Shown: in pieces, positions 1 through 64,000 of the stretch
Numbering within the stretch: position 1 is the stretch's first letter
Layout of the letters: each line of letters starts with the position of its first letter
From: Prostheceraeus crozeri
Lineage: Eukaryota; Platyhelminthes; Polycladida; Euryleptidae
DNA length: 64,000 nucleotides
Direction: 5' to 3'
Assembly (NCBI GenBank): GCA_907163375.1
Contig: CAJQUW010011276.1
Span: 186,001-250,000, forward strand
Notes under the pieces: generated by a model
Databases searched by the model: none
Seen by the model: the letters and a program-made list of their open reading frames with translations, nothing else
What the model was told of the DNA's origin: nothing
Translations under genes and position numbers: made by a program

Positions 1-1465
1 GCTCATGAATTTCCTTTATTGATAATCAGCCTAATTTCCGCTTAATCAATATGCTTGTTAGCAAATGTTCATTCCTTTTGATATCCGACTTGTTTCATAA
101 TACTTATAAAGGGGCTTCATCTCGGTAGGATATAAAACACGAGTAATTTGAAAAAAATAGCTTCTTAAAAACTGATCAAATAATTTTTTGCAGCGCAGGA
201 ACGTTATCTCCACAAAAAACTGAATATTTTCATACAAACATTTTCACTGTATACAGATGCCTGTTTGAGTTGACACTCTACCAACTGTGTACTTACTCTA
301 TGGAAAATGGTTTCCAAGTCATTTTTTCATTTCTATTCAGTTCAATAATGGACAGGTGGCGATCATCGCTGTGATGTTGGCAAAGTGGCGTATGACGAAA
401 AACCTGGCTTCAAATTAGCTTTAAAGTTTTCGGTAATTTCATTGTACAATATCTAAGCCAATATTCAGCCTTATGTCGTGATTTTTGATGTATATAAATT
501 TCGGGTATTTCAAAATCAAATGGCTGGCTTCATATCTGTAGATGATATCATATGGTGCATGTAATATTGATTTTAAAACCAGTATATTGTAAACGCCCTT
601 TTTAGTTCGTGACACTGGATCTCTGTCCCAAGAAAGTAGACTGTAATGTTACAATTGTCGTGTATAGCTTTGGGGTCTTTTTTCTCATCGGTTGTAACTA
701 CATTGCCCTATGCAAATCTGTCCACCGTACATTCCGCGTCTTTTCTATTAAAACCCACACTAAAATATATGCAACATATAAACACTTTCAAAATGAATAT
801 ATGTAGTGGCTTGTAATGCAATGTATATTTGAAGAAATCCAACTGACTGAAGATGTCTCATCAAGAATCTTCAGCTTTCAGAATGAATCAACCATATCAT
901 GAGACGGAACATGATATGCTATTTGTACTGCCTGTTTGAAGTTTAGCCTTGCTCATGAGACTTGAAACTCTGAATTATAGACACGCAGGTAGATGAACAA
1001 ATAAACATTACATTTCTTTATTCACAAAATGCAATTTTTTCAAAAAATAATTCAACGAGATAGATCCGGCTTGAGTAAAGCAAGCCGATGGGACCAAGCA
1101 CAGCGAAACTTAAATGGACCGATTCTAACGGGCAGGGGTTCAACCCCGATCTCTGTCTCTTGTCATTCAAATCCCATGGTTTGCATGATTCTTCCACTGA
1201 CCATTGTAATGCATTGGCAAAATTGAATGAGGTTGAGGACTCATACGACAACTTTTAGATGAAAAACTCATGTTCTCTTTTACACTAGGTGGTCAATCGC
1301 TGTCTCTTCCACTGTTGTCTCTATCACGTGTCATTTCCGTCTATGCAATGTGTCACTGTCAGTCGTTTGTGAGCTTTTGTCAGACCGCGATTTCCTGCAG
1401 CCACGATGCAGTTCCGTGTATTGCTCTATAAAGAACGGACGAAGAGCCGAGCAATATGATTGATA
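1..1465. other. Host sequence, no gene recognised
   Basis: AT-rich sequence with only short open frames that have no recognisable motif. I see no RNA gene and no clear repeat before the Tc1 terminus at 1466. Confidence 0.5.
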
Positions 1466-2891
1466 CTATCCGTTTCATAAAAAGTGGATCATCCTAAAAA
1501 TTTGACTAAATAAAACATAAGTATGATACAGAAAGCATTTTTCATGTTATTTCATGTCCCTAATATATTTAAATGTCCTCCTTATATAATCTGACAAGCT
1601 ATGATACAGTAACGGTTCTTAAGAAGCTAATATTTTGTGGTCCTACCCTTATTGTCAATGACATTACCAATTCGTCTAGGCATTGATTCGATGATATCGT
1701 TGATTTTTGACTGATCTAACTTTCTCCACTCTCTTTTTAACAGTGACGGAAGTTGTGATACGCCATCTGTAGGTAGCAGTGAACGACGAACGTTGCGTTT
1801 TAGAATACTCCATACATTTTCTATGGGATTCAGATCAGGAGAACGAGCTGGCCAAGATAATGTCCTAAGCCCTAATTGAGACTTGCATAAGTTGACTCTA
1901 CTACTCCTGTGACACGTAGCATTATCATCCATAAATAACCAAGTCGATGGATCACCAAGTTGTTCTGTCATTTGGCCAATGTTCATTCGTAAAACATTGA
2001 CATAGCGTTCAGAATTCATGGTTCCTTGCTGTATGTGAAGTTCAGAGCGGCCATTGGTCCAAATGCCAGCCCAAATCAGTAGAGTCGACTCAATAAGTCT
2101 TCTACGAATAGTGGACTTAGAAATAGACGAGTCTAGTGCAACCATCTCAGTCAACGAGAGACTTGGATCAACTTTAACAAATCTCAAAATTAGGCGGTCT
2201 CTACGTTTGGATGTTTTGCGTGGACGGCCAGAGCCCTCTTTGCGACAGAGTCGAAAATCATCATTATGCCATCGATGCACATTTGTGTAAGGGACATTTA
2301 GTCGCTTGCTTGTAGCTCGCAAAGAAAAACCTAGTTCTAGCAAGGCTGACACTTTGCCTTTTGTGAATGCGATCTCGTTATTGTTCATTTGTGCTTTGTA
2401 TTGTTTTCAACCGGTAAGAGATAGATTTCTAGCTGAAAGCAATCAGGAGTGCTGCCAACACCACCGCAACGAAGTCAGGAAGCTATGGAACATGAAGTCC
2501 AGTTAATCACATGTAGCAGTTACATTATTGTTGATGAATAATGGTGCTATACTGGCTCTGATTGACCGATTTTCTTTATTTTTGTTTTGCTTGATAGCTT
2601 TTGGCTTGTAGAACAACATATTACATAACAAAGGAAAGAAGTGTAATTTTATAAGAGTGAGGTATGATTTTGTGTAACATTGCTAAATGAAGATCAAATT
2701 ATCTACTACTTTTTTATCTATAACAGGAAAACAACTCAATATTCATGCTTGAAATTTCCAACAATGATATTAGTAAGCACAACTGACATATCTTCCAAAT
2801 TTCAGAGAAATTCGTTCAAGTTTGGCGGAGTTAGACAAAGTTGAAGTTAAGGCGATGTTTAAGGGTGATCCATTTTTTATGAAACAATCTG
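1466..2891 (-). mobile_element. Tc1-like DNA transposon, internally deleted copy
   Basis: The two ends are inverted copies of a terminus containing GTTTCATAAAAA and GGATCA, and the element is flanked by the TA duplication typical of Tc1/mariner (1464-1465 and 2892-2893). It is nearly identical to the intact copy at 41151-42806 but lacks about 235 bp inside the transposase gene. It is therefore non-autonomous, though its ends could still be recognised by an intact transposase. Confidence 0.9.
1627..2388 (-). pseudogene. Tc1-family transposase with internal deletion
   Basis: A 253-residue frame reading through a truncated DDE transposase; the family and the full copy at 41308-42303 are about 330 residues. 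The N-terminal helix-turn-helix region (about residues 10-75, with KGKVSALLELGFSLRATSK) and the C-terminal catalytic block (FMDDNATCHRS, then SPDLNPIENVW) are present. Compared with the intact copy, about 78 residues after residue 110 are missing, including the segment WSDEASVRL that carries the first catalytic Asp. The deletion keeps the frame, so a protein could be made, but it cannot be catalytically competent. Near identity to the other copy suggests recent activity of this family. Confidence 0.9.
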
Positions 2892-3055
2892 TATTTTCAT
2901 TTCAACATCGAATAAACGGGGAAAATATCAAATCACGAATCCGTTAATTATCAGAACATTATATCAATGGCCACCAACAAAGAGAAAAACTTCAGAGTTA
3001 GTCAAACATTTATTGCATGCAATTATGAACGTGTATATCTTAAAAGTTGATGCTT

Positions 3056-3346
3056 CTTAGATATGAAAACGTTGCAAAAATCAAAAAACAAATGGCAACA
3101 AGATGACAGATATTGACCAATCTTCATCAGGAGAGACATCAAAAGCTCTGTTGAAATTTCTCCTGATGAAGATTGGTCAATCTCTGTCATCCCGTTGCCA
3201 ATTGAAACCGGCAGAAATTGAATAATTAATTAACTTTTTTGATTTTCGCGACGTTTTCATATCTAAAAAACATTGATAACGCATCGTTTATCCGATCCGT
3301 CGCCTGGAGTCGTTTGGGAAAAAATTATTTTCTCATTTCACTGAAT
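3056..3346 (+). mobile_element. Fold-back element family FB1, copy 1
   Basis: The core is an inverted repeat in which TCTCCTGATGAAGATTGG and its complement face each other (about 3110-3185). The right half reads CTGATGA (3163-3169), a stem-loop, then GAAACCGG (from 3204). The same family occurs at 32906-33249. Flanks are direct repeats starting TATCTTAAAAGT (3036-3055 and 3347-3366, about 18 of 20 identical), read as a long target-site duplication. There is no coding capacity. The CTGATGA/GAAA pair resembles a hammerhead ribozyme core as found in Penelope-like elements; in this copy the expected cleavage triplet is altered (GCA). Confidence 0.65.
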
Positions 3347-3726
3347 TATCTTAAAAGTCGAAGCTTACTTTTTTATCCTTCACAGAATTGTCGGTTATTC
3401 TTTCTTCTTCTGAAGACTTTGGAAATAGCTCAACCACATCATTCTGAAAACAAATTGAAATTATTCATACAGATTCTCAGACTTCAACTATTCTTAATTA
3501 ATGTGTTGCATCAAGCAAATTTCATGAATAAAGTGATTCTACTGAGGTCCATTTATTTCTTTTAGTTTTGTTTTAATATTTTTAAAATTCCGCTGAAATT
3601 TTCTACGGTGATTTAAATACAATCGATTACTGACAGTTTCTTCTTTAATAAAATGCGTGAGACTGATGCATCGCACATTACAACACTACAGGACTTAATT
3701 TCTGTCATATCGATGTATAGTCTGGC

Positions 3727-4432
3727 AGCTGAAACGAGTTTCTGGCAGGGAAGGAGGCCGAAAGTGAAACTTTCACAGAATGATGTACACCCTATTTCTA
3801 ATGAGTTCTCTCAACGCCGAGTTCTAATGAGTTCCTGTTCTTATCAGACAGAATCAAAGAAAAACACATGTAAATCCAATGGGATTGCAGTTTTTGGTCA
3901 AAATGAAATTTTCTATGTTTTCTCTGATTGAACGAAAAGTAGTAAGCCCAGAGTCATAACGTTTGGCATGGAATGTCTTCAGGTCATTTTCTATGATGTG
4001 CATTTGTTATTATCATGAATCTAATCTGCAATGTATGTAAGAATGTGGTTGAATGTGAATGAAGTTGCTCAAAATGTTTGTGTTGCCGACATCAAGAGGC
4101 TCGCCAAATCTAAATATGTTTAGCCTCATGGACAGGTGTGGATGAGCATGAAAGGAAATGACGTGAAGACATTCCATGCCAAAAACTATGACTCTAGACT
4201 TACTACTTTTCGTTCAATCAGAGAAAACATAGAAAATTTCATTTTAACCAAAAACTGCAATCTGCGTCCCATTGGATTTACATGTGCTTTTCCTTGATCC
4301 TGCTTGACAGGAAGAGGAACACATTAGAACTCGGCAGACGTGCAGATTCGTAGTAGGCATAAGGTGTACATCATTCTGTGAAAGTCTCATTTTCGGCCTC
4401 GTTCCCTGCAGAAACTCGTTGTGGCTGCTCAA
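3727..4432. repeat. Fold-back element family FB2, copy 1
   Basis: Two arms of about 260 bp (about 3727-3990 and 4160-4432) are diverged inverted copies of each other, sharing blocks such as GTTTCTGCAGGGA-like, TTTCACAGAATGATGTACA and TTTTCTCTGATTGAACGAAA. The spacer is about 170 bp. Another copy lies at 11555-12180. There is no coding region; the short frames inside are by-products of the repeat. Confidence 0.7.
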
Positions 4433-4653
4433 CATGAATAAAATGAATCATGTAGCATAATTGTAACATAGCATAAACATATTACATGTAGCATAATTGA
4501 CATTCTCTAAAAACTACGAAGCAATAAATCTACATAATTGTCAGCCTATCAAAATCGTAATTGATGAAGTTGTTCATATCTTCAAGTAAATAATAAGTAC
4601 TCATTACACCAGCATCCCTACGATTAAGCAGAAATTATCGTCGTGATGTACAG

Positions 4654-5104
4654 TTATAGTAATTTAAACAATGTTTCGGCAATGCAAGATTGTGGGAAAT
4701 AGCATTTCTTCTTTGTAAATGTAATATACGGAAAATAAATGTACCTGATAAATGTCCGAACACTGTCAACAGGATCGACGAAAAGCATTCGATAAGGTCT
4801 CGTGTGTCGTGCAACAACTTCAGCTGTGCTCATTACATCACCAACAATAATTTGTTTTGAATGTGTAGCCTCTAGAACATTTGTCATCGGTAAACAGTGC
4901 TCCATTCAACAGATCATCCGATAGCGACATGTTAACAGCATTTCCATGAACATTGCCTGCAATTAAAGGATTGTTGGCGCCAAGGAGCACATTTCCAGTT
5001 GCACCGTGTCTGCGAAGATGTTCAGATAGTACATTTGGAAGATGAGCAAAATTGTAGTCCTGAAGCAATGAAATATTTAGCCAGTCAAACTCTAGAATAC
5101 TCAT
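4654..5104 (-). pseudogene. Possible host exon remnant, unidentified
   Basis: Two overlapping minus-strand frames (5104-4838 and 4905-4654) look less random than their surroundings. The first has a possible splice acceptor just upstream (TTGCTTCAG, then GACTACAATTTTG). The second contains a stretch around GDVMSTAEVV followed by VDPVDSVRTFI that loosely resembles a CBS-type repeat, and it meets a donor-like CAG/GTACAT near 4745. The two frames do not join without a frameshift. I do not recognise the protein. It could be a decayed host exon or chance. Confidence 0.2.
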
Positions 5105-8100
5105 GAATACATAAAACTGAAAATTGTGTTAATCAATTCAAAATGTGTGTTCAAAAAGAGTATTTGTATGATTGTACTTTGATTTAACTTTTCCTTTTTT
5201 TTCCCTTTATTTAATTTTATTTCCTTCGCTATCTCATCATCTGTGATATGACTCTATTGACTTCGTACGTGATCTTATTGTATTGTTACATGCCTTATTC
5301 AGACACCGTTTTCATTGTTCGACTGATATGCAAATGCGTAGTGTTCACTCCCGATAGTCTGATGTCACTTGATCTGCCGTGTCCGCTCTAAGAGGCAGCG
5401 ATGAGCTTAGCGAACCATCAATAAAAAATATTGCAATATGGACTCCCGCCTTCTGAACATAATTAATCAATTCACACAAGTAAATCCAACGATTACCAAT
5501 ACTGTCTGATCTTATTGTTCATAAAACAATGCTCATTCGTCAACAATTCATCTCGTTGACAATTGAAGAAATATTCAAATGTTCTATTCGCACACCGGTT
5601 GGGATCACGGATAGTAAAAAATAATTGGTTGAAAATTAATTGCAGTTTAAATGGACCAATTAATTGATTGCAAAGATCTGTCCACTAAGAAACTGATGAA
5701 AAAATAATTGCAATTACTTGGCAATTAATTCACGCAAACGATGAAACTAATGTATACATTTTTTGCTATTTTTCAACATCCAACTTCAATGCAAAAAGGA
5801 ACTGTGATATTTTACATGATTTGTAATATTTTCATTCTCAATTCACTTTAATGGGATCTAAGAAGGTATCATGGATTATATAAATGCGAATGTTATCGGT
5901 GTGTGCTTATATAATGTTCACTTCAGGATAAGTTGCTATCAAGAATTCAGCTTATAGCAATTTTTGGAAATAAATAGTGAATTAGAAGATCTTCAAAGCA
6001 TTACATCCTATAAACAGGAGCATCACATTTTCGCCTATTGCAAACATAGAGGTCAGATTCTCATTTCAGCATGGATAGCACAATAGAAGCAGATATTGTT
6101 AATTTCTATGGATAGCACAGATCAACCAGTCGGTGAGAATTTCAATGACTCGGTAGAAATTTTGTGCTTGTTTTTGGAAGCTCACAGTTTCATAGTTCAT
6201 TACGTGATAAACAGAACGAGCTGCTGCTGATGTAGGTTTTGCGTCTAGATGAAGTTTAATGTAAGCACACATAAGCACTTATGAGGGAATTGAATCAAAA
6301 CTCTGCATTGAATAGAAATTGATTTGACTAACTTTCTTTTGCAATGATTTGTCAAATCCGATGAGTATGATGTTTCTTAGATTGTTCCTCATCAAATAGG
6401 AAGACGTCCAAGCCACGCGGTCAAGCTATAGGAAAGAAAGTTACATGCTGTTGGAATTTTTGTAAGAATTTCATGAATTTCACAAACTTGCCATGTCACT
6501 ATCATTCAAATGTTTCTCTTCTATACAAATCAAGCACATTACCGGCGCTCTCCCAGGCTGATCTTTGTGCTCCAGATGACGCACCCACTTCTGCACCAAC
6601 TTGGATGCCATTTTCTTTCAAAAGTCAAAAGTCAAAAGTCAAAAATGTTTATTTCCAAGAACATTGGAAAACAGGAGCATGTGTGCTCACATACATAAAA
6701 AACATAGTTTGATGGCATTTTGATGCCAGAAATGTGCCACATTCATTTCTGATGCGCGTGAACATCAATTTCCATCTTTTGATTAAGAAAAGCATTAAAT
6801 GTTGATACTTTTGATACCCTCTTATATTTCAACTCCGAATTCTAATGACACATGCACGCTTCAGCTTCCACTCTCTCATTAAACGTTTTTGCAAAATATT
6901 GTTCACAACGATGTAGGGCTTTTTTGCTGTCTATCAAGCTCTTAGATATTTCTTCACATAAATGACACTGAGCATGTCAGCGTTCATTAAGAATGAGGTA
7001 GAATTACACGTCGGTGTGCAATAGCTAATATACTACATGGAGGTACAAAACATGGCAAGTCTTCTCGAAATCACAAATTCAGATTTTATTTTTCAGGAAT
7101 CCATATTTACGCATGCAAGCATGTGCACGAGGACATTTTTATCTAATAACTTTCCCAATCAAAATAATTTGCTATTCCCCGGTGATTTTCTCTTTGAGGA
7201 CCAGCATATTTCTATGACTACGTATATGAATGCATGTCAGAGGCTGAGGTCCTGATAAACTAAGAAAATCCCATAGAAGGTCTTGAAAATAGAACTGAAA
7301 TAGAATGACATATAAAAGATTGAAATATAATGAAATTTATGTCATTTTCCTCATCTAGCTTGCGATTTTGTTTTTTCGAGTTCTGATAAACTGCACATCA
7401 CTTGTCATGATTATTTTTGGGCCTGTCACGTTCTTAGTTGGCAGTCATTGAATACAGCGGCAAATTATGCTTGAAATAATGCATTCATCACATTCGTGCC
7501 CGTTGACGCAGTTATATGTGCGAAATATTGCACGCAATTACCAACATGTTAAAATTAAGTAAAACAAGTGTTTTTACAGATCGGCTTGCATTCTCTTGCT
7601 ACCAATACTTTATTTTGCTTCAAGATGTCTTCCTGTTCCGAATTATGGAATATGAGTAGCATAGGCTTGTATGCCTGTACTACATGCAGCTGCCAATTAA
7701 ATGCAATTATTGATGAATCTACATTTAGAAAGCGTATGTATTTGACAACATCCCGACCTCCCAATCAATGCAATATAATTCTGCTTCTGTCCGTAGCTAT
7801 CATCAAGAAGTAAGCGAATGAATAACAGAAAAAAATTGAAGTTCGCATCAAGATGTATATAAAAAAAGATATTCAAAATATACAAAGCTGTGTTATGAGA
7901 TATAGAAAGAAGAGACGAATAGGAGCTATGCGGCAGGTAGTAAATTGATACCCGAACTTTACTGTTGCAGATGTTGTCAATTAACCTGGCTTTTTCCAAA
8001 TCCAAAAAAATGTGTCTACTAGCCCAATTTTAATTCCAACGTTTTGACTGAACACTAAATTTCGATATAATGGCATATCGCCTACTGCATTTTCTGCAGT

Positions 8101-8178
8101 CTGATTTAATTAAACTTGATTCGTCTGAAGTTCGTGAAACATCTTTTTTCAATACGTTTCAATATAAACTATCATTGG
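5105..8178. other. Host sequence, no gene recognised
   Basis: AT-rich intergenic or intronic DNA with only short, motif-free frames. One short tandem repeat (CAAAAGT, about four units, near 6616-6643) resembles the 3' tail of a non-LTR retrotransposon. Confidence 0.4.
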
Positions 8179-8422
8179 GTTTGATATGATGTTGGAAAAA
8201 ATCAGGGATGTTTAGATGTAAAACGATTATAATTATGTACAAAATTTTTCGGTCAGCATCCACAGACCATCTTCAGGTAAAAAAGAATTTCTTTTTAATT
8301 TCAATGAATTTCTTTCTGTTTTACCTGAAGATGGTCTGTGGATGCTGACCGAAAAATTTTGTACATAATTATAATCGTTTTACATCTAAACATCCCTGAT
8401 TTTTTCCAACATCATATCAAAC
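8179..8422. repeat. Near-perfect palindrome of about 100-bp arms
   Basis: The arm 8179-8283 and the arm 8319-8422 are almost perfect reverse complements around a spacer of about 36 nt. A transcript would fold into a long hairpin. The inner arm reads CCTGAAGATGGTC, a short loop, then GACCGAAAAA. This arrangement resembles the decayed hammerhead-like hairpins common in Penelope-like elements. There is no coding capacity. Confidence 0.85.
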
Positions 8423-9477
8423 AACATGACTATTCAGGGCCTTTTCACTATATCATTGGGTTACTTAATCCATTTATGGAGTCATTCACAGTGAGAGCCT
8501 GAGAGGATTATGCTTGTGTGTCAAATAAGCTCATGTCCTAGCTAGCAAAGTCTGACAATATATAGTACAGCGTTCGCCATGACTGCAAACCGAACAGACT
8601 GAATTGTGCTCTGTAAATCACTGAATACGAAAATTACATACAAATTCACATACAATTTGAAACTAACATTTGATACGAGATTATCGTATGTTTTCAGAGA
8701 TTTGGTATGTTTTTCATACGAAAGCTCATATACCTTCGTATGTGATGGGTATGTAGCGATACGAACTCTTCTATCTGTGATTGGCTGTTTTACGATGAAC
8801 TACGAGTTGTTGGTATGTTGCATATACGACACCCGATGCAAATTCGTCCTCATTCGCATGCCTTTCGTATGTAGAGCTTCAAAGGTTTTTCTTTTTCGTG
8901 TCTATGATTGAGGGAGTTGTATTTTAAAATTTATTCGCTTCTTATATTTTCAGCTTCGTTTTTTGAAGAATCTTATTCAGTACGGGTTGATGTTACTGTT
9001 GAGTGTTGAGATATTGTTACTTGAGACTGCTAGTCCATCTGTCAACTGTACGATTGTGACAATAGGGCAACTAGCTTGGAATACTACAGTAGGTGATGCA
9101 ATCAGGCTGCACACACCGCGCGCGATTAAGGAGTGACCACGCAATAGCAATGACCGACATGCTAGTGACGCACATCGTGTGGTGACGCAACGTCTTACAC
9201 GCAAACAATTTTCAGACGACATTTTCACAACAATCTTTCGATCAATTTTTTAGGAATCTTAAATCATGAGAAAATCATCTTGATGCACTGTTGATGTTGT
9301 AAATATTGCTTATCACCCACCTGCGTTTCAAAGGTCACGTCGTACACATAAGATGCTTGCTATGTTGTCGGTGTCAGTGTTTCTCAATGAAATACTTCAT
9401 TTGGACCCTTAACTGACTGACAAAAGAATTGAAGAGGCAACGAACTTCTATAACTGATTGAAATATACAGGGTGGCG
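8423..9477. other. Host sequence, no gene recognised
   Basis: No supported gene. Frames are short and without motifs. Confidence 0.4.
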
Positions 9478-11169
9478 CACGTAAACCGCCGGATTTTAAA
9501 CTTTTATTACTCCTAAAATATTCATCCGTTCGTCATGAAATTTCGACTCATACTAGTTTGGAGTATAGGATTTATGATGATTATAACTGTTGTACTGAGA
9601 ATTGTCAGAAAATTCTGATTCTATTGACCGAATGACATGTAGTAAAATTGACATACCAACAATGTATCTTAACATGTAAAATTTAATGATAAACTTTTCC
9701 CTTTATTTCCCCTACGTCTTTATCAATAATGACCAAAACGAATTAAGGTAAATGTCATAGAAAACATTTATTAAATGAAAAACATAAGAAAAAAGTGTTA
9801 GTAGTTATCGAACTTCAACGTGTCCTCCTCCATTCTCGAGGACGGATTCGAGTCGCTTTTGGTAGGCCAGAGCAGTTTCTCAACACATCTCAGTTGTCAC
9901 TTCTTGAAATGCTTGTATGATGCGGTCCTTCAGGTCTTCCATGGATGTTGGCCGTGTATGGTAAACCTTGGACTTGACAAAACCCCACAAGAAGAAATCG
10001 CAATTCGTCAGGTCAGGTGAACGCGATGGCCAGGGCATGTTGGGAGATCCACGTCCCATCCATCTGTTAGGCATCTTCTTGTTCAACCACTCACGCACAG
10101 GAAGTCCCCAGTGTGGAGGTGCACCATCCTGCATGAATATGATGCTTCTACCTCTTCTGTCCGACTGCACCGCTGGCCAAAATTCCTCCTGTAGCATCTT
10201 AAGATACCGATCCTTGTTGACGGAGGTGTCGAAGAAGAACGGTCCGTATATACCTGATTGGCTGATTGCCGCCCAGACGGTGGTGCGTGGCGAGTGCATA
10301 GACTCTTGCTTGATCCAGTGAGGGTTCTGGTTGGCCCAATAACGACAATTGTGGCGATTCACACCACCATCCAGATGGAAGTGAGCTTCATCGGACCAGG
10401 TTAGTTCCACTAAATGGCTAGGGTTGGCTTGGATGCGCTGTAGCTCCTGTTCTGCGAACTCCATTCGGTTCTCTAGATCTTCGTGTAATTGCTGCACCAC
10501 CTGGACCTTGTACGGATGCCATCCATAGTCATGGAGGATGCGCTGGTTAGTGCGGCGACTCACTTGAAGGGCATTAGATGCACGACGGGTAGATGTGTTT
10601 GGGTCCTCCTCGAAGTGCTGCACAACTCGTTCCACATTCTGCTCCGTTCGTTCAGAAGATGACCGGTCCCGCTTGACAGTCACCACACTACCACTGGTCA
10701 ACAGGTTTGTGTGCCACCGCTTTATGGTACGGGCATCCGGTGCTCTCGCGTTCTTGCCATACTCTGAATGATAAAGCCTTTGTACCTCCACTGGACTCTT
10801 GAGCCATTCGTACCAAACCGCGCATTAATCGTCCATTCTTCTATGTTCGATTCTTTTCAGATAGTGATTTAATCGTCGAATGGTATTTTGTATGACAAGG
10901 AAGTAACTGAACAATATTCACTTCAAGACTGTGCAGAATACGATTCATATTAAGTTAATTAACTTGATCTAGATTTTCGATGTCAACAAAATTAGTACAT
11001 GTCATTCGGTCAATAGAATCAGAATTTTCTGACAATTCTCAGTACAAAAGGTATAATCATCATAAATCCTATACTCCAAAATAGTATGAGTCGAAATTTC
11101 ATGACGATCGGATGAATATTTTAGGAGTAATAAAAGTTTAAAATCCGGCGGTTTACGTGCGCCACCCTG
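9478..11169 (-). mobile_element. Mariner-like (IS630-Tc1-mariner) transposon with long TIRs
   Basis: Inverted ends start CAGGGTGGCGCACGTAAACC and extend about 170 bp (9478-9648 and 10998-11169) with few differences. The flanking TA duplication is at 9476-9477 and 11170-11171. The single gene inside (9880-10791) encodes a DD37D-type transposase. The element is structurally complete apart from a lesion at the gene's 5' end. Confidence 0.95.
9880..10791 (-). pseudogene. Mariner-like transposase, damaged at the 5' end
   Basis: A DDE-superfamily transposase that cuts and pastes the surrounding element. The visible 303-residue frame contains an N-terminal DNA-binding region (KRWHTNLLTSGSV, then a second helix-turn-helix through about residue 95). 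The catalytic Asp residues lie in WSDEAHFHLDG, FMQDGAPPHWG and WPSRSPDLTNCDFFLWG. About 37 residues separate the second and third Asp, so the type is DD37D-like. The first codon of this frame is GTG; the reading continues upstream for about 12 family-like residues and then meets a TAA near 10830, so the natural start appears lost. The rest of the frame is intact. All three catalytic positions are retained, so decay is recent. Confidence 0.85.
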
Positions 11170-11274
11170 TAGTATGAAAATACGTGTACCTGAACTTTTA
11201 AATGTATCGATGCAATAAAATTAGGAAAGCAATTTAAATAAGCAATCAAATCTCATATATAAAATTATAAATCA

Positions 11275-11298
11275 TATATATATATATATATATATATA
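11275..11298. repeat. (TA)n microsatellite
   Basis: About twelve uninterrupted TA dinucleotides within an AT-rich stretch. Confidence 0.95.
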
Positions 11299-11554
11299 AT
11301 CATATATAAACTAAAACCCGATGAAAATTCATTATCATGCGTGTTGACGGAAGATGTTTGACGAAATTCAGACGAATCACGCTTATATGAAACTGCAAGA
11401 ATCGTAATAGACTATCATCGTTATACTCAACACACCGAAATGAAGCCACCGGTCAAAGACCAATATCTGGTGCTCTGTAAATATCTACTCAGTGCAAAAT
11501 CCAACAATGTCAACAAAGGCGACGAAATCGCTGGACATGTCCGACTTCAGAAGT

Positions 11555-12180
11555 CCAGCAGCCAGAATGAGTTTCTATGCAGGGAACGAGGCCAAAAATG
11601 AGACTTTCACAAAATGATAAACACCATATGACCACTGCGAACTTCCACGTCTCCCGAGCTCTACCCGGTTCCTTTTATTATCAGATGTAGGCTACAACCA
11701 ACATGTAGCAGACTGAAGTCCTCGGCAAAACGACATCTATATATTGTCTGGGTTTGCATTTTCTCTGGTCAAGTGAAAAGCAATAAGTCTGTAGCAATCG
11801 TTTTTGGCATGAAAATTCTTAAAGTCATGAACACACGTTTTCATGCATGCATGTGAAGCTAAGCACACTCAGATTTGGCAAGCAGCTCAATGTCGACTCA
11901 TTATTCAACATTTTACTTAAATTTTTGCAACATCTAACTACATGTGCAATGTACATGATAGAAATTGAGTTAAAGACATTTCACACTAAAACATTGCGGC
12001 TCTAGACATACTATGTACTTTTTTAACTTGATCAGAGAAAATACAAACCATAAGCAGACCTAGATGTCGTTTTACCGAAAACTTCAGTCGCGCAGATTTG
12101 TAGAAGTCATAGGGTTCACATCATTCTGTGAATGTCCTATTTTCGGCCTCGCTCCCTGCAGAAACACGTGCTTGCGGTGA
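11555..12180. repeat. Fold-back element family FB2, copy 2
   Basis: Arms at about 11555-11830 and 11980-12180 are inverted relative to each other and match the FB2 arms at 3727-4432 (shared blocks: CAGGGAACGAGGCC, TTTTTGGCATGAAA-like and TCTGTGAA). Divergence between arms and between copies is considerable, so the family is old. Confidence 0.65.
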
Positions 12181-13009
12181 TAAGCTATCCCAGGATTTCT
12201 AGATACTTACACAAATCGGATTTAGAGGAATAATAACGGAGTGGTAATGAATTAATCTCAATGTCCGGTTAACAAAATCATGAGTTGACTAGATCATAAC
12301 TGTCTAAATCTCACATCATAGCACATTAATGTCAAAATATAGATTTTTCTATAACTCAAGCACACAATTGCTAAATTATTTCGTACAAGGCATGCATGCA
12401 TGTACATTTTGAAGGTCATCAACTGAAATGGTTGAACGCATGTGGATCCTTTTATATACTTTATGAAAATTATGCTCATTACTCACCTGACACTTTTCGG
12501 GTATTATTGAGAGCTCTACAGCACTTGTGGATGAGGTCTTCACTGCATCTTTGCGACCATTCTGACTTTGGCTAGTTGGTCTGATTATTGATATTTTCCT
12601 CCTGAAACCAAAATAGACGTCGTTGAGTGGAGGGCATTCTACTAGAATATTGGCTGTCAGGCTGAAACTTAAATAGAGCGAATGTTAAATGGCAATTTTC
12701 GCGTGTTTTCAGGCAACTTATAATGAAAAGTTTTGTTTATAATTTCATTCTCTAAATATTGTAGCAGTCTGACTAACGTTTATAATTTTATTTCTTTTTA
12801 AAAATAAACGAACATACACACTCTTAATGGATATCTTGAAAATACGATTTCTTAAAACACCTTTGTTTTAATAAATAAAAAGATAAAAGTTCACTACATA
12901 GGCTTTCCTAGCACATTAAATAAAATTTAATTGCACGTAAAGTACGGTATATTGAAGTCACAGCTGGGAAAGTTTGTTGTATAATGGGAAGCATGCAGTC
13001 TATCATTGT
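12181..13009. other. Host sequence, no gene recognised
   Basis: AT-rich; nothing supported besides poly-A/T tracts. Confidence 0.4.
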
Positions 13010-13560
13010 GAAATAATAATAAATAATAATAAATCATATATATTGCAAGAAAAAATGAGAATCAGTACAGTTTCGGAGTACATTTCAGGCATGATTAAGA
13101 TATGAAGTCAAGATTCATGCAGCTCTGTAAAAGTCAGAAAGAAAGAAAATCAATTAACGAAAGTATAGTTCAAAATAATGACAACTCTCGGAAGAAAGGA
13201 GTTCCTTCTACGAGATGTTTGACACAATGGCTGTAAAACCCTTCCGGATACAGAAGATGTTAAAGGACACAGAGAATGCAACGGATGATTTCGATTATTG
13301 AAAATTTTAAAGAAAAGCTTCAAAGTTGCAGATTCACGTCTCTGGTGTAGGTTTTGGAATGAACTACAAGGACAGGAACACTCGCCACAAATTATAAAAT
13401 GTGCCCGTCTCTGTAGCTTTTCTAAAAAAAACTCATTATGTGAGGACAGTCCAATGAACACAGGCGAACAACACTCAATCACAGAACGAATTAGACCGTT
13501 ATAGACTTGCATCAGTTGAGACGGTGCAAGAAATGGCTTTAAAGAACGTGTGTAGGGCTA
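13010..13560 (-). mobile_element. 5'-truncated LINE (non-LTR retrotransposon) fragment
   Basis: The minus strand encodes the C-terminal end of a LINE reverse transcriptase ORF, followed by a 3' untranslated region that ends in an ATT/TTA microsatellite tail at about 13011-13033. Such a tail is typical of CR1/L2-type LINEs. Element A begins 35 bp beyond the recognisable part. Confidence 0.75.
13150..13512 (-). pseudogene. LINE reverse transcriptase C-terminal fragment
   Basis: A 120-residue frame with the hallmark end of LINE ORF2 proteins. It has NGLIRSVIECCSPVFIGLSS, then a LEKLQRRAHFII block, a KLFFKIFN block with PLH a few residues on, and a terminal Arg-rich SRRRNSFLPR motif. The catalytic domain (FADD) is missing upstream, and a TAG interrupts the family frame near 13570. 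It is an old 5'-truncated copy with no function expected. CR1/L2 superfamily is my inference from the tail and motif style. Confidence 0.75.
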
Positions 13561-13589
13561 ATAACGCGAGTTAAATAATGAAGCACAAT

Positions 13590-13595
13590 TCTGCT
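13590..13595. repeat. Target-site duplication, left (element A)
   Basis: TCTGCT immediately precedes the AGTAGTAGCCCC terminus and is repeated exactly after the opposite terminus at 31798-31803. A 6-bp duplication is diagnostic of Polinton/Maverick integrases. Confidence 0.95.
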
Positions 13596-14560
13596 AGTAG
13601 TAGCCCCATTGCAGGCGCAAGGACAAAATGTGAAAGGATGAGTCATCATGCTGACTCAGCCCCCCCCCCCTGGCGAGAGGAAGGAAGTGGCCAAGGATGT
13701 GCTGGGAGGAATGGGTCGTGAGGAGAAAACTGGTCCCTACCCCCCCCCTATGATAGAAAAGAAGGAAGGAGGAGTGATGAGGCAAGGGGTGGAATCTCTG
13801 AAAACGTCAGAGTTAGAAAAAGGCGGGTATTGGATGTTTTGGGATGAGAAAGGCAGGCATTCGGCATGAAAGAGGTCTCGGATGGGAAAATGAAGGACGG
13901 ATTCGGAATTTTTGGCCAATTTTGGGTTAGGAAAGATGTTTTCAGCGACATCGAAGAGGAAAAGTTTTGAAGACGTCCCCCCCTACCAAACTTCCAACTT
14001 TGGTGTTAGAAATCGTAGAAAGTCGTGCAATAGCTCATTTGAAAGCTGAGAATGAGAAAAATGCAGTGGAAAGGTCAGTTTGGACCACTTTTCCTGGGTT
14101 GAGGGAGGAAAATGGCAGGAAAACGTCAGAGTTGAAAAAGGCAGGTGTTGGAGGTTTTTGGATGAGAAAGTCCATGTTTCGGTATGAAGAAGGTCTCGGA
14201 TGGGAAAACAGAGTACAAATTCGGACGTTTTGGCCACTTTTGGGTCTAGGAACGTCTTCCCAACTCAATCGGAGAGAAAAAGTTCTGACCCCGCCCTCGG
14301 CAACGATCTTCCAAATTTGGTTGTAGACATCGTAGAAAGTCGTGCAATAGCTCGTTTGAAAGCTAAGAGTGAGACAAATTCAGTGAAAAACATAGCTTGC
14401 TCGTATCTGCCTTCGTTTAGAGGTGAGACTTTATTGAAATTTTGGACATTGACGAAAAAACGACAGAGTTAGAATGTTTATGAAAATCGCTCTAGCGGGT
14501 GAAGCAAGCCTCGGACGGGAAATCAGAGACCAGATTTGGAATCAGCTTGCCATTCTGATT
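13596..14560 (+). repeat. Left terminal inverted repeat of element A
   Basis: Matches the complement of 30634-31797 from the terminal AGTAGTA to about CAGCNTGCCATTCTG. It contains a C-homopolymer run (13661-13670), two TGASTCA sites (13640 and 13652) and internally repeated blocks of roughly 200-330 bp that share TCGTAGAAAGTCGTGCAATA, GAGTTGAAAAAGGC-like and CTCGGATGGGAAAA. Related blocks continue to about 14770 beyond the paired region. Long frames in it are probably by-products, because both strands stay open. Confidence 0.9.
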
Positions 14561-14822
14561 CGGCATGGTAAATTTGAAAGCCATCGGAGAGAAAAAATTT
14601 TTCATCATTTTTCCGAAAATTGACAGAGTTAGAATTTTTGCGATGGCTGTGGGCTGTAGAGCCAAAACGAAGCATCGGATGGGAAAATGCGGATTCGGAT
14701 TCAGCATCAAATTTTACATTGAAATGGTGAATTTCCAGCTCAATCGGAGCACTAAAATCGGAGATAGACGGATTAAAAGATTTGGATGATGGGCATTACG
14801 TCATCAGCTGATCGCCACACAC

Positions 14823-14856
14823 TATATAAGCGGGAACCGACAGAGACTTTTCATTC
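14823..14856 (+). promoter_or_regulatory. TATA promoter of the first rightward gene (element A)
   Basis: TATATAAG at 14823-14830 is followed 28-30 nt later by TTTCATTC, an initiator-like TCA. The same spacing (TATAAAA, about 30 nt, TTCA) recurs at 19136 and, on the other strand, at 30029. Confidence 0.75.
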
Positions 14857-14993
14857 AGAGGAGAGCGATTGTCAAAGGTAGTTCGTCTCTCTGAGCTCCG
14901 ATGATAGCTTCGGACATTCCAAATTCCGGGTTTCTGTAAGAAACCTACTTAGAAAATTTCATTGCTGAATTTTAACAGACGGAAAATAGCTGC

Positions 14994-15065
14994 GCGTCTT
15001 GGTGGATTTGAACCACCGACCTCTGGCATTCTAGGCCAACGCTCTACCAACTGAGCTATCGACGA
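14994..15065 (-). tRNA. tRNA-like gene, anticodon AGA, copy 1
   Basis: Reading the minus strand, a 72-nt cloverleaf has the canonical D arm (TAGCTCAGTTGGTAGAGC), an anticodon stem TTGGC/GCCAG with loop CTAGAAT (anticodon AGA), a 5-nt variable loop and a perfect T arm (GGTGG, TTCAAAT, CCACC). AGA would read Ser UCU, but a serine tRNA should have a long variable arm and this has none. The acceptor stem pairs at only four of seven positions. It is either a decayed tRNA or a tRNA-like RNA with another role. The internal promoter boxes A and B look intact. Confidence 0.6.
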
Positions 15066-15281
15066 GCGACAGAACGACATAAGTCCTCAATTGAAGAACC
15101 CGCGTAGGAGAATCCGATAGCTTCATCCTCCAAGACAACATAGCATTAACCGTCAAGCCAAACTACTGAAGCAAGTTATCAGTAATTCAAAGCCAGCATT
15201 ATACTTTGAAACGGGGACTTAGTCCACACAAGTATTCAAAGAAAGCTGCAATGATAATTTTAACAGACGGAAAATAGCTGC

Positions 15282-15353
15282 GCGTCTTGGTGGATTTGAA
15301 CCACCGACCTCTGGCATTCTAGGCCAACGCTCTACCAACTGAGCTATCGACGA
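15282..15353 (-). tRNA. tRNA-like gene, anticodon AGA, copy 2
   Basis: Identical to copy 1 and exactly 288 bp downstream, in the second tandem unit. The same defects in the acceptor stem and the same short variable loop apply. Confidence 0.6.
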
Positions 15354-15937
15354 GCGACAGAACGACATAAGTCCTCAATTGAAGAACCCGCGTAGGAGAA
15401 TCCGATAGCTTCATCCTCCAAGACAACATAGCATTAACCGTCAAGCCAAACTACTGAAGCAAGTTATCAGTAATTCAAAGCCAGCATTATACTTTGAAAC
15501 GGGGACTTAGTCCACACAAGTATTCAAAGAAAGCTGCAATGATAATTTTAACAGACGGAAAATAGCTGCGCGTCTTGGTGGAGGCGTTGAAGTCAGCTAA
15601 GGCGTCAGACTTATGAGGTTCGCCAGGAGATGGCCTTCGTCTCCAGGCCATAAAAGACTCCAAAATTTTAAAGGCTTGTAACTTTGCTTCTACAAGTCCA
15701 TTTGACTTGATTCAAAAAAGGTTCGGTCGCTATTGACCTGCCCTAAATGATAAACTACTTATAAAATTTCATAAATAGTGCTAAAAAGTTGAAACATTTA
15801 AATTCACTAGCTTTGGAGGTTTTCTGGGGTTTTGACCCTGCTGAAGTCAATGAAAGGATTTTTAATGATGTCTCAGCCAGTCTTCTCATGATACAAGCAG
15901 CTTTTCACTGAAAGCGAGCAAGACACGGAGAGTTTTG

Positions 15938-16091
15938 CTGTAATATTCCACTGACAGGGTGTTCCTTCGCGACGGCGGACGATGCCGTAGTGACAAGTGT
16001 GGCAAGGGAGTGTGTCATAGTTTAGACCGAAACCGCTAGGGCAACTCATGTCTCATGTTGGGCATTTGACACAGTTCTCAACGTAGCACTT
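15938..16091 (+). ncRNA. Structured element SE, copy 1 (leader intron of first gene)
   Basis: About 150 nt are conserved with 19269-19420: GCTGTAATA, GTTCCTTCG, GACGGCGG, a GCCGTAG block, TTAGACCGAAACC, CTCATGTTGGGC and CTCAACGT, with length-variable linkers. Both copies can form a hairpin ACGGC/GCCGT with different 7-nt loops. They can also form a long-range stem in which ATGTTG pairs with CAACGT. Both copies sit in leader introns of rightward genes. I do not recognise the family; it is neither tRNA nor a known ribozyme by eye. Confidence 0.5.
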
Positions 16092-16182
16092 TGAACGCCA
16101 ATCGGTTGAGTCTTATCTATCTTGTCATGGGTTGCCTCTAAACATCTCCATTGTAAAACGCTGGTGAATCAAGCTCTCTACG

Positions 16183-16196
16183 GCTTGCTATCAAGC
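16183..16196 (+). promoter_or_regulatory. CTAT-loop hairpin H1
   Basis: GCTTG-CTAT-CAAGC, 5-bp stem with tetraloop CTAT. Confidence 0.6.
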
Positions 16197-16407
16197 TGAT
16201 CAAAGCAACGACTTGGGATGTTTCCTCTTGTAAATAACTCCACCGATTTTTATGTCAAAATCGGGGCCCGGATACCAACACAGTGACGAACCGCACGCTC
16301 TGTCCGCCCGAGGTTGGATTTGTGGGTCGAGGCCTGGGAGCTGGGATAAGATCCCCTCTGAGTAATGCCTGTAACGGGTTCAAGAGCTTAACACCCAAAC
16401 GGTTGCT

Positions 16408-16423
16408 GGCTTGCTATCAGGCC
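16408..16423 (+). promoter_or_regulatory. CTAT-loop hairpin H2
   Basis: GGCTTG-CTAT-CAGGCC, 6-bp stem including one G.T pair; the outer pairs differ from H1 but pairing is kept. Confidence 0.6.
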
Positions 16424-16750
16424 TTCTTCGTCTAGCCTCAGTAACTCAGGGTTGGCAACGTCTATCGTTTGTCATTGTAACTTGGTAAAAATGAGACGGT
16501 TACTGCAAGCATTGACGTCAAACCTTTTCGCTTCATAGGGGAATCCGTCTTTGTGTTGAGAGTTGGTAAGAGAAAGCACGGCGACTGCCGATGCCCATAC
16601 ATGGTAAAACTGCTGTTGTCAAGTTAAAAGCATGGCCAAATAAGGAAGGTCTGAATCATGGCTTTGTGCTCCCTGAGTATATAGACCGCGACTTTTCTCT
16701 AGTCTTAACTCCTGTTTCAAGTTGCAAGACGAACGGTGAGTGCTCTCACA

Positions 16751-16768
16751 AGGTTTGCTATCAAACTT
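16751..16768 (+). promoter_or_regulatory. CTAT-loop hairpin H3
   Basis: GTTTG-CTAT-CAAAC, extendable to 7 bp by G.T and A-T. Confidence 0.6.
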
Positions 16769-16827
16769 TGGGTTTTAGGATAAAGCTAGGAATCATACTC
16801 TTTAAATTTGGTTGATGATTTTATTCC

Positions 16828-16847
16828 AACGTTTGCTATCAAATGTT
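16828..16847 (+). promoter_or_regulatory. CTAT-loop hairpin H4
   Basis: AACGTTTG-CTAT-CAAATGTT, 8-bp stem with one G.T. A weaker version (TAGCTATCAA) follows at 16898-16907, just upstream of the splice acceptor at 16927. Confidence 0.6.
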
Positions 16848-16934
16848 TGATGACCTAGTCTTTCAATGCATATCAGCAAGTAGTATCCTGTAAACACTAG
16901 CTATCAAATTTTACTCTACCTTTACAGAATCATC

Positions 16935-18037
16935 ATGACTAAAACTCCGCGCTTTATTGTTACTCAATGCTCCTGCGGTAGATTAACAAGGGGCAGCGAA
17001 TACCGCAAGCATATCAAAGAGGGGACGCTGGACCGACATGAGAGAGTGCATGTTTTTAAGGTCTGTGTTCATCATAGGGTGGTGTGTGATGAGGATGATG
17101 TTGAGGGTTTCCGGAAGGCGCACGAATCTTGCCCATCCGGAAACATTGGAGCGAAGTCGTTTCGTGAGTGGATGAGTGAATTAATTAAGGCGAAGGAGGA
17201 GTTGAATGCAGCAGATAGAAGTATTGAGGGTGCTGTAGCGAAGGATCGGGAGGTAGTGGTGAGTGAACAGGAAGTAGAGGTAGAAGGAGTGATTGAGCGG
17301 GCGAGTGATGAGACAAGGAAGTTGATGGTCTCATTGTTTGGGAGTGAGTTGTCTGATGAGTCGGATGGTGAGGTGGCTGAGCCTGTAGCGACATCATCGC
17401 CTAGGAAAGAGGCGCATGATACGGAGGCGTTTGTGAGATTAAAGGATCGTATGATGGATATGGAGAGTGTGAATAGAAAAGTTCTGAAGGAGAATGATGA
17501 GTTGAAGGCTAAGGTTGAGGGTATAAAGGTGATGAGGGAGGAGTTGGAGGAGATGCGAGTGAAGGAGCAGGAGTGGTTGAAGGAAAGGAGTGGTATGATG
17601 AAGTGAGTGAAGGCGCTTGAGGGCTTACAGTTCGAGTTGATACGTGAGAAGAATGAGGTGGAGCGGATGCGAGGTGTGGTGAAGGAAGTGGAAGAGACGA
17701 AGGTGATCAACAGGCGGTTGGGGAGTGAATCGGAAAAGTTGCGAGAGGTTGAGAGAAGGGTGAAGAGGAAGAGAGTGTATGAGGTCCACCTTCCCCTCTT
17801 TGAAAACAACATCTGCGATGTGCCGACCCTCACAGACGACCCCAATTCGACAGAAACATGTTATGAAGGCAAAGGTGTGCGATGTCTCCACATATCCATT
17901 AAAATGAATGGTGATTTGGAAGACTTCGTCGTCCTAAAAGTTGTAAAGAAAAAGCCGAGTAAGTTGCTTCGACATGATCATTTCCTTGCCGCTTTTAATC
18001 TCCTATTCTTTTTCTTTCAGAGTTTTTGCAGAAGTGA
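16935..18037 (+). CDS. Unknown zinc-binding/coiled-coil protein, spliced
   Basis: I do not recognise this protein. The ATG at 16935 follows a good splice acceptor by seven bases. Residues 1-70 are Cys/His-rich (QCSCGRLT, HIKEGTLDRHERVH, CVHHRVVC, HESCP), so a zinc-binding fold is likely. Residues 75-224 are acidic and strongly helical with heptads, a predicted coiled coil. After 224 residues a TGA (17604-17606) interrupts the frame, which then stays open and coiled-coil-like to about 17958, where a GTAAGT donor and an acceptor at 18020 define a 62-nt intron and a stop at 18035. The TGA overlaps a GTGAGT donor (17603), so splicing 17602 to 18021 instead would remove it and append about 89 residues ending at 18288. 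First rightward gene, driven by the TATA box at 14823. Confidence 0.6.
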
Positions 18038-18556
18038 GAGCGTCGGTGGACGGAGAACGACCCATGGGCTCTTTTAAGGGCCAACCTTCTAATGCAGCTA
18101 AAGTGGTCCCAAGCCCGCCACATATCTTCGGATATGGAATGCAGAGGGGAAGAAAGATGATGAATGGAATGAAATGGGAGGCCACCCTTGCGCCACACGC
18201 AACACATCACAGATTTCTCTCTTCGCTAGTGAACAAGCTCTTGTCAGTGTTGTACAAAAGTTTTACTGTAGCACAGGTTGATGTATAGTTAGAAAAGTTT
18301 GATCATGATGTTTTATGAAACACGCATGTCATAAATGTAAGCGTGAGTGTAGTCAACTACTTTTTACCGCGACGCACGTTTGTGAAAATAAAGTTTGATC
18401 ATTGAAGTTGTATGACTGATCGAACTCACAGCAGCATTAGAAAGTTTTATCGAAAAGGTTTTACTGCACAGTGTACATTGTCTTGTAACTTACTTTCACA
18501 GCATTGGAAAGTTTAGCACAACACAAGTGTCATGAAAAAATACTTTATTTAGTCCT
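18038..18556. other. 3' flank of two convergent genes
   Basis: AATAAA at about 18386 lies downstream of the first gene. On the opposite strand, two TTTATT blocks (18543-18565) give AATAAA signals for the leftward gene ending at 18557. No separate gene is seen. Confidence 0.5.
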
Positions 18557-19021
18557 TTATTTAACATCATTGAAACCCACTTTACTAATAGCAATGACAA
18601 TATGGTTTATTTTATTCAGAAGCAAATGATCGCCGTAACCATGAATGTTGTCTATCCGAGAAATAATATTCCGCAGATGTCGTGTATAAAACTCAGAAGC
18701 ATCAGTAACATATTCTTGTCCGTAGGAAGGAAATTGAAAATCAACACTTTCCACTTCTTCACCATCTGGAAAATAAATGTAATTGACATGTGCAATTAAA
18801 TGAGCCTTAATGAGACTGTCTTTGAAATAAGATATCAACTCTGTAAATATTTTTCGTGTGTAGTCTAAACATGCTTCCAATTCTGTCTCCTCCCTTTGAA
18901 ACTCAAGGATGTAATCTTGTATTAAGTCTCCGAAGCTCTCTTGATGAAAACGAATCGTGCAATCATCATGTTTCAATGCATTGACTTCAGGTGCCATGGT
19001 TGAGTCTATTCTAAACAACAT
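18557..19021 (-). CDS. Stand-alone PolB-N-domain protein, 154 residues
   Basis: The frame is intact. Its body (about residues 20-150) resembles three other segments of element A: the protein at 30168-30659, the fragment at 27640-27978, and a domain inside the polymerase (nt about 20930-21360). Shared features are an RFHQESFGDLIQDYI-like start, a central helix, a beta-rich block after LIAHVN, and a terminal HLRNIISRI / LLLNKINHIVI block. Stop at 18557 is followed by AATAAA. It is divergently transcribed from the polymerase, with about 110 bp between start and the opposite TATA box. The role is unknown; as a copy of a polymerase domain it may bind the polymerase, DNA or the terminal protein. 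Confidence 0.75.
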   Translation of the reverse strand: MLFRIDSTMAPEVNALKHDDCTIRFHQESFGDLIQDYILEFQREETELEACLDYTRKIFTELISYFKDSLIKAHLIAHVNYIYFPDGEEVESVDFQFPSYGQEYVTDASEFYTRHLRNIISRIDNIHGYGDHLLLNKINHIVIAISKVGFNDVK

Positions 19022-19168
19022 TTTTGCCTAACACGATTTCCATAACGTGTTACAAATGTGCGTGCGCACATCGGGAACTCTAGCTCGTCTGTGATTGGAC
19101 GAGAGGTCTGATCCATTCGCCGCTTAGGAAAGTCTTATAAAAAGCAGTGCACCAGCTCTGTTCTTCAC
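19022..19168. promoter_or_regulatory. Divergent promoter between PolB-N protein and polymerase
   Basis: On the plus strand TATAAAAA (19136-19143) lies 30 nt before TTCACATT, the probable start of the polymerase transcript. On the minus strand CCAAT (complement of ATTGG at 19093-19097) serves the leftward gene. Between them is a perfect inverted repeat, ATGTGCGTGCGCACAT (19056-19071), a plausible factor-binding site. Confidence 0.65.
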
Positions 19169-19201
19169 ATTTATCTTTCACAAGGTGAGTGTCGGTGAGC
19201 T

Positions 19202-19213
19202 CCTGCTATCAGG
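19202..19213 (+). promoter_or_regulatory. CTAT-loop hairpin H6
   Basis: CCTG-CTAT-CAGG, 4-bp stem. A weaker CTTGCTATCACA follows at 19231. Confidence 0.5.
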
Positions 19214-19268
19214 TTGTTTTCATGTAGTCTCTTGCTATCACATCTTCTGCTCATAAAACATATCATCG

Positions 19269-19420
19269 CTGTAATACCTCCTTTGCTCGAGCGTTCCTTC
19301 GGGACGGCGGGTACTGCCGTAGAGGGATTGTGTTGCACGGGTTGTTCGTCGTTTGTTAGACCGAAACCTCTGTGCCGTTGCTCATGTTGGGCGTTCGACT
19401 TCATACTCAACGTGACGCTT
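19269..19420 (+). ncRNA. Structured element SE, copy 2 (polymerase leader intron)
   Basis: Counterpart of 15938-16091, with the same conserved blocks in the same order and different linkers. The hairpin ACGGC/GCCGT has loop GGGTACT here versus GGACGAT in copy 1, and CATGTTG pairs perfectly with CAACGTG. Confidence 0.5.
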
Positions 19421-19618
19421 TCTCTCGCCAGGTCAGAGTACTTTAGCCATTCGACAAAAGTTAGTCTTTATGATATGGAGTAGAGTGAAATGTAATTCAT
19501 TAGATGTCACTTCAATGATTGTTCCCATGATAAACGTTGACTAGGCAAATGAAACGATTCTCATCTTTCCTTTTCAGTGATTGAAGTTTTACAATTCATT
19601 GCCTGCTAACTATCCGAC

Positions 19619-22600
19619 ATGGAGTTCATGAAAATTGAAAATTATCGCATTGCTGCTGAGATGGAGAAGGCTACCATCCAGCAATGTAAGTATTTGTATC
19701 AAGGTTGATTATATTACTAACATCATTAGGGTAGACATCCTCATTAAAATCAAGAGTCCCTCCCTTATTTTGTTCATGTTTAAACCGAATCCAAATTTTA
19801 CCTCTGCTCATCTTTGCTGTCATTCTTTTTCAGTGCATGAATGCATTCGTAGTGGGGAACGTGTCCCCCAAGGAGCAATCGGGCAAGCTTACGAGCGGCT
19901 TGGCAAGTGTAAGTATCCTCACCTATGAGAGTTGGAATGTCATGTTTTAGCACTTCTGCATCCGTATAGCTTACTCTCTATCATTATTATCTCTGCAACC
20001 TCTAATCTCTCTTTCCTCTCTACAGATATGGCGAAGGTGAAGAAGTGGGAGGAAGCCGCGAGGCAGAGATTCGAAGCTGAAATTCCGACCCTACCTTCCC
20101 GCTCATCTACCTCCGCCCAAGGTGCGACCCCTCTCTCGGGCATTGTCATCGCCCCACCTCCACCGCCTGCTCCGCTCCCTGCACCCGTCCCTGTGCCAGT
20201 CCCTGCTCCTCGTCATCACGTCCCTCCGACAGCGAAGCCCAGGACCCTTCCACCCTCGGCTCGCGTCCCTCTCCTGCCTCCTCCGCGCCCATCCTTGCTG
20301 CCGGAGATCAATTCATTAGATGGTAAGTAACAATGATTGGGAAATAGGGGGATAAGACTTCAAACTTGAAATGTTGATCATGTTACTAATCTCTTTTCTC
20401 TTTTTCTCAACAGATCTGGCGGTCTACCTCCTGGACGGCGACGTTCCCTCCCGTCCCATCATCATCCCTGCATCACCACCACCACCACCACCACCTGCAG
20501 TGGCCGAACTCCCTCTCCTCTCCGTCAAGTCGGTGGAGAGACTGTTGGAGCAGGATGAGCTGGAGATAGTGGGAGAGGAGAGGGAGATGGAAGTTGAAGA
20601 GGAGGACTTTCGATGCCAGCGGTGTGACAGGGTCTTCGCCTCAGCCTACAGTTTGAGGCGTCACACCGCTGGCCATGCCTGCAGGGGAGGAAAGCGCCGA
20701 CCGATCCCTCAACGGCCCAAGTGTGAAGGTTGTGGACGCACGTTCTACAACAGCACCAACTTGCGAGTCCACATCGAAGGCGGTTCCTGTGGCAGTGTGA
20801 GGCAACCACCGACAACAACAGGTAGGAAGCATCCTTCATCGCACGTCGGCTTTTCCTGTTCTTCGTGTCAGAAGACCTTTCCTACAGAGTTTGTTCTTTC
20901 TTCGCACACACTCTGTCACACTCATCTCACTGAGCTTTACACTGACAACAATGTTACTCTAAGGCTGAGCAAGTTTTCCCTTGAGAGGCTCGTTCGCGAT
21001 TATCAGTTAGAAAGCTCTAAAGCTGTGCAAGACATTCGTCCTTTCTTGATGAATAATATAGGCTTAATTCATCAAATGTTGGCGAGATTAGATAGATTTT
21101 TACTTAAGGGCATGTTCTATCTCACTGCTCGTTTCAATAAGGTAGACAGTAGCACGGGAGAAGTAGAGTCCACTGTGACCATTAGGATAGCCTCCTGTGC
21201 TGCTGATCTCATAGGTGATGTAAACGAGTGGATAGAGAGACATGCGACCTATCTCGTCAGCAACTTAAATAAATTTAATGAAAGAGACAGCGGTCTGGTC
21301 TTTGATGGGATAGACAAAGTAGACATCAAAATAAATCTTTTAGAAAATTTACAAGGGAGCGGTTGTTTCACCCTCCCCAAAGCACTTTATGACAAAAAGG
21401 CTGTCGTCAATGTAGAATGTCAGTCCCAGTGTTTCAAGTATGCCGTCCTCTCCATTCTTCACTACAATGATATAAGGTCCATCGTGAACGAATCACTCAC
21501 TATCGTGAATGGGAGGATGAGCTTAAGTTTGATGGGTTAGATGTCAACACATTAGACTTTAAAGGCATCGCCCAATTTGAAAAATTGAATAATATTAAGA
21601 TTGTCATCCATCTCTGGGAAAAAGGTCTGAAGGGCGTTAGGTATAATAATCGCCAAAGTAACTTCGACCGGGTTGTCAATCTTCTCCTAGTCTATAGCGA
21701 CAGCCACCCAGAATGGCATTATTGTGGCATTCCTAAAATTTCAAAGTTATACCATCATCAAACTGCATACAGGAATAATTTCTACTACTGTGATCGCTGC
21801 ACATGGCGTTTCACATCTAAACCATATTTTGAACAGCATTACGAGTGGTGCTCTCGGGGTAAGCTTCAAATGGAAGTCATGCCCAAAGATAAATTTTATA
21901 GGTATGAAGAAAACGGCAATGAGCTCAGTCCCATATGTACCATCTATGCGGACATTGAATGTTATATTGAACAAGAAGACCTAAGTCATGAGCCAGCAGC
22001 CATTGCCTGCTATGAAGTCTGGCATCCATATTATAGGAACCAAAATAAAATGCATGTGTGGCAGGGCGAGGAGTGCGTTGAAAACTTCCTCAACCTTTTA
22101 CATAGGAAAGCCCGTTTTCATCAACGCTATGAAATAGGAGCTAACTAGGAAACCCATGTGCTTCACAGAAGCCGATAAAATCAAGTTTGATAGGACCACG
22201 GAATGTCCACGCTGCTGTTCATCCTTTGATGATCAGCAACATAAGAAAGTGAGGGACCATTGCCATCTCAGTGGTAAATTTAGGTCTGCCTTATGCAGTA
22301 AATGCAATGTGAAACTTAGGCTCAAACGGCGAACGCTCCCCGTCATCTTTCATAACTTCAAATGTTATGATGCTCACATCATCATTCGCCATGGATTCGG
22401 TAAAATGAAATCCTGGTCATCCAAAGTGATTGCACAAAGTAAGGAAAAATTAATGTGCATCACTGCTAAAGTCCAAGTCGATAAGACGAAGGAGGGGAAG
22501 CCTGTCTTCTATGACATAAAGTTTCTAGACAGTTTCCAGTTTATGTCTTCTTCCTTAGCCGCATTGGCTAGTAATTTAGAAACATTTCCCCTCACTCAAT

Positions 22601-24291
22601 ATTTAAGGAATGACTATCCCAACATAAGTGACAGTCTGATGCGACGGAAAGAGGTGTTTCCTTATAGTTATTTTAGTTCAATGGATACATTGAAAGAAAC
22701 ATCGTTTCCGTCCATCGATAAATTTAAAAATGATTTGACGGGTGAGGACTGTTCGCTGGATGAATATAGGCATGCAGAGCAACCATGGTCAGAATTTACG
22801 TGTCGCACTTTTGGTGACTACATTCTTGCCTACTTAAAATAATATGTCTATCTGTTGGCTGACGTATTTGAGACTTTTAGGAAAGTCACATTAGAACAGG
22901 ACGCCTTAGAACCCGTCCATTTTGTTAGTCTGCCGGGTCTGTCTTATCAGTCAGCCTTCAAGATGACGAAAGAGAGCATTAATTTACTTCAAGATGCAGA
23001 AATGTACACGTTATTTGAACGTGGTATTAGGGGTGGCTTGACATTTGTCAACAAACATGTTGTCAACAGCACCCAAGACATAGGATCGACCATGCATTTA
23101 CTGTACATAGACCAAAATAATTTGTATGGGAGTGCACTCTCCAAGCCTTGGAGATGAGACCGACATAGGTTATTTATTTGAAGTCGACCTCATCTATCCA
23201 GACTGTGTTAAGAATAGGACCGTTGATTTTCCTCTCGCACCCGAATCTGGCATAGTCAGTCCAGATATGTTCTCTCCCTTTATGGAAGAACACAATACGC
23301 AGTATGAGGTGGAAAATGACTTGAAGTATAAAGCCACTAGGAAGTTGTTGCTCACCCAATTGAACAAGCAGCATTACATCGTGCACTATTCCATCCTCAA
23401 ATTCTATCTAGGTATGGGGATGCAACTTGATAAAGTCCATCGCGCTATCCAGTTTAGGCAGAAGCCCTTTCTGAAACCGTATATAGAATTTAATAGTAAG
23501 AAACGGGCTGAATCCAAGAATCCTTTCGAAAAGGACTTCTTTAAATTTAAGAATAATGCCCTCTTTGGTAAAACCATGGAGGATGTAAGAAAGCGCATGG
23601 ACTATCTTATCGTCAATGATCCGGAAACGAGTATCAAGTTATGTCGCTCGCCGTTGTTTTGCCACCATGATGTCATTTCCGAAGACATCACTGGTTTTAA
23701 AATGCTAAAATCTAAAGTAGAACTTTGTAAGCCCATTTATGTCGGTCAAGCTGTCTTGGATCACTTCAAGTTAGAAATGTATAAGTTATTTTACCACACT
23801 TTTAAGTTATGTCCACTTCTCCAGCGCGTGGAATTAGTAGGAGGTGATACCGACATCTTCTTCCTAGCTTTGACAACCACGAGCCAAGTCAAGCAGGAAG
23901 ACATTTTAAAATATTTAGCACCCAAGTTTGATAGTTCCAACTATCCCACTGACCATCCGCTTTACTCTACCCCAAATAAAGCGAAGCTTGGCTGCTTCAA
24001 GGATGAGTGTGCCGGCAAACAGATAGAGGAGATGATTTTGCTTCGCCCCAAGATGTTCTCCATGAAGCTAAATCCTCAGAGCTTTCTATAAAACGGGCGA
24101 AAGACATCTCGAAGTCAATCGTTAGAAAAATGACACATAGGGACTATCAAGATGCCTTAGATTCTCTTAAAATTAAAGACAAGCGAAGCTGGATGAGTCC
24201 TAACCACTTATTACCGTACGGCCATCCAGACACTCATCTACCTCCACCCAAGAGACAGAAACTTTCTCCTCCTCCGTCCGGCGATGTCTGA
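19619..24291 (+). pseudogene. Protein-primed DNA polymerase B with zinc fingers, intron-containing, degraded
   Basis: Family B polymerase expected to replicate the element. Exons: 19619-19685, 19834-19908, 20026-20322 and 20414 onward; all three introns have GTAAGT donors, good acceptors and phase 1. Order: Pro-rich linker; three C2H2-type fingers (nt about 20611-20930); the N-terminal domain also found free-standing; a cysteine motif with QCFKYAVLSIL; exonuclease motif I (ADIE, about 21948); an endonuclease VII-like zinc motif (VRDHCHLSGKF, about 22250); FHNFKCYDAH (Exo II); DQNNLYG (motif A, about 23112); NNALFGKTMEDVR (motif B); GDTD (motif C, about 23845). Lesions: frameshifts near 21480, 22146, 23150 and 24070, and TAA at 22840, where the Exo III Asp also appears changed. 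The protein ends in a KRQK basic/proline-rich tail. Several one-base indels could be assembly errors; the TAA is harder to explain so. Confidence 0.9.
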
Positions 24292-25184
24292 TGATGAATG
24301 CTTCCTCTCTGTTGTAGTTGATGTTTTGCTTTTTCGCTCCATGGCGTTTTCTATGGGGTGTTGTGAGTGAGTGCCTTGTACCATGCGTCCAACTCCTGAT
24401 CACTTCAATCATGACTTACATATAAACCGGTTTTTCCTGACGTTGCTTTCCCCCTACACATGAGTGACTTTGTTTTCTCCCTACATATCAGTGACTTTGT
24501 TTTTTCCGGTGATGTGAGCCATAAAAAATTTGTTTTCTGCTACCATCAGTATTAACTGCATGTGACTGTGATTAAAATCGGTTGTGTTGATGAATAACAT
24601 ATCATGTACATACTGTGTTGTTTTCCTTTAACATAAAGATGGGATTCTCACTCATTAGACAGAAGTAAAAGTTTTAATCATTTTGTAAGATGGGTAGGGT
24701 TAGAAATAAAATTATTACCATATCACTGTTTTTAAGATAGGTGAAATACAAATGAAGTCGGATTCACTTCACTGTTTGTAAAGTTAGAAGTAAAGTTGAC
24801 GTTTGTAAAGTAAGAAATAAAGTTGATGATTGTAAAGTTAGATATACAGGTATAACCATATCACTGCTTGTAAGATAGGTGAAATATAAATGAAGTCAGA
24901 ATCACTTCACTGTTTGTAAAGTTAGAAATAAAGTTATCACCATGTCGCTGTTTGTAAGATAGGCGAAATATAAATGAAGTCAGAATCACTTCACTGTTTG
25001 TGAAGTTAGAAATAAAGTTGATGATTGTTAAGTTAGAAATAAAGTTATCACCATGTCGCTGTTTGTGAGATAGGTGAAATATAAATGAAGTCATAACCAT
25101 GTAGGAGTTTGCAAGTTAACATCCTCAACAACGAACGTAACATCATGACAATTTCTTCGGCTTAGGAAACATCAACCACTTTGC
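24292..25184. repeat. Convergent intergenic region with degenerate tandem repeats
   Basis: Downstream of the polymerase. From about 24680 to 25100 a set of imperfect repeats alternates two motifs: TGTTTGTAAAGTTAGAAATA and CTGTTTGTAAGATAGGTGAA, the second followed by ATAAATGAAGTCAG. Unit lengths vary (about 50 and 130 bp). Open frames in it come from the repeat. No gene is seen. Confidence 0.8.
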
Positions 25185-25530
25185 TGACTCATGTCTATAA
25201 ATAGCTCTGACTCATAAAGGGATAAGGCGCCAGTCATACGAATCTAATCAGTCTTGTTCAACCTTTTCACCGATACGTGTCTGAGCGTAACATTCAACAT
25301 CGATGGCGCCTCACATCAGACAGCGTGACCTTTTCACCGACATGTGTGTGTGGGCGTTATTTATCAGACAAAGCGATGGCGCCTCACGTCAGACAGCGTG
25401 ACCTTTTCACCGACAAGTGTGTGGACATCATTTCATGTCTATAAATAGCGCTGACTCATCATAAAGCGAAGAACCTTGTTGATGACCTTTTCACCGACAA
25501 GAGTGTAAGCGATAGTTCATTGCGATGACT
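25185..25530 (+). promoter_or_regulatory. Tandem orphan promoter array (TATA, TGACTCA, ACCTTTTCACCGA)
   Basis: Two identical CATGTCTATAAATAGC boxes (TATAAATAG at 25196 and 25440) are each flanked by TGACTCAT (25185, 25208, 25452). ACCTTTTCACCGA occurs four times (25261, 25328, 25401, 25485), each followed by a GTGT-rich tail, and GATGGCGCCTCAC twice. All point rightward, yet no rightward gene follows; the next gene converges from the other side. A non-coding transcript, a lost gene or a replication origin are possible. Confidence 0.7.
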
Positions 25531-25551
25531 CATTCAAAACACATCATTTGA

Positions 25552-26091
25552 TTAACACGATTCTATTAACTGTGACTCATACAGATAACGCATTAAAGAT
25601 TCAACAAAGTCAGCTACTTTACTGATATCACGTAAACCAGTCATGATACAATGTCCGTTGTGAAACACTGAAATATGTACAGGATGCCACTTCCGAATCA
25701 GAGCAGCAGGAAAGAGTTCAGTTTCATAAAATATACAATGATTACTGCTTTTAATGTTGGCTAGATTCACTAACATCTTCAATTGAACAGACACTACTAT
25801 ATTCTTCAATGTCAGGGGGCTGAGGCGGAGATGAGGCATGAGTGTTCGCATTTTCTTGACGACTTCGTAACACATGGACTGCATCACGAAATGATAGAGG
25901 TTTCCTAGGACTTGGATTTTGCCGCAGCGAAAGATTTGAAGACTTCGACCATTGCTCATGCGAATGACCAACATTTGCGGACGACCGCGATGATAGAGTG
26001 AATCGGGAAGATGGGTATGCAACTGCTCTAAATCGATGTCTCTTCTGAGATTCATTTCGCGCATGGCGTTGATGATGCGGATGGGGAGCAT
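25552..26091 (-). CDS. TATA-binding-protein-like protein
   Basis: A 179-residue intact protein that spans the whole TBP core fold, two direct repeats. Repeat 1 (about residues 5-95) has DLEQLHTHLPDSLY, then QMLVIRMSNGRSLQIFRCGK and IQVLGN, matching the TBP pattern of basic strand, IFxSGK and a following TG-like turn. Repeat 2 (about 95-175) has LKNIVVSVQLK, then YETELFPAALIRKW, then HISVFHNGHCIMTG, which tracks the TBP signature YEPELFPGLIYR and FxSGKxxxTG closely. In eukaryotes TBP bends TATA DNA and recruits TFIIB. The start at 26091 follows a TATA box by about 40 nt. It probably directs transcription of the element's own TATA promoters, or competes with host TBP; this role is inferred. Divergence from cellular TBP is large, so recent host capture is unlikely. 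Confidence 0.85.
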   Translation of the reverse strand: MLPIRIINAMREMNLRRDIDLEQLHTHLPDSLYHRGRPQMLVIRMSNGRSLQIFRCGKIQVLGNLYHFVMQSMCYEVVKKMRTLMPHLRLSPLTLKNIVVSVQLKMLVNLANIKSSNHCIFYETELFPAALIRKWHPVHISVFHNGHCIMTGLRDISKVADFVESLMRYLYESQLIESC

Positions 26092-26126
26092 GACTCACAA
26101 ATGACATGAGGGTTGAGTGAACTTCC

Positions 26127-26134
26127 CTTTTATA
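26127..26134 (-). promoter_or_regulatory. TATA box of the TBP-like gene
   Basis: TATAAAAG on the minus strand; the start codon at 26091 would lie about 13 nt after the predicted transcript start. An ATG at 26107 in another frame would be just at or before the start site. Confidence 0.7.
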
Positions 26135-26538
26135 CTTCTACCATGAGGGTTTTGGAATCACAATGTAGCAGTGATCATTATGTAGAATCATCTCTTGAAT
26201 GCGAATAAATACAATGCCGTCTCCTAAGTTAATGACACGGCAAGAGTGGGATAGGATTGCGCGATGCAACCTTCGTAGATGAAAGCGTTCTAGAGTTATC
26301 TGAAGTTGACGTTTCGTATCATGAAATGTAACACACTGACTTTTCTATGATACATGGAGCCATGCTGATAATTTCCACATGATTAAAACCTGAGTGAAGA
26401 AGGGCATGCCTAAGAAAGAAGGAGAGAGAGTCATATTCATGTGTGGCATGGTGAGTGTACCTTTTCTTTCTTGATACGGTGGCCGTTAGGCCGTGGTCTC
26501 ATAAAGACCGATGGTGCGTTCTCAGTGTGTGGAGAGTG
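26135..26538. other. Intergenic region upstream of the TBP-like gene
   Basis: No gene recognised. The region lies between the start of the TBP-like gene and the stop of the next leftward gene. It holds several ATGRTACATGG-like words but no clear array. Confidence 0.4.
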
Positions 26539-27105
26539 TTACTGTAGTTGATCATCATCAACATGGACATCATTTTTAAAGGTGATGGAGACAAGATAGG
26601 GATTCAACGTAAACAACCTTCCGTCCCTGCGCGGACCCATGTAAATGGCTTGAATTTTAATTTCGAAGGAGTAGAATCCTTTTCCCAAAATGGGGAGTGG
26701 CTTGCAATTGAGTAAGTCGAATTCGCTGCCCTCCTTTTCATGGATGATGAGACAGTGTCTATTAATATTAACATACATGTATCGTCTTTCCATGATGGGA
26801 ACTTGTGGCCGCTTCCCATTGTGTCGAACAATTTCTTTGGGAATGGTGAGATTTTCTATCAGGAATGTTTCAAGAGTATTGAATTGTAACCGTGTCCAAT
26901 AGTCTAACGGCGCACATACGGCCAGTCCATACTTTGTTGACATAACCTTTAGATAATCTATCCGATGACTTGGAGTTTTTATGGTCACGGCTTCTCCATG
27001 ATGAGTTATCTTTTGATTGAAAGCATTTTTACCCGATGCTAAAGTAAGGGAGTTCAGTGTACCCAGTGCGAGAGCAGAGGAGTTGATGGCTTCGAGCGAC
27101 TGCAT
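26539..27105 (-). CDS. Unknown protein, paralogue of 28861-29543
   Basis: I do not recognise the family. The frame is open from 27174, but a TATAAAAC box at 27157-27150 places the transcript start near 27127, so the first usable ATG is 27105 (188 residues). The protein is beta-rich with no membrane segment or signal peptide. Its second half carries KGFYSFEIKIQAIYMGPRRD followed by GRLFTLNPYLVSI, matching GAGFYSFHIEVPAVYVGP in the paralogue; an upstream block (PLDYWTRLQFNTLETFL) also has a counterpart. The pair may be structural or single-strand DNA-binding proteins; that is only a guess. The C terminus is acidic. Confidence 0.65.
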   Translation of the reverse strand: MQSLEAINSSALALGTLNSLTLASGKNAFNQKITHHGEAVTIKTPSHRIDYLKVMSTKYGLAVCAPLDYWTRLQFNTLETFLIENLTIPKEIVRHNGKRPQVPIMERRYMYVNINRHCLIIHEKEGSEFDLLNCKPLPILGKGFYSFEIKIQAIYMGPRRDGRLFTLNPYLVSITFKNDVHVDDDQLQ

Positions 27106-27149
27106 GGTTAGCGCAAGGACGGAAATGATTGCCATGAGCTCAGTCGTCC

Positions 27150-27157
27150 GTTTTATA
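27150..27157 (-). promoter_or_regulatory. TATA box upstream of the 27105 start
   Basis: TATAAAAC on the minus strand, inside the longer open frame, which argues for the downstream start codon. Confidence 0.65.
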
Positions 27158-27219
27158 AGCAGACCTAGCTCCATTCACATACGTTTCCCTTTCCTCATTT
27201 TCTCTGTCTTTGTTATGTA

Positions 27220-27560
27220 ACAAAGAGTTATCGCACGTGAACTTTTGACTGCGTGGGTGGAAACCTTCCCTCTTACAAAGTCGTTCTAGTCCTCACAAAG
27301 AATTCAGTGGCACGCCCCTTCTAGCGAACAAAGACGCATTTATTTATCTAACAAAGAGCCTGATAGTAATGTACAAACCGCAATGACTCATGTTGTGACA
27401 CGCCCCCTTTCTCGAACAAAGACGCATTCATTTATCTAACAAAGAGCCTGATAGTAATTCACAAAACGCAATGACTCATGTTGCTCTATACACCATTACA
27501 AAATACTCAGTGAAAAGAAATCTCTATTGCATCTACACAATGTGTCGACGATCAAACAAA
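27220..27560. promoter_or_regulatory. Upstream region with 88-bp direct repeat and AACAAAG cluster
   Basis: Two 88-bp direct repeats (27311-27398 and 27399-27486), about 90% alike, each contain CACGCCCC, GAACAAAGACGCATT, TAACAAAGAGCCTGATAG and AATGACTCATGTTG. In all, the word ACAAAG occurs about seven times and TGACTCA twice. This looks like a duplicated enhancer upstream of the 27105 gene. Confidence 0.7.
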
Positions 27561-27639
27561 GTCGTGGATGTAAACACACTCATTTAAATCATGATATATT
27601 TAACAACGTATGAATTTCCTTCCATCGTCCCTTCCATTT

Positions 27640-27978
27640 TCACCATAGTTTTCCCGCATGTCGTGCATAAGATAGGTCACTAAGAGTAGTCCATTCTGAG
27701 CAATAGAATTCAAAACGAAGTGGCTTTTGCAAATCTTTCAACTCAATATAAGCAATTAGTCTACCCTTCACATCTTCAGGTTGTAAACTCTCTATTAATA
27801 TTTTGAAGAGAGGGAGACTTTTAGTTGCTGCCACTTTCATATCATTCATATCTACTTTAAATGTAAGTTTCCAAGCTTGTAAAAATCCATCGAATCCTTG
27901 TTTATCAAGAGTCAAATGACACATGTGGTTGCTTAAGGTACGATGCACCATCATAAACGTTGTGACTATAGATTTCAC
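27640..27978 (-). pseudogene. PolB-N-domain protein, truncated relative
   Basis: A 112-residue frame. The segment SLPLFKILIESLQPEDVKGRL and the following IAYIELKDL align with the FQQLMDSLMNKDVKGRLVAEI region of 30168-30659, and a short ARHAGKL end aligns with RHMAKI. It then stops about 45 residues early compared with its relatives, so it is a 3'-truncated or mutated copy. No TATA box is obvious upstream. Confidence 0.55.
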
Positions 27979-28102
27979 ATTGCTTCAATGACTTCCACTT
28001 TGAATAAAACAGAAATAACAATCATGTTCCACTGTAAGTCTATTCAACACCAGACAAAATTTACAAGTACAGAATACACTTCATAAAATGATCATCACTC
28101 AT

Positions 28103-28687
28103 TCACAAGGAGTAAAAACATGTTTTACATAGACCCATGCTGTTGACAATAATATAGATACACTTCATGAACGTCATAGAGACTACAATGCCAGCGTGAA
28201 GAGAGTTTTGCAATGTAGGTAGTTTTATTTCTAGTTTTACAATGGGATGGTGGTCTGTACAGGTGATGTCTCTCGCCGAAACATATTGCCATGTCAAAAA
28301 TCATTCATCTCTAAACTTCTTTTGATCACAATGCATATGATAGTCTTGTCTTACACGATCTACCCAACATGGTAAATATAAATTATCAATGTGCAACTGA
28401 AGTGTTGTTGCGTCTCGTTCAGCTTCATTTCCTAATATTCTAACAATATGAAAACCTGACAGCCACCGTTTGAAATCACTTATAAAATACGTTTCATTTA
28501 CAAATCCAATATGAATCAAAATAGAAAGATCAAGTCCATACACATGACGTCGTGATCATTTGTCTTTGTGTGGAGGACAGTAGGCAAATCTATGATATAC
28601 ACTAACAACAGTTTGATCACTTTCTCTCATTGCAATAGCACTCAGTTCCAGCATGGGTGTTCCCTCACTGTCTATGAAGATGACAAC
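28103..28687 (-). pseudogene. Putative DEDD-type exonuclease-like gene, two in-frame TGA
   Basis: One minus-strand frame runs from 28687 to 28103 with TGA codons near 28557 and 28300 and no frameshift. It opens with VVIFIDSEGTPMLELSAIAM, where D-x-E in a hydrophobic strand looks like exonuclease motif I of the RNase H/DnaQ fold. Later blocks are RRHVYGLDL, DFKRWLSGFHIVRILGN and, near the end, HHPIVKLEIK and LQNSLHAG. The assignment to DEDD exonucleases rests mainly on the first motif and is tentative. A possible acceptor (TTTGATATTGTAG) precedes the first codon, so an upstream exon may exist. Both TGA codons could come from CGA or TGG by a single transition. Confidence 0.4.
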
Positions 28688-28709
28688 CTACAATATCAAA
28701 AAGACTTCA

Positions 28710-28866
28710 TTACAAAATAATACATTGAGCAGGAACTTTACAAGGATGTCTGTCCTTTACATAACAAAAGATACATACAACATGATGACAAAGTTTTATT
28801 TGAACATAACGCGCAAGGCCGCGTTTTCCACATTCACTACATACTAACTGATTACAATACTTAAGA
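28710..28866 (-). CDS. Small RING-like cysteine-rich segment
   Basis: About 50 residues with CSECG, then LCHHVVCIFCYVKDRHPC and a final C. The spacing C-x2-C, C-x-H-x2-C-x2-C, C-x4-C approaches a RING finger. It overlaps the 3' end of the upstream gene in another frame and lies just before the exonuclease-like frame; it could be an exon of either. The start is not resolved. Confidence 0.35.
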
Positions 28867-29543
28867 TTTCTCTTTGGTGGTAACACCATCTTTCTTTGAT
28901 GTGCGACGACGTTTAGGTTTAGTGACAGGTTCTTGACACTCTTTGACACAAGAATCAATGACTTTCTCAATGTGATCAAGTCCTGTTAACTCAGGTTGAT
29001 GATGAATTTGAGCAATGCGCAAATTGAGAGAAATCAAATTCCCGTCAGATTGATGAGGTCCCACATAAACAGCAGGCACCTCAATATGAAATGAATAAAA
29101 GCCTGCACCTAGCGATGACAATTCTGTTTCAACTGACTGTTCAACTGTCACTCCTGAAGTGACTTTACAATACTTGCTTTCTAAAATATAGCAGCGAGTG
29201 CCGCGATACAATGGTTTATAATAAGAAGTTTTCTTTTCTGGCCACCACTGTAATAGTTCAGTAAGAATAAGAGTCTTTTGCCTCACAAAGTCTTCTAAAA
29301 TGTCAAGCTGCTGACGCAACCATTATCAATAGGGATACTCAGGTTTTGACCGCAACGATTTACTTGCGTATCCACTTTTGGTAAATATACCGACGGCGTT
29401 TGAAGATAGAGTCGAACACCGTTGCAGCGCACTTGTTGTTCGTAGGTAAGATAGCCGTGAATTACCTTTTCAATTTTCGGATTCCACAGCTCGAGATGTT
29501 GAGGATTGAGTGATGCAGCAGTTGGAGTAGGATTCATGGCCAT
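28861..29543 (-). pseudogene. Unknown protein, paralogue of 26539-27105, one frameshift
   Basis: Start at 29543 follows a splice acceptor (TTCTTTCGTTACAG ending at 29550), implying a 5' exon or leader. The first part (to about 29310) and second part (from 29319) are in different frames; a single missing base near 29315 explains this, and the paralogue is continuous there. Shared motif: GAGFYSFHIEVPAVYVGP, then SLNLRIAQI. The C terminus (KPKRRRTSKKDG) is strongly basic, like a nuclear localisation signal, whereas the paralogue ends acidic. Function unknown. Confidence 0.6.
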
Positions 29544-29626
29544 GGCAGTCTGTAACGAAAGAATACCACTAAGTACATGCATGATCATCAGAGAAAAGAA
29601 AATTGTTAGCTTAGCAGTGACATTTG

Positions 29627-29644
29627 AGGTCCTTAAGAGGACCT
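29627..29644. other. Perfect hairpin between leftward genes
   Basis: AGGTCCT-TAAG-AGGACCT, a 7-bp stem with a 4-nt loop, just after the stop of the 29903 gene. It could be an RNA processing hairpin of the histone-mRNA kind, but the flanking sequence does not match that consensus. Confidence 0.6.
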
Positions 29645-29663
29645 TTCGGAGCGTTCACAGGAT

Positions 29664-29903
29664 TTAAAGTTTATCACCAACGTCTAACTCTTCTTCATCG
29701 TCCAGTAAATTAAATGTCTTGGGATTAGGACCCCAATTGCGTTTCAATTCCCTAAAAGACTTAAAGGTAAAGCGTCTAGGTGGTGGAGGCGGTGGTGGCG
29801 ATGGTTCAACAAAATAAGCTTGTACAATCATCGGCCACACACTTTCTTGCGTCTCTCTTCTAAAATGTTGGTAAGGTTTAGGCCAGACAGTCATGACACT
29901 CAC
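29664..29903 (-). CDS. Small proline-rich, acidic-tailed protein, unknown
   Basis: A 79-residue intact frame: an N-terminal aromatic region (WPKPYQHF, VWPMIVQAYF), a run of seven prolines at about residues 36-42, a basic RRFTFKSFRELKR block and an acidic tail (DDEEELD). No known family is recognised. A TATA box and initiator lie about 95-125 nt upstream, which supports expression. Confidence 0.6.
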   Translation of the reverse strand: MSVMTVWPKPYQHFRRETQESVWPMIVQAYFVEPSPPPPPPPRRFTFKSFRELKRNWGPNPKTFNLLDDEEELDVGDKL

Positions 29904-29996
29904 TTGTAAATTTGCGAACAGGATTGATCAGACAAAGTTGAGAGGGGAGAATGGCTTCAGCAAGTCACACACACTTTCCAAGTCAAGAGAATGAAA

Positions 29997-30029
29997 TGAA
30001 GAGAAAATGGGGAGACGTCTGCTTTTATA
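29997..30029 (-). promoter_or_regulatory. TATA promoter of the small acidic gene
   Basis: TATAAAAG (30029-30022) followed by TTCATTTC with the A 32 nt downstream. A TGAGTCA lies a little further upstream (30051-30057). Confidence 0.7.
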
Positions 30030-30167
30030 GTCTCCTGCGAATCCACATTTGACACTATGTGAGTCAATCAGAGACCTCCGTTTCACCCCTGACTTCGTTG
30101 CGACAGAGAAAGGGAGGCACGCGGACGACTGACTCATGAATGCTTTTTCCAAATCTTGTAGTGAAAT

Positions 30168-30659
30168 CTAGTTTAGCACATTGAGTTGAATATGAATGTG
30201 TTTTATGCGACATAAGAGCAAGTTGGATTCATGCTCATGAAATGAATCTAGTCGAGATGCAATTTTCGCCATGTGTCGCTGATAGAAATCTTTGGGATCA
30301 TGTATCGTCTCCGCAGAATAGGATGCAAAATGAAACACTGCACGTTCACCTGCATGTTCATCAGTCACTTTCTCAAATTTAATCTCTGCAACTAATCGTC
30401 CTTTCACATCTTTATTCATCAAACTGTCCATGAGCTGTTGGAAAACGAAGTAACCTTTAGCGATAGCAAATTCTAAGTCTGCCTTTTCATGATGAAAGGA
30501 GATGATGTAGTCCCAAATCACACCACGAAGACTTTGTCGATGAAAACGCAGTGAACAAAATTCATTCGTAAACTTTACTGCTTCTGTTATCTTTCTTCCC
30601 TTCACTTCGGAGACATAGCATGAATGGCATTCAGATGCAGAATGGCACGCTGATTCCAA
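30168..30659 (-). CDS. Stand-alone PolB-N-domain protein, 5' end unresolved
   Basis: About 160 residues. From CSLRFHRQSLRGVIWDYII to the end it aligns along its length with the 18557-19021 protein, including KDFYQRHMAKIASRL and LLLCRIKHIHI. There is no in-frame ATG near the beginning: the frame runs into the right TIR, whose inner edge lies at about 30634. The original start was either replaced by the TIR or supplied by splicing. The rest of the frame is clean. Function unknown, see the 18557 entry. Confidence 0.65.
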   Translation of the reverse strand: MESACHSASECHSCYVSEVKGRKITEAVKFTNEFCSLRFHRQSLRGVIWDYIISFHHEKADLEFAIAKGYFVFQQLMDSLMNKDVKGRLVAEIKFEKVTDEHAGERAVFHFASYSAETIHDPKDFYQRHMAKIASRLDSFHEHESNLLLCRIKHIHIQLNVLN

Positions 30660-31797
30660 ATCTGGTCTCTGATTTCCCGTCCGAGGCTTGCTTCACCCGC
30701 TAGAGCGATTTTCATAAACATTCTAACTCTGTCGTTTTTTCGTCAATGTCCAAAATTTCAATAAAGTCTCACCTCTAAACGAAGGCAGATACGAGCAAGC
30801 CATGTTTTCCACTGAATTTGTCTCACTCTTAGCTTTCAAACGAGCTATTGAACGACTTTCTACGATGTCTACAACCAAATTTGGAAGATCGTTGCCGAGG
30901 GCGGGGTCAGAACTTTTTCTCTCCGATTGAGTTGGGAAGACGTTCTTAGACCCAAAAGTGGCCAAAACGTCCGAATTTGTACTCTGTTTTCCCATCCGAG
31001 ACCTTCTTCATACCGAAACATGGACTTTCTCATCCAAAAACCTCCAACACCTGCCTTTTTCAACTCTGACGTTTTCCTGCCATTTTCCTCCCTCAACCCA
31101 GGAAAAGTGGTCCAAACTGACCTTTCCACTGCATTTTTCTCATTCTCAGCTTTCAAATGAGCTATTGCACGACTTTCTACGATTTCTAACACCAAAGTTG
31201 GAAGTTTGGTAGGGGGGGCGTCTTCAAAACTTTTCCTCTTCGATGTCGCTGAAAACATCCTTCCTAACCCAAAATTGGCCAAAAATTCCGAGTCTGGCCT
31301 CCATTTTCCCATCCGAGACCTCCTTCATGCCGAATTCCAGCCTTTCTCATCCCAAAACATCCAGCACCCGCCTTTTTCCAACTCTGACGTTTTCAGAGAT
31401 TCTACCCCTTGCCTCACAGAAAAACTCCTTCCACACCCACCTCACAGGAACCTCACAGGAATTTCCCCACCCAAAATTTCACGTAGATTCCGAATCTGGC
31501 CTCCATTTTCCCATCCGAGACCTCCTTCATGCAGAATTCCGACCTTTCTCATCCCAAAACCATCAACACCCGCCTTTTCCAACTCTGCCGTTTTCAGAGA
31601 TTCCACCCCTTGCCTCATCACTCCTCCTTCTTTCCTTCCTTCCAGAGGGGGGGTAGGGACCAGTTTTCTCCTCACGGACCCATTCCTCCCAGCACATCCT
31701 TGGCCACTTCCTTCCTCTCGCCAGGGGGGGGGCTGAGTCAGCATGATGACTCATCCTTTCACATTTTGTCCTTGTGCCTGCAATGGGGCTACTACTT
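30634..31797 (-). repeat. Right terminal inverted repeat of element A
   Basis: Complement of the left TIR. It is about 200 bp longer because one internal block (CATCCGAGACCTCCTTCATG, then TCTCATCCCAAAAC) is present once more and an extra CACAGGAA-containing stretch is inserted near 31420-31460. It ends GGGGCTACTACT. Confidence 0.9.
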
Positions 31798-31803
31798 CTG
31801 CTG
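31798..31803. repeat. Target-site duplication, right (element A)
   Basis: TCTGCT, identical to 13590-13595. Confidence 0.95.
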
Positions 31804-32888
31804 TTCAGCAACTCATTGCTTCCTATCTATTTTGCAACAGAAATTGCAATTTGTACAATTCCATTTTTTCATATCCTGCACATAAAATAGCACGATTGCA
31901 TCTCGTCTATAACTAAAACTCGTTTATGTACAAACTACATTTTCAGCACTGAATTATTCTTCTATAGAGTATTTCCGGAGATTGCAGTCCTGAAACTCCA
32001 TTTTTTTATTGTTGTTACTTTTATTATAGTAAGCAACTGTGATGCATCATACAAACAGTGCCATTTTGTTACAAAAAGCTCAAGCGAATCTGCAAACTTC
32101 TTTACAACAACGGTTTCCCGAGGGTCTACTTTTTAGCGACTAATGTGTTGAATGTGAATAAGTCTTATCAACCCTTTAGTAGTCAGATGCCCTCTAATTC
32201 CAATATGCTTGTATAGAAGAACTAAAAGTCACCAATATATTGATGCTGTCATATAAAACAAATGTGTCTACTTGCTATTGTGTTCACCACAACTCAGTGG
32301 TCTTTAAGCTGCTGATGTTTTAATGTAGTAAATATTGACTACGTTGACAGTTGCGTGCACTTTTGCTAGCCCTAAAACGGACTGACAAGTTTCCAAATTC
32401 GATCATGAATGAAAATTGAAATATTAATGTCTTTTTTTATCAATTGAGAGCAAAGCATTTGATTAATGAATGTCTCTTACTGTGTTTAAATGCATGGGAA
32501 ATTTAATTTTTCATGATTAGTTACATGTACTTCAATTGTTCAAGTAGGTGCTATCTTATCATTGATGTCTATTCCATTTTAAGTGGTATTTTCATATGTC
32601 ATTCATTTAATTTGATTCATGTGCATCTCATCTTCGCGACTTGTCTCACTTTATAAAGGAGCATCATTTAAAACTCATCTGCCACTCATTTCCATTATGT
32701 AGCCAATGTTCAGCTCTGTTTATATGCAGCTTCCGATTGAGAGAGAGAGAGAGATTGAACGAGTAAGGGTATGGATGGTACGGGGAATTCTAGAAAGGGT
32801 CTCCTTTCCTCGCGTTCTCCAATATTCGGGCAAGCGATGTTGTGATACTAAACATTTATTGTGATTTCAGGATTGCAAAACACATAGG
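31804..32888. other. Host spacer between the two large elements
   Basis: AT-rich, no gene recognised. A (GA)n microsatellite lies at 32739-32754. Confidence 0.5.
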
Positions 32889-32905
32889 CTTTATTGAAAT
32901 GAGAG

Positions 32906-33249
32906 TTTTTAAAAGGTTTTCAAAAGATGACAACATCGCAAAAATCAAAAATGAATTAAATATTCAATCTCTACCGGTTTCAATTGGCAACAAGATGACA
33001 GATTAACCGATCTTCATCAGGAGAGATTGGTATTTTATATCTTATATTAAACCTCTTTTTATACTTCTCCTGATGAAGATTGGTGAATCTGTCATCTTGT
33101 TGCCAATTGAAACCGGTAGAGATAAAATAATTAATTCATTTTTGATTTTTGTGACGTTTTCATCTTTTAAAAACTTGATAACGCATCGTTCATGCGATCC
33201 GTCGCCTCTGGAGTCGTTTGTGAGAAAATTATTTTCTCATTTCACTTAA
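32906..33249 (+). mobile_element. Fold-back element family FB1, copy 2, with hammerhead-like core
   Basis: Same family as 3056-3346. Both arms carry the complete core: on the plus strand CTGATGA (33070-33076), a stem-loop closed by ATTGG/CCAAT, GAAA (33109-33112), CCGG and GTA (33116-33118) followed by GAGA that can pair with the TCTC before CTGATGA. The left arm has the same on the minus strand. Flanking direct repeats of 17 bp (CTTTATTGAAATGAGAG at 32889 and 33250) are perfect. Confidence 0.75.
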
Positions 33250-33266
33250 CTTTATTGAAATGAGAG

Positions 33267-33535
33267 GCCAGATATACCTGTCAAGGCATGTAAGACCGAG
33301 CGCAGGCGCTCTTTCTTATTCTTGATGAATTTGGCTAGTGAATTTAAAGAAATAATAGGAAAGACTATTCACTTGATTCGCAATGGTTCCTTGTGTTATT
33401 ATCCTTAAAACAATTTCAAGCAATTTTTTAGCCATGCTGCTCGGGTTGATAAAACAATAACTTGTTTTACACTATCGCTTTTATGTAGAATATAATATAG
33501 CTTATGGCAAAAAATTCTAGTATTATGTTACACAT
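33267..33535. other. Host spacer, no gene seen
   Basis: Short AT-rich stretch without supported features. Confidence 0.4.
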
Positions 33536-33541
33536 GCCTAT
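33536..33541. repeat. Target-site duplication, left (element B)
   Basis: GCCTAT, repeated exactly at 51104-51109. Confidence 0.95.
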
Positions 33542-34268
33542 AGTAGTATATAGCGTGACATCCGGCGCGACGCTTCGCTTCGCTTGCGCCGGATGTCACA
33601 CTTTTGCGGGTTTTTTCAAAATTTTCAAAAAATCAAAATTTCAAAAAATTGGGTAGATTTCAAATTTCACGTGGCCGAAGGCCGAAGGGCGAAAATTTAG
33701 GAAGTGACAAATTTTCAAAAATTTAGGCGGTCTCAAAATATCCCGTAATCGAAAATTTAGGCGGTCTTAAAATATCACGTAATCTAAAAAGTATCACGTG
33801 GTCGAAAAATATCACGTACCCGAAGGTCGAAAATGTAGGCAGATGAAAATTTAGGTAGCCCAAAAAATATCACGTTGACCTAATATAGCAGAAGATTGTA
33901 TTCAAAATATTTATTCAAAATATTCATTTAAAAATGGAAGAAACAAAAGTGGATGAAACAAAAGTGGAAGGAACCTCAAGAATATATCCTTCGTTATCAT
34001 ATGAACGTAGTTCTACTTTAATGGACATTGAAAAGATTAACATTGAAAAAATGAATAAAGAAAAACACAAAGATAGAGTACGTTATATGAAAGATAAGGA
34101 ATCTCAATTATTATTAAGATTAGAGCATTATAAAAAATTAAGAAAAGGATGGACTAAAGTTAAGAATGTAACACAAGGAATTGGCATATTCTTAACAATA
34201 AGTTTAGGTGCTTTAACAATTGTTATATCTTCAGGTGTTTTAGTAATTCCAGTAGTTGCTACAGCTTT
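33542..34268 (+). repeat. Left terminal inverted repeat of element B
   Basis: Includes a terminal hairpin, a subterminal AT-rich region with repeated AATATCACGT and GAAAATTTAGGCGGTC words (33640-33890), and the first 111 codons of the gene at 33934. Confidence 0.95.
33555..33599. other. Terminal hairpin, left end of element B
   Basis: GTGACATCCGGCGC and its exact complement enclose a 17-nt loop of repeated CGCTT; the stem starts 13 bp from the terminus. The mirror copy is at 51041-51090. Confidence 0.95.
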
Positions 34269-34662
34269 AACAGGTACGGGTGTTTTTGCAACTTCACTTG
34301 TTACAATGTTAGATAAATCTTTAATAACTAAGAAACGAAAATCATTAAAAACTAAACATTTACATATTAAAGAAGTCTATGACAAATTGCATTACTACTT
34401 TCAAAGAGTATGTGATGATAATGTTATTACGTTAGATGAGATTGAAAAATTTGATCAAATAGCTAATGAAGTAAATCAAATATCATTTCAATTACAGTCA
34501 GAAAAAGTTGATGATAAAAATACAAAGGATGGCAAAATTTCGAGTGATGGTAAAACTTTTACTGATGGTAAAATTTGTAATGAAGAAAATGATAAAATTT
34601 TTTTAGAAGAGCTAAAAACTTTAAGCGAAAATTTAAGCAAAACTTTATTAAACAAAACTTAA
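33934..34662 (+). CDS. Unknown membrane-associated protein
   Basis: 242 residues. Residues 1-70 are charged and helical, likely a coiled coil; residues 82-127 are a long Gly/Ala/Val/Ile-rich hydrophobic stretch (two possible membrane helices); the rest is helical with a short repeated DGK motif near residues 199-213. The start lies in the TTTAAAAATG context shared by other genes of this element. The first 111 residues are inside the TIR, so a truncated second copy sits at the other end. It may be a virion membrane-active protein, by analogy with others in Polintons; no family is recognised. Confidence 0.75.
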   Translation: MEETKVDETKVEGTSRIYPSLSYERSSTLMDIEKINIEKMNKEKHKDRVRYMKDKESQLLLRLEHYKKLRKGWTKVKNVTQGIGIFLTISLGALTIVISSGVLVIPVVATALTGTGVFATSLVTMLDKSLITKKRKSLKTKHLHIKEVYDKLHYYFQRVCDDNVITLDEIEKFDQIANEVNQISFQLQSEKVDDKNTKDGKISSDGKTFTDGKICNEENDKIFLEELKTLSENLSKTLLNKT

Positions 34663-34783
34663 AACGAGAAACCTTTAAACGAAAAGATGTCAGACAACAA
34701 AGCAATAAAAAAATAATTTGTTCAGTAAAATGTTTTTGTTGTATTCCAATGTTACCACAAAATTCAAATATTATATTTTAAAA

Positions 34784-35605
34784 ATGGATAAAATTAAAGC
34801 TGATAATTTTAAAAGAATTAAACAATTAGAAGAGTTAATAAAACAAAGAAATATTATGAAAGAAAATTATCTTCAACATAGAATGATAAAAGCTGGTATT
34901 CAATCTGATATGTTTGAAAAAATGCAGCAAACCGAGCAAGCAAAAACTGATTTTGAAAAAACTATGAAACCATTTAAAACTCTCGAAAAAGAAAGTACAA
35001 ATAATGATAAACAAATTGATATAACAGATCCAGAACACAAAACTATATTAGATGACTATGGATTACTAGAATCAAACATTAATAAGAAATTACCAAAATC
35101 TATGCAATTTGAACATTCTATTTCATTTATAGATGGAAAAACAATACCTAGATTTTATCTCGGACAAAAAGAAATATTTCCACAACCCTTTCGAGGTTTA
35201 ATTTTTTCACCAGATAAATATCCTTTTAATTTAGATAGAAATTTTGTTGATCTTTTAAGAGGAGAAGATTTAAATAATTGTGCTGTAGAAGATCTCATAA
35301 AATATAAAGCTATTTTAGATAGAGTTGGTGCAGTAAAATCTCTTAGACGTTATAAACAATTAGAAAATTTATTATCATCGGGAGTTAAAGTAGGAAAAGG
35401 TTTATCTGAAAAACAGATAACAGAAACAACTGTATTTTTACCAGATGATCCACAAGAATTACTAAATAGATTAAATATTTTAATATCTGCAATAAAAGAA
35501 GGACATAATTCTAGTTTCAATGAAATTCATGTTATATTGAAAAGACTGTTAGAAAAGAAGATTCTAAATGAAGAGGATTATAAAAGTATAACGGGACATC
35601 TCTGA
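34784..35605 (+). CDS. Unknown Polinton virion-like protein
   Basis: 273 residues from the ATG at 34784, chosen because it sits in the TTTTAAAAATG context; the frame is open 22 codons further upstream. The N-terminal third (about 1-100) is a predicted coiled coil (KRIKQLEELIKQRN). The middle has PRFYLGQKEIFPQPFRGLIF and a DRNFVDLLRGED motif, and the C-terminal third is helical (QELLNRLNILISAIKEG). No known family is recognised. Position between a membrane-type gene and the penton gene suggests a structural role. Confidence 0.7.
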   Translation: MDKIKADNFKRIKQLEELIKQRNIMKENYLQHRMIKAGIQSDMFEKMQQTEQAKTDFEKTMKPFKTLEKESTNNDKQIDITDPEHKTILDDYGLLESNINKKLPKSMQFEHSISFIDGKTIPRFYLGQKEIFPQPFRGLIFSPDKYPFNLDRNFVDLLRGEDLNNCAVEDLIKYKAILDRVGAVKSLRRYKQLENLLSSGVKVGKGLSEKQITETTVFLPDDPQELLNRLNILISAIKEGHNSSFNEIHVILKRLLEKKILNEEDYKSITGHL

Positions 35606-35649
35606 TGTCTTTAAGGGTTTCGCCCGTAGCTGAAATATGTTGTTTCAAA

Positions 35650-35727
35650 TTTTTATCTATGATTTTTATCTATGATTTTTATTTATGATTTTTATCTATG
35701 ATTTTTATCTATGATTTTTATCTATAA
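35650..35727. repeat. 13-bp tandem repeat
   Basis: About six units of ATGATTTTTATCT between two genes, just before the AT-rich start context of the next gene. Confidence 0.9.
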
Positions 35728-35753
35728 TATTTATTCAAAATTTTAACTAAAAA

Positions 35754-36542
35754 ATGTGTTCAGCAGATTTAGACAAAATTGATAATCATTTAGAAAATCT
35801 AACAGAGATTTTGGGTTCATCAAAATTTAGTACGACGTTAAAAATTATAACAACTACTTCATCACACACTTGTAATTTAGAACCCATTCTACATTTGGAA
35901 CAAAATAAAAATTATCAAATTGCATTGACTAGTTTCTCCACATTTAACACTATTCAAAACGTTATCAAAGATGTGAATGATCAATTTAGATATTCTACTG
36001 ATAAAGGCAAAACATGGAAAATACAAACTTTTCTTCCTGGTTCTTACGAAGTTGAATCAATATCAAATGAAATTAAGAGACATTTAGGTATACCATTTAA
36101 AGATAAGAAACAATTACATTTTGCAGTTGAACCGGCAGTTAATAAATTTTCTCTTACTTTAGACGAAAATCATCAAGTTGATTTTAATCATGATAGATCA
36201 TTGTCAAAGCTATTAGGATTTAATAAACAAACTTATAGTCAAGGTTATCATTTAGGTGAGAAGATTCCAAAAATAACTGAAATAAATTCAATTGTTGTAC
36301 ATTGTGACATTATTGAAGGAGGATATATAAATGGTAAATTGTCAAATTTAATATTCAGTTTTCCAGCTTTTACTGTACCCATTGGTTATAGATTAAATGT
36401 AATTCCACAAACATTAATATATTTCCCTATTACAAGAAAAACTATTAACAACATTAACACTAGAATCACTGATGAAAAAGGACAAGAAATAAATTTTGGA
36501 GGTGAAGAGATTATGATAGATCTTTTGGTTCGAGAGGTATAA
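35754..36542 (+). CDS. Penton-like minor capsid protein
   Basis: 262 residues, intact. The C-terminal half shows the pattern of Polinton/adintovirus pentons, a single jelly-roll: SKLLGFNKQTYSQGYHLGEK, then SIVVHCDIIEGGYINGKLSN, a FPAF.VPIGYRLNVIPQ block, and the closing TRITDEKGQEINFGGEEIMI strand pair. The N-terminal part (YQIALTSFSTFNTIQNV) is also typical. The protein forms capsid vertices in the family. The start is in the AAAAAATG context. The last codons overlap the first unit of a 21-bp tandem repeat. Confidence 0.8.
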   Translation: MCSADLDKIDNHLENLTEILGSSKFSTTLKIITTTSSHTCNLEPILHLEQNKNYQIALTSFSTFNTIQNVIKDVNDQFRYSTDKGKTWKIQTFLPGSYEVESISNEIKRHLGIPFKDKKQLHFAVEPAVNKFSLTLDENHQVDFNHDRSLSKLLGFNKQTYSQGYHLGEKIPKITEINSIVVHCDIIEGGYINGKLSNLIFSFPAFTVPIGYRLNVIPQTLIYFPITRKTINNINTRITDEKGQEINFGGEEIMIDLLVREV

Positions 36543-36591
36543 ACTCCTGTTCGAGAGGTATAAACTCCCGTTCGAGAGGTATAAACTCCCA
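36529..36591. repeat. 21-bp tandem repeat over the penton stop codon
   Basis: Three units of period 21 (starting 36529, 36550, 36571), each containing TTCGAGAGGTATAAACTCC. The first unit supplies the last codons and the TAA of the penton gene. Confidence 0.95.
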
Positions 36592-36656
36592 CGCAAAGCT
36601 AGAGAAGTTTAATTTTCTTCTTCTTTTAAAATAAAAATAATTTTTTTTGTTAAAAA

Positions 36657-37421
36657 ATGAGTGAAGTACTACCATTAAATAAAGAAAACTTAAATTTAAT
36701 CATCATCCAAATTCATCTAATAAAGTTTTGTCAGTTATTTGCGGAAGATCAGGTTGTGGTAAAACGTATCTATTGTTTAAAATTTTAACGACACCAAATT
36801 TTTGGATTACAAAAATCTTATAATTTATACAACAACAGCAGAACAACCCGTCTATCAATTTTTAAAATATGGATTTGAAAATAATCTTAAAAAACAGCCA
36901 TTGCTTCATTATTCAAAGAATATGAAAAATCTGAAGATGAAGAAGAAATAAGTTCGTGGTGTGAAGAAGCAGCAAAAAATAATCAGTTAGTTGAATCCAA
37001 TAAAAATAAGCATATAAAGATACAATTAATAGATGATAGTGGTATTATGCAAGATCCTAGTAAACTAGATAAAACAATGAAACATTGTGTATTTTTTGAT
37101 GATTGTGTTAATGATAGAAATCAGTCAGTTCAGAGAAATTATTTCACAAGAGGTAGACATAATAACTGTAGTGTATTTTATTTAACACAAAGTATGTATT
37201 CATTAGACGGAAGTGTTATTAGAAAGAATGCAAATATATTTATACTATTTGAAATAAATGCAAGAAACTTAAGTGATTTGTTAAGAGATTTATGTGTAAG
37301 AAATAAAGATGAATTTAAACAATCGTGTAATAATGCTTTGTCAAAAGATTATGGCTTCATTACAATTAATATTGATAAAAAAATTCATGATAGCGTTATC
37401 GAACAATTGTTCTCTGACTGA
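36657..37421 (+). pseudogene. Genome-packaging ATPase (FtsK/HerA type), frameshifted
   Basis: The Walker A motif GRSGCGKT is at 36743-36766. Walker B is CVFFDD in the open part (about 37086-37103), followed by a YLTQS sensor motif (about 37178-37192) and an Asn/Arg segment. The family pumps DNA into capsids. The start ATG (36657, in AAAAAATG context) and Walker A are in different frames (indel near 36705). Further frame changes occur near 36800 and 36890 before the clean stretch from 37047 to the stop. Total length fits the usual 230-250 residues. Non-functional as it stands. Confidence 0.85.
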
Positions 37422-37514
37422 AAGTCGATAGAAAATATTTTCGCGGAGTGATCGAACGGAGTGACCGAATAATTTTTTCTTATAAATTTTTTGTTAATTA
37501 AAATTAAAAAAAAT

Positions 37515-37820
37515 ATGTTGAATGCTTATAAGATAGAGCATGTACCAGTTTTAAAAGATTATCGTCATCCTACAAATCCTGTAAATTCGAAGAAAGAAGT
37601 TAGATTTTATTATCATCATAAATACGTAGCGCTCGTTACAGATTATAAAACAAAACATGGTATTAAACCGTGTGTTAAAACAAAAGACTTTCCACTTTGT
37701 TTAAGAAGTTTCCGAGTATTTTTGGCGTATAATAATTTATGGTGGTTGGTTAAGAAAGAACATTTAACAACACATGAATTAGAAACATTACATCAATTAC
37801 ATATTCCTGTGTATATGTAA
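37515..37820 (+). CDS. Small unknown protein, 101 residues
   Basis: The start at 37515 is chosen for the AAAAAATATG context; the open frame begins eight codons earlier. Basic and His/Tyr-rich (FYYHHKYVALVTDYK), with an aromatic NNLWWLVKKEHL block. It lies between the ATPase and PolB. No family is recognised. Confidence 0.6.
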   Translation: MLNAYKIEHVPVLKDYRHPTNPVNSKKEVRFYYHHKYVALVTDYKTKHGIKPCVKTKDFPLCLRSFRVFLAYNNLWWLVKKEHLTTHELETLHQLHIPVYM

Positions 37821-37869
37821 AAACGGAACCGAGGTTCTATGTAAAAATTCATTTTTTCTTTTAAAAAAT

Positions 37870-38165
37870 ATGAATCGTGAAATGTCTCTTGGACAAACGT
37901 CTAGGATTGATGAATTAATCAAGAAACAAACTGCTGAGTTTGATGCGCAAATTAAACATAGTAAACGTAGTAAACGTATTAAAAAACAGAAACGTACTAG
38001 GCGTAGTATTAGACGTAATACTAAAAAACAGAAAAGTGGAACAAAAGAAATATTAGAAACTCCTATTACTGATATCTTTTTGATGATAGAATTAAGGATG
38101 AACTGATTTATGTAATTTATTTAATCCAAATGAAATTAAATATGAAAATGTATCTTTTATTGATG
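37870..38165 (+). pseudogene. Basic N-terminal segment, probably the 5' part of PolB (element B)
   Basis: The frame opens with an ATG at 37870 (AAAAATATG context). It has a Lys/Arg-rich stretch (RSKRIKKQKRTRRSIRR, about residues 33-50) that would serve for DNA binding or nuclear entry. It closes at 38106, but a second frame stays open to the hAT-like insertion at 38166. Coding-like sequence resumes on the far side (40409) towards the polymerase, so this is most simply the polymerase N terminus with one frameshift. It could instead be a separate small core protein. Confidence 0.5.
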
Positions 38166-40408
38166 CAGGCCTGTGATTAGCCTATTAGAAAAATTGAGGA
38201 CTTTTTGCAAAAATTTGAGGAATAGAAACAGAGCCTAGTATGACAATTGCAAGAAAAACTCCAAATTTTAGCACGGATTTTGGGCCAAACTTCAAGTCAT
38301 GAAAGTCACAACGAAGAAGGCAACCCCAGGGTTGACAGCCACCACACTCCACTACACTTTTTGAAGTTGTGTATATTACAAAGGGATCTTGACTTGGTCA
38401 TAATCACTTCCCGCGTTATTACGAATTTATTTTGTTGCCTCAAGTATTATCTACTTAGAATGTGACGAACAGAGGATGTCAGATCAAGCTGCTGATATCG
38501 CTGTGCTTCACGTTATCGTCTCCAATTCAAAGATGCGTGTCAGATTTGGATACTGCAATTTTTTGAATAGAGGATATATCCTCAACTACATGCATCTGGG
38601 GCTTTGTAACGATTAATTTTTACGGACTTTAGACAAATTTGGGAGGAGAGTAACCCATAAGTATAGAAAGCTTGAAATCGTTGATAGAATGTTTGTGACT
38701 TAAAAAAGTCAGTGATTTATTATGAAGGATACGCCACATTACACACTAATTTACTAATATTACTTTATACTGCATAAGTTTTGGTGGCTCCTGTTTACTT
38801 GTTAGCGTTTGATCATATCGCTCCGATCTACATTCAAATGAACATGAATTCTCTCATACAGCACAAAACAAGTGTCGGGAACAGGCTTGCCAATTAAGTT
38901 GTTGGTCTCATCTAGGCAAAAAGTGAAAGATAATCACCTCTATTCTTTGAAGTTGCGCAGAGATATTGCCACATCTTGCAGTAGACCAAGGTTGAAAATC
39001 TACCAACCCAGTACTATGTGGTTCAAATGTCTTAATTAATCTGAGTTCCGCATACAACGATAAGCAATGTGTGCACTAGTTTCACACCAAGCTGTGTTCA
39101 GCAAATTATGAAAAAGATCTATAAGTGAATAATTCATCCAGGATAAATGTCGGTCAGCAGACCCTGGAAAACGTAGCTGCAAAAAGACTCATGGGATAGC
39201 AGAGCTTCATGCGCTTCCAACCCCAGCACGCTAGTGACCAGGAGGCAGATAGACACCAAATTTAGGGACCATCCGCTTTACCCCGTCGGATGTGTTCATG
39301 TTCAGCGGAAATAAAATGGAAGAGAGTGAGTGAAACAAGCGCTTCAGCTGATAAGAGCAATGAAATCCAAGTGAGCTGGGCTACCTATATGTTATCATAT
39401 AATGGATATGGAAGATCGATATCCTTAAGTTCTTTAAGAAGTGCAGGCATGCATTTTGCAACCCTATAGTCGCAGAAACATATAAAGAAGGTTGTGAAAC
39501 AGATCAAGATAATTAATGAAAATAATTGAATAAGCATTTTATTGTTGGAATTCTAAGCATTATTATGAAGTTAGAAGTGAAAAATTGCTGACAGTGTTCA
39601 AATATACTATTTCTGTAGGTTGATCGCAGTGCTTCACTCATTAAATACGTAGAAGTATTGCACTAAGGAGTTCGACAGACAATAAATTCGGACAACTTCT
39701 CTGCTTATCAAAATAAGTCCGGACGAACCGGAACATTTACAGCACTGTAGTTTGCAGAAATGGAAACGACGTGAAACAAGATCAATGCAACGTAGCAAAG
39801 TGCGTCAAGGTAACAAAATCAAAAAACAAGCTGACGACTGGTTAAGTTTTGATATGCTAAATATGAGTTAAAAGAAAATTATTATATCCTAAAATGCCTA
39901 AAAATTTGAAAATGCTCACTAGAAGGACAACCAACGGTTCTCCTCTCCTCATGTGTAGTGAATTGGCGAGTAAGTCGTTCTTTCCAAAATTATGTTTATC
40001 ACTTCTAGATTGAAAAGATTCTATTTAACAGTCTGCCCATCTAGATACTAAGAGGACAGGTCTGTGTTCAATCAAAATATCGGATCTATCTAGCACAGCG
40101 GGATTACGCTATCTAAAATCTACCAGGTGGGTAAGAGAAAATTATAAAGTTATAAATCATGAGTGATTCATGATTAGCAGTATATGTGTAGGATACATGT
40201 TATAGGATTCTATCTTATCTTCTTGACTGGAAGTTTACACATCATCGCCATTCGCCAAAAACAATACACTATCCTACACTAAGTCTGTAGTGTGTCATAT
40301 TTGAGGAATTTCTCTTAGTTTAGCTATATTTGAGGAATTTTGGAGGATTTGAGGAATAATAAACAAATTTGAGGAATCTGAGGAATTTGAGGAGTAATCA
40401 CAGGCCTG
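38166..40408. mobile_element. hAT-like non-autonomous insertion in PolB
   Basis: Inverted ends CAGGCCTGTGATTA / TAATCACAGGCCTG bound 2.24 kb without a recognisable transposase. TTGAGGA words cluster next to both ends. An 8-bp duplication is not exact (flanks TTGATG and TTAATG), so the class is an inference from the CAG-type termini. Confidence 0.7.
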
Positions 40409-41150
40409 TTAATGTAGTAAATGATATGCGGAAACTATTAGCAAATGGTAAAATTATTAATTTACTTGGAAAAGTTATTAAAGATCAGGAAAATATAATT
40501 CAAAATTTTTACGTAACCTTCTATAGTAAAAATTCATTTGAAGTATGGTTTTCGAATCTGGATGAGAAATCCGATGCTAACGAATGGATTTTTACAGGTA
40601 ATATTAAATATGAAGATTTTGGAATGAAGTTAGTACAAAGATCGCATAGAGGGGCAGGGATTAATATGAAATATAGAATCAAAGAATATTTCGGTGAATA
40701 TTGTTATATTCCTTCTGAAGATTTTTGTTTTATTTAATGTTATAATGTTTTACGAAGTTTTAATGAAGAACAAGGAGAAATGATGAAAGAAATGTTTAAT
40801 AATTTTTTATATAAAGAGAAAGCCACATCTAGAACAGGAATAATGTCAAACTGCAAATTTTCTCAATTCAATAAATATTTTGGAGAATGTGTTCAATATT
40901 ATAGTCCTGCCCATCGTCATTTAAATCCTAGAGGAATTGAAACGTTTCATAATTATGTTTATTACAATTATTTTCACGCAGGTTCAACAATTGGTCACTA
41001 TTGTTTAATTGATAAATCTCATAAATTAAAAGCTATTAGAGAAATTGAAAATAATTTCAAACCCATATATAAAACAGTTACTGATAAAAATCTAACAACG
41101 CGTCCATATAAAATCATAGCAAAGAAAAAAATTGACTATAGTTCAACATA

Positions 41151-42806
41151 CAGTCCGTTTCATAAAAAGTGGATCATCCTAAAATTTGACTAAATATAAC
41201 ATAAGTATGATACAGAAAGCATTTTTCATGTTATTTCATGTCCCTAATATATTTAAATGTCCTTATATAATCTGATAAGCTATGATACAGCAACGGTTCT
41301 TAAGAAGCTAATATTTTGTGGCCCTACCCTTATTGTCAATGACATTACCAATTCGTCTAGGCATTGATTCGATGATATCGTTGATTTTTGACTGATCTAA
41401 CTTTCTCCACTCTCTTCTTAACAGTGACGTAAGTTGTGATACGCCATCTGTAGGTAGCAGCGAACGACGAACGTTACGTTTTAGAATACTCCATACATTT
41501 TCTATGGGATTCAGATCAGGAGAACGAGCTGGCCAAGATAATGTCCTAAGCCCTAATTGAGACTTGCACAAGTTGACTCTACTACTCCTGTGACACGTAG
41601 CATTATCATCCATAAATAACCAAGTCGATGGATCACCAAGTTGATCTGTCATTTGGACAATGTTCATTCGTAAAACATTCACATAGCGTTTAGAATTCAT
41701 GGTTCCTTGCTGTATGTGAAGTTCAGAGCGGCCATTAGTCCAAATGCCAGCACAAATCAGTAGAGTCGCACCACCTTGTACCCGGAGACGATGTAAATGT
41801 CTCGAAATTTCCTGATCAGATTTTATCCATAATCTCAATCGACCATCACTATCCTTCAGACGGACTGATGCCTCATCAGACCAGACAACCCGATCCCATT
41901 GATTTCGCCAGTGACAATGACTCATTGCCCATCTGAGACGTCTTTTTGTATGCTGATCTGATAATTCGATCTGAGAGGGCCTCTTACAGCTCTTGAAATT
42001 CGACTCAATAAGTCTTCTACGAATAGTGGACTTAGAAATAGACGAGTGTAGTGCAGCCATCTCAGTTAACGAGAGACTTGGATCAACTTCAACAAATCTC
42101 AAAATTAGGCGGTCTCTACGTTTGGATGTTTTGCGTGGACGGCCAGAGCCCTCTTTACGACAGAGTCGAAAATCATCATTATGCCATCGATACACATTTG
42201 TGTAAGGGACATTTAGTCGCTTGCTTGTAGCTCGCAAAGAAAAACCTAGTTCTAGCAAGGCTGACACTTTGCCTTTTGTGAATGCGATCTCGTTATTGTT
42301 CATTTGTGCTTTGTATTGTCTTCAACCGGTAAGAGATAGATTTCTAGCTGAAAGCAATCAGGAGTGCTGCCAACACCACCGCAACGAAGTCAGGAAGCTA
42401 TGGAACATGAAGTCCAGTTAATCACATGTAGCAGTTACATTATTGTTGATGAATAATGGTGCTATACTGGCTCTGATTGACCAATTTTCTTTATTTTTGT
42501 TTTGCTTGATAGCCTTTGGCTTGTAGAACAACATATTACATAAAAAAGGAAACAAATGTAATTTTATAAGAGTGAGGTATGATTTTGTGTAACATTGCTA
42601 AATGAAGATCAAATTATCTACTACTTTTTTATCTATAACAGGAAAACAACTCAATATTCATGCTTGAAATTTCCAACAATGATATTAGTAAGCACAACTG
42701 ACATATCTTCCAAATTTCAGAGAAATTCGTTCAAGTTTGGCGGAGTTAGACAAAGTTGAAGTTAAGGCGATGTTTAAGGGTGATCCATTTTTTATGAAAC
42801 AATCTG
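41151..42806 (-). mobile_element. Intact Tc1-like transposon inside PolB
   Basis: Ends CAGTCCGTTTCATAAAAAG and its counterpart, with the TA duplication at 41149-41150 and 42807-42808. It carries a full transposase and is nearly identical to the deleted copy at 1466-2891. It is the youngest insertion in element B. Confidence 0.97.
41308..42303 (-). CDS. Tc1-family transposase, full length
   Basis: 331 residues, the normal length for Tc1. Two N-terminal helix-turn-helix segments (KGKVSALLELGFSLRATSKR to about residue 50, and residues 60-110) bind the TIRs. The DD34E triad is Asp in WSDEASVRL, Asp in FMDDNATCH and Glu in SPDLNPIENVW. No stop or frameshift, so the protein is potentially active. 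The gene is antisense to the polymerase it interrupts. Confidence 0.95.
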   Translation of the reverse strand: MNNNEIAFTKGKVSALLELGFSLRATSKRLNVPYTNVYRWHNDDFRLCRKEGSGRPRKTSKRRDRLILRFVEVDPSLSLTEMAALHSSISKSTIRRRLIESNFKSCKRPSQIELSDQHTKRRLRWAMSHCHWRNQWDRVVWSDEASVRLKDSDGRLRLWIKSDQEISRHLHRLRVQGGATLLICAGIWTNGRSELHIQQGTMNSKRYVNVLRMNIVQMTDQLGDPSTWLFMDDNATCHRSSRVNLCKSQLGLRTLSWPARSPDLNPIENVWSILKRNVRRSLLPTDGVSQLTSLLRREWRKLDQSKINDIIESMPRRIGNVIDNKGRATKY

Positions 42807-43850
42807 TATATTTGGGATCTCGAAACTTTTCCTGATCCTAACTGTTCAACAGCTCATCCTATTCCTTATGCTGTAGGAGCTATTAATTTTAATAAATTTA
42901 TATGTTGCTTACCGAAACAAAGATTGAAAGAATTAGAAACACGTTTGTTAAGTGATATGATTAAAATTAAACGATCAAAAGATGAAGATGAAATTAAAAA
43001 TCTTAAAAAGCAGATTAATGAGTATAATAATTGAACTGAATTAGAATTTAATAAACTTCAAAATTGTGTGAAAATATTTACGAGAACTGAGGATGATGAA
43101 TGTCCGATCGGGGGAAACCCAGAGGACGTATGTCCGATCCATCAATTTTTTAAAACTCTTGGAAAATTTAATTATTCGAGAGTAACTTTAATAGCTCACA
43201 ATTCATCAGGTTTTGATTCCTATTTTCCGATAAAAGCTAATTTTAAATTATCTAAACCGCCTCTTAAAACTTCAAGAGGAATATTGACTGCTTCATTACA
43301 AAATCCTTATACAACTGAATGTGTTAGTAGATACATTCAAAAATCTTTTAGATTTAAAAACAATATGAAAAAAGATTCACCGTCAGGTAAATTAGCACTT
43401 CAAACTATTATAATGAAATGTAGTTATCAACATGTAAAAACAAGTCTTTCTAAATGGAGTGAGAATTTTAAAATTCCTATGAATGTGTGTAAATTAAATT
43501 ATGAAATTGGAGACATAACACATAAAAATTATAAAGAAAAAGAAATTGAATGGAGACCATATTTAGTTAACGATATTCTTTCTTTAGCTTTTTGTATCTA
43601 CAAATATAATAATGTTATGCAAGATTTAGTTGGTGAAGATATAACTACTAATTTGACATCCTCTGCTTTAACATTTAACGGTTGGATGAAAAGCGTACAA
43701 AATAACAATATAAATATTCATTCTCATATAGATTTATGGGCTAGAAATTATATTAGAAAATCTGTTAAAAGTGGAAGAGTTTCAGCAAATATAAGAAAAT
43801 ACATATCGCCATTTTGTAGCATCTTGTTACCAATATTAAAACAGTATTTA

Positions 43851-43915
43851 CCTGGTCGCTCCCCTGGGGGGACTTTGTCCCCTGGTCGCTACGCTGGTGG
43901 GGCTTTGTCCCCTGG
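43851..43915 (+). repeat. In-frame GC-rich 30-bp repeat in PolB
   Basis: CCTGGTCGCT starts at 43851 and 43881, and CCTGG again at 43911; the unit of 30 bp adds ten codons (PGRSPGGTLS-type). GC-rich in an AT-rich gene, between exonuclease and polymerase motifs. Confidence 0.9.
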
Positions 43916-45304
43916 AAGTAATTTAATAGATTTAATGAAACAGTATCGAGATTTAGGAGATAAAACTGAAATTTGTAAGAAAATTTCAAATCAACTACTT
44001 GAACAAAAACATGAATTTCTAATGGCTTTTGATGCCACATCTTTATATCCATCAGCTATGTATGATGAAAATTCAGAATACCCTAAAGCTGAATCCGCTA
44101 GAAAATTTAGACAAGAAGAAGAGCGGGAAATAGTATATAAATTTAATACTCAAACATTTAGACCTAAAACTGGAATATTTATAGTTGTGTTTCAATATCC
44201 GAATGATATGTTTTTTCAACCAGTTCCTATTAAAGATAAAGTTAAAAATCAAAATAATAATTCTCATGTAAAAGTAATCAGGTTTAGAAATGGTATATGT
44301 TATGATGTATTAACTTCTGTAGACATACAAGAAATTGTTAGATGTGGGAGAAAATCTTACATATTACTGATGGTATAGTTTATGAAAAAAATTATCAAGT
44401 TTCACCATTTCGAAATTATATTGAAAAACTTTTTAATTTGAGAAAAAGATATAAAGCAGAAGGAAATACTGTAGGCGATGAGTTAATTAAATTATTGATG
44501 AATTCGCTATATGGCAAAACTGTGCAAAAAGATATAACCACTAAATATCATTTATGGAATGAGAATACATTGAGAAAAAGTTTCACTCAAGAAGTAAAAG
44601 ATTATGAAAAATTAAATGATGAACAATATTTAGCGAAAGTAGAAATGGAAGATGATGAATTTCTCAAAACTAATATTGTAAAAGATGGGAAGACGTCATT
44701 CATGCCATCACACTTAGGTTCTTTTATTCTTTCTCACTCTAGAAGAATCATGAATAACTTTATTTTAGAAATTAATGGTTTCAACGAAAAATACATTCAT
44801 TATACAGATACTGATTTAATATACATTTCTAATGAGCTCTTCAATAAATTAGATGCTGCTGGATATGTTGGTGGGGAACTGTGTCAAGGAAAAAATGATT
44901 ATGGAAATGGTGGAATTATTTTTGCAATGTTTATTGCTCCTAAAATAAAATATTGTATTACTGTAGATGAACAAGGGAGACTTAGTGAAAAGAAAACATT
45001 CAAAGGATATTCACAAGATAAAGTAAAAGTAGAAGATTTTCTAAAATTATATTCGGGGAAAACATTATCGACTACAGTTAATAAACCATGGAAAAGATCT
45101 TTAGAAACTGGAATTACTATTCCTGATAAAAATAATAATACTGAAGAAAAAAAATTTTCTGGTCAAATAAATATTCTTAAGCGTCAAGCACCTGATGAAA
45201 ATGAAATTATGTTACCTTATAACGGAGAAGATATTCAAGCTGAAATATTTCAAACAATCTTCTGTGAGAGTAATTTAAGTGATGATGATGACACGTGGGA
45301 ATAA

Positions 45305-45390
45305 TAATTTTTTATAACATCTAAAAATTTTATAACATCTAAAAACTTATTACATCTAAAAATTTTATAACATCTAAAAACTTAATACAT
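45305..45390. repeat. Tandem repeat after PolB
   Basis: About five units of 17-20 bp containing ATAACATCTAAAAA. Confidence 0.85.
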
Positions 45391-45442
45391 ATGAAAATAT
45401 ATTTATCGAATATTTTGGTATTTTCTATTAAGTTTTATCATA

Positions 45443-45931
45443 TTAAGTTTTATCACATAAAGTTTTATCAAAAGATAATTTAAATTTTTTTCCACTAACT
45501 ATTGATTCTTCATCATCATCAATTGATTCTTCATCATCATCATAAATTGATTGTTCAACATCATAAATTACACTTTTTGGTAAAGAATGCCATTCCCTGA
45601 TAGGATACCATTCTCTTATTGGAATATCTAACTCTAAATTACATCTTTTATCTGATAATAATATAATAGGGAAAAATATTGGTCTTTGATCTCTTTTGGA
45701 AAATTTAATAACACCACCATAAACTGATTCATTTTTAGTTTTTATTAAAGATGATAAAATTTTAAATTGACTAGATGTAAATCCTAAATTAAATTTTGTA
45801 GACCCGACACATAGTTGATGAACAGTATCTTCAACTATTCCATCATTATTATTTTCAATTGTAAGAAAATGAAATTTAGATAAATTTTGATTATATGTAG
45901 TATTAATATCATGTACATCATAAAATATCAT
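45443..45931 (-). CDS. Unknown protein, 162 residues, acidic C terminus
   Basis: Intact leftward frame between rightward genes. The N-terminal half is beta-rich (FHFLTIENNNDGIVEDTVHQ, then STKFNLGFTSSQFKIL). A short internal duplication (PIREWY/PIREWH) is followed by an acidic region with repeated DDDEES. No family is recognised. It abuts the truncated major capsid gene, so the deletion that removed the capsid 5' end may also have placed these two next to each other. Confidence 0.6.
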   Translation of the reverse strand: MIFYDVHDINTTYNQNLSKFHFLTIENNNDGIVEDTVHQLCVGSTKFNLGFTSSQFKILSSLIKTKNESVYGGVIKFSKRDQRPIFFPIILLSDKRCNLELDIPIREWYPIREWHSLPKSVIYDVEQSIYDDDEESIDDDEESIVSGKKFKLSFDKTLCDKT

Positions 45932-45959
45932 ATCAATTAAAATTTAAGTTAATAATTCA

Positions 45960-46629
45960 TCGTACAGCAAATAATGAATTAATCTTTTTTGGTAAGACTG
46001 GAAAAAATCATATTTAAAAATTGATAGACTTGAATGGTGGATTAAGCATATTACTCCTAGTTTAGAGGTTGAAACAGCTATTGCAAAAAGATTAAATACT
46101 AACAAACCAATTCCAGTAAATTTTCTAAAGCGTACTGCTAGTTCAGTAACTTTTTCCGAACAAAGATTTAACTGGCATTTTACTAGAACTTCGAATACTC
46201 CAAGATATTTATTACTAACTTTTCAAAGAAATAATTCTCCAAGTTTTGATAAGAACAACAATCTTTTTTCATATTAATACAATTCGAAGTTTACAAGTTT
46301 CATTAAATCAAACCCGATATCCAATTGATCCATTAAGATTCGATGATACCAATAATCAATTTATGGAAGGATATGATTCTTATCGAAATCTTTGTATAGA
46401 ATTTGGAGTTGAACCACAATTAACTCCTGGAGATTGGAGACATTTATATCCTGTTTTCTGTTTCGATTTAAGTGCACAATCTGAAGATATTATCAAGACT
46501 GGTTGTGATGTAACAATTAATATTGAAAAGAAAGATTCCACAACTTCATTGATGGCTTATGGTTTATTGCTAGAAGATGTAAAATATTCTATTGAAATTC
46601 TTAATGGAAAGATGGCTAGGATAAGTTAA
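45960..46629 (+). pseudogene. Major capsid protein (double jelly-roll), 5' truncated
   Basis: Only the C-terminal half remains. An upstream part (about 46020-46255) has LEWWIKHITPSLEVE and FNWHFTRTSNTPRYLLLTFQ, typical of the start of the second jelly-roll in Polinton capsids. After a frame change near 46255 the reading continues through YPIDPLRFDDTNNQFMEGYD and WRHLYPVFCFDLSAQSEDI to the stop. Family members are about 450-600 residues; here about 215 remain. Frame changes also lie near 46020. The first jelly-roll has been deleted. Confidence 0.8.
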
Positions 46630-46779
46630 TTAAAATTTTTGTTAACTTAAAATTTTCTTTAGTAATTAGTAATAATTTTTTTTTGTAACTAGAATAGATT
46701 AAAAAAATTCTTAGATTAAAATTTATTCATAACTAGAACAGATTAAAATTTTTGATAACTTAAAATTTTTTTATTAAAA

Positions 46780-47262
46780 ATGTCGCAAGCGAAAAGTAAT
46801 AATAATAAAACTGTTGAATTAAAATTACGTAATATTGTTGACAAAAATACCCCTAAAACTATTACGATTAACAAAAAAAAGTATTACATAAGTAAACCAA
46901 TGACAGAGAATATTCAACTACAAGAAGAAAAGAATGGCGGGATTCTCCCATTAATTCCTCTAATAATAGGTGGCATAGCAGCAGCAGGAAGTGTTGCAGG
47001 TGGGACAGCTGGTATTGTCCAAGCAGTAAATAAAAATAAATGAGAGAAGGCAGCATTAGAAGAACAAAAACGTCATAATAGAGAGTTAGAGAAAGTTGCT
47101 AGGGGTGAAGGAGTAGTAGATAATTTTATTAGTAAATTAAAATTGGTTGATGAAGGAAAACGAGTTCTTAAAAATATTCTCCACAATGTTGATGATTTAA
47201 TTGAAATTAAAGAGACAAAAGATGGTTCTGGAATATATCTAAGTCCTGGTATGATAAGGTAA
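46780..47262 (+). pseudogene. Membrane-active minor capsid protein (adenovirus pVI/pX-like), in-frame TGA
   Basis: The frame runs 160 codons with one TGA (47041-47043). It has a basic N terminus, then GGILPLIPLIIGGIAAAG, where GG followed by a hydrophobic amphipathic stretch resembles protease-cleaved minor proteins of adenovirus-like capsids. A helical charged segment follows, and the C terminus GSGIYLSPG matches the G-x-G-I/L-Y/F-L-x-P ending seen in Polinton minor proteins. The start lies in the TTAAAAATG context. Confidence 0.65.
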
Positions 47263-47302
47263 AACATTTATTTTATCTTTAAAATTTTTTTTATCTTTAA
47301 AA

Positions 47303-48634
47303 ATGAATTCTACAAATTCCGAAAATTTAATTAAATTAAAAATTGCTAATTTAGATTTATTGAATTATCTATTAAACAAAAATAAAAACTCAAACTGTCA
47401 GCATATTGGAGGTGACATACAAAAAACATTAGAAAACTTTCCTGGATTTATTTGGAGTAAATATTCGAAAGAAAAACATCTTCCCGGTCATTCATATACT
47501 GGTCCAGGAACTAGATTAGATATAAGACTAGATGAGAACAATAATCCGAAACCAGGTGAAGAACCAATAAATAGAGTAGATGCCGCAGCTTACATGCATG
47601 ATTTAGCTTATCGAAATCATGATCTAAGTTCTCGACATGCAACTGATAAGAAAATGATTCAAGAATTAGATAGTATTCAAAATCCTACATTTAGAGAAAA
47701 AATTGAAAGAATGTTTGTTAAGAAAGCTTTACAAGCTAAAATATTATTCGGTCAGGGTTTAAATGAAACGACAGCAAAGCTGTCTGAGAGCAACGCTCGA
47801 ACCTACGCGTCTGAAATTCACAAGGAATATAGAAGGCCTAAATATTTATTGAAAGTAAAAGTATTTAATAAAGATGATATTTGGAGTGCTGATCTTATTC
47901 ATATGCCAAATGAAGGAGGGTTTAAGTACGCATTGACCGTTATAGATTTATATACACGATACGCTTGGGTAAAGCCTTTAAAAAATAAAAGTGGTCTATC
48001 AGTTAAATATGCGTTTGAAGAAATCTTTAAAGAAAGTAATAGAAAGCCAAGGAAATTGTTTATTGATAAAGGATCGGAATTCTATAACCGAAACGTTCAG
48101 CCACTATTTGAAACAGACGAAAGTCATCGCCAAGGCTCAGTTTATTCAACTGAAAATGCAGGGAAGGCCGTAGTGATAGAAAGATTCAATAGATCATTAA
48201 AAAATAAATTATTCAAGAAATTTACTGAGCAAAGAAATCAGAAATGGTTGAAGATATTACCAGGAATTGTAGAACAGTTATATAATAAGATTCATTCTGG
48301 TATTGAAGAAACTCCAAAGAATGCTTCTGACGACCCTGAATTGATAAGAAAAAAAATATTCGAGAATAATTATTCGAACGAAAATAATAATTTGAATAAG
48401 AGTAATCCGAATTTGCAGAAACTTAAGCCGAAATTTAAAATTGAAGATAGAGTTAGAATATTTAAATATAAGAATAAATTTGAAAAAGACTTCGTCGGAT
48501 ACTGGACGAAAGAGATATTTGAAGTTTGTAAAATAAACCAAACTTATCCGATTACTTACGAAATCAAAGATTTAGATGATGAAAATATCAGAGGCCGTTT
48601 TTATCAAAATGAATTACAACGAACTGATTTTTAA
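47303..48634 (+). CDS. Phospholipase A2 domain fused to retroviral-type integrase
   Basis: 443 residues in one clean frame. Residues about 55-150 match parvovirus VP1-type phospholipase A2: a calcium loop YTGPG (65-69) and the catalytic HDLAY (99-103), in the parvoviral spacing. In viruses this domain opens the endosomal membrane. Residues about 175-400 are a Polinton integrase: catalytic Asp197 (SADLIHM), Asp255 (LFIDKGSEF) and Glu293 (VVIERFNRSLK), then KWLKILPGIVEQLYN. A chromo-like C-terminal domain covers about 385-440. The usual zinc-binding HHCC region before the core is not seen; the PLA2 domain takes its place. In Polintons the two are normally separate proteins, so this may be a fusion by deletion or a genuine polyprotein. 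All catalytic residues are present. Confidence 0.9.
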   Translation: MNSTNSENLIKLKIANLDLLNYLLNKNKNSNCQHIGGDIQKTLENFPGFIWSKYSKEKHLPGHSYTGPGTRLDIRLDENNNPKPGEEPINRVDAAAYMHDLAYRNHDLSSRHATDKKMIQELDSIQNPTFREKIERMFVKKALQAKILFGQGLNETTAKLSESNARTYASEIHKEYRRPKYLLKVKVFNKDDIWSADLIHMPNEGGFKYALTVIDLYTRYAWVKPLKNKSGLSVKYAFEEIFKESNRKPRKLFIDKGSEFYNRNVQPLFETDESHRQGSVYSTENAGKAVVIERFNRSLKNKLFKKFTEQRNQKWLKILPGIVEQLYNKIHSGIEETPKNASDDPELIRKKIFENNYSNENNNLNKSNPNLQKLKPKFKIEDRVRIFKYKNKFEKDFVGYWTKEIFEVCKINQTYPITYEIKDLDDENIRGRFYQNELQRTDF

Positions 48635-48638
48635 TTAT

Positions 48639-48660
48639 CATTATTATTATTATTATTATT
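48639..48660. repeat. (ATT)n microsatellite
   Basis: About seven ATT units directly after the integrase stop. Confidence 0.95.
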
Positions 48661-48712
48661 GGAACTAACGTTTCGGGAATGAAATTCCCTTGTTAGGCGT
48701 AGCCATAGAACC

Positions 48713-49135
48713 TACGGTTCGTTCAATTCTAACATAATATCTAGAAATGGTACTCCTTCCTGTAATTTCAATAAAACATAAAGACATAATTGCCCACAGT
48801 AAGTAGTTCCTGGTTTTTGGATTTTGAAATGTATTATAAATTCCATTCCCAAGTATTTCTCTTACTTCATTCGTAGGTGGAAGTCCGTATGAGTCAAATT
48901 AATAATTATCTCTGTTTTTACTAAAGATACCTGCTGACCAATGTACGCCTTTTTGGTCTGAAGTGTGAAGATTCGTTATGAAATTTACAGTTGGCTTATT
49001 TTTGATCAATTGTAATTCGTCTCTCATTAGGACATGAAAATTCTTTATTCCTAATCGATTAGCGATTTTCTTTAGGTCGAAATTTGTCGTGGTTTGCGTT
49101 CCATATAATTTAAAAAACTCGATCAGGTCAGTCAT
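48713..49135 (-). pseudogene. Adenovirus-like cysteine protease (adenain type)
   Basis: Start at 49135 (TTTAAAATG context on the minus strand). The first part has a helical N terminus (MTDLIEFFKLYG), FHVLMRDELQ and the catalytic His region VNFITNL...GVHWSAG. A TAA at 48899-48901 interrupts it. Beyond it the frame continues with FDSYGLPPTNEV, the conserved Asp/Pro block. After a frameshift near 48820 comes CGQLCLYVLL, where the second or first Cys of the family's Q-x-x-x-C-G-x-x-C motif is the nucleophile. Such proteases mature capsid proteins at GG-type sites. Non-functional as it stands. Confidence 0.85.
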
Positions 49136-49138
49136 TTT

Positions 49139-49468
49139 AAATGAAACAAAAATCCAAATTGATAATGCAATTGTCACTTTTCAGTCTCCACGCAAATAAG
49201 TTGCAATAAATGTTACTACTTGTTACTTATGAAGTAGAGTCCAACATTTATATGAAAACAGAAATCCAAATTGAAAATGTCATTGTCACTTTTCAGTCTC
49301 CACGCAAATAAGTTGCAGTAAATGTTACTACTTGTTACTCATGAAGTAGAGTCCAACATTTATATGAAAACAGAAATCCAAATTGAAAATGTCATTGTCA
49401 CTTTTCAGTCTCCACGCAAATAAGTTGCAATAAATGTTACTACTTGTTACTTATGAAGTAGAATTTCA
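49139..49468. repeat. 112-bp tandem repeat, 2.9 copies
   Basis: CACTTTTCAGTCTCC recurs at 49175, 49287 and 49399, exactly 112 bp apart. The array fills the gap between the protease start and the stop of the next leftward gene. Confidence 0.95.
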
Positions 49469-50158
49469 CGTTTGCAAGTCTTCTAATTCCTGGGTGAGTC
49501 CAGTATGTTGCGCATGTTGTTGTTCAGTTTGTTGCACATTGGGTGAATCAAATATGGATTCTGCTATTCTTTGCTGTTCCTCCTCTTTTTCACGATCAAT
49601 ATAATCTTCAAGATGAGCAAAATTCTTCATCACAAAGTAAATTGATAGAGAAGAATTGGCTAAGTTTGGATAGTTCTTTGATAATTTGAATAATTTGATC
49701 AGTAATGTCACATATGAACGTGAAAACTTTATTTTGTGGGTCTCATTTAACTCTTTCACGAATTTTGTATAATTCATATTAGACAATAACTTCAGTCGCT
49801 GAAGCACTTCTCCTTGTAAAACATAGCAGCGTAGAAGATTCCGATGTGTAATTTTCTCAAAACCAATGAGTGTATTCAATGAAGAGATGCACGATGATGT
49901 ACTTATAATATCCTTTTTCTCGAGAAATACAGGTAAATTGCTGCTGTCAACATCCTTGAATGAATCTCGGATTATTTCAAACACTTCTCTCTTTTTATCT
50001 TCTTCGTTTCCACTCGTCTTCTGTTTCTTTCTTAGTGATTCAAGAATAAATTTTGTTGATATCGTTTTGAAGAAATCAAGATGGTCTGGTGAAATAAGAG
50101 GCACAACTTGATCCACGAAGCAACTAAATTCTCTCTCTATTTTGCTGACGGAAGACAT
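49466..50158 (-). CDS. Unknown helical protein, 230 residues
   Basis: Intact. Predicted all-helical, with charged N-terminal half (LESLRKKQKTSGNEEDKKRE), a middle segment FVKELNETHKIKFSRSYV followed by TLLIKLFKLSKNYPNLANSS, and an acidic/Gln-rich tail. Codon and base composition are less AT-rich than other genes of element B. The middle segment resembles an uncharacterised protein type I associate with Polintons, but I cannot name it. The last ten codons overlap the edge of the 112-bp repeat array. Confidence 0.65.
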   Translation of the reverse strand: MSSVSKIEREFSCFVDQVVPLISPDHLDFFKTISTKFILESLRKKQKTSGNEEDKKREVFEIIRDSFKDVDSSNLPVFLEKKDIISTSSCISSLNTLIGFEKITHRNLLRCYVLQGEVLQRLKLLSNMNYTKFVKELNETHKIKFSRSYVTLLIKLFKLSKNYPNLANSSLSIYFVMKNFAHLEDYIDREKEEEQQRIAESIFDSPNVQQTEQQHAQHTGLTQELEDLQT

Positions 50159-50314
50159 TGCAAATGAGAACTTTGCTTTCTAGCGCACACGGAACAATGA
50201 CAGAAGAGAGAGAAATGAAAACAGTTGCCAGATGCTTTGACGTCATGCGGTTGTGTAGACGTGCTGGTAAGAATTAAAACAACTTGCCTAACGTACAACT
50301 AAAATCTAATTGTA

Positions 50315-50653
50315 TCACAAAGCTGTAGCAACAACAGGAATTGTAAGAGCGCCAGATGAAATGACAATAGTGAGAGCGCCTAAAGAAATTGTTAAACATG
50401 CTCCAACGCCTTGTGTCACATTCTTAGCTATCGTCCATCTCTTTCTTAATTTTTTATAATGCTCTAATCTTAATAATAATTGAGATTCTTTAACTTTCAT
50501 ATAACGTACTCTATCTTTGTGTTTTTCTTTATTCATTTTTTCAATGTTAATCTTTTCAATGTCCATTAAAGTAGAACTACGTTCATATGATAACGAAGGA
50601 TATATTCTTGAGGTTCCTTCCACTTTTGTTTCATCCACTTTTGTTTCTTCCAT
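50315..50653 (-). pseudogene. Truncated TIR copy of the membrane-associated gene
   Basis: The first 111 residues repeat the N-terminal part of the 33934 protein with few substitutions, then the frame ends where the TIR ends (50319). It has lost the second hydrophobic stretch and the whole C-terminal half. Confidence 0.9.
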
Positions 50654-51103
50654 TTTTAAATGAATATTTTGAATAAATATTTTGAATACAATCTTCTGCT
50701 ATATTAGGTCAACGTGATATTTTTTGGGCTACCTAAATTTTCATCCGCCTACATTTTCGACCTTCGACTACGTGATATTTTTCGACCACGTGATATTTTT
50801 TAGATTACGTGATATTTTAAGACCGCCTAAATTTTCGTCCACGTGATATTTTGAGACCGCCTAAATTTTCGATTACGGGATATTTTGAGACCGCCTAAAT
50901 TTTTGAAATTTTAATTTTTTTTGAAAATTTGTCACTACCTAAATTTTCGCCCTTCGGCCTTCGGCCACATGAAATTTGAAATCTACCTAAATTTTTGAAA
51001 TTTTGATTTTTTGAAAATTTTGAAAAAATCCCGCAAAAGTGTGACATCCGGCGCAAGCGAAGCGAAGCAAAGCGTCGCGCCGGATGTCACACTATATACT
51101 ACT
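50319..51103 (-). repeat. Right terminal inverted repeat of element B
   Basis: Complement of 33542-34268 with small insertions. It ends TATATACTACT. Confidence 0.95.
51041..51090. other. Terminal hairpin, right end of element B
   Basis: GTGACATCCGGCGC / GCGCCGGATGTCAC around a loop five bases longer than at the left end (one more GCGAA-type unit). Confidence 0.95.
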
Positions 51104-51109
51104 GCCTAT
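51104..51109. repeat. Target-site duplication, right (element B)
   Basis: GCCTAT, identical to 33536-33541. Confidence 0.95.
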
Positions 51110-51640
51110 AAAACTATTACTCAAATATAATCAAGTTTGAGTACATTCAATATTTTAGTTGACTTTGCCCAGGCGCATTGTTCTCCTTCTTCAACCAACC
51201 TGTAATTTTCTGTAGACATTAGTTGAATTTTTTAATCTTTAAATCTTAGAATATAATTACAGTATACAGTCGGGTCCTACTGACTTTAAAAACTGTGTTA
51301 GGACCACGAAAAGTTAAGCAAAACTTCGCTATCCAAATGTCCTTATAATCATCGAAAATGCATGGTGAATAAAAGTCATTTCTTGTGTTCTTTGTTATGT
51401 GTCTATGTTACACCTTGCTTGTAGTTTTTAGCTCATGACAGGTCAGATCGTCAAAAAGTATTCGTTTTATAATTTATTTACCAGACTGTTTCGAGTATGG
51501 GATGATAATGATGATCTGTTCTCTGTCCTGTTTTTCCTGATAAAGCTAGAAATCCGTTCCTCATCTGCATTGGAATGAGGCAAGCAGAGATTATTGATTA
51601 GTTCTTAATTTGTACAATGTGCAAATCTTCACCTTGAGAC
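51110..51640. other. Host sequence, no gene recognised
   Basis: AT-rich, no supported feature. Confidence 0.4.
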
Positions 51641-52378
51641 CAGGGATGCGGAATCCTATCATTTTTATAGGACTCCGACTCCGTGTGGCAAGTATATATC
51701 GCCTAGTTTTTAAAAAAACTGGCAACCTACATCATAGATCATTATAGGCTTACCTGAACATATCTTTAGTGATCATTTCTGTATCAATTATCAATCATTT
51801 TCGATGAAAGTTGATCAAATATCGCTTTAAGTTGAATGCATGCGACTCGCCTGCTCCCATCTTCTTGATGTGTGCTTCACACGGGGTTGTCTCCAGTCTC
51901 CACCAGGCAGGAAAATCCCCCAGCATTCTCCAAAAAATATGAGTACACTTTCGATTTTAATATGCGCTTTGGAGGAGCCATCACACACGATTAACGTGAA
52001 AGTAAGAGGTAATGTTCTCAAACAGACAAGCATTTCATTTTTGTCTCTGATGTGACCTTCGGTGCGTAGTTGTGATCGAGGCTAGAAAGGCTTTACTTCT
52101 CTACTAAATCGTCGAGTGAAAAGACAATCGTTTTTTTACTTTCACGGTTCATTCCCTCAACTATTACAAGTTTTGCATGCAGCAGTGTCTCTGTACTTAT
52201 GTTTGACGGAGAAAGTTGATATCAAGACAATGACAACGATGTATGAGGATAAATAATTTGTTTGTATTATATTATTTCGGGTATAGTTATAGATCGGAGT
52301 CCGGAGTCCTATCATTTGATAGGACTCCGACTCCAGCAAAAATGATAGGACTCCGGGACTCCGACTCCGCATTCCTGC
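51641..52378 (+). mobile_element. hAT-type non-autonomous element, copy 1
   Basis: Ends CAGGGATGCGGA and TCCGCATTCCTG, with several AGGACTCCGACTCC words next to both ends. It has no transposase. A related copy lies in opposite orientation at 58164-58903. Flanks CTTGAGAC and CTGAGAC are nearly the same, consistent with a decayed 8-bp duplication. Confidence 0.8.
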
Positions 52379-52386
52379 TTGAGACG

Positions 52387-54440
52387 CCTTATCAAGCGTA
52401 AGAACTCAGAAAAAGGAACTACGTAAAACCTAGACTATATGCATAAAAAGCCTGAATTATTATTTCTGATGACATGAAATATCATATATCACAAGGTTTA
52501 AGTTTGATACAGAGTGCATTCGTCACGGTTGTTGATGTGCGACTGCTGTTGACAGATAATCATACATTCTCTTGAAGTCTGATACTATCCAGATCTCTAT
52601 CTGAAATGTTTAGATATTGTTGATATTGCTTCCAAAATGATCTTAATGCTTACATACTGAAGATTGACCTATGCGATTTCTTCATACACGCATAAACGGG
52701 CATTTCATGATTAGAAAAAGCAAACATGCTTTAAATACATGAATGACAGAGTTGATTTTCTCGACCAGACATTCAAAGAAAATACTGATTAAAAAAATTC
52801 AGCACTGTTATAAAGATACATCGTTTCTAACTGTCAATCACTAACGCACTATTTGGCAATTAAGTTTTCAATTCCTATCTGATATGGGTGATTGCATTGC
52901 AGGTGGTATTACATAAACGGGAGTTGTCCTACAGAAAACACATATGGACAAAATACACTCGCACATACAGGTGCATAGTTCGTGCATTCGCACTTTGTGT
53001 CAAAAACCTAAATTTAGTAGCTGCATCACATTACCAAACACGTGCTAGGAAATGCCACACTACGAGTACATAGCTTATATTCACTGCACTTTACTTGTTC
53101 TCCTTTAATGGCATATATTCAAATATTATACAAATGCCTTTATCATCTTTGAGTTAGGAATTACTACTCATTTTGTGAAAGGGAAGTCTATGAGATTCTT
53201 GTAGGATGGATTTCCGATATCAACTAGGTGGATATGTTATAGATTCCTGCGTTCCATCGCACACTCAACAGACTATTATGAAGAAAAGTGTCCCTAAGAG
53301 AGAATGCAGACGGGACGCTAATGAGAACTTCACAGAAAAATCATCGAACCATTCAAAATTTCAACTGAAATGTGACCAGAATTTGAAAGGTTTAAACCTT
53401 TGCCTTGTTAACAGTCAAACATTATTCGCGTCATTCTAAATGATACTTTAACGGAATCTGAAGATCAATGAGCAAAAGTACGACTGTTGGTGGCTTTCTG
53501 AGCTTTAGGGCAATTATTTAGTGCAGTGGTGGGTAACCAAGTTGGGACACAGGGCCACCAATTTTAAAAGGCAGTAGTATAGGCTTAATATTCTTTTATT
53601 CCGTACTTTAAAGTGCATATTTGGGCTGCTATACCGTACGTGCATATATATAGTGGTCGTAGTACAGAACAAAAATTTTACATGTCAATGTACACAGTAG
53701 TATTGTACGCAACTAATTTGTTTAATATTAAGTAATCATAATTTACTTTCTACACTTCATGTGGAAATTGAACAGTGAGTAGGCCTATAACAAATCATGG
53801 AAGCTTTTCTCTTGTGTAGTCAAACGGCAATTTGACTTTTTTGGTGATTTTACCGACGTTACCTTATTTCATCGAAAAACAACGGTCTGTAAGTGCAGTC
53901 CAAATATCCGCCTAAAAGTAGCACACGATAAGACCGATTTTGCTACAATTGTTGATCATAATACATGTACAGCTCATTTAGTTGTTAATTAATGGTTTTG
54001 AAAATTTTAAGGAGGATCCTTCACCCTTAGATGCACCTCCCAAAGGTCGAAGTGGGAGTTAGTCATGTTTACATCATCGATTCAAATAATGTCACGAGCC
54101 ACTATAGATATGAGAAGCGGAGGCGGGCCACGCGTTGCCCAGCACTGATTTAGTGGGTACAGAATTGATAAAGCAAACACTGAAGATCCTGGTGCTCTTA
54201 ATAAGAGGGCTAACTGACGACCGAATTTGGACTTTGCTTGTGCAACTATTGTGAAGGAATTAAAAACCATTTTCGGGTATGCTACTGTAGATAGGCTAAA
54301 GGCAATGTACGTGGGTTATCATCCAATAACGCTGGCGTTCTTAAGCGCGACTTTTTCCTTCACTCCATCAGGCCTATCTGTATTTGTATAGCTCGACAGA
54401 GTCAACTATACAGAAACAAAAAAGCAAATTGAATGTCATG
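52387..54440. other. Host sequence, no gene recognised
   Basis: No motif-bearing frame. Short frames at 52888-53073 and 53206-53439 have no recognisable content. Confidence 0.4.
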
Positions 54441-54454
54441 TCGATGGCCATTAG

Positions 54455-54548
54455 ACCAGTGCGCCGCCGGCGAACGCCGCTCCCGCCGCAAATTTTGATC
54501 GACATGCCGCCACCGGTCATTTCTTCGGCGTCGCGCCGGCGGAGACAT
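54455..54548. repeat. CGCCG-rich island 1
   Basis: Dense GCCGCCGG/CGCCGGCGG words in an AT-rich surrounding, inverted towards each other (GCGCCGCCGGCG at the left, CGCGCCGGCGG at the right). Probably the ends of a small transposon. Confidence 0.55.
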
Positions 54549-55054
54549 TTTTCGTTTTACTTTATGGATTAACTGTCTCCACTGCATTTCTAACTGGAGC
54601 TGAGGAACCTATCGTTTGTTACTGAGGAAAAGTCCAAATATACTTTCTAGTTGGGTATAATCAAGAGAGTGGCCCTACATTCTGACAGGAGCAAAGTTGT
54701 CGGTGAATGAGCTTGTATGGGTATCGATCGGTCAAGCTATAACATTTTCACTTTGGTAGAATTCAAGTGTAGGATGTACATGTATATTACGTGGACTGTA
54801 CAGTAATGAAGCCGTGATGTCATACAAATAATTCTTTGGTTACTCAGCTTTATATAAGGGTCACGCATTTCTGTCAGTTACAAAAATCACAATTATTATA
54901 TGATTAAGAACCCTTAGCTCATAAAACGCAACTTTCGTGAATTGTGCCGACTGTGTAGGAAAAATGCATCACAACATTATATTTACCGAATTCTTCTGTA
55001 CTAATTTCAATCAGCAATGAAATTTAGACTGTTCGATTTTTTCGATTGAGCGAA

Positions 55055-55081
55055 GAATAGCGAAGAATAGCGAAGAATAGG
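55055..55081. repeat. Short tandem repeat
   Basis: Three AGCGAAGAAT units. Confidence 0.85.
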
Positions 55082-55137
55082 CCTATACTTAGATACTAAG
55101 GAGAGATCCAACTTCTAGTCTCATGACCTAAACAGAT

Positions 55138-55232
55138 GTACGCCGATAAACGCCACCGCCGATTGTTTCGGCGCAGCGGACGCCGTCGCCGATTAAAATT
55201 TATTAGCGCTCCGAAAACGCCGTCGCCGATGA
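55138..55232. repeat. CGCCG-rich island 2
   Basis: Repeated ACGCCRYCGCCGAT words (about five) over 95 bp, similar in style to the island at 54455. Confidence 0.55.
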
Positions 55233-55329
55233 ATAATATATCGGAGCAGGGCTCTAATGCCCATAGGCACACTTGCAGCTGCAAAAATGAAACAAGTAGA
55301 TTACCGGTAATGATTTCTAATATGTGAGT

Positions 55330-58155
55330 TTCATCAAATAAATTTTGATAAAATGTAGATGTAATCTCTTCATGTCAAAACCAGATTCAATTTTCTGTTT
55401 CCATTACCTTCGACATCTCCCTGTACATCATCATAGATTAAAAATAATACGGAAGTTTGAACTAATATAAACAAACATTAGTCGTTAATATGAACTCAGT
55501 ATTTCGCAACAATCGCTAATATGCTTTACCTCATAACACATATGTAGATCAGAAATTCAATAAAATCAACTCTTTATCAAAAATATGACTTGCGAAGGAT
55601 TGTATGTATTCGGCCCTATACGCAACTAATGATTCTTCCTTTTTTCTGTAAATAATGGTAAAAGTTCTACGTTACTCAGCGGCGTGTTGACTTGTTGACG
55701 GCGTAAATCAAGCATTCGATGTACTCGCGCGAATTTTCATGTTCGCTGTTGAGTTTTTTGAAACTGTTGTAAAATTTGTCATTCCTCTTGAAATTGAATT
55801 TTTTGATCTGTCAGTAGTTTCAATATCATCAATATTATGCTAATTTCCTGTAATCAGAGCAATCGACTTTTTGTCTGGAATGTACAAGTTAAAATTGTAG
55901 GACTATAAAAAATTTGCAATTTTCTATATTTTATGAATTGAACAACTTTTGTTGCTTCCAAGATAATTTACGTTTTTCAAGACGTTAAAAGTGAAATTTA
56001 TGTGATGACTCTTTTAAATATCACCGCTATTTCAAACTTCTGAAGCCGTCTTTGTGTTGCAACAAATAACCAACAAAATATAGGAAACAATAAATCAACA
56101 AGTGATTAATGCCTTAGATGACTTAGTTATAAATTCGCCTGCTTTTTATGAATTTACTCGGAAATTTTCTCAGAATTTGACAGTGAACAACACAATTGAA
56201 AAATGAAAGAATTTGGGGAATTTTCGAGCATTCCGGTTTTAATTTGCTCTGTACAATTTCGAGATTTTTCTAGTAGAAAAACTGTTGACTCAGTCTCCAA
56301 TGTAATGTTTGAAACAAAGCTCAAAGCCGACCGCCAGTATTGCTCTATCCCGGCCTCGGCATAATCACAGCTTTCAAGCAACACAGGCATACATGAAAGC
56401 TAAGCAGTGTAAAATCGCATTGAACTGAACTATGAGTGCATTAATGGACAGTTGCCTGCATCAGATAAGATGTTTTTGTACCTGATCATGAGAAAATTCA
56501 TTACAAGGCCACGCCTATTGGAAACACAACATGCCTAATGATTATGATACTGATGATATTTAAGTTGTTGAACCAAAATCCATGAGAAATTACATTATCA
56601 AGAGTCATAGAAATGCATGACTTTGTTATGACGAATGCGCTTGCAAGAGCCATTTTGCCATTTTGTGTTTCTTGAGAATATCCATTCAGAATTTGCATTT
56701 TCAATATCAAAAATCGATTTATGGGGTAAAAATTGACCTCAAATAGAAAGAATAAAATTTGCTTTTTATGATAGATTCGCTTTGATAGGCAATGATGTAC
56801 ATGTAGCGAAGTGGACGCAGCATACAAAAATGCCCGGAAGGTGTAATAGAGAAGGGTCCTTTGTCTATCAACAGCCGAGTTTGCCACCGAGAATTACCCA
56901 AGGCGGACGGTAGCTTATCATGCCATTGTAATACGCGTTAGGGAAGTATTCAGTCTAGATTTATTTTAAAAAGTTGATCGTTTCTGCATCATTTGCTAAC
57001 TTGCATCCACACCATTATTGCATAAATGACTGTTTTCTGCTGAAATTTATAAATAATGAACTATTCTGACACTTGCACGCCATCACAGTAAATTTATGCT
57101 CAAATTATTTGACCGAATAAGAAATCAACTTTCAATCAAAGCCTTCCAAGTTTAAGATATGTCCCGGACCGGGATGAAATTCTCGTGTCTAAATAACTGG
57201 ATTGCAATAAGAAAATATTAATGTGTATATTTTTACATCTTACCATTGCTTGCAGGTTGGAGAAATCCTCAATATCAGTGTCGGCACCCTTGACATGCAG
57301 CTGCGGTAAATGTCAACACAATGACCTTGGGGGAGATTGCAATGCAACTATCACCCCACCGAAAGCAGATGGATTATATAATATTCTCTGTTGAAGAAGT
57401 GACACACCTACTGGCTCAGAAATCGCGCGCGTGGATTGTTATGCTGTAATGGTTAGCTGCGCAGAAATCGCCATCTGAACTTTATTGTATTTGTAAATAA
57501 GATCAGATGCTTTGTAATGACCGGTACAATTAATAATTGAATGCAACCTGAGGGTGCGGCACAAAAAACGTGACTAGATTTTAAAGTAGCACAACTTTCT
57601 AATTATTATTCAACAGAAATTAACAAATAAGGTCTCTTTTGAAGCCAATACACATCTGTATTCCATAATCAACATTGCAATGGTTGCATTTGAGGATGAT
57701 AGTATAATGTTCATATGAACAGAAGAGCTCGAAAGCCAAGAAACTAGATGAAAAGAACGACGACTGAATGGAAAAGTCAGTCTACTTCCAATTCTTCACT
57801 TAAGCGAAAATCATAATGGCGAAGTCTTCGTTGCAGATGATCAAACAACATCAATAGGTGATGACGGGATCAACGTTCAGCAATCATGTCTTGTAACCGA
57901 GCGCCAGAAATTTCGTATTTTCCTGTTTTATTTCTTCCAAAGTTTAAACGTTTCTTCCAAGTAAAACCCCAAACATTTTCATTTAGAAAAATGGATCACA
58001 TTTCCTTTTGACCATTAACTACATTCGATGTGTTCATGATGGATCAGTGAACTCTTCATCGCATGATCTTTTTATCTCTAACAATTTTTAAGGGGTACAG
58101 TGCGGATGCAAGTGATGTAGACATTTTACGCATCGTTTAGTTATTAGAGTTTAGA
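55330..58155. other. Host sequence, no gene recognised
   Basis: AT-rich; no supported gene or repeat. Minus-strand frames at 56154-56390 and 56501-56887 have no recognisable motif. Confidence 0.4.
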
Positions 58156-58163
58156 ATACAAAG

Positions 58164-58903
58164 CAGGGATGCGGAGTCGGAGTCCCGGAGTCCTATCATT
58201 TTTGCTGGAGTCGGAGTCCTATCAAATGATAGGACTCCAGACTCCGGCCTATAACTAGACCCGAAACATAATACAAACAAATTAATTATTCTCGAGCATA
58301 TCTGTCATTCTCCTGATGTCAACTTTCTCCGTCAAACAAAAGTACAGACACAGCATTGCATACAAAGCTTATGATAATTGAGGGAATCAACCGTGATAGT
58401 GAAAAAGGATTGTTTTCTCACTCGGTGAATTAGTAGAGAAGACAAGCCAAGCCTTCCTAGCCTCGATTGCTACTGCGCGCCAACGGTCACATTAGAGACA
58501 AAAGTGAAATACTTGTCTGTTTGAGAACATTACCTCTTACTTTCACGTTAATCGTGTGTGATGACTTCCCTAAAGCGCATATTAAAATCGAAAGTGTACT
58601 CATATTTTTTAAAGAAGGATGGAGGATTTTCGTGCCTGGTGGAGACTGGAGAAAAGCCGCGTGAAGCACATGTCAACAAGATGTGAGGAGCCGAGTCGCA
58701 AGCATCCAACTGAAAGCGACATTTGATCAACTATCATCGAAAATGATTGATAATTGATACAGAAATGATCACTAAATATAGGTTCAGGTAAGCCAATAAT
58801 GATCTATTATGTAGTCTACCAGTTAATTTTTCAAAAAACTAGGCTTTTATAGTTGCCACCCGGAGTCGGAGTCCTATCAAAATGATAGGACTCCGCATCC
58901 CAG
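58164..58903 (-). mobile_element. hAT-type non-autonomous element, copy 2
   Basis: Begins CAGGGATGCGGAGTCGGAG, ends with the complementary TCCGCATCCCAG, and is flanked by a perfect 8-bp duplication ATACAAAG (58156-58163 and 58904-58911), diagnostic of hAT. It matches copy 1 in reverse orientation throughout. Confidence 0.9.
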
Positions 58904-59037
58904 ATACAAAGTAATTATAAAGTGATCGGTTTGACTAAACCTATGTTTGATCACGGTGTCCCGGACCGAAAGCGAACATTCTACCACAAGAATACGGTAG
59001 TGTCATATACTATCATATAAACTTATTGACATAATTA

Positions 59038-59442
59038 ATGAAACAAACTATCATTGGCTATCATCGAACGACAGCAGTCATCATCAAAGGCACGTTGACT
59101 GGAGAGAGGTATCTCAATGAAATTGTGCTTCCTGTTGTTGCCCCAGTGGTCAGGGTGGAGGATCTTGTCTTCCAAGACGACAACGCAAGACCACATCGCT
59201 CCTCGGCTGTCATTGCCACTGTTAGGAGATTGAACATTCAAACCCTTGACTGGCCTGCACGCTCACCTGACTTGTCACCGATTGAACAAGTCTGGGACGA
59301 GCTTGGGCGGCGAGTGAGAGACCGCTATTCACTTCCAGCAGTGTCCCTGAAGATTCTCTCCGAAAGACTGACAGAGCAATGGCTTCTCCTTGAAACCTCC
59401 TTCATTCAGAAACTTTGTGAATCCATGACAATAAATTACTGA
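59038..59442 (+). pseudogene. Tc1-like transposase, C-terminal fragment
   Basis: 134 residues covering the catalytic core only: FQDDNARPHRS (second Asp) and SPDLSPIEQVWDELGRRV (Glu). The DNA-binding domain and the first Asp are absent, with no trace upstream, so it is a 5'-truncated relic. It belongs to a different Tc1 lineage from the 41308 protein. Confidence 0.85.
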
Positions 59443-62400
59443 ATGTATTGGAGCTATAGGGGGGCACACGCTCTATTAAAGTTGAATCTGCTACATGCGT
59501 TGTTTTTCTGTGCTAGCGACTTGGTGGAGATTGTGACTAAATTATCAAGGTATCATACATACATGTACATATATCAGTCAAAAATGACAGAAGTTAAAGA
59601 AATAAATGTTTCAAAAATTTTGTCAATGAGTATACATCCTTAAGCATTGGAGGTGCATCACTGTAGTAGCAAAATGCAATCTCTTTTATCTCACTCATTT
59701 AGACAGACATATTTTATGGAAATAGAATGCACAATCACAATGGTTGCAAGACATTGTCTAAAGATTAGAATATTCAGGTGGATAAAAAAATAAAAATCTT
59801 TCCGATTCGCTTCCTTAGATCATAGTTTTCTTACGTTTCTGTGTTCATAGAATATACGGTAAAATCCAGAAATTTTAATGTTTTTTGGAGTAGTTCCTGT
59901 CCTTTGCATTTTGTGGCCAAGATATAGGTCCATTGTCAATGTTCTACACACCATTCACATGGTCTCCGTCTGCTATAACCGAAAATGGCCTTCATTTCAA
60001 GTTTCATGCAGTATTTTTGGAATAAAAATTCATTTGAGATTCAAGAACACCTCATTTTTTCATGTCCAAACGAAAACTACATTTTTTTAGATTACTGTAA
60101 AACAAGGAAACAAATCATGCATTTAATCAAACTTTCGCTTAAAGATCCTCTAACTCCCTTGAATCAAAGAAATAACAAAAGTTGAGAAATAAAACTCATT
60201 GAAATCAGAGGTAGGTCAGCATACATAGCTGTCCACAACTTTTTCCGTCATCACATCCCCACCCCACACAAACCCATGCCCACAGAAAAACCTGTGGTTA
60301 TTCGCACAGAAACCCCATACCCCCACAGGATTAGATACCTAATGTATATGCGATCACTATGAAATTAAACTACGTGTATGTTTTCACTATTCCACTATTA
60401 TCTATGTAGGTTCTTCATCAACGAATCAGACTTAATTTTAGAGAAGTTCGTGCAGGATTTTAACTTCTTAAGCCAACTTTAAAGGTACCTTCTGTTTTTC
60501 TCACAGCTTTCATTTTGTTGCAAGTGTGACAGTAAGTTTTGCATTGCATCTGAAGCAGAGCGATCTATCTTTGAGCACTGTTTGAGCACCTTTCTTCGCC
60601 CAATCAGAACACACCGGTGTGTTCTAAGCACAATGAATTGCAGTTGGTGAGGCTGACGTGAAATACTCGCTAAACGAGTCATACATACAAATTGGAATAG
60701 CATCAGAAAAAGATGGAATCACGAAAGTAATTGAAGTTTTCGGATGACCTGTCAGGGGGTGTAATGGCATGTCTTTAGTGCAATGAAACTTTTCGTCACT
60801 GTCACCATCATTTACCAATGTCCTTGCCACTGATTGCTGCACCACTGACGACATTTAGAAAATCGCTTTTAGCTCAGCATATAAGTTGAAACGAAATACA
60901 GTCAAAACCACGGCTTCATTTTCTAGCCTTGGTAGATGCCAGGTTTTCATCAATTTTAGCAATATTGAAAACTAAATCTATCTCTTATGATGCCGTCCGT
61001 CGCACCACTGATTAGTAATAAGTGTCTGCTATGAAGTAGGTCAACTCGATTAAATATGTTTACTTCATCCGACACTTATTCCTAATGAGATGCGTGTTGC
61101 GGGACAGAAGATGAATTTGAGTTTAGATGGATGAGTATAGCTCTACACTCCGGATTAGGAAGGAGAGGATGATGATATAGGCCTAAGTTGAAATGCATCG
61201 TGTTAGCCCACGCCACTGACACAAAATCTTAGGGACAAGACGGATTCATGCGGGGCTGCAGGCCCTTTTGCTATTTATTGCAACTGCAAATGGCCGTTTA
61301 CTGAAACTTTTTCAGCATATGTTACTAATATCAACTTATTTTCAAATCATGTAGGTTTTATCATGCATCGGTTTGTCTAAGAATTTTGATGTGACTCTAT
61401 TAACTGAAGAGAGTTCAGAAGTTCGTGAGCACTTTACAACTTGTTATATTACAGATGTCCTCTATTTTGATAATCCTGTGTAATCGAAATTATCAATTTT
61501 GAAAAGTGGACTCAGGACGCAAAATTTCAAGTTTTCTGTGAACACATCTGCTTTTTTTCATGCGCTAAGTATAAAATAGATGTTTATTAAGACCTCTTTT
61601 ATATCGTCGTGAGTTTCACATATAGGTTTGACATAATCAGTATGAATCAAAATGATTTGATGTACATGTAAGTTATTTACCGGCGACTATACCGGCAATG
61701 AATAGGCGTGCGAATCAGCCCCCATTCAGTTCTTCCCTAAGCTTATAGCGTTCTTCCCCTTGACATTCCGTGGCTATTATTAGTCATTCAAAATCATTGT
61801 TAATGTGTTACGGGTGTGAAATCAACACTGATGGGGGAGGCGGGACTGATATGGGCACCCTTAGGGTTTTTAGCCTTGTTTTTTTACAAAAGTAATTCTT
61901 TTCGTCCCGGAACAACTCACATGGCAAGAAAATTACATCAGTCAACTTTCCGAAGCAGATGGCGGTTCTAGGATTTATTAGAAAAAATAGAAGCGATTAT
62001 GTAAAAAGCGTCAAAATTACCCATTTAGCCTCATACCACGGGGTAATGCGGGCACTGACTTGGGGCTATATGGGTTTCGTATATTTTGACTTATTAAATG
62101 ATATTTATCAACGGTTTTGTCGTCTCCTATACATGATTGGTTCATCAAGATAAGAATTTAAAATGGACCACGATAGTATCGGCTGCGCATTGATTGTTAA
62201 ACAAGGTTTCTTTTACATAACCTGGAAAGTCATGAATCATCAATTTATTCTATTTTGCACTTATCACAAAATAACAAATGGTCCATGAATCGCCCTTTAA
62301 TTCATGCCACATCCACTCATGTGGCCAATTCCTATACGGTATTTGGTGCAAAGGTCAATCATCGTGATTTATTGTCAATCGACACCGCTATCATGCATAT

Positions 62401-64000
62401 ACAAGGTTTGAAGCGACACATGGTGGACTCATTCTTGAAGCTGAATAATAATTTATTACTAGCAGATAGGAAATGATACTTAATAGCTAACTGACATATA
62501 TTTCGAGCGCTTCAGGGGCAAGCTAAACTGATGCTAATCTCAGAAGTAAGTTATGAGTTCATTGTGAGAATTTAAAAAAAGAATTTCTGTGATTTAGTCT
62601 CCTGTTTAACTTTCTAAATTAAGCTTGGTAACAATAGGGCGGTCTCTTTCTGACAAACTTCATGCTTTAGCGATTTGTTTGATTCTATTCTCTTTTCATC
62701 AAATTCTTATAAACTTTTTGTATTGATTTACAGCTCCAATAATGTCCTTCTATAAATCTATTATAGATTCTGTGTAGTTGTATGGAAAATTAGCATGCCA
62801 GAAATAATAATAGTGTTGATAAGAATAACCCATTTTACCTCCAGTGATATTTTAGTTGTTGGGCTATATGGACACTTTTCTTAAACTCGCATTTTACGGA
62901 AACTATCAATCGTGGGCCTAAATGGAAGCTAGATCGTTAATCTGCATGTCATTACGATGACGGAACAGTTTTCGTTTGCCTCGAATAATCACTTCACACA
63001 GAATGAGAAACTTAGCCAAAAATCGTCTGATTTCATTGTCGTTACTACAGCGATCAAATTTATGCATATTTTCTGTTATCTTAGTTTGAGCGTGTGTTTT
63101 CCTCGAATGAGCTGCGCTGCCACATGCGGACAAACAATAACCATGACTCGTTCTCTGTCGAATCTGAAGTTCATGCGTGCAATGGATCCTGAGCTAGAGG
63201 CCAAAGAGCTCAAATTGCCATATTAGGCCGCTGTCCACATTAGTCCCGCCTCACCTATTTCATGAAATTTTAGCGGTGAGATGGTAAGCTGTTTGATAAA
63301 TTCAACGTCAGAATTTATTGTGTGATTGAATGTCAGCTCTGATTGTTTAGTGAATGTCTAAAATCATGAAAATCCCCATAAAAGCGCTATGGGAGCTGTG
63401 GGAATGGCCTCAGCACCCATACCCTCGGCAACCCTGCGTTTTTGTCACCTCATCGACGCCTCATAATTTGGATTGATTGCATCAATTCAAACGAAATGTT
63501 GCATGTAGGATGCTTGACTGGTCTTAATTGAAAATCAAAAGTCGCTTAGCGAATGCTCATTGACAATGTATCATATTCCATATCTTCTCTAAAAAGTGAC
63601 CACAATTCGTTATCACATCGACGGGTACTTACTGTGATCTCTAACCAGAAGAAATGCTCAATGGATCTAATATTTTCATGATAAATAGTCTGCCCTAAGA
63701 CTTCCATAATGGCACAATTGGATTTGACATTCGACCTTTTGACTTTACTGTGTGCTTCAAAAATAGCACAGACTGTCATCATATCGACGCCTTCGATATC
63801 ATAATTTTCAGCGTCGATGTGATGATTGAAATTTAAGTCGCCATTCAATCTGCATTGCTTGACATGATATCCTTGGAAGATGCTCGATGGAAGATGCTTG
63901 GTACTTGTCCTACCAACGACGCAAGTGCCTTGTGAAGTTATACGTGTACCGCCTAGAAAACCAAGGCGCCGATTGGCCTTTTTCTGCATCTGCACCTTAA
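59443..64000. other. Host sequence, no gene recognised
   Basis: AT-rich. The longest frame (63995-63546, minus, 149 residues) reaches the window edge and has no recognisable motif; it could be an exon but I cannot support it. No RNA gene or repeat array was seen. Confidence 0.4.

Follow-up and report, generated by a model that had tools for sequence, protein, structure and literature searches.

This locus raises the question of why a mobile element would carry a gene for a TATA-binding protein (TBP), and whether that gene is a true member of the TBP family, belongs to the element and serves its promoters. The window, which is the whole 64-kb stretch of DNA analysed here, was described in a first-pass annotation as holding a TBP-like gene on a Polinton-class element. 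The open reading frame (ORF) was borne out on the minus strand. The plus-strand frame over the same interval is broken by stop codons, and the intact frame runs from 26091 down to 25552. The product matched PF00352 in two stretches at E 4e-21 and 75.1 bits (cut-off 22.9), and this was the single Pfam family given for the 179-aa ORF. Ten NCBIfam TBP models matched the protein at 2.2e-17 to 8.3e-07, and none of the ten reached its curated cut-off. A single-sequence search of the PDB gave the Sulfolobus TBP 1mp9 as the best match (E 5.4e-09). Up to E 1, this search returned 35 distinct sequences, 34 of them named TBP, TFIID or constructs containing them, and the remaining one was the ECU04_1440 protein.

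The first-pass annotation had further claimed that both direct repeats of the TBP core are present, which agrees with the two PF00352 stretches, with a profile match that spans both repeats and with the predicted saddle fold. The family profile, built from 52 sequences, matched the M. jannaschii TBP 2z8u in the PDB at 6.6e-21 over positions 3-175. The structure predicted for the 179 residues had a pLDDT of 94.7, and all 44 of its PDB matches at E <= 0.001 were TBP entries; the saddle is predicted with high confidence. PDB rows ranked below the TBPs for this model are other folds, and the absence of families there was not used as evidence. Repeats 1 and 2 align at a constant offset of 89 in all eight contact pairs checked, with 9/86 residues identical at this offset. 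Of the two signatures reported earlier, YETELFPAALIR is exact at residues 122-133, while the SGK-TG type occurs in the loose forms CGKIQVLG (repeat 1) and NGHCIMTG (repeat 2) and not exactly. When the interior of the surrounding element, where seven ATG-initiated ORFs of at least 179 aa are observed, was block-shuffled 200 times, such an ORF appeared in 13 of the shuffles. A chance origin of the TBP ORF is therefore excluded by its homology and not by its length.

The surrounding element, element A, extends from 13596 to 31796 (18,201 bp) and is bounded by inverted repeats of about 1 kb each, which align in two main pieces that are 89.7 and 97.7% identical (Table 1). It starts with AGTAGT and finishes with ACTACT, AGTAGTAGCCCC is found at both ends, and the 6-bp target-site duplication TCTGCT lies on each side. 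The available part of PMC8097293 describes (AGT)2//(ACT)2 ends and 6-bp duplications for vertebrate Mavericks, and places their polB and right-hand modules on different strands, both directed toward the centre. The polB module and the right-hand module of element A are also on opposite strands and both point to the centre, with the exception of gene X1. Just inside the left repeat, 14968-15543 holds two identical 288-bp tandem units. Rfam reports a tRNA at 47.1 bits on the minus strand of each unit, where ARAGORN calls none.

Table 1. Coordinates of element A, its flanks and its genes in the window.
Feature	Position	Strand	Remarks
Target-site duplication (6 bp), left copy	13590..13595	.	TCTGCT; sequence flanking element A
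Left terminal inverted repeat	13596..14557	+	starts AGTAGTAGCCCC
Glu/Lys-rich ORF	16935..17606	+	no Pfam family above cut-off
Gene X1, free-standing domain X	18557..19027	-	5.7e-24 to X4
polB segment 1, C2H2 zinc fingers and domain X	20371..21540	+	zf-C2H2 6.8e-11; X4 match 8.1e-11
Putative polB segment 2, other frame	21471..22148	+	from position; weak Pfam matches only, C2H2 0.021
polB segment 3, endonuclease VII-like motif, start of PolB domain	22138..22842	+	Endonuclease_7 1.1e-05
polB segment 4, past an in-frame stop	22843..23157	+	DQNNLYG; phrog_1907 at E 0.15 only
polB segment 5, other frame	23111..24091	+	NNALFGKT and GDTD
Putative polB C-terminal segment, other frame	24007..24291	+	from position only
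TBP-like gene	25552..26091	-	one open frame, 179 aa, ATG to stop
TATAAAA box preceding the TBP ATG by 43 nt	26128..26134	-	pattern scan, consensus match only
Gene Y1, adjoins TBP	26539..27174	-	paralogue of Y2, 3.5e-09 (BLASTP among element ORFs)
Gene X3, free-standing domain X	27640..27984	-	5.3e-10 to X4
Gene Y2, Y1 paralogue	28861..29322	-	BLASTP among element ORFs
Gene X4, free-standing domain X	30168..30692	-	5.7e-24 to X1, 8.1e-11 to polB segment 1
Right terminal inverted repeat	30638..31796	-	ACTACT at its plus-strand end
Target-site duplication (6 bp), right copy	31797..31802	.	TCTGCT; sequence flanking element A

The polB reading of element A is spread over several frames, with short GT-AG-like introns in its 5' part as judged by eye. 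Its segments were left unjoined, and the breaks may be introns or frameshifts. Segment 3 matched DNA_pol_B_2 at 2.7e-05, which is 2.1 bits below the cut-off, and the DNA polymerase phrog_1907 at 5.7e-06. DQNNLYG in segment 4 is taken by us to be motif-A-like, and NNALFGKT and GDTD in segment 5 are presumably motif-B-like and motif-C-like. Segment 5 had no polymerase match in Pfam, PHROGs or the PDB, and the PDB search was empty even at E 10. Domain X is common to polB segment 1 and the three free-standing genes X1, X3 and X4, the last of which runs over the inner edge of the right inverted repeat. Gene Y1 has one database homologue, 94% identical, and is of no use as a tracer of linked contigs; its fold prediction (pLDDT 32.1) was discarded. 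One small ORF matches DUF3948 (5.1e-05, Pfam scan), and 24694-25423, between polB and TBP, is occupied by repeats of 131-nt and 50-nt families.

The right-hand module consists of TBP and uncharacterised genes where integrase and capsid genes are expected. The 65 interior ORFs of at least 60 aa were scanned with Pfam at E limits of 10, 0.1, 0.1 and 0.01. No rve integrase, capsid protein, FtsK-type ATPase or cysteine protease was matched among them; short-exon genes could escape such a scan, as could fast-evolving capsids. The available part of PMC11071296 gives adintoviruses a PolB with an N-terminal OTU-like domain, a recognisable hexon and an integrase with a chromodomain; neither the hexon nor the integrase was recognised by Pfam in the interior ORFs of element A. 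The Polinton-class assignment of the first pass holds in part. Element A shares with Maverick/Polinton and adintovirus elements its inverted repeats, (AGT)2//(ACT)2 ends, 6-bp duplication, PolB segments and facing modules, whereas it carries a TBP and no recognisable integrase, capsid, ATPase or protease. TBP is flanked by PolB segments on one side and by Y1, X3, Y2 and X4 on the other, and it is therefore part of element A and not a neighbour. On the DNA sequence, the intact ORF, its two-repeat TBP homology and its location among element genes within terminal repeats are established. A TBP of unusual type within a Maverick-ended element is well supported, its fold and its setting being the strong points.

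Other mobile sequences lie in the same window. Element B (33553-51092) is, like element A, an inverted-repeat element, the second one here, and it has an integrase. It differs in gene content, since none of its 86 ORF stretches of at least 50 aa matches any element A ORF (BLASTP, E 0.01). Element B is AT-rich, separate from element A and possibly flanked by a TATATA duplication. In its 443-aa ORF at 47303-48634 (plus strand), a phospholipase A2-like domain (PF08398, 2.1e-08) shares a single frame with an rve integrase core (1.1e-10). A transposase ORF, presumably Tc1-type, is nested in it at 41308-42303, with a near copy at 1627-2388. The Tc1/mariner-type ORFs, along with the intron-like breaks in polB of element A, give the impression that the host is an animal. 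A third inverted-repeat pair spans 51643-58901, about 7.3 kb across.

The TBP of element A belongs to a larger family. A single-sequence search found 54 proteins that are 39 to 96% identical to it, with a TBP domain in each. A profile search found 258 proteins at E <= 1e-5; a TBP domain was present in every one of the best 120 of these 258, and the other 138 may include ordinary TBPs. An alignment of 129 sequences, in which the element A TBP is P0001, has six invariant columns. These data bear on the possibility that element A is dead and that its TBP ORF has no present function, being intact by chance or recently silenced. The element A copy may indeed be dead and its TBP a survivor by happenstance, as polB is split over frames, and the hallmark genes were not found. 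Against this stand the six invariant columns, which include the element A copy, and a 96% identical relative in the protein database (P0002). Such family-wide constraint shows function in the lineage, and a functionless relic is considered unlikely.

Viral contigs scanned with the TBP alone, with two TBP alignments and with two polB segments gave no confirmed relative. One scan of prokaryote genomes and a scan of phage records likewise gave no relative of the TBP family. At the sensitivity of these scans, none of the three collections thus yielded the family. Its link to Maverick-type elements comes from one element, element A. For 21 of the 129 aligned proteins, the listed longest contig exceeds 10 kb; 13 of these contigs are 12.6-16.7 kb, and the largest is 24,690. 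These sizes fit element-sized genomes, which proves nothing and was not counted as evidence.

Trees were built from 51 representatives of the 124 alignment rows used for residue counts. These representatives were at least 160 aa long and had been thinned at 68% identity; four cellular TBPs and a TBPL1 sequence were added to them. A branch with support 100 separates the 51 representatives from the added sequences, and the stem length is 5.73. Human TBP, yeast TBP, TBPL1 and the family meet in one fork without an order among them, apart from the archaeal TBPs. In the AU test, run without TBPL1, placement of the family beside human TBP (p-AU 0.482) was not rejected, nor was placement beside M. 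jannaschii TBP (0.383). The element A TBP is 19.5 to 24.4% identical to the four cellular TBPs compared. TRF2/TBPL1 resembles it as a divergent TBP with altered DNA-contact Phe residues, whereas TBPL1, as one sequence with a branch length of 2, falls outside the family clade.

The tree also bears on a host origin, in which a copy of host TBP or of a TBP-related factor (TBPL1/TRF2) was captured by the element. Mobile elements do capture genes, TBPL1 has likewise lost kinking Phe residues, and the shared fork with human TBP, yeast TBP and TBPL1 is compatible with an old eukaryotic source, which could be TBPL1-like. The identity to human TBP, 19.5% against 80.6% between human and yeast, rules out a recent copy, and a recent retrocopy of the kind that the first pass had named as a possible refutation is set aside. 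The single, fully supported branch of the family with its long stem also counts against capture from the host, as does the placement beside M. jannaschii TBP, which like that beside human TBP was not rejected; this origin is judged very unlikely.

The two halves of the protein are unequal. Residues were counted in 124 of the 129 rows, those 155 aa or longer, in yeast numbering, and their roles (DNA face, TFIIB stirrup, helix H2) are those that we assign to them from TBP structures. In repeat 2, N159, V161, F190, P191 and F207 are kept in 124/124 rows and T215 in 123/124, and L205 is replaced by A in 118/124. The TFIIB-binding stirrup appears to be retained, with E186 and E188 each kept in 123/124. 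In repeat 1, F116 is kept in 124/124 and N69 in 106/124 (17 gaps, 1 S). F99 is replaced by P in 121/124, L114 by Q and V122 by Q in 124/124 each, T124 by L in 115/124, and A100 by E in 104/124 or by Q in 17/124. In helix H2, K138 is replaced by E in 109/124. Three of the four DNA-kinking phenylalanines are thus kept, and F99 is the one lost. The N-terminal half has lost most of its TATA-contact residues, which the first pass had overlooked. TRF2-type members of the TBP family also depart at the kinking phenylalanines, and the loss of F99 would bear on DNA recognition more than on family membership. Together, the loss of F99 and T124 could mean weak TATA binding. The N-terminal replacements are fixed and not drifting, which suggests that selection acts on this half for another task. 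Cellular TBPs, eukaryotic and archaeal (PF00352), share with the element TBP the two-repeat saddle, the C-terminal DNA face and the TFIIB stirrup, whereas the N-terminal DNA face and the H2 patch of the element TBP have changed to other fixed residues.

This pattern could also be expected of a protein that, instead of serving element promoters, competes for host TFIIB and perhaps for TBP sites, and thereby lowers or diverts transcription in the host. A titrating decoy would need just such a combination, a kept TFIIB stirrup together with changes in the H2 basic patch and in one half of the DNA face. However, N159, V161, F190, F207 and T215 are each present in at least 123 of the 124 rows, which a pure decoy would not require. 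The retention of these residues therefore points to DNA binding, and interference with the host is judged quite unlikely.

The first pass had also stated that the element genes have clear TATA boxes. A box does precede TBP (Table 1), and the claim is weaker for element A as a whole, where 15 TATAAAW sites were found against 12.35 expected, a slight excess. In three other stretches of the window, TATAAAW was below the shuffled expectation (24 against 44.9, 10 against 18.4 and 11 against 16.0). Gene Y1 has a TATAAAA at 27157 (minus strand), 22 nt ahead of its second ATG (27135). Another TATAAAW, at 19136 (plus strand), is situated about 1.2 kb upstream of polB segment 1 and is relevant only if the short 5' exons are real. 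With TATAAAW barely above its shuffled expectation, the promoter architecture is not sufficient evidence by itself. GC-rich bases follow several TATA boxes; these sites were chosen after the fact and are a lead only. Two TATAAATAGC sites near the repeats between polB and TBP, at 25196 and 25440, are oriented to the right, and no clear gene follows them. A bacterial promoter scan was set aside as not meaningful here. The looser pattern TATAWAW has 16 sites in element A, from 14823 to 30029, and none within either inverted repeat. This distribution touches on a role in replication or packaging, in which the saddle would mark element ends or an origin for PolB instead of promoters. DNA-bending proteins help initiation in many systems, and the TBP gene shares its element with polB segments. 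The empty repeats argue against such a role only if the protein prefers TATA-like sites, and the TFIIB stirrup would be superfluous in it; we regard it as improbable, as much so as a captured host gene.

DNA viruses with TBP-fold proteins are known among the giant viruses (NCLDV) and the mirusviruses. Their genomes are far larger than element A, and the comparison was made without a sequence tree. In the BFVD, the predicted model had 45 matches at E <= 0.001, several of them named TBP or TFIID and others unnamed or otherwise named. The best match named TBP or TFIID was from Heterosigma akashiwo virus 01, and identity to the element TBP was 16% for the two best rows and 17% for the fourth. In the parts available of PMC4602308, PMC11464507 and PMC12085832, giant and algal viruses have TFIIB beside TBP, whereas the Pfam scans of element A showed no TFIIB gene. 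The available text of PMC12085832 proposes that virus-encoded TBP and TFIIB of an algal virus redirect the host polymerase to viral genes. The accessible part of PMC10132985 gives a frequency of 59% for TBP among mirusvirus genomes and of 0% for its gene cluster among the Nucleocytoviricota compared. The accessible part of PMC10675990 reports TBPs in an alga within elements of putative mirusvirus origin. In the literature covered, from which subscription papers are mostly absent, no Polinton, Maverick or adintovirus is reported to carry a TBP, and such a report may exist elsewhere. The available portion of PMC11071296 does not mention TBP, TATA or TFIID, and that of PMC10675110 does not mention TATA. 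Gene content is described in the available portions of PMC6431247 and PMC4028283, in which TBP is not reported for Polinton, Maverick or adintovirus. In those of PMC4602308, PMC11464507, PMC12085832 and PMC7786948, TBP appears as an algal or giant virus gene or as a cited host gene.

Overall, it is probable that element A is an integrated element of the Maverick/Polinton type with a TBP of its own encoded in the right-hand module, and that this TBP is an initiation factor for element promoters. The promoter role is our best inference and not a result. Judging from the fixed residues, the C-terminal lobe would kink DNA at a TATA-like half-site, as a normal TBP does, and through the kept stirrup it would dock host TFIIB at that half-site. 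The N-terminal lobe would read something other than a plain AT half-site, giving an altered, asymmetric site. In this way, the element TBP would place host TFIIB and RNA polymerase II on element promoters, partly outside the control of host TBP. TFIIA, NC2 and Mot1 are partners of the TBP H2 surface, and the fewer basic residues of H2 may free the element TBP from TFIIA, NC2 or Mot1.

A wider reading is possible and is put forward tentatively, at something less than even chances. A Maverick-type lineage across animals or other eukaryotes might possess its own class of TBP and a private promoter code on host polymerase II. The TFIIB dock and one half-site would be kept in this lineage, and the other half would be re-specified by two fixed glutamines that replace hydrophobic groove contacts. 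Few transcription proteins are as strongly conserved as TBP. A large family in which one half of it is frozen and the other altered serves as a natural experiment on how promoter specificity can shift with the polymerase interface left in place. If the TBP serves element promoters, elements of less than 20 kb would have partial transcriptional autonomy. Such autonomy, if true, matches a step that the accessible parts of the literature report only for giant/algal viruses and mirusviruses, and it would bear on the origin of viral transcription systems.
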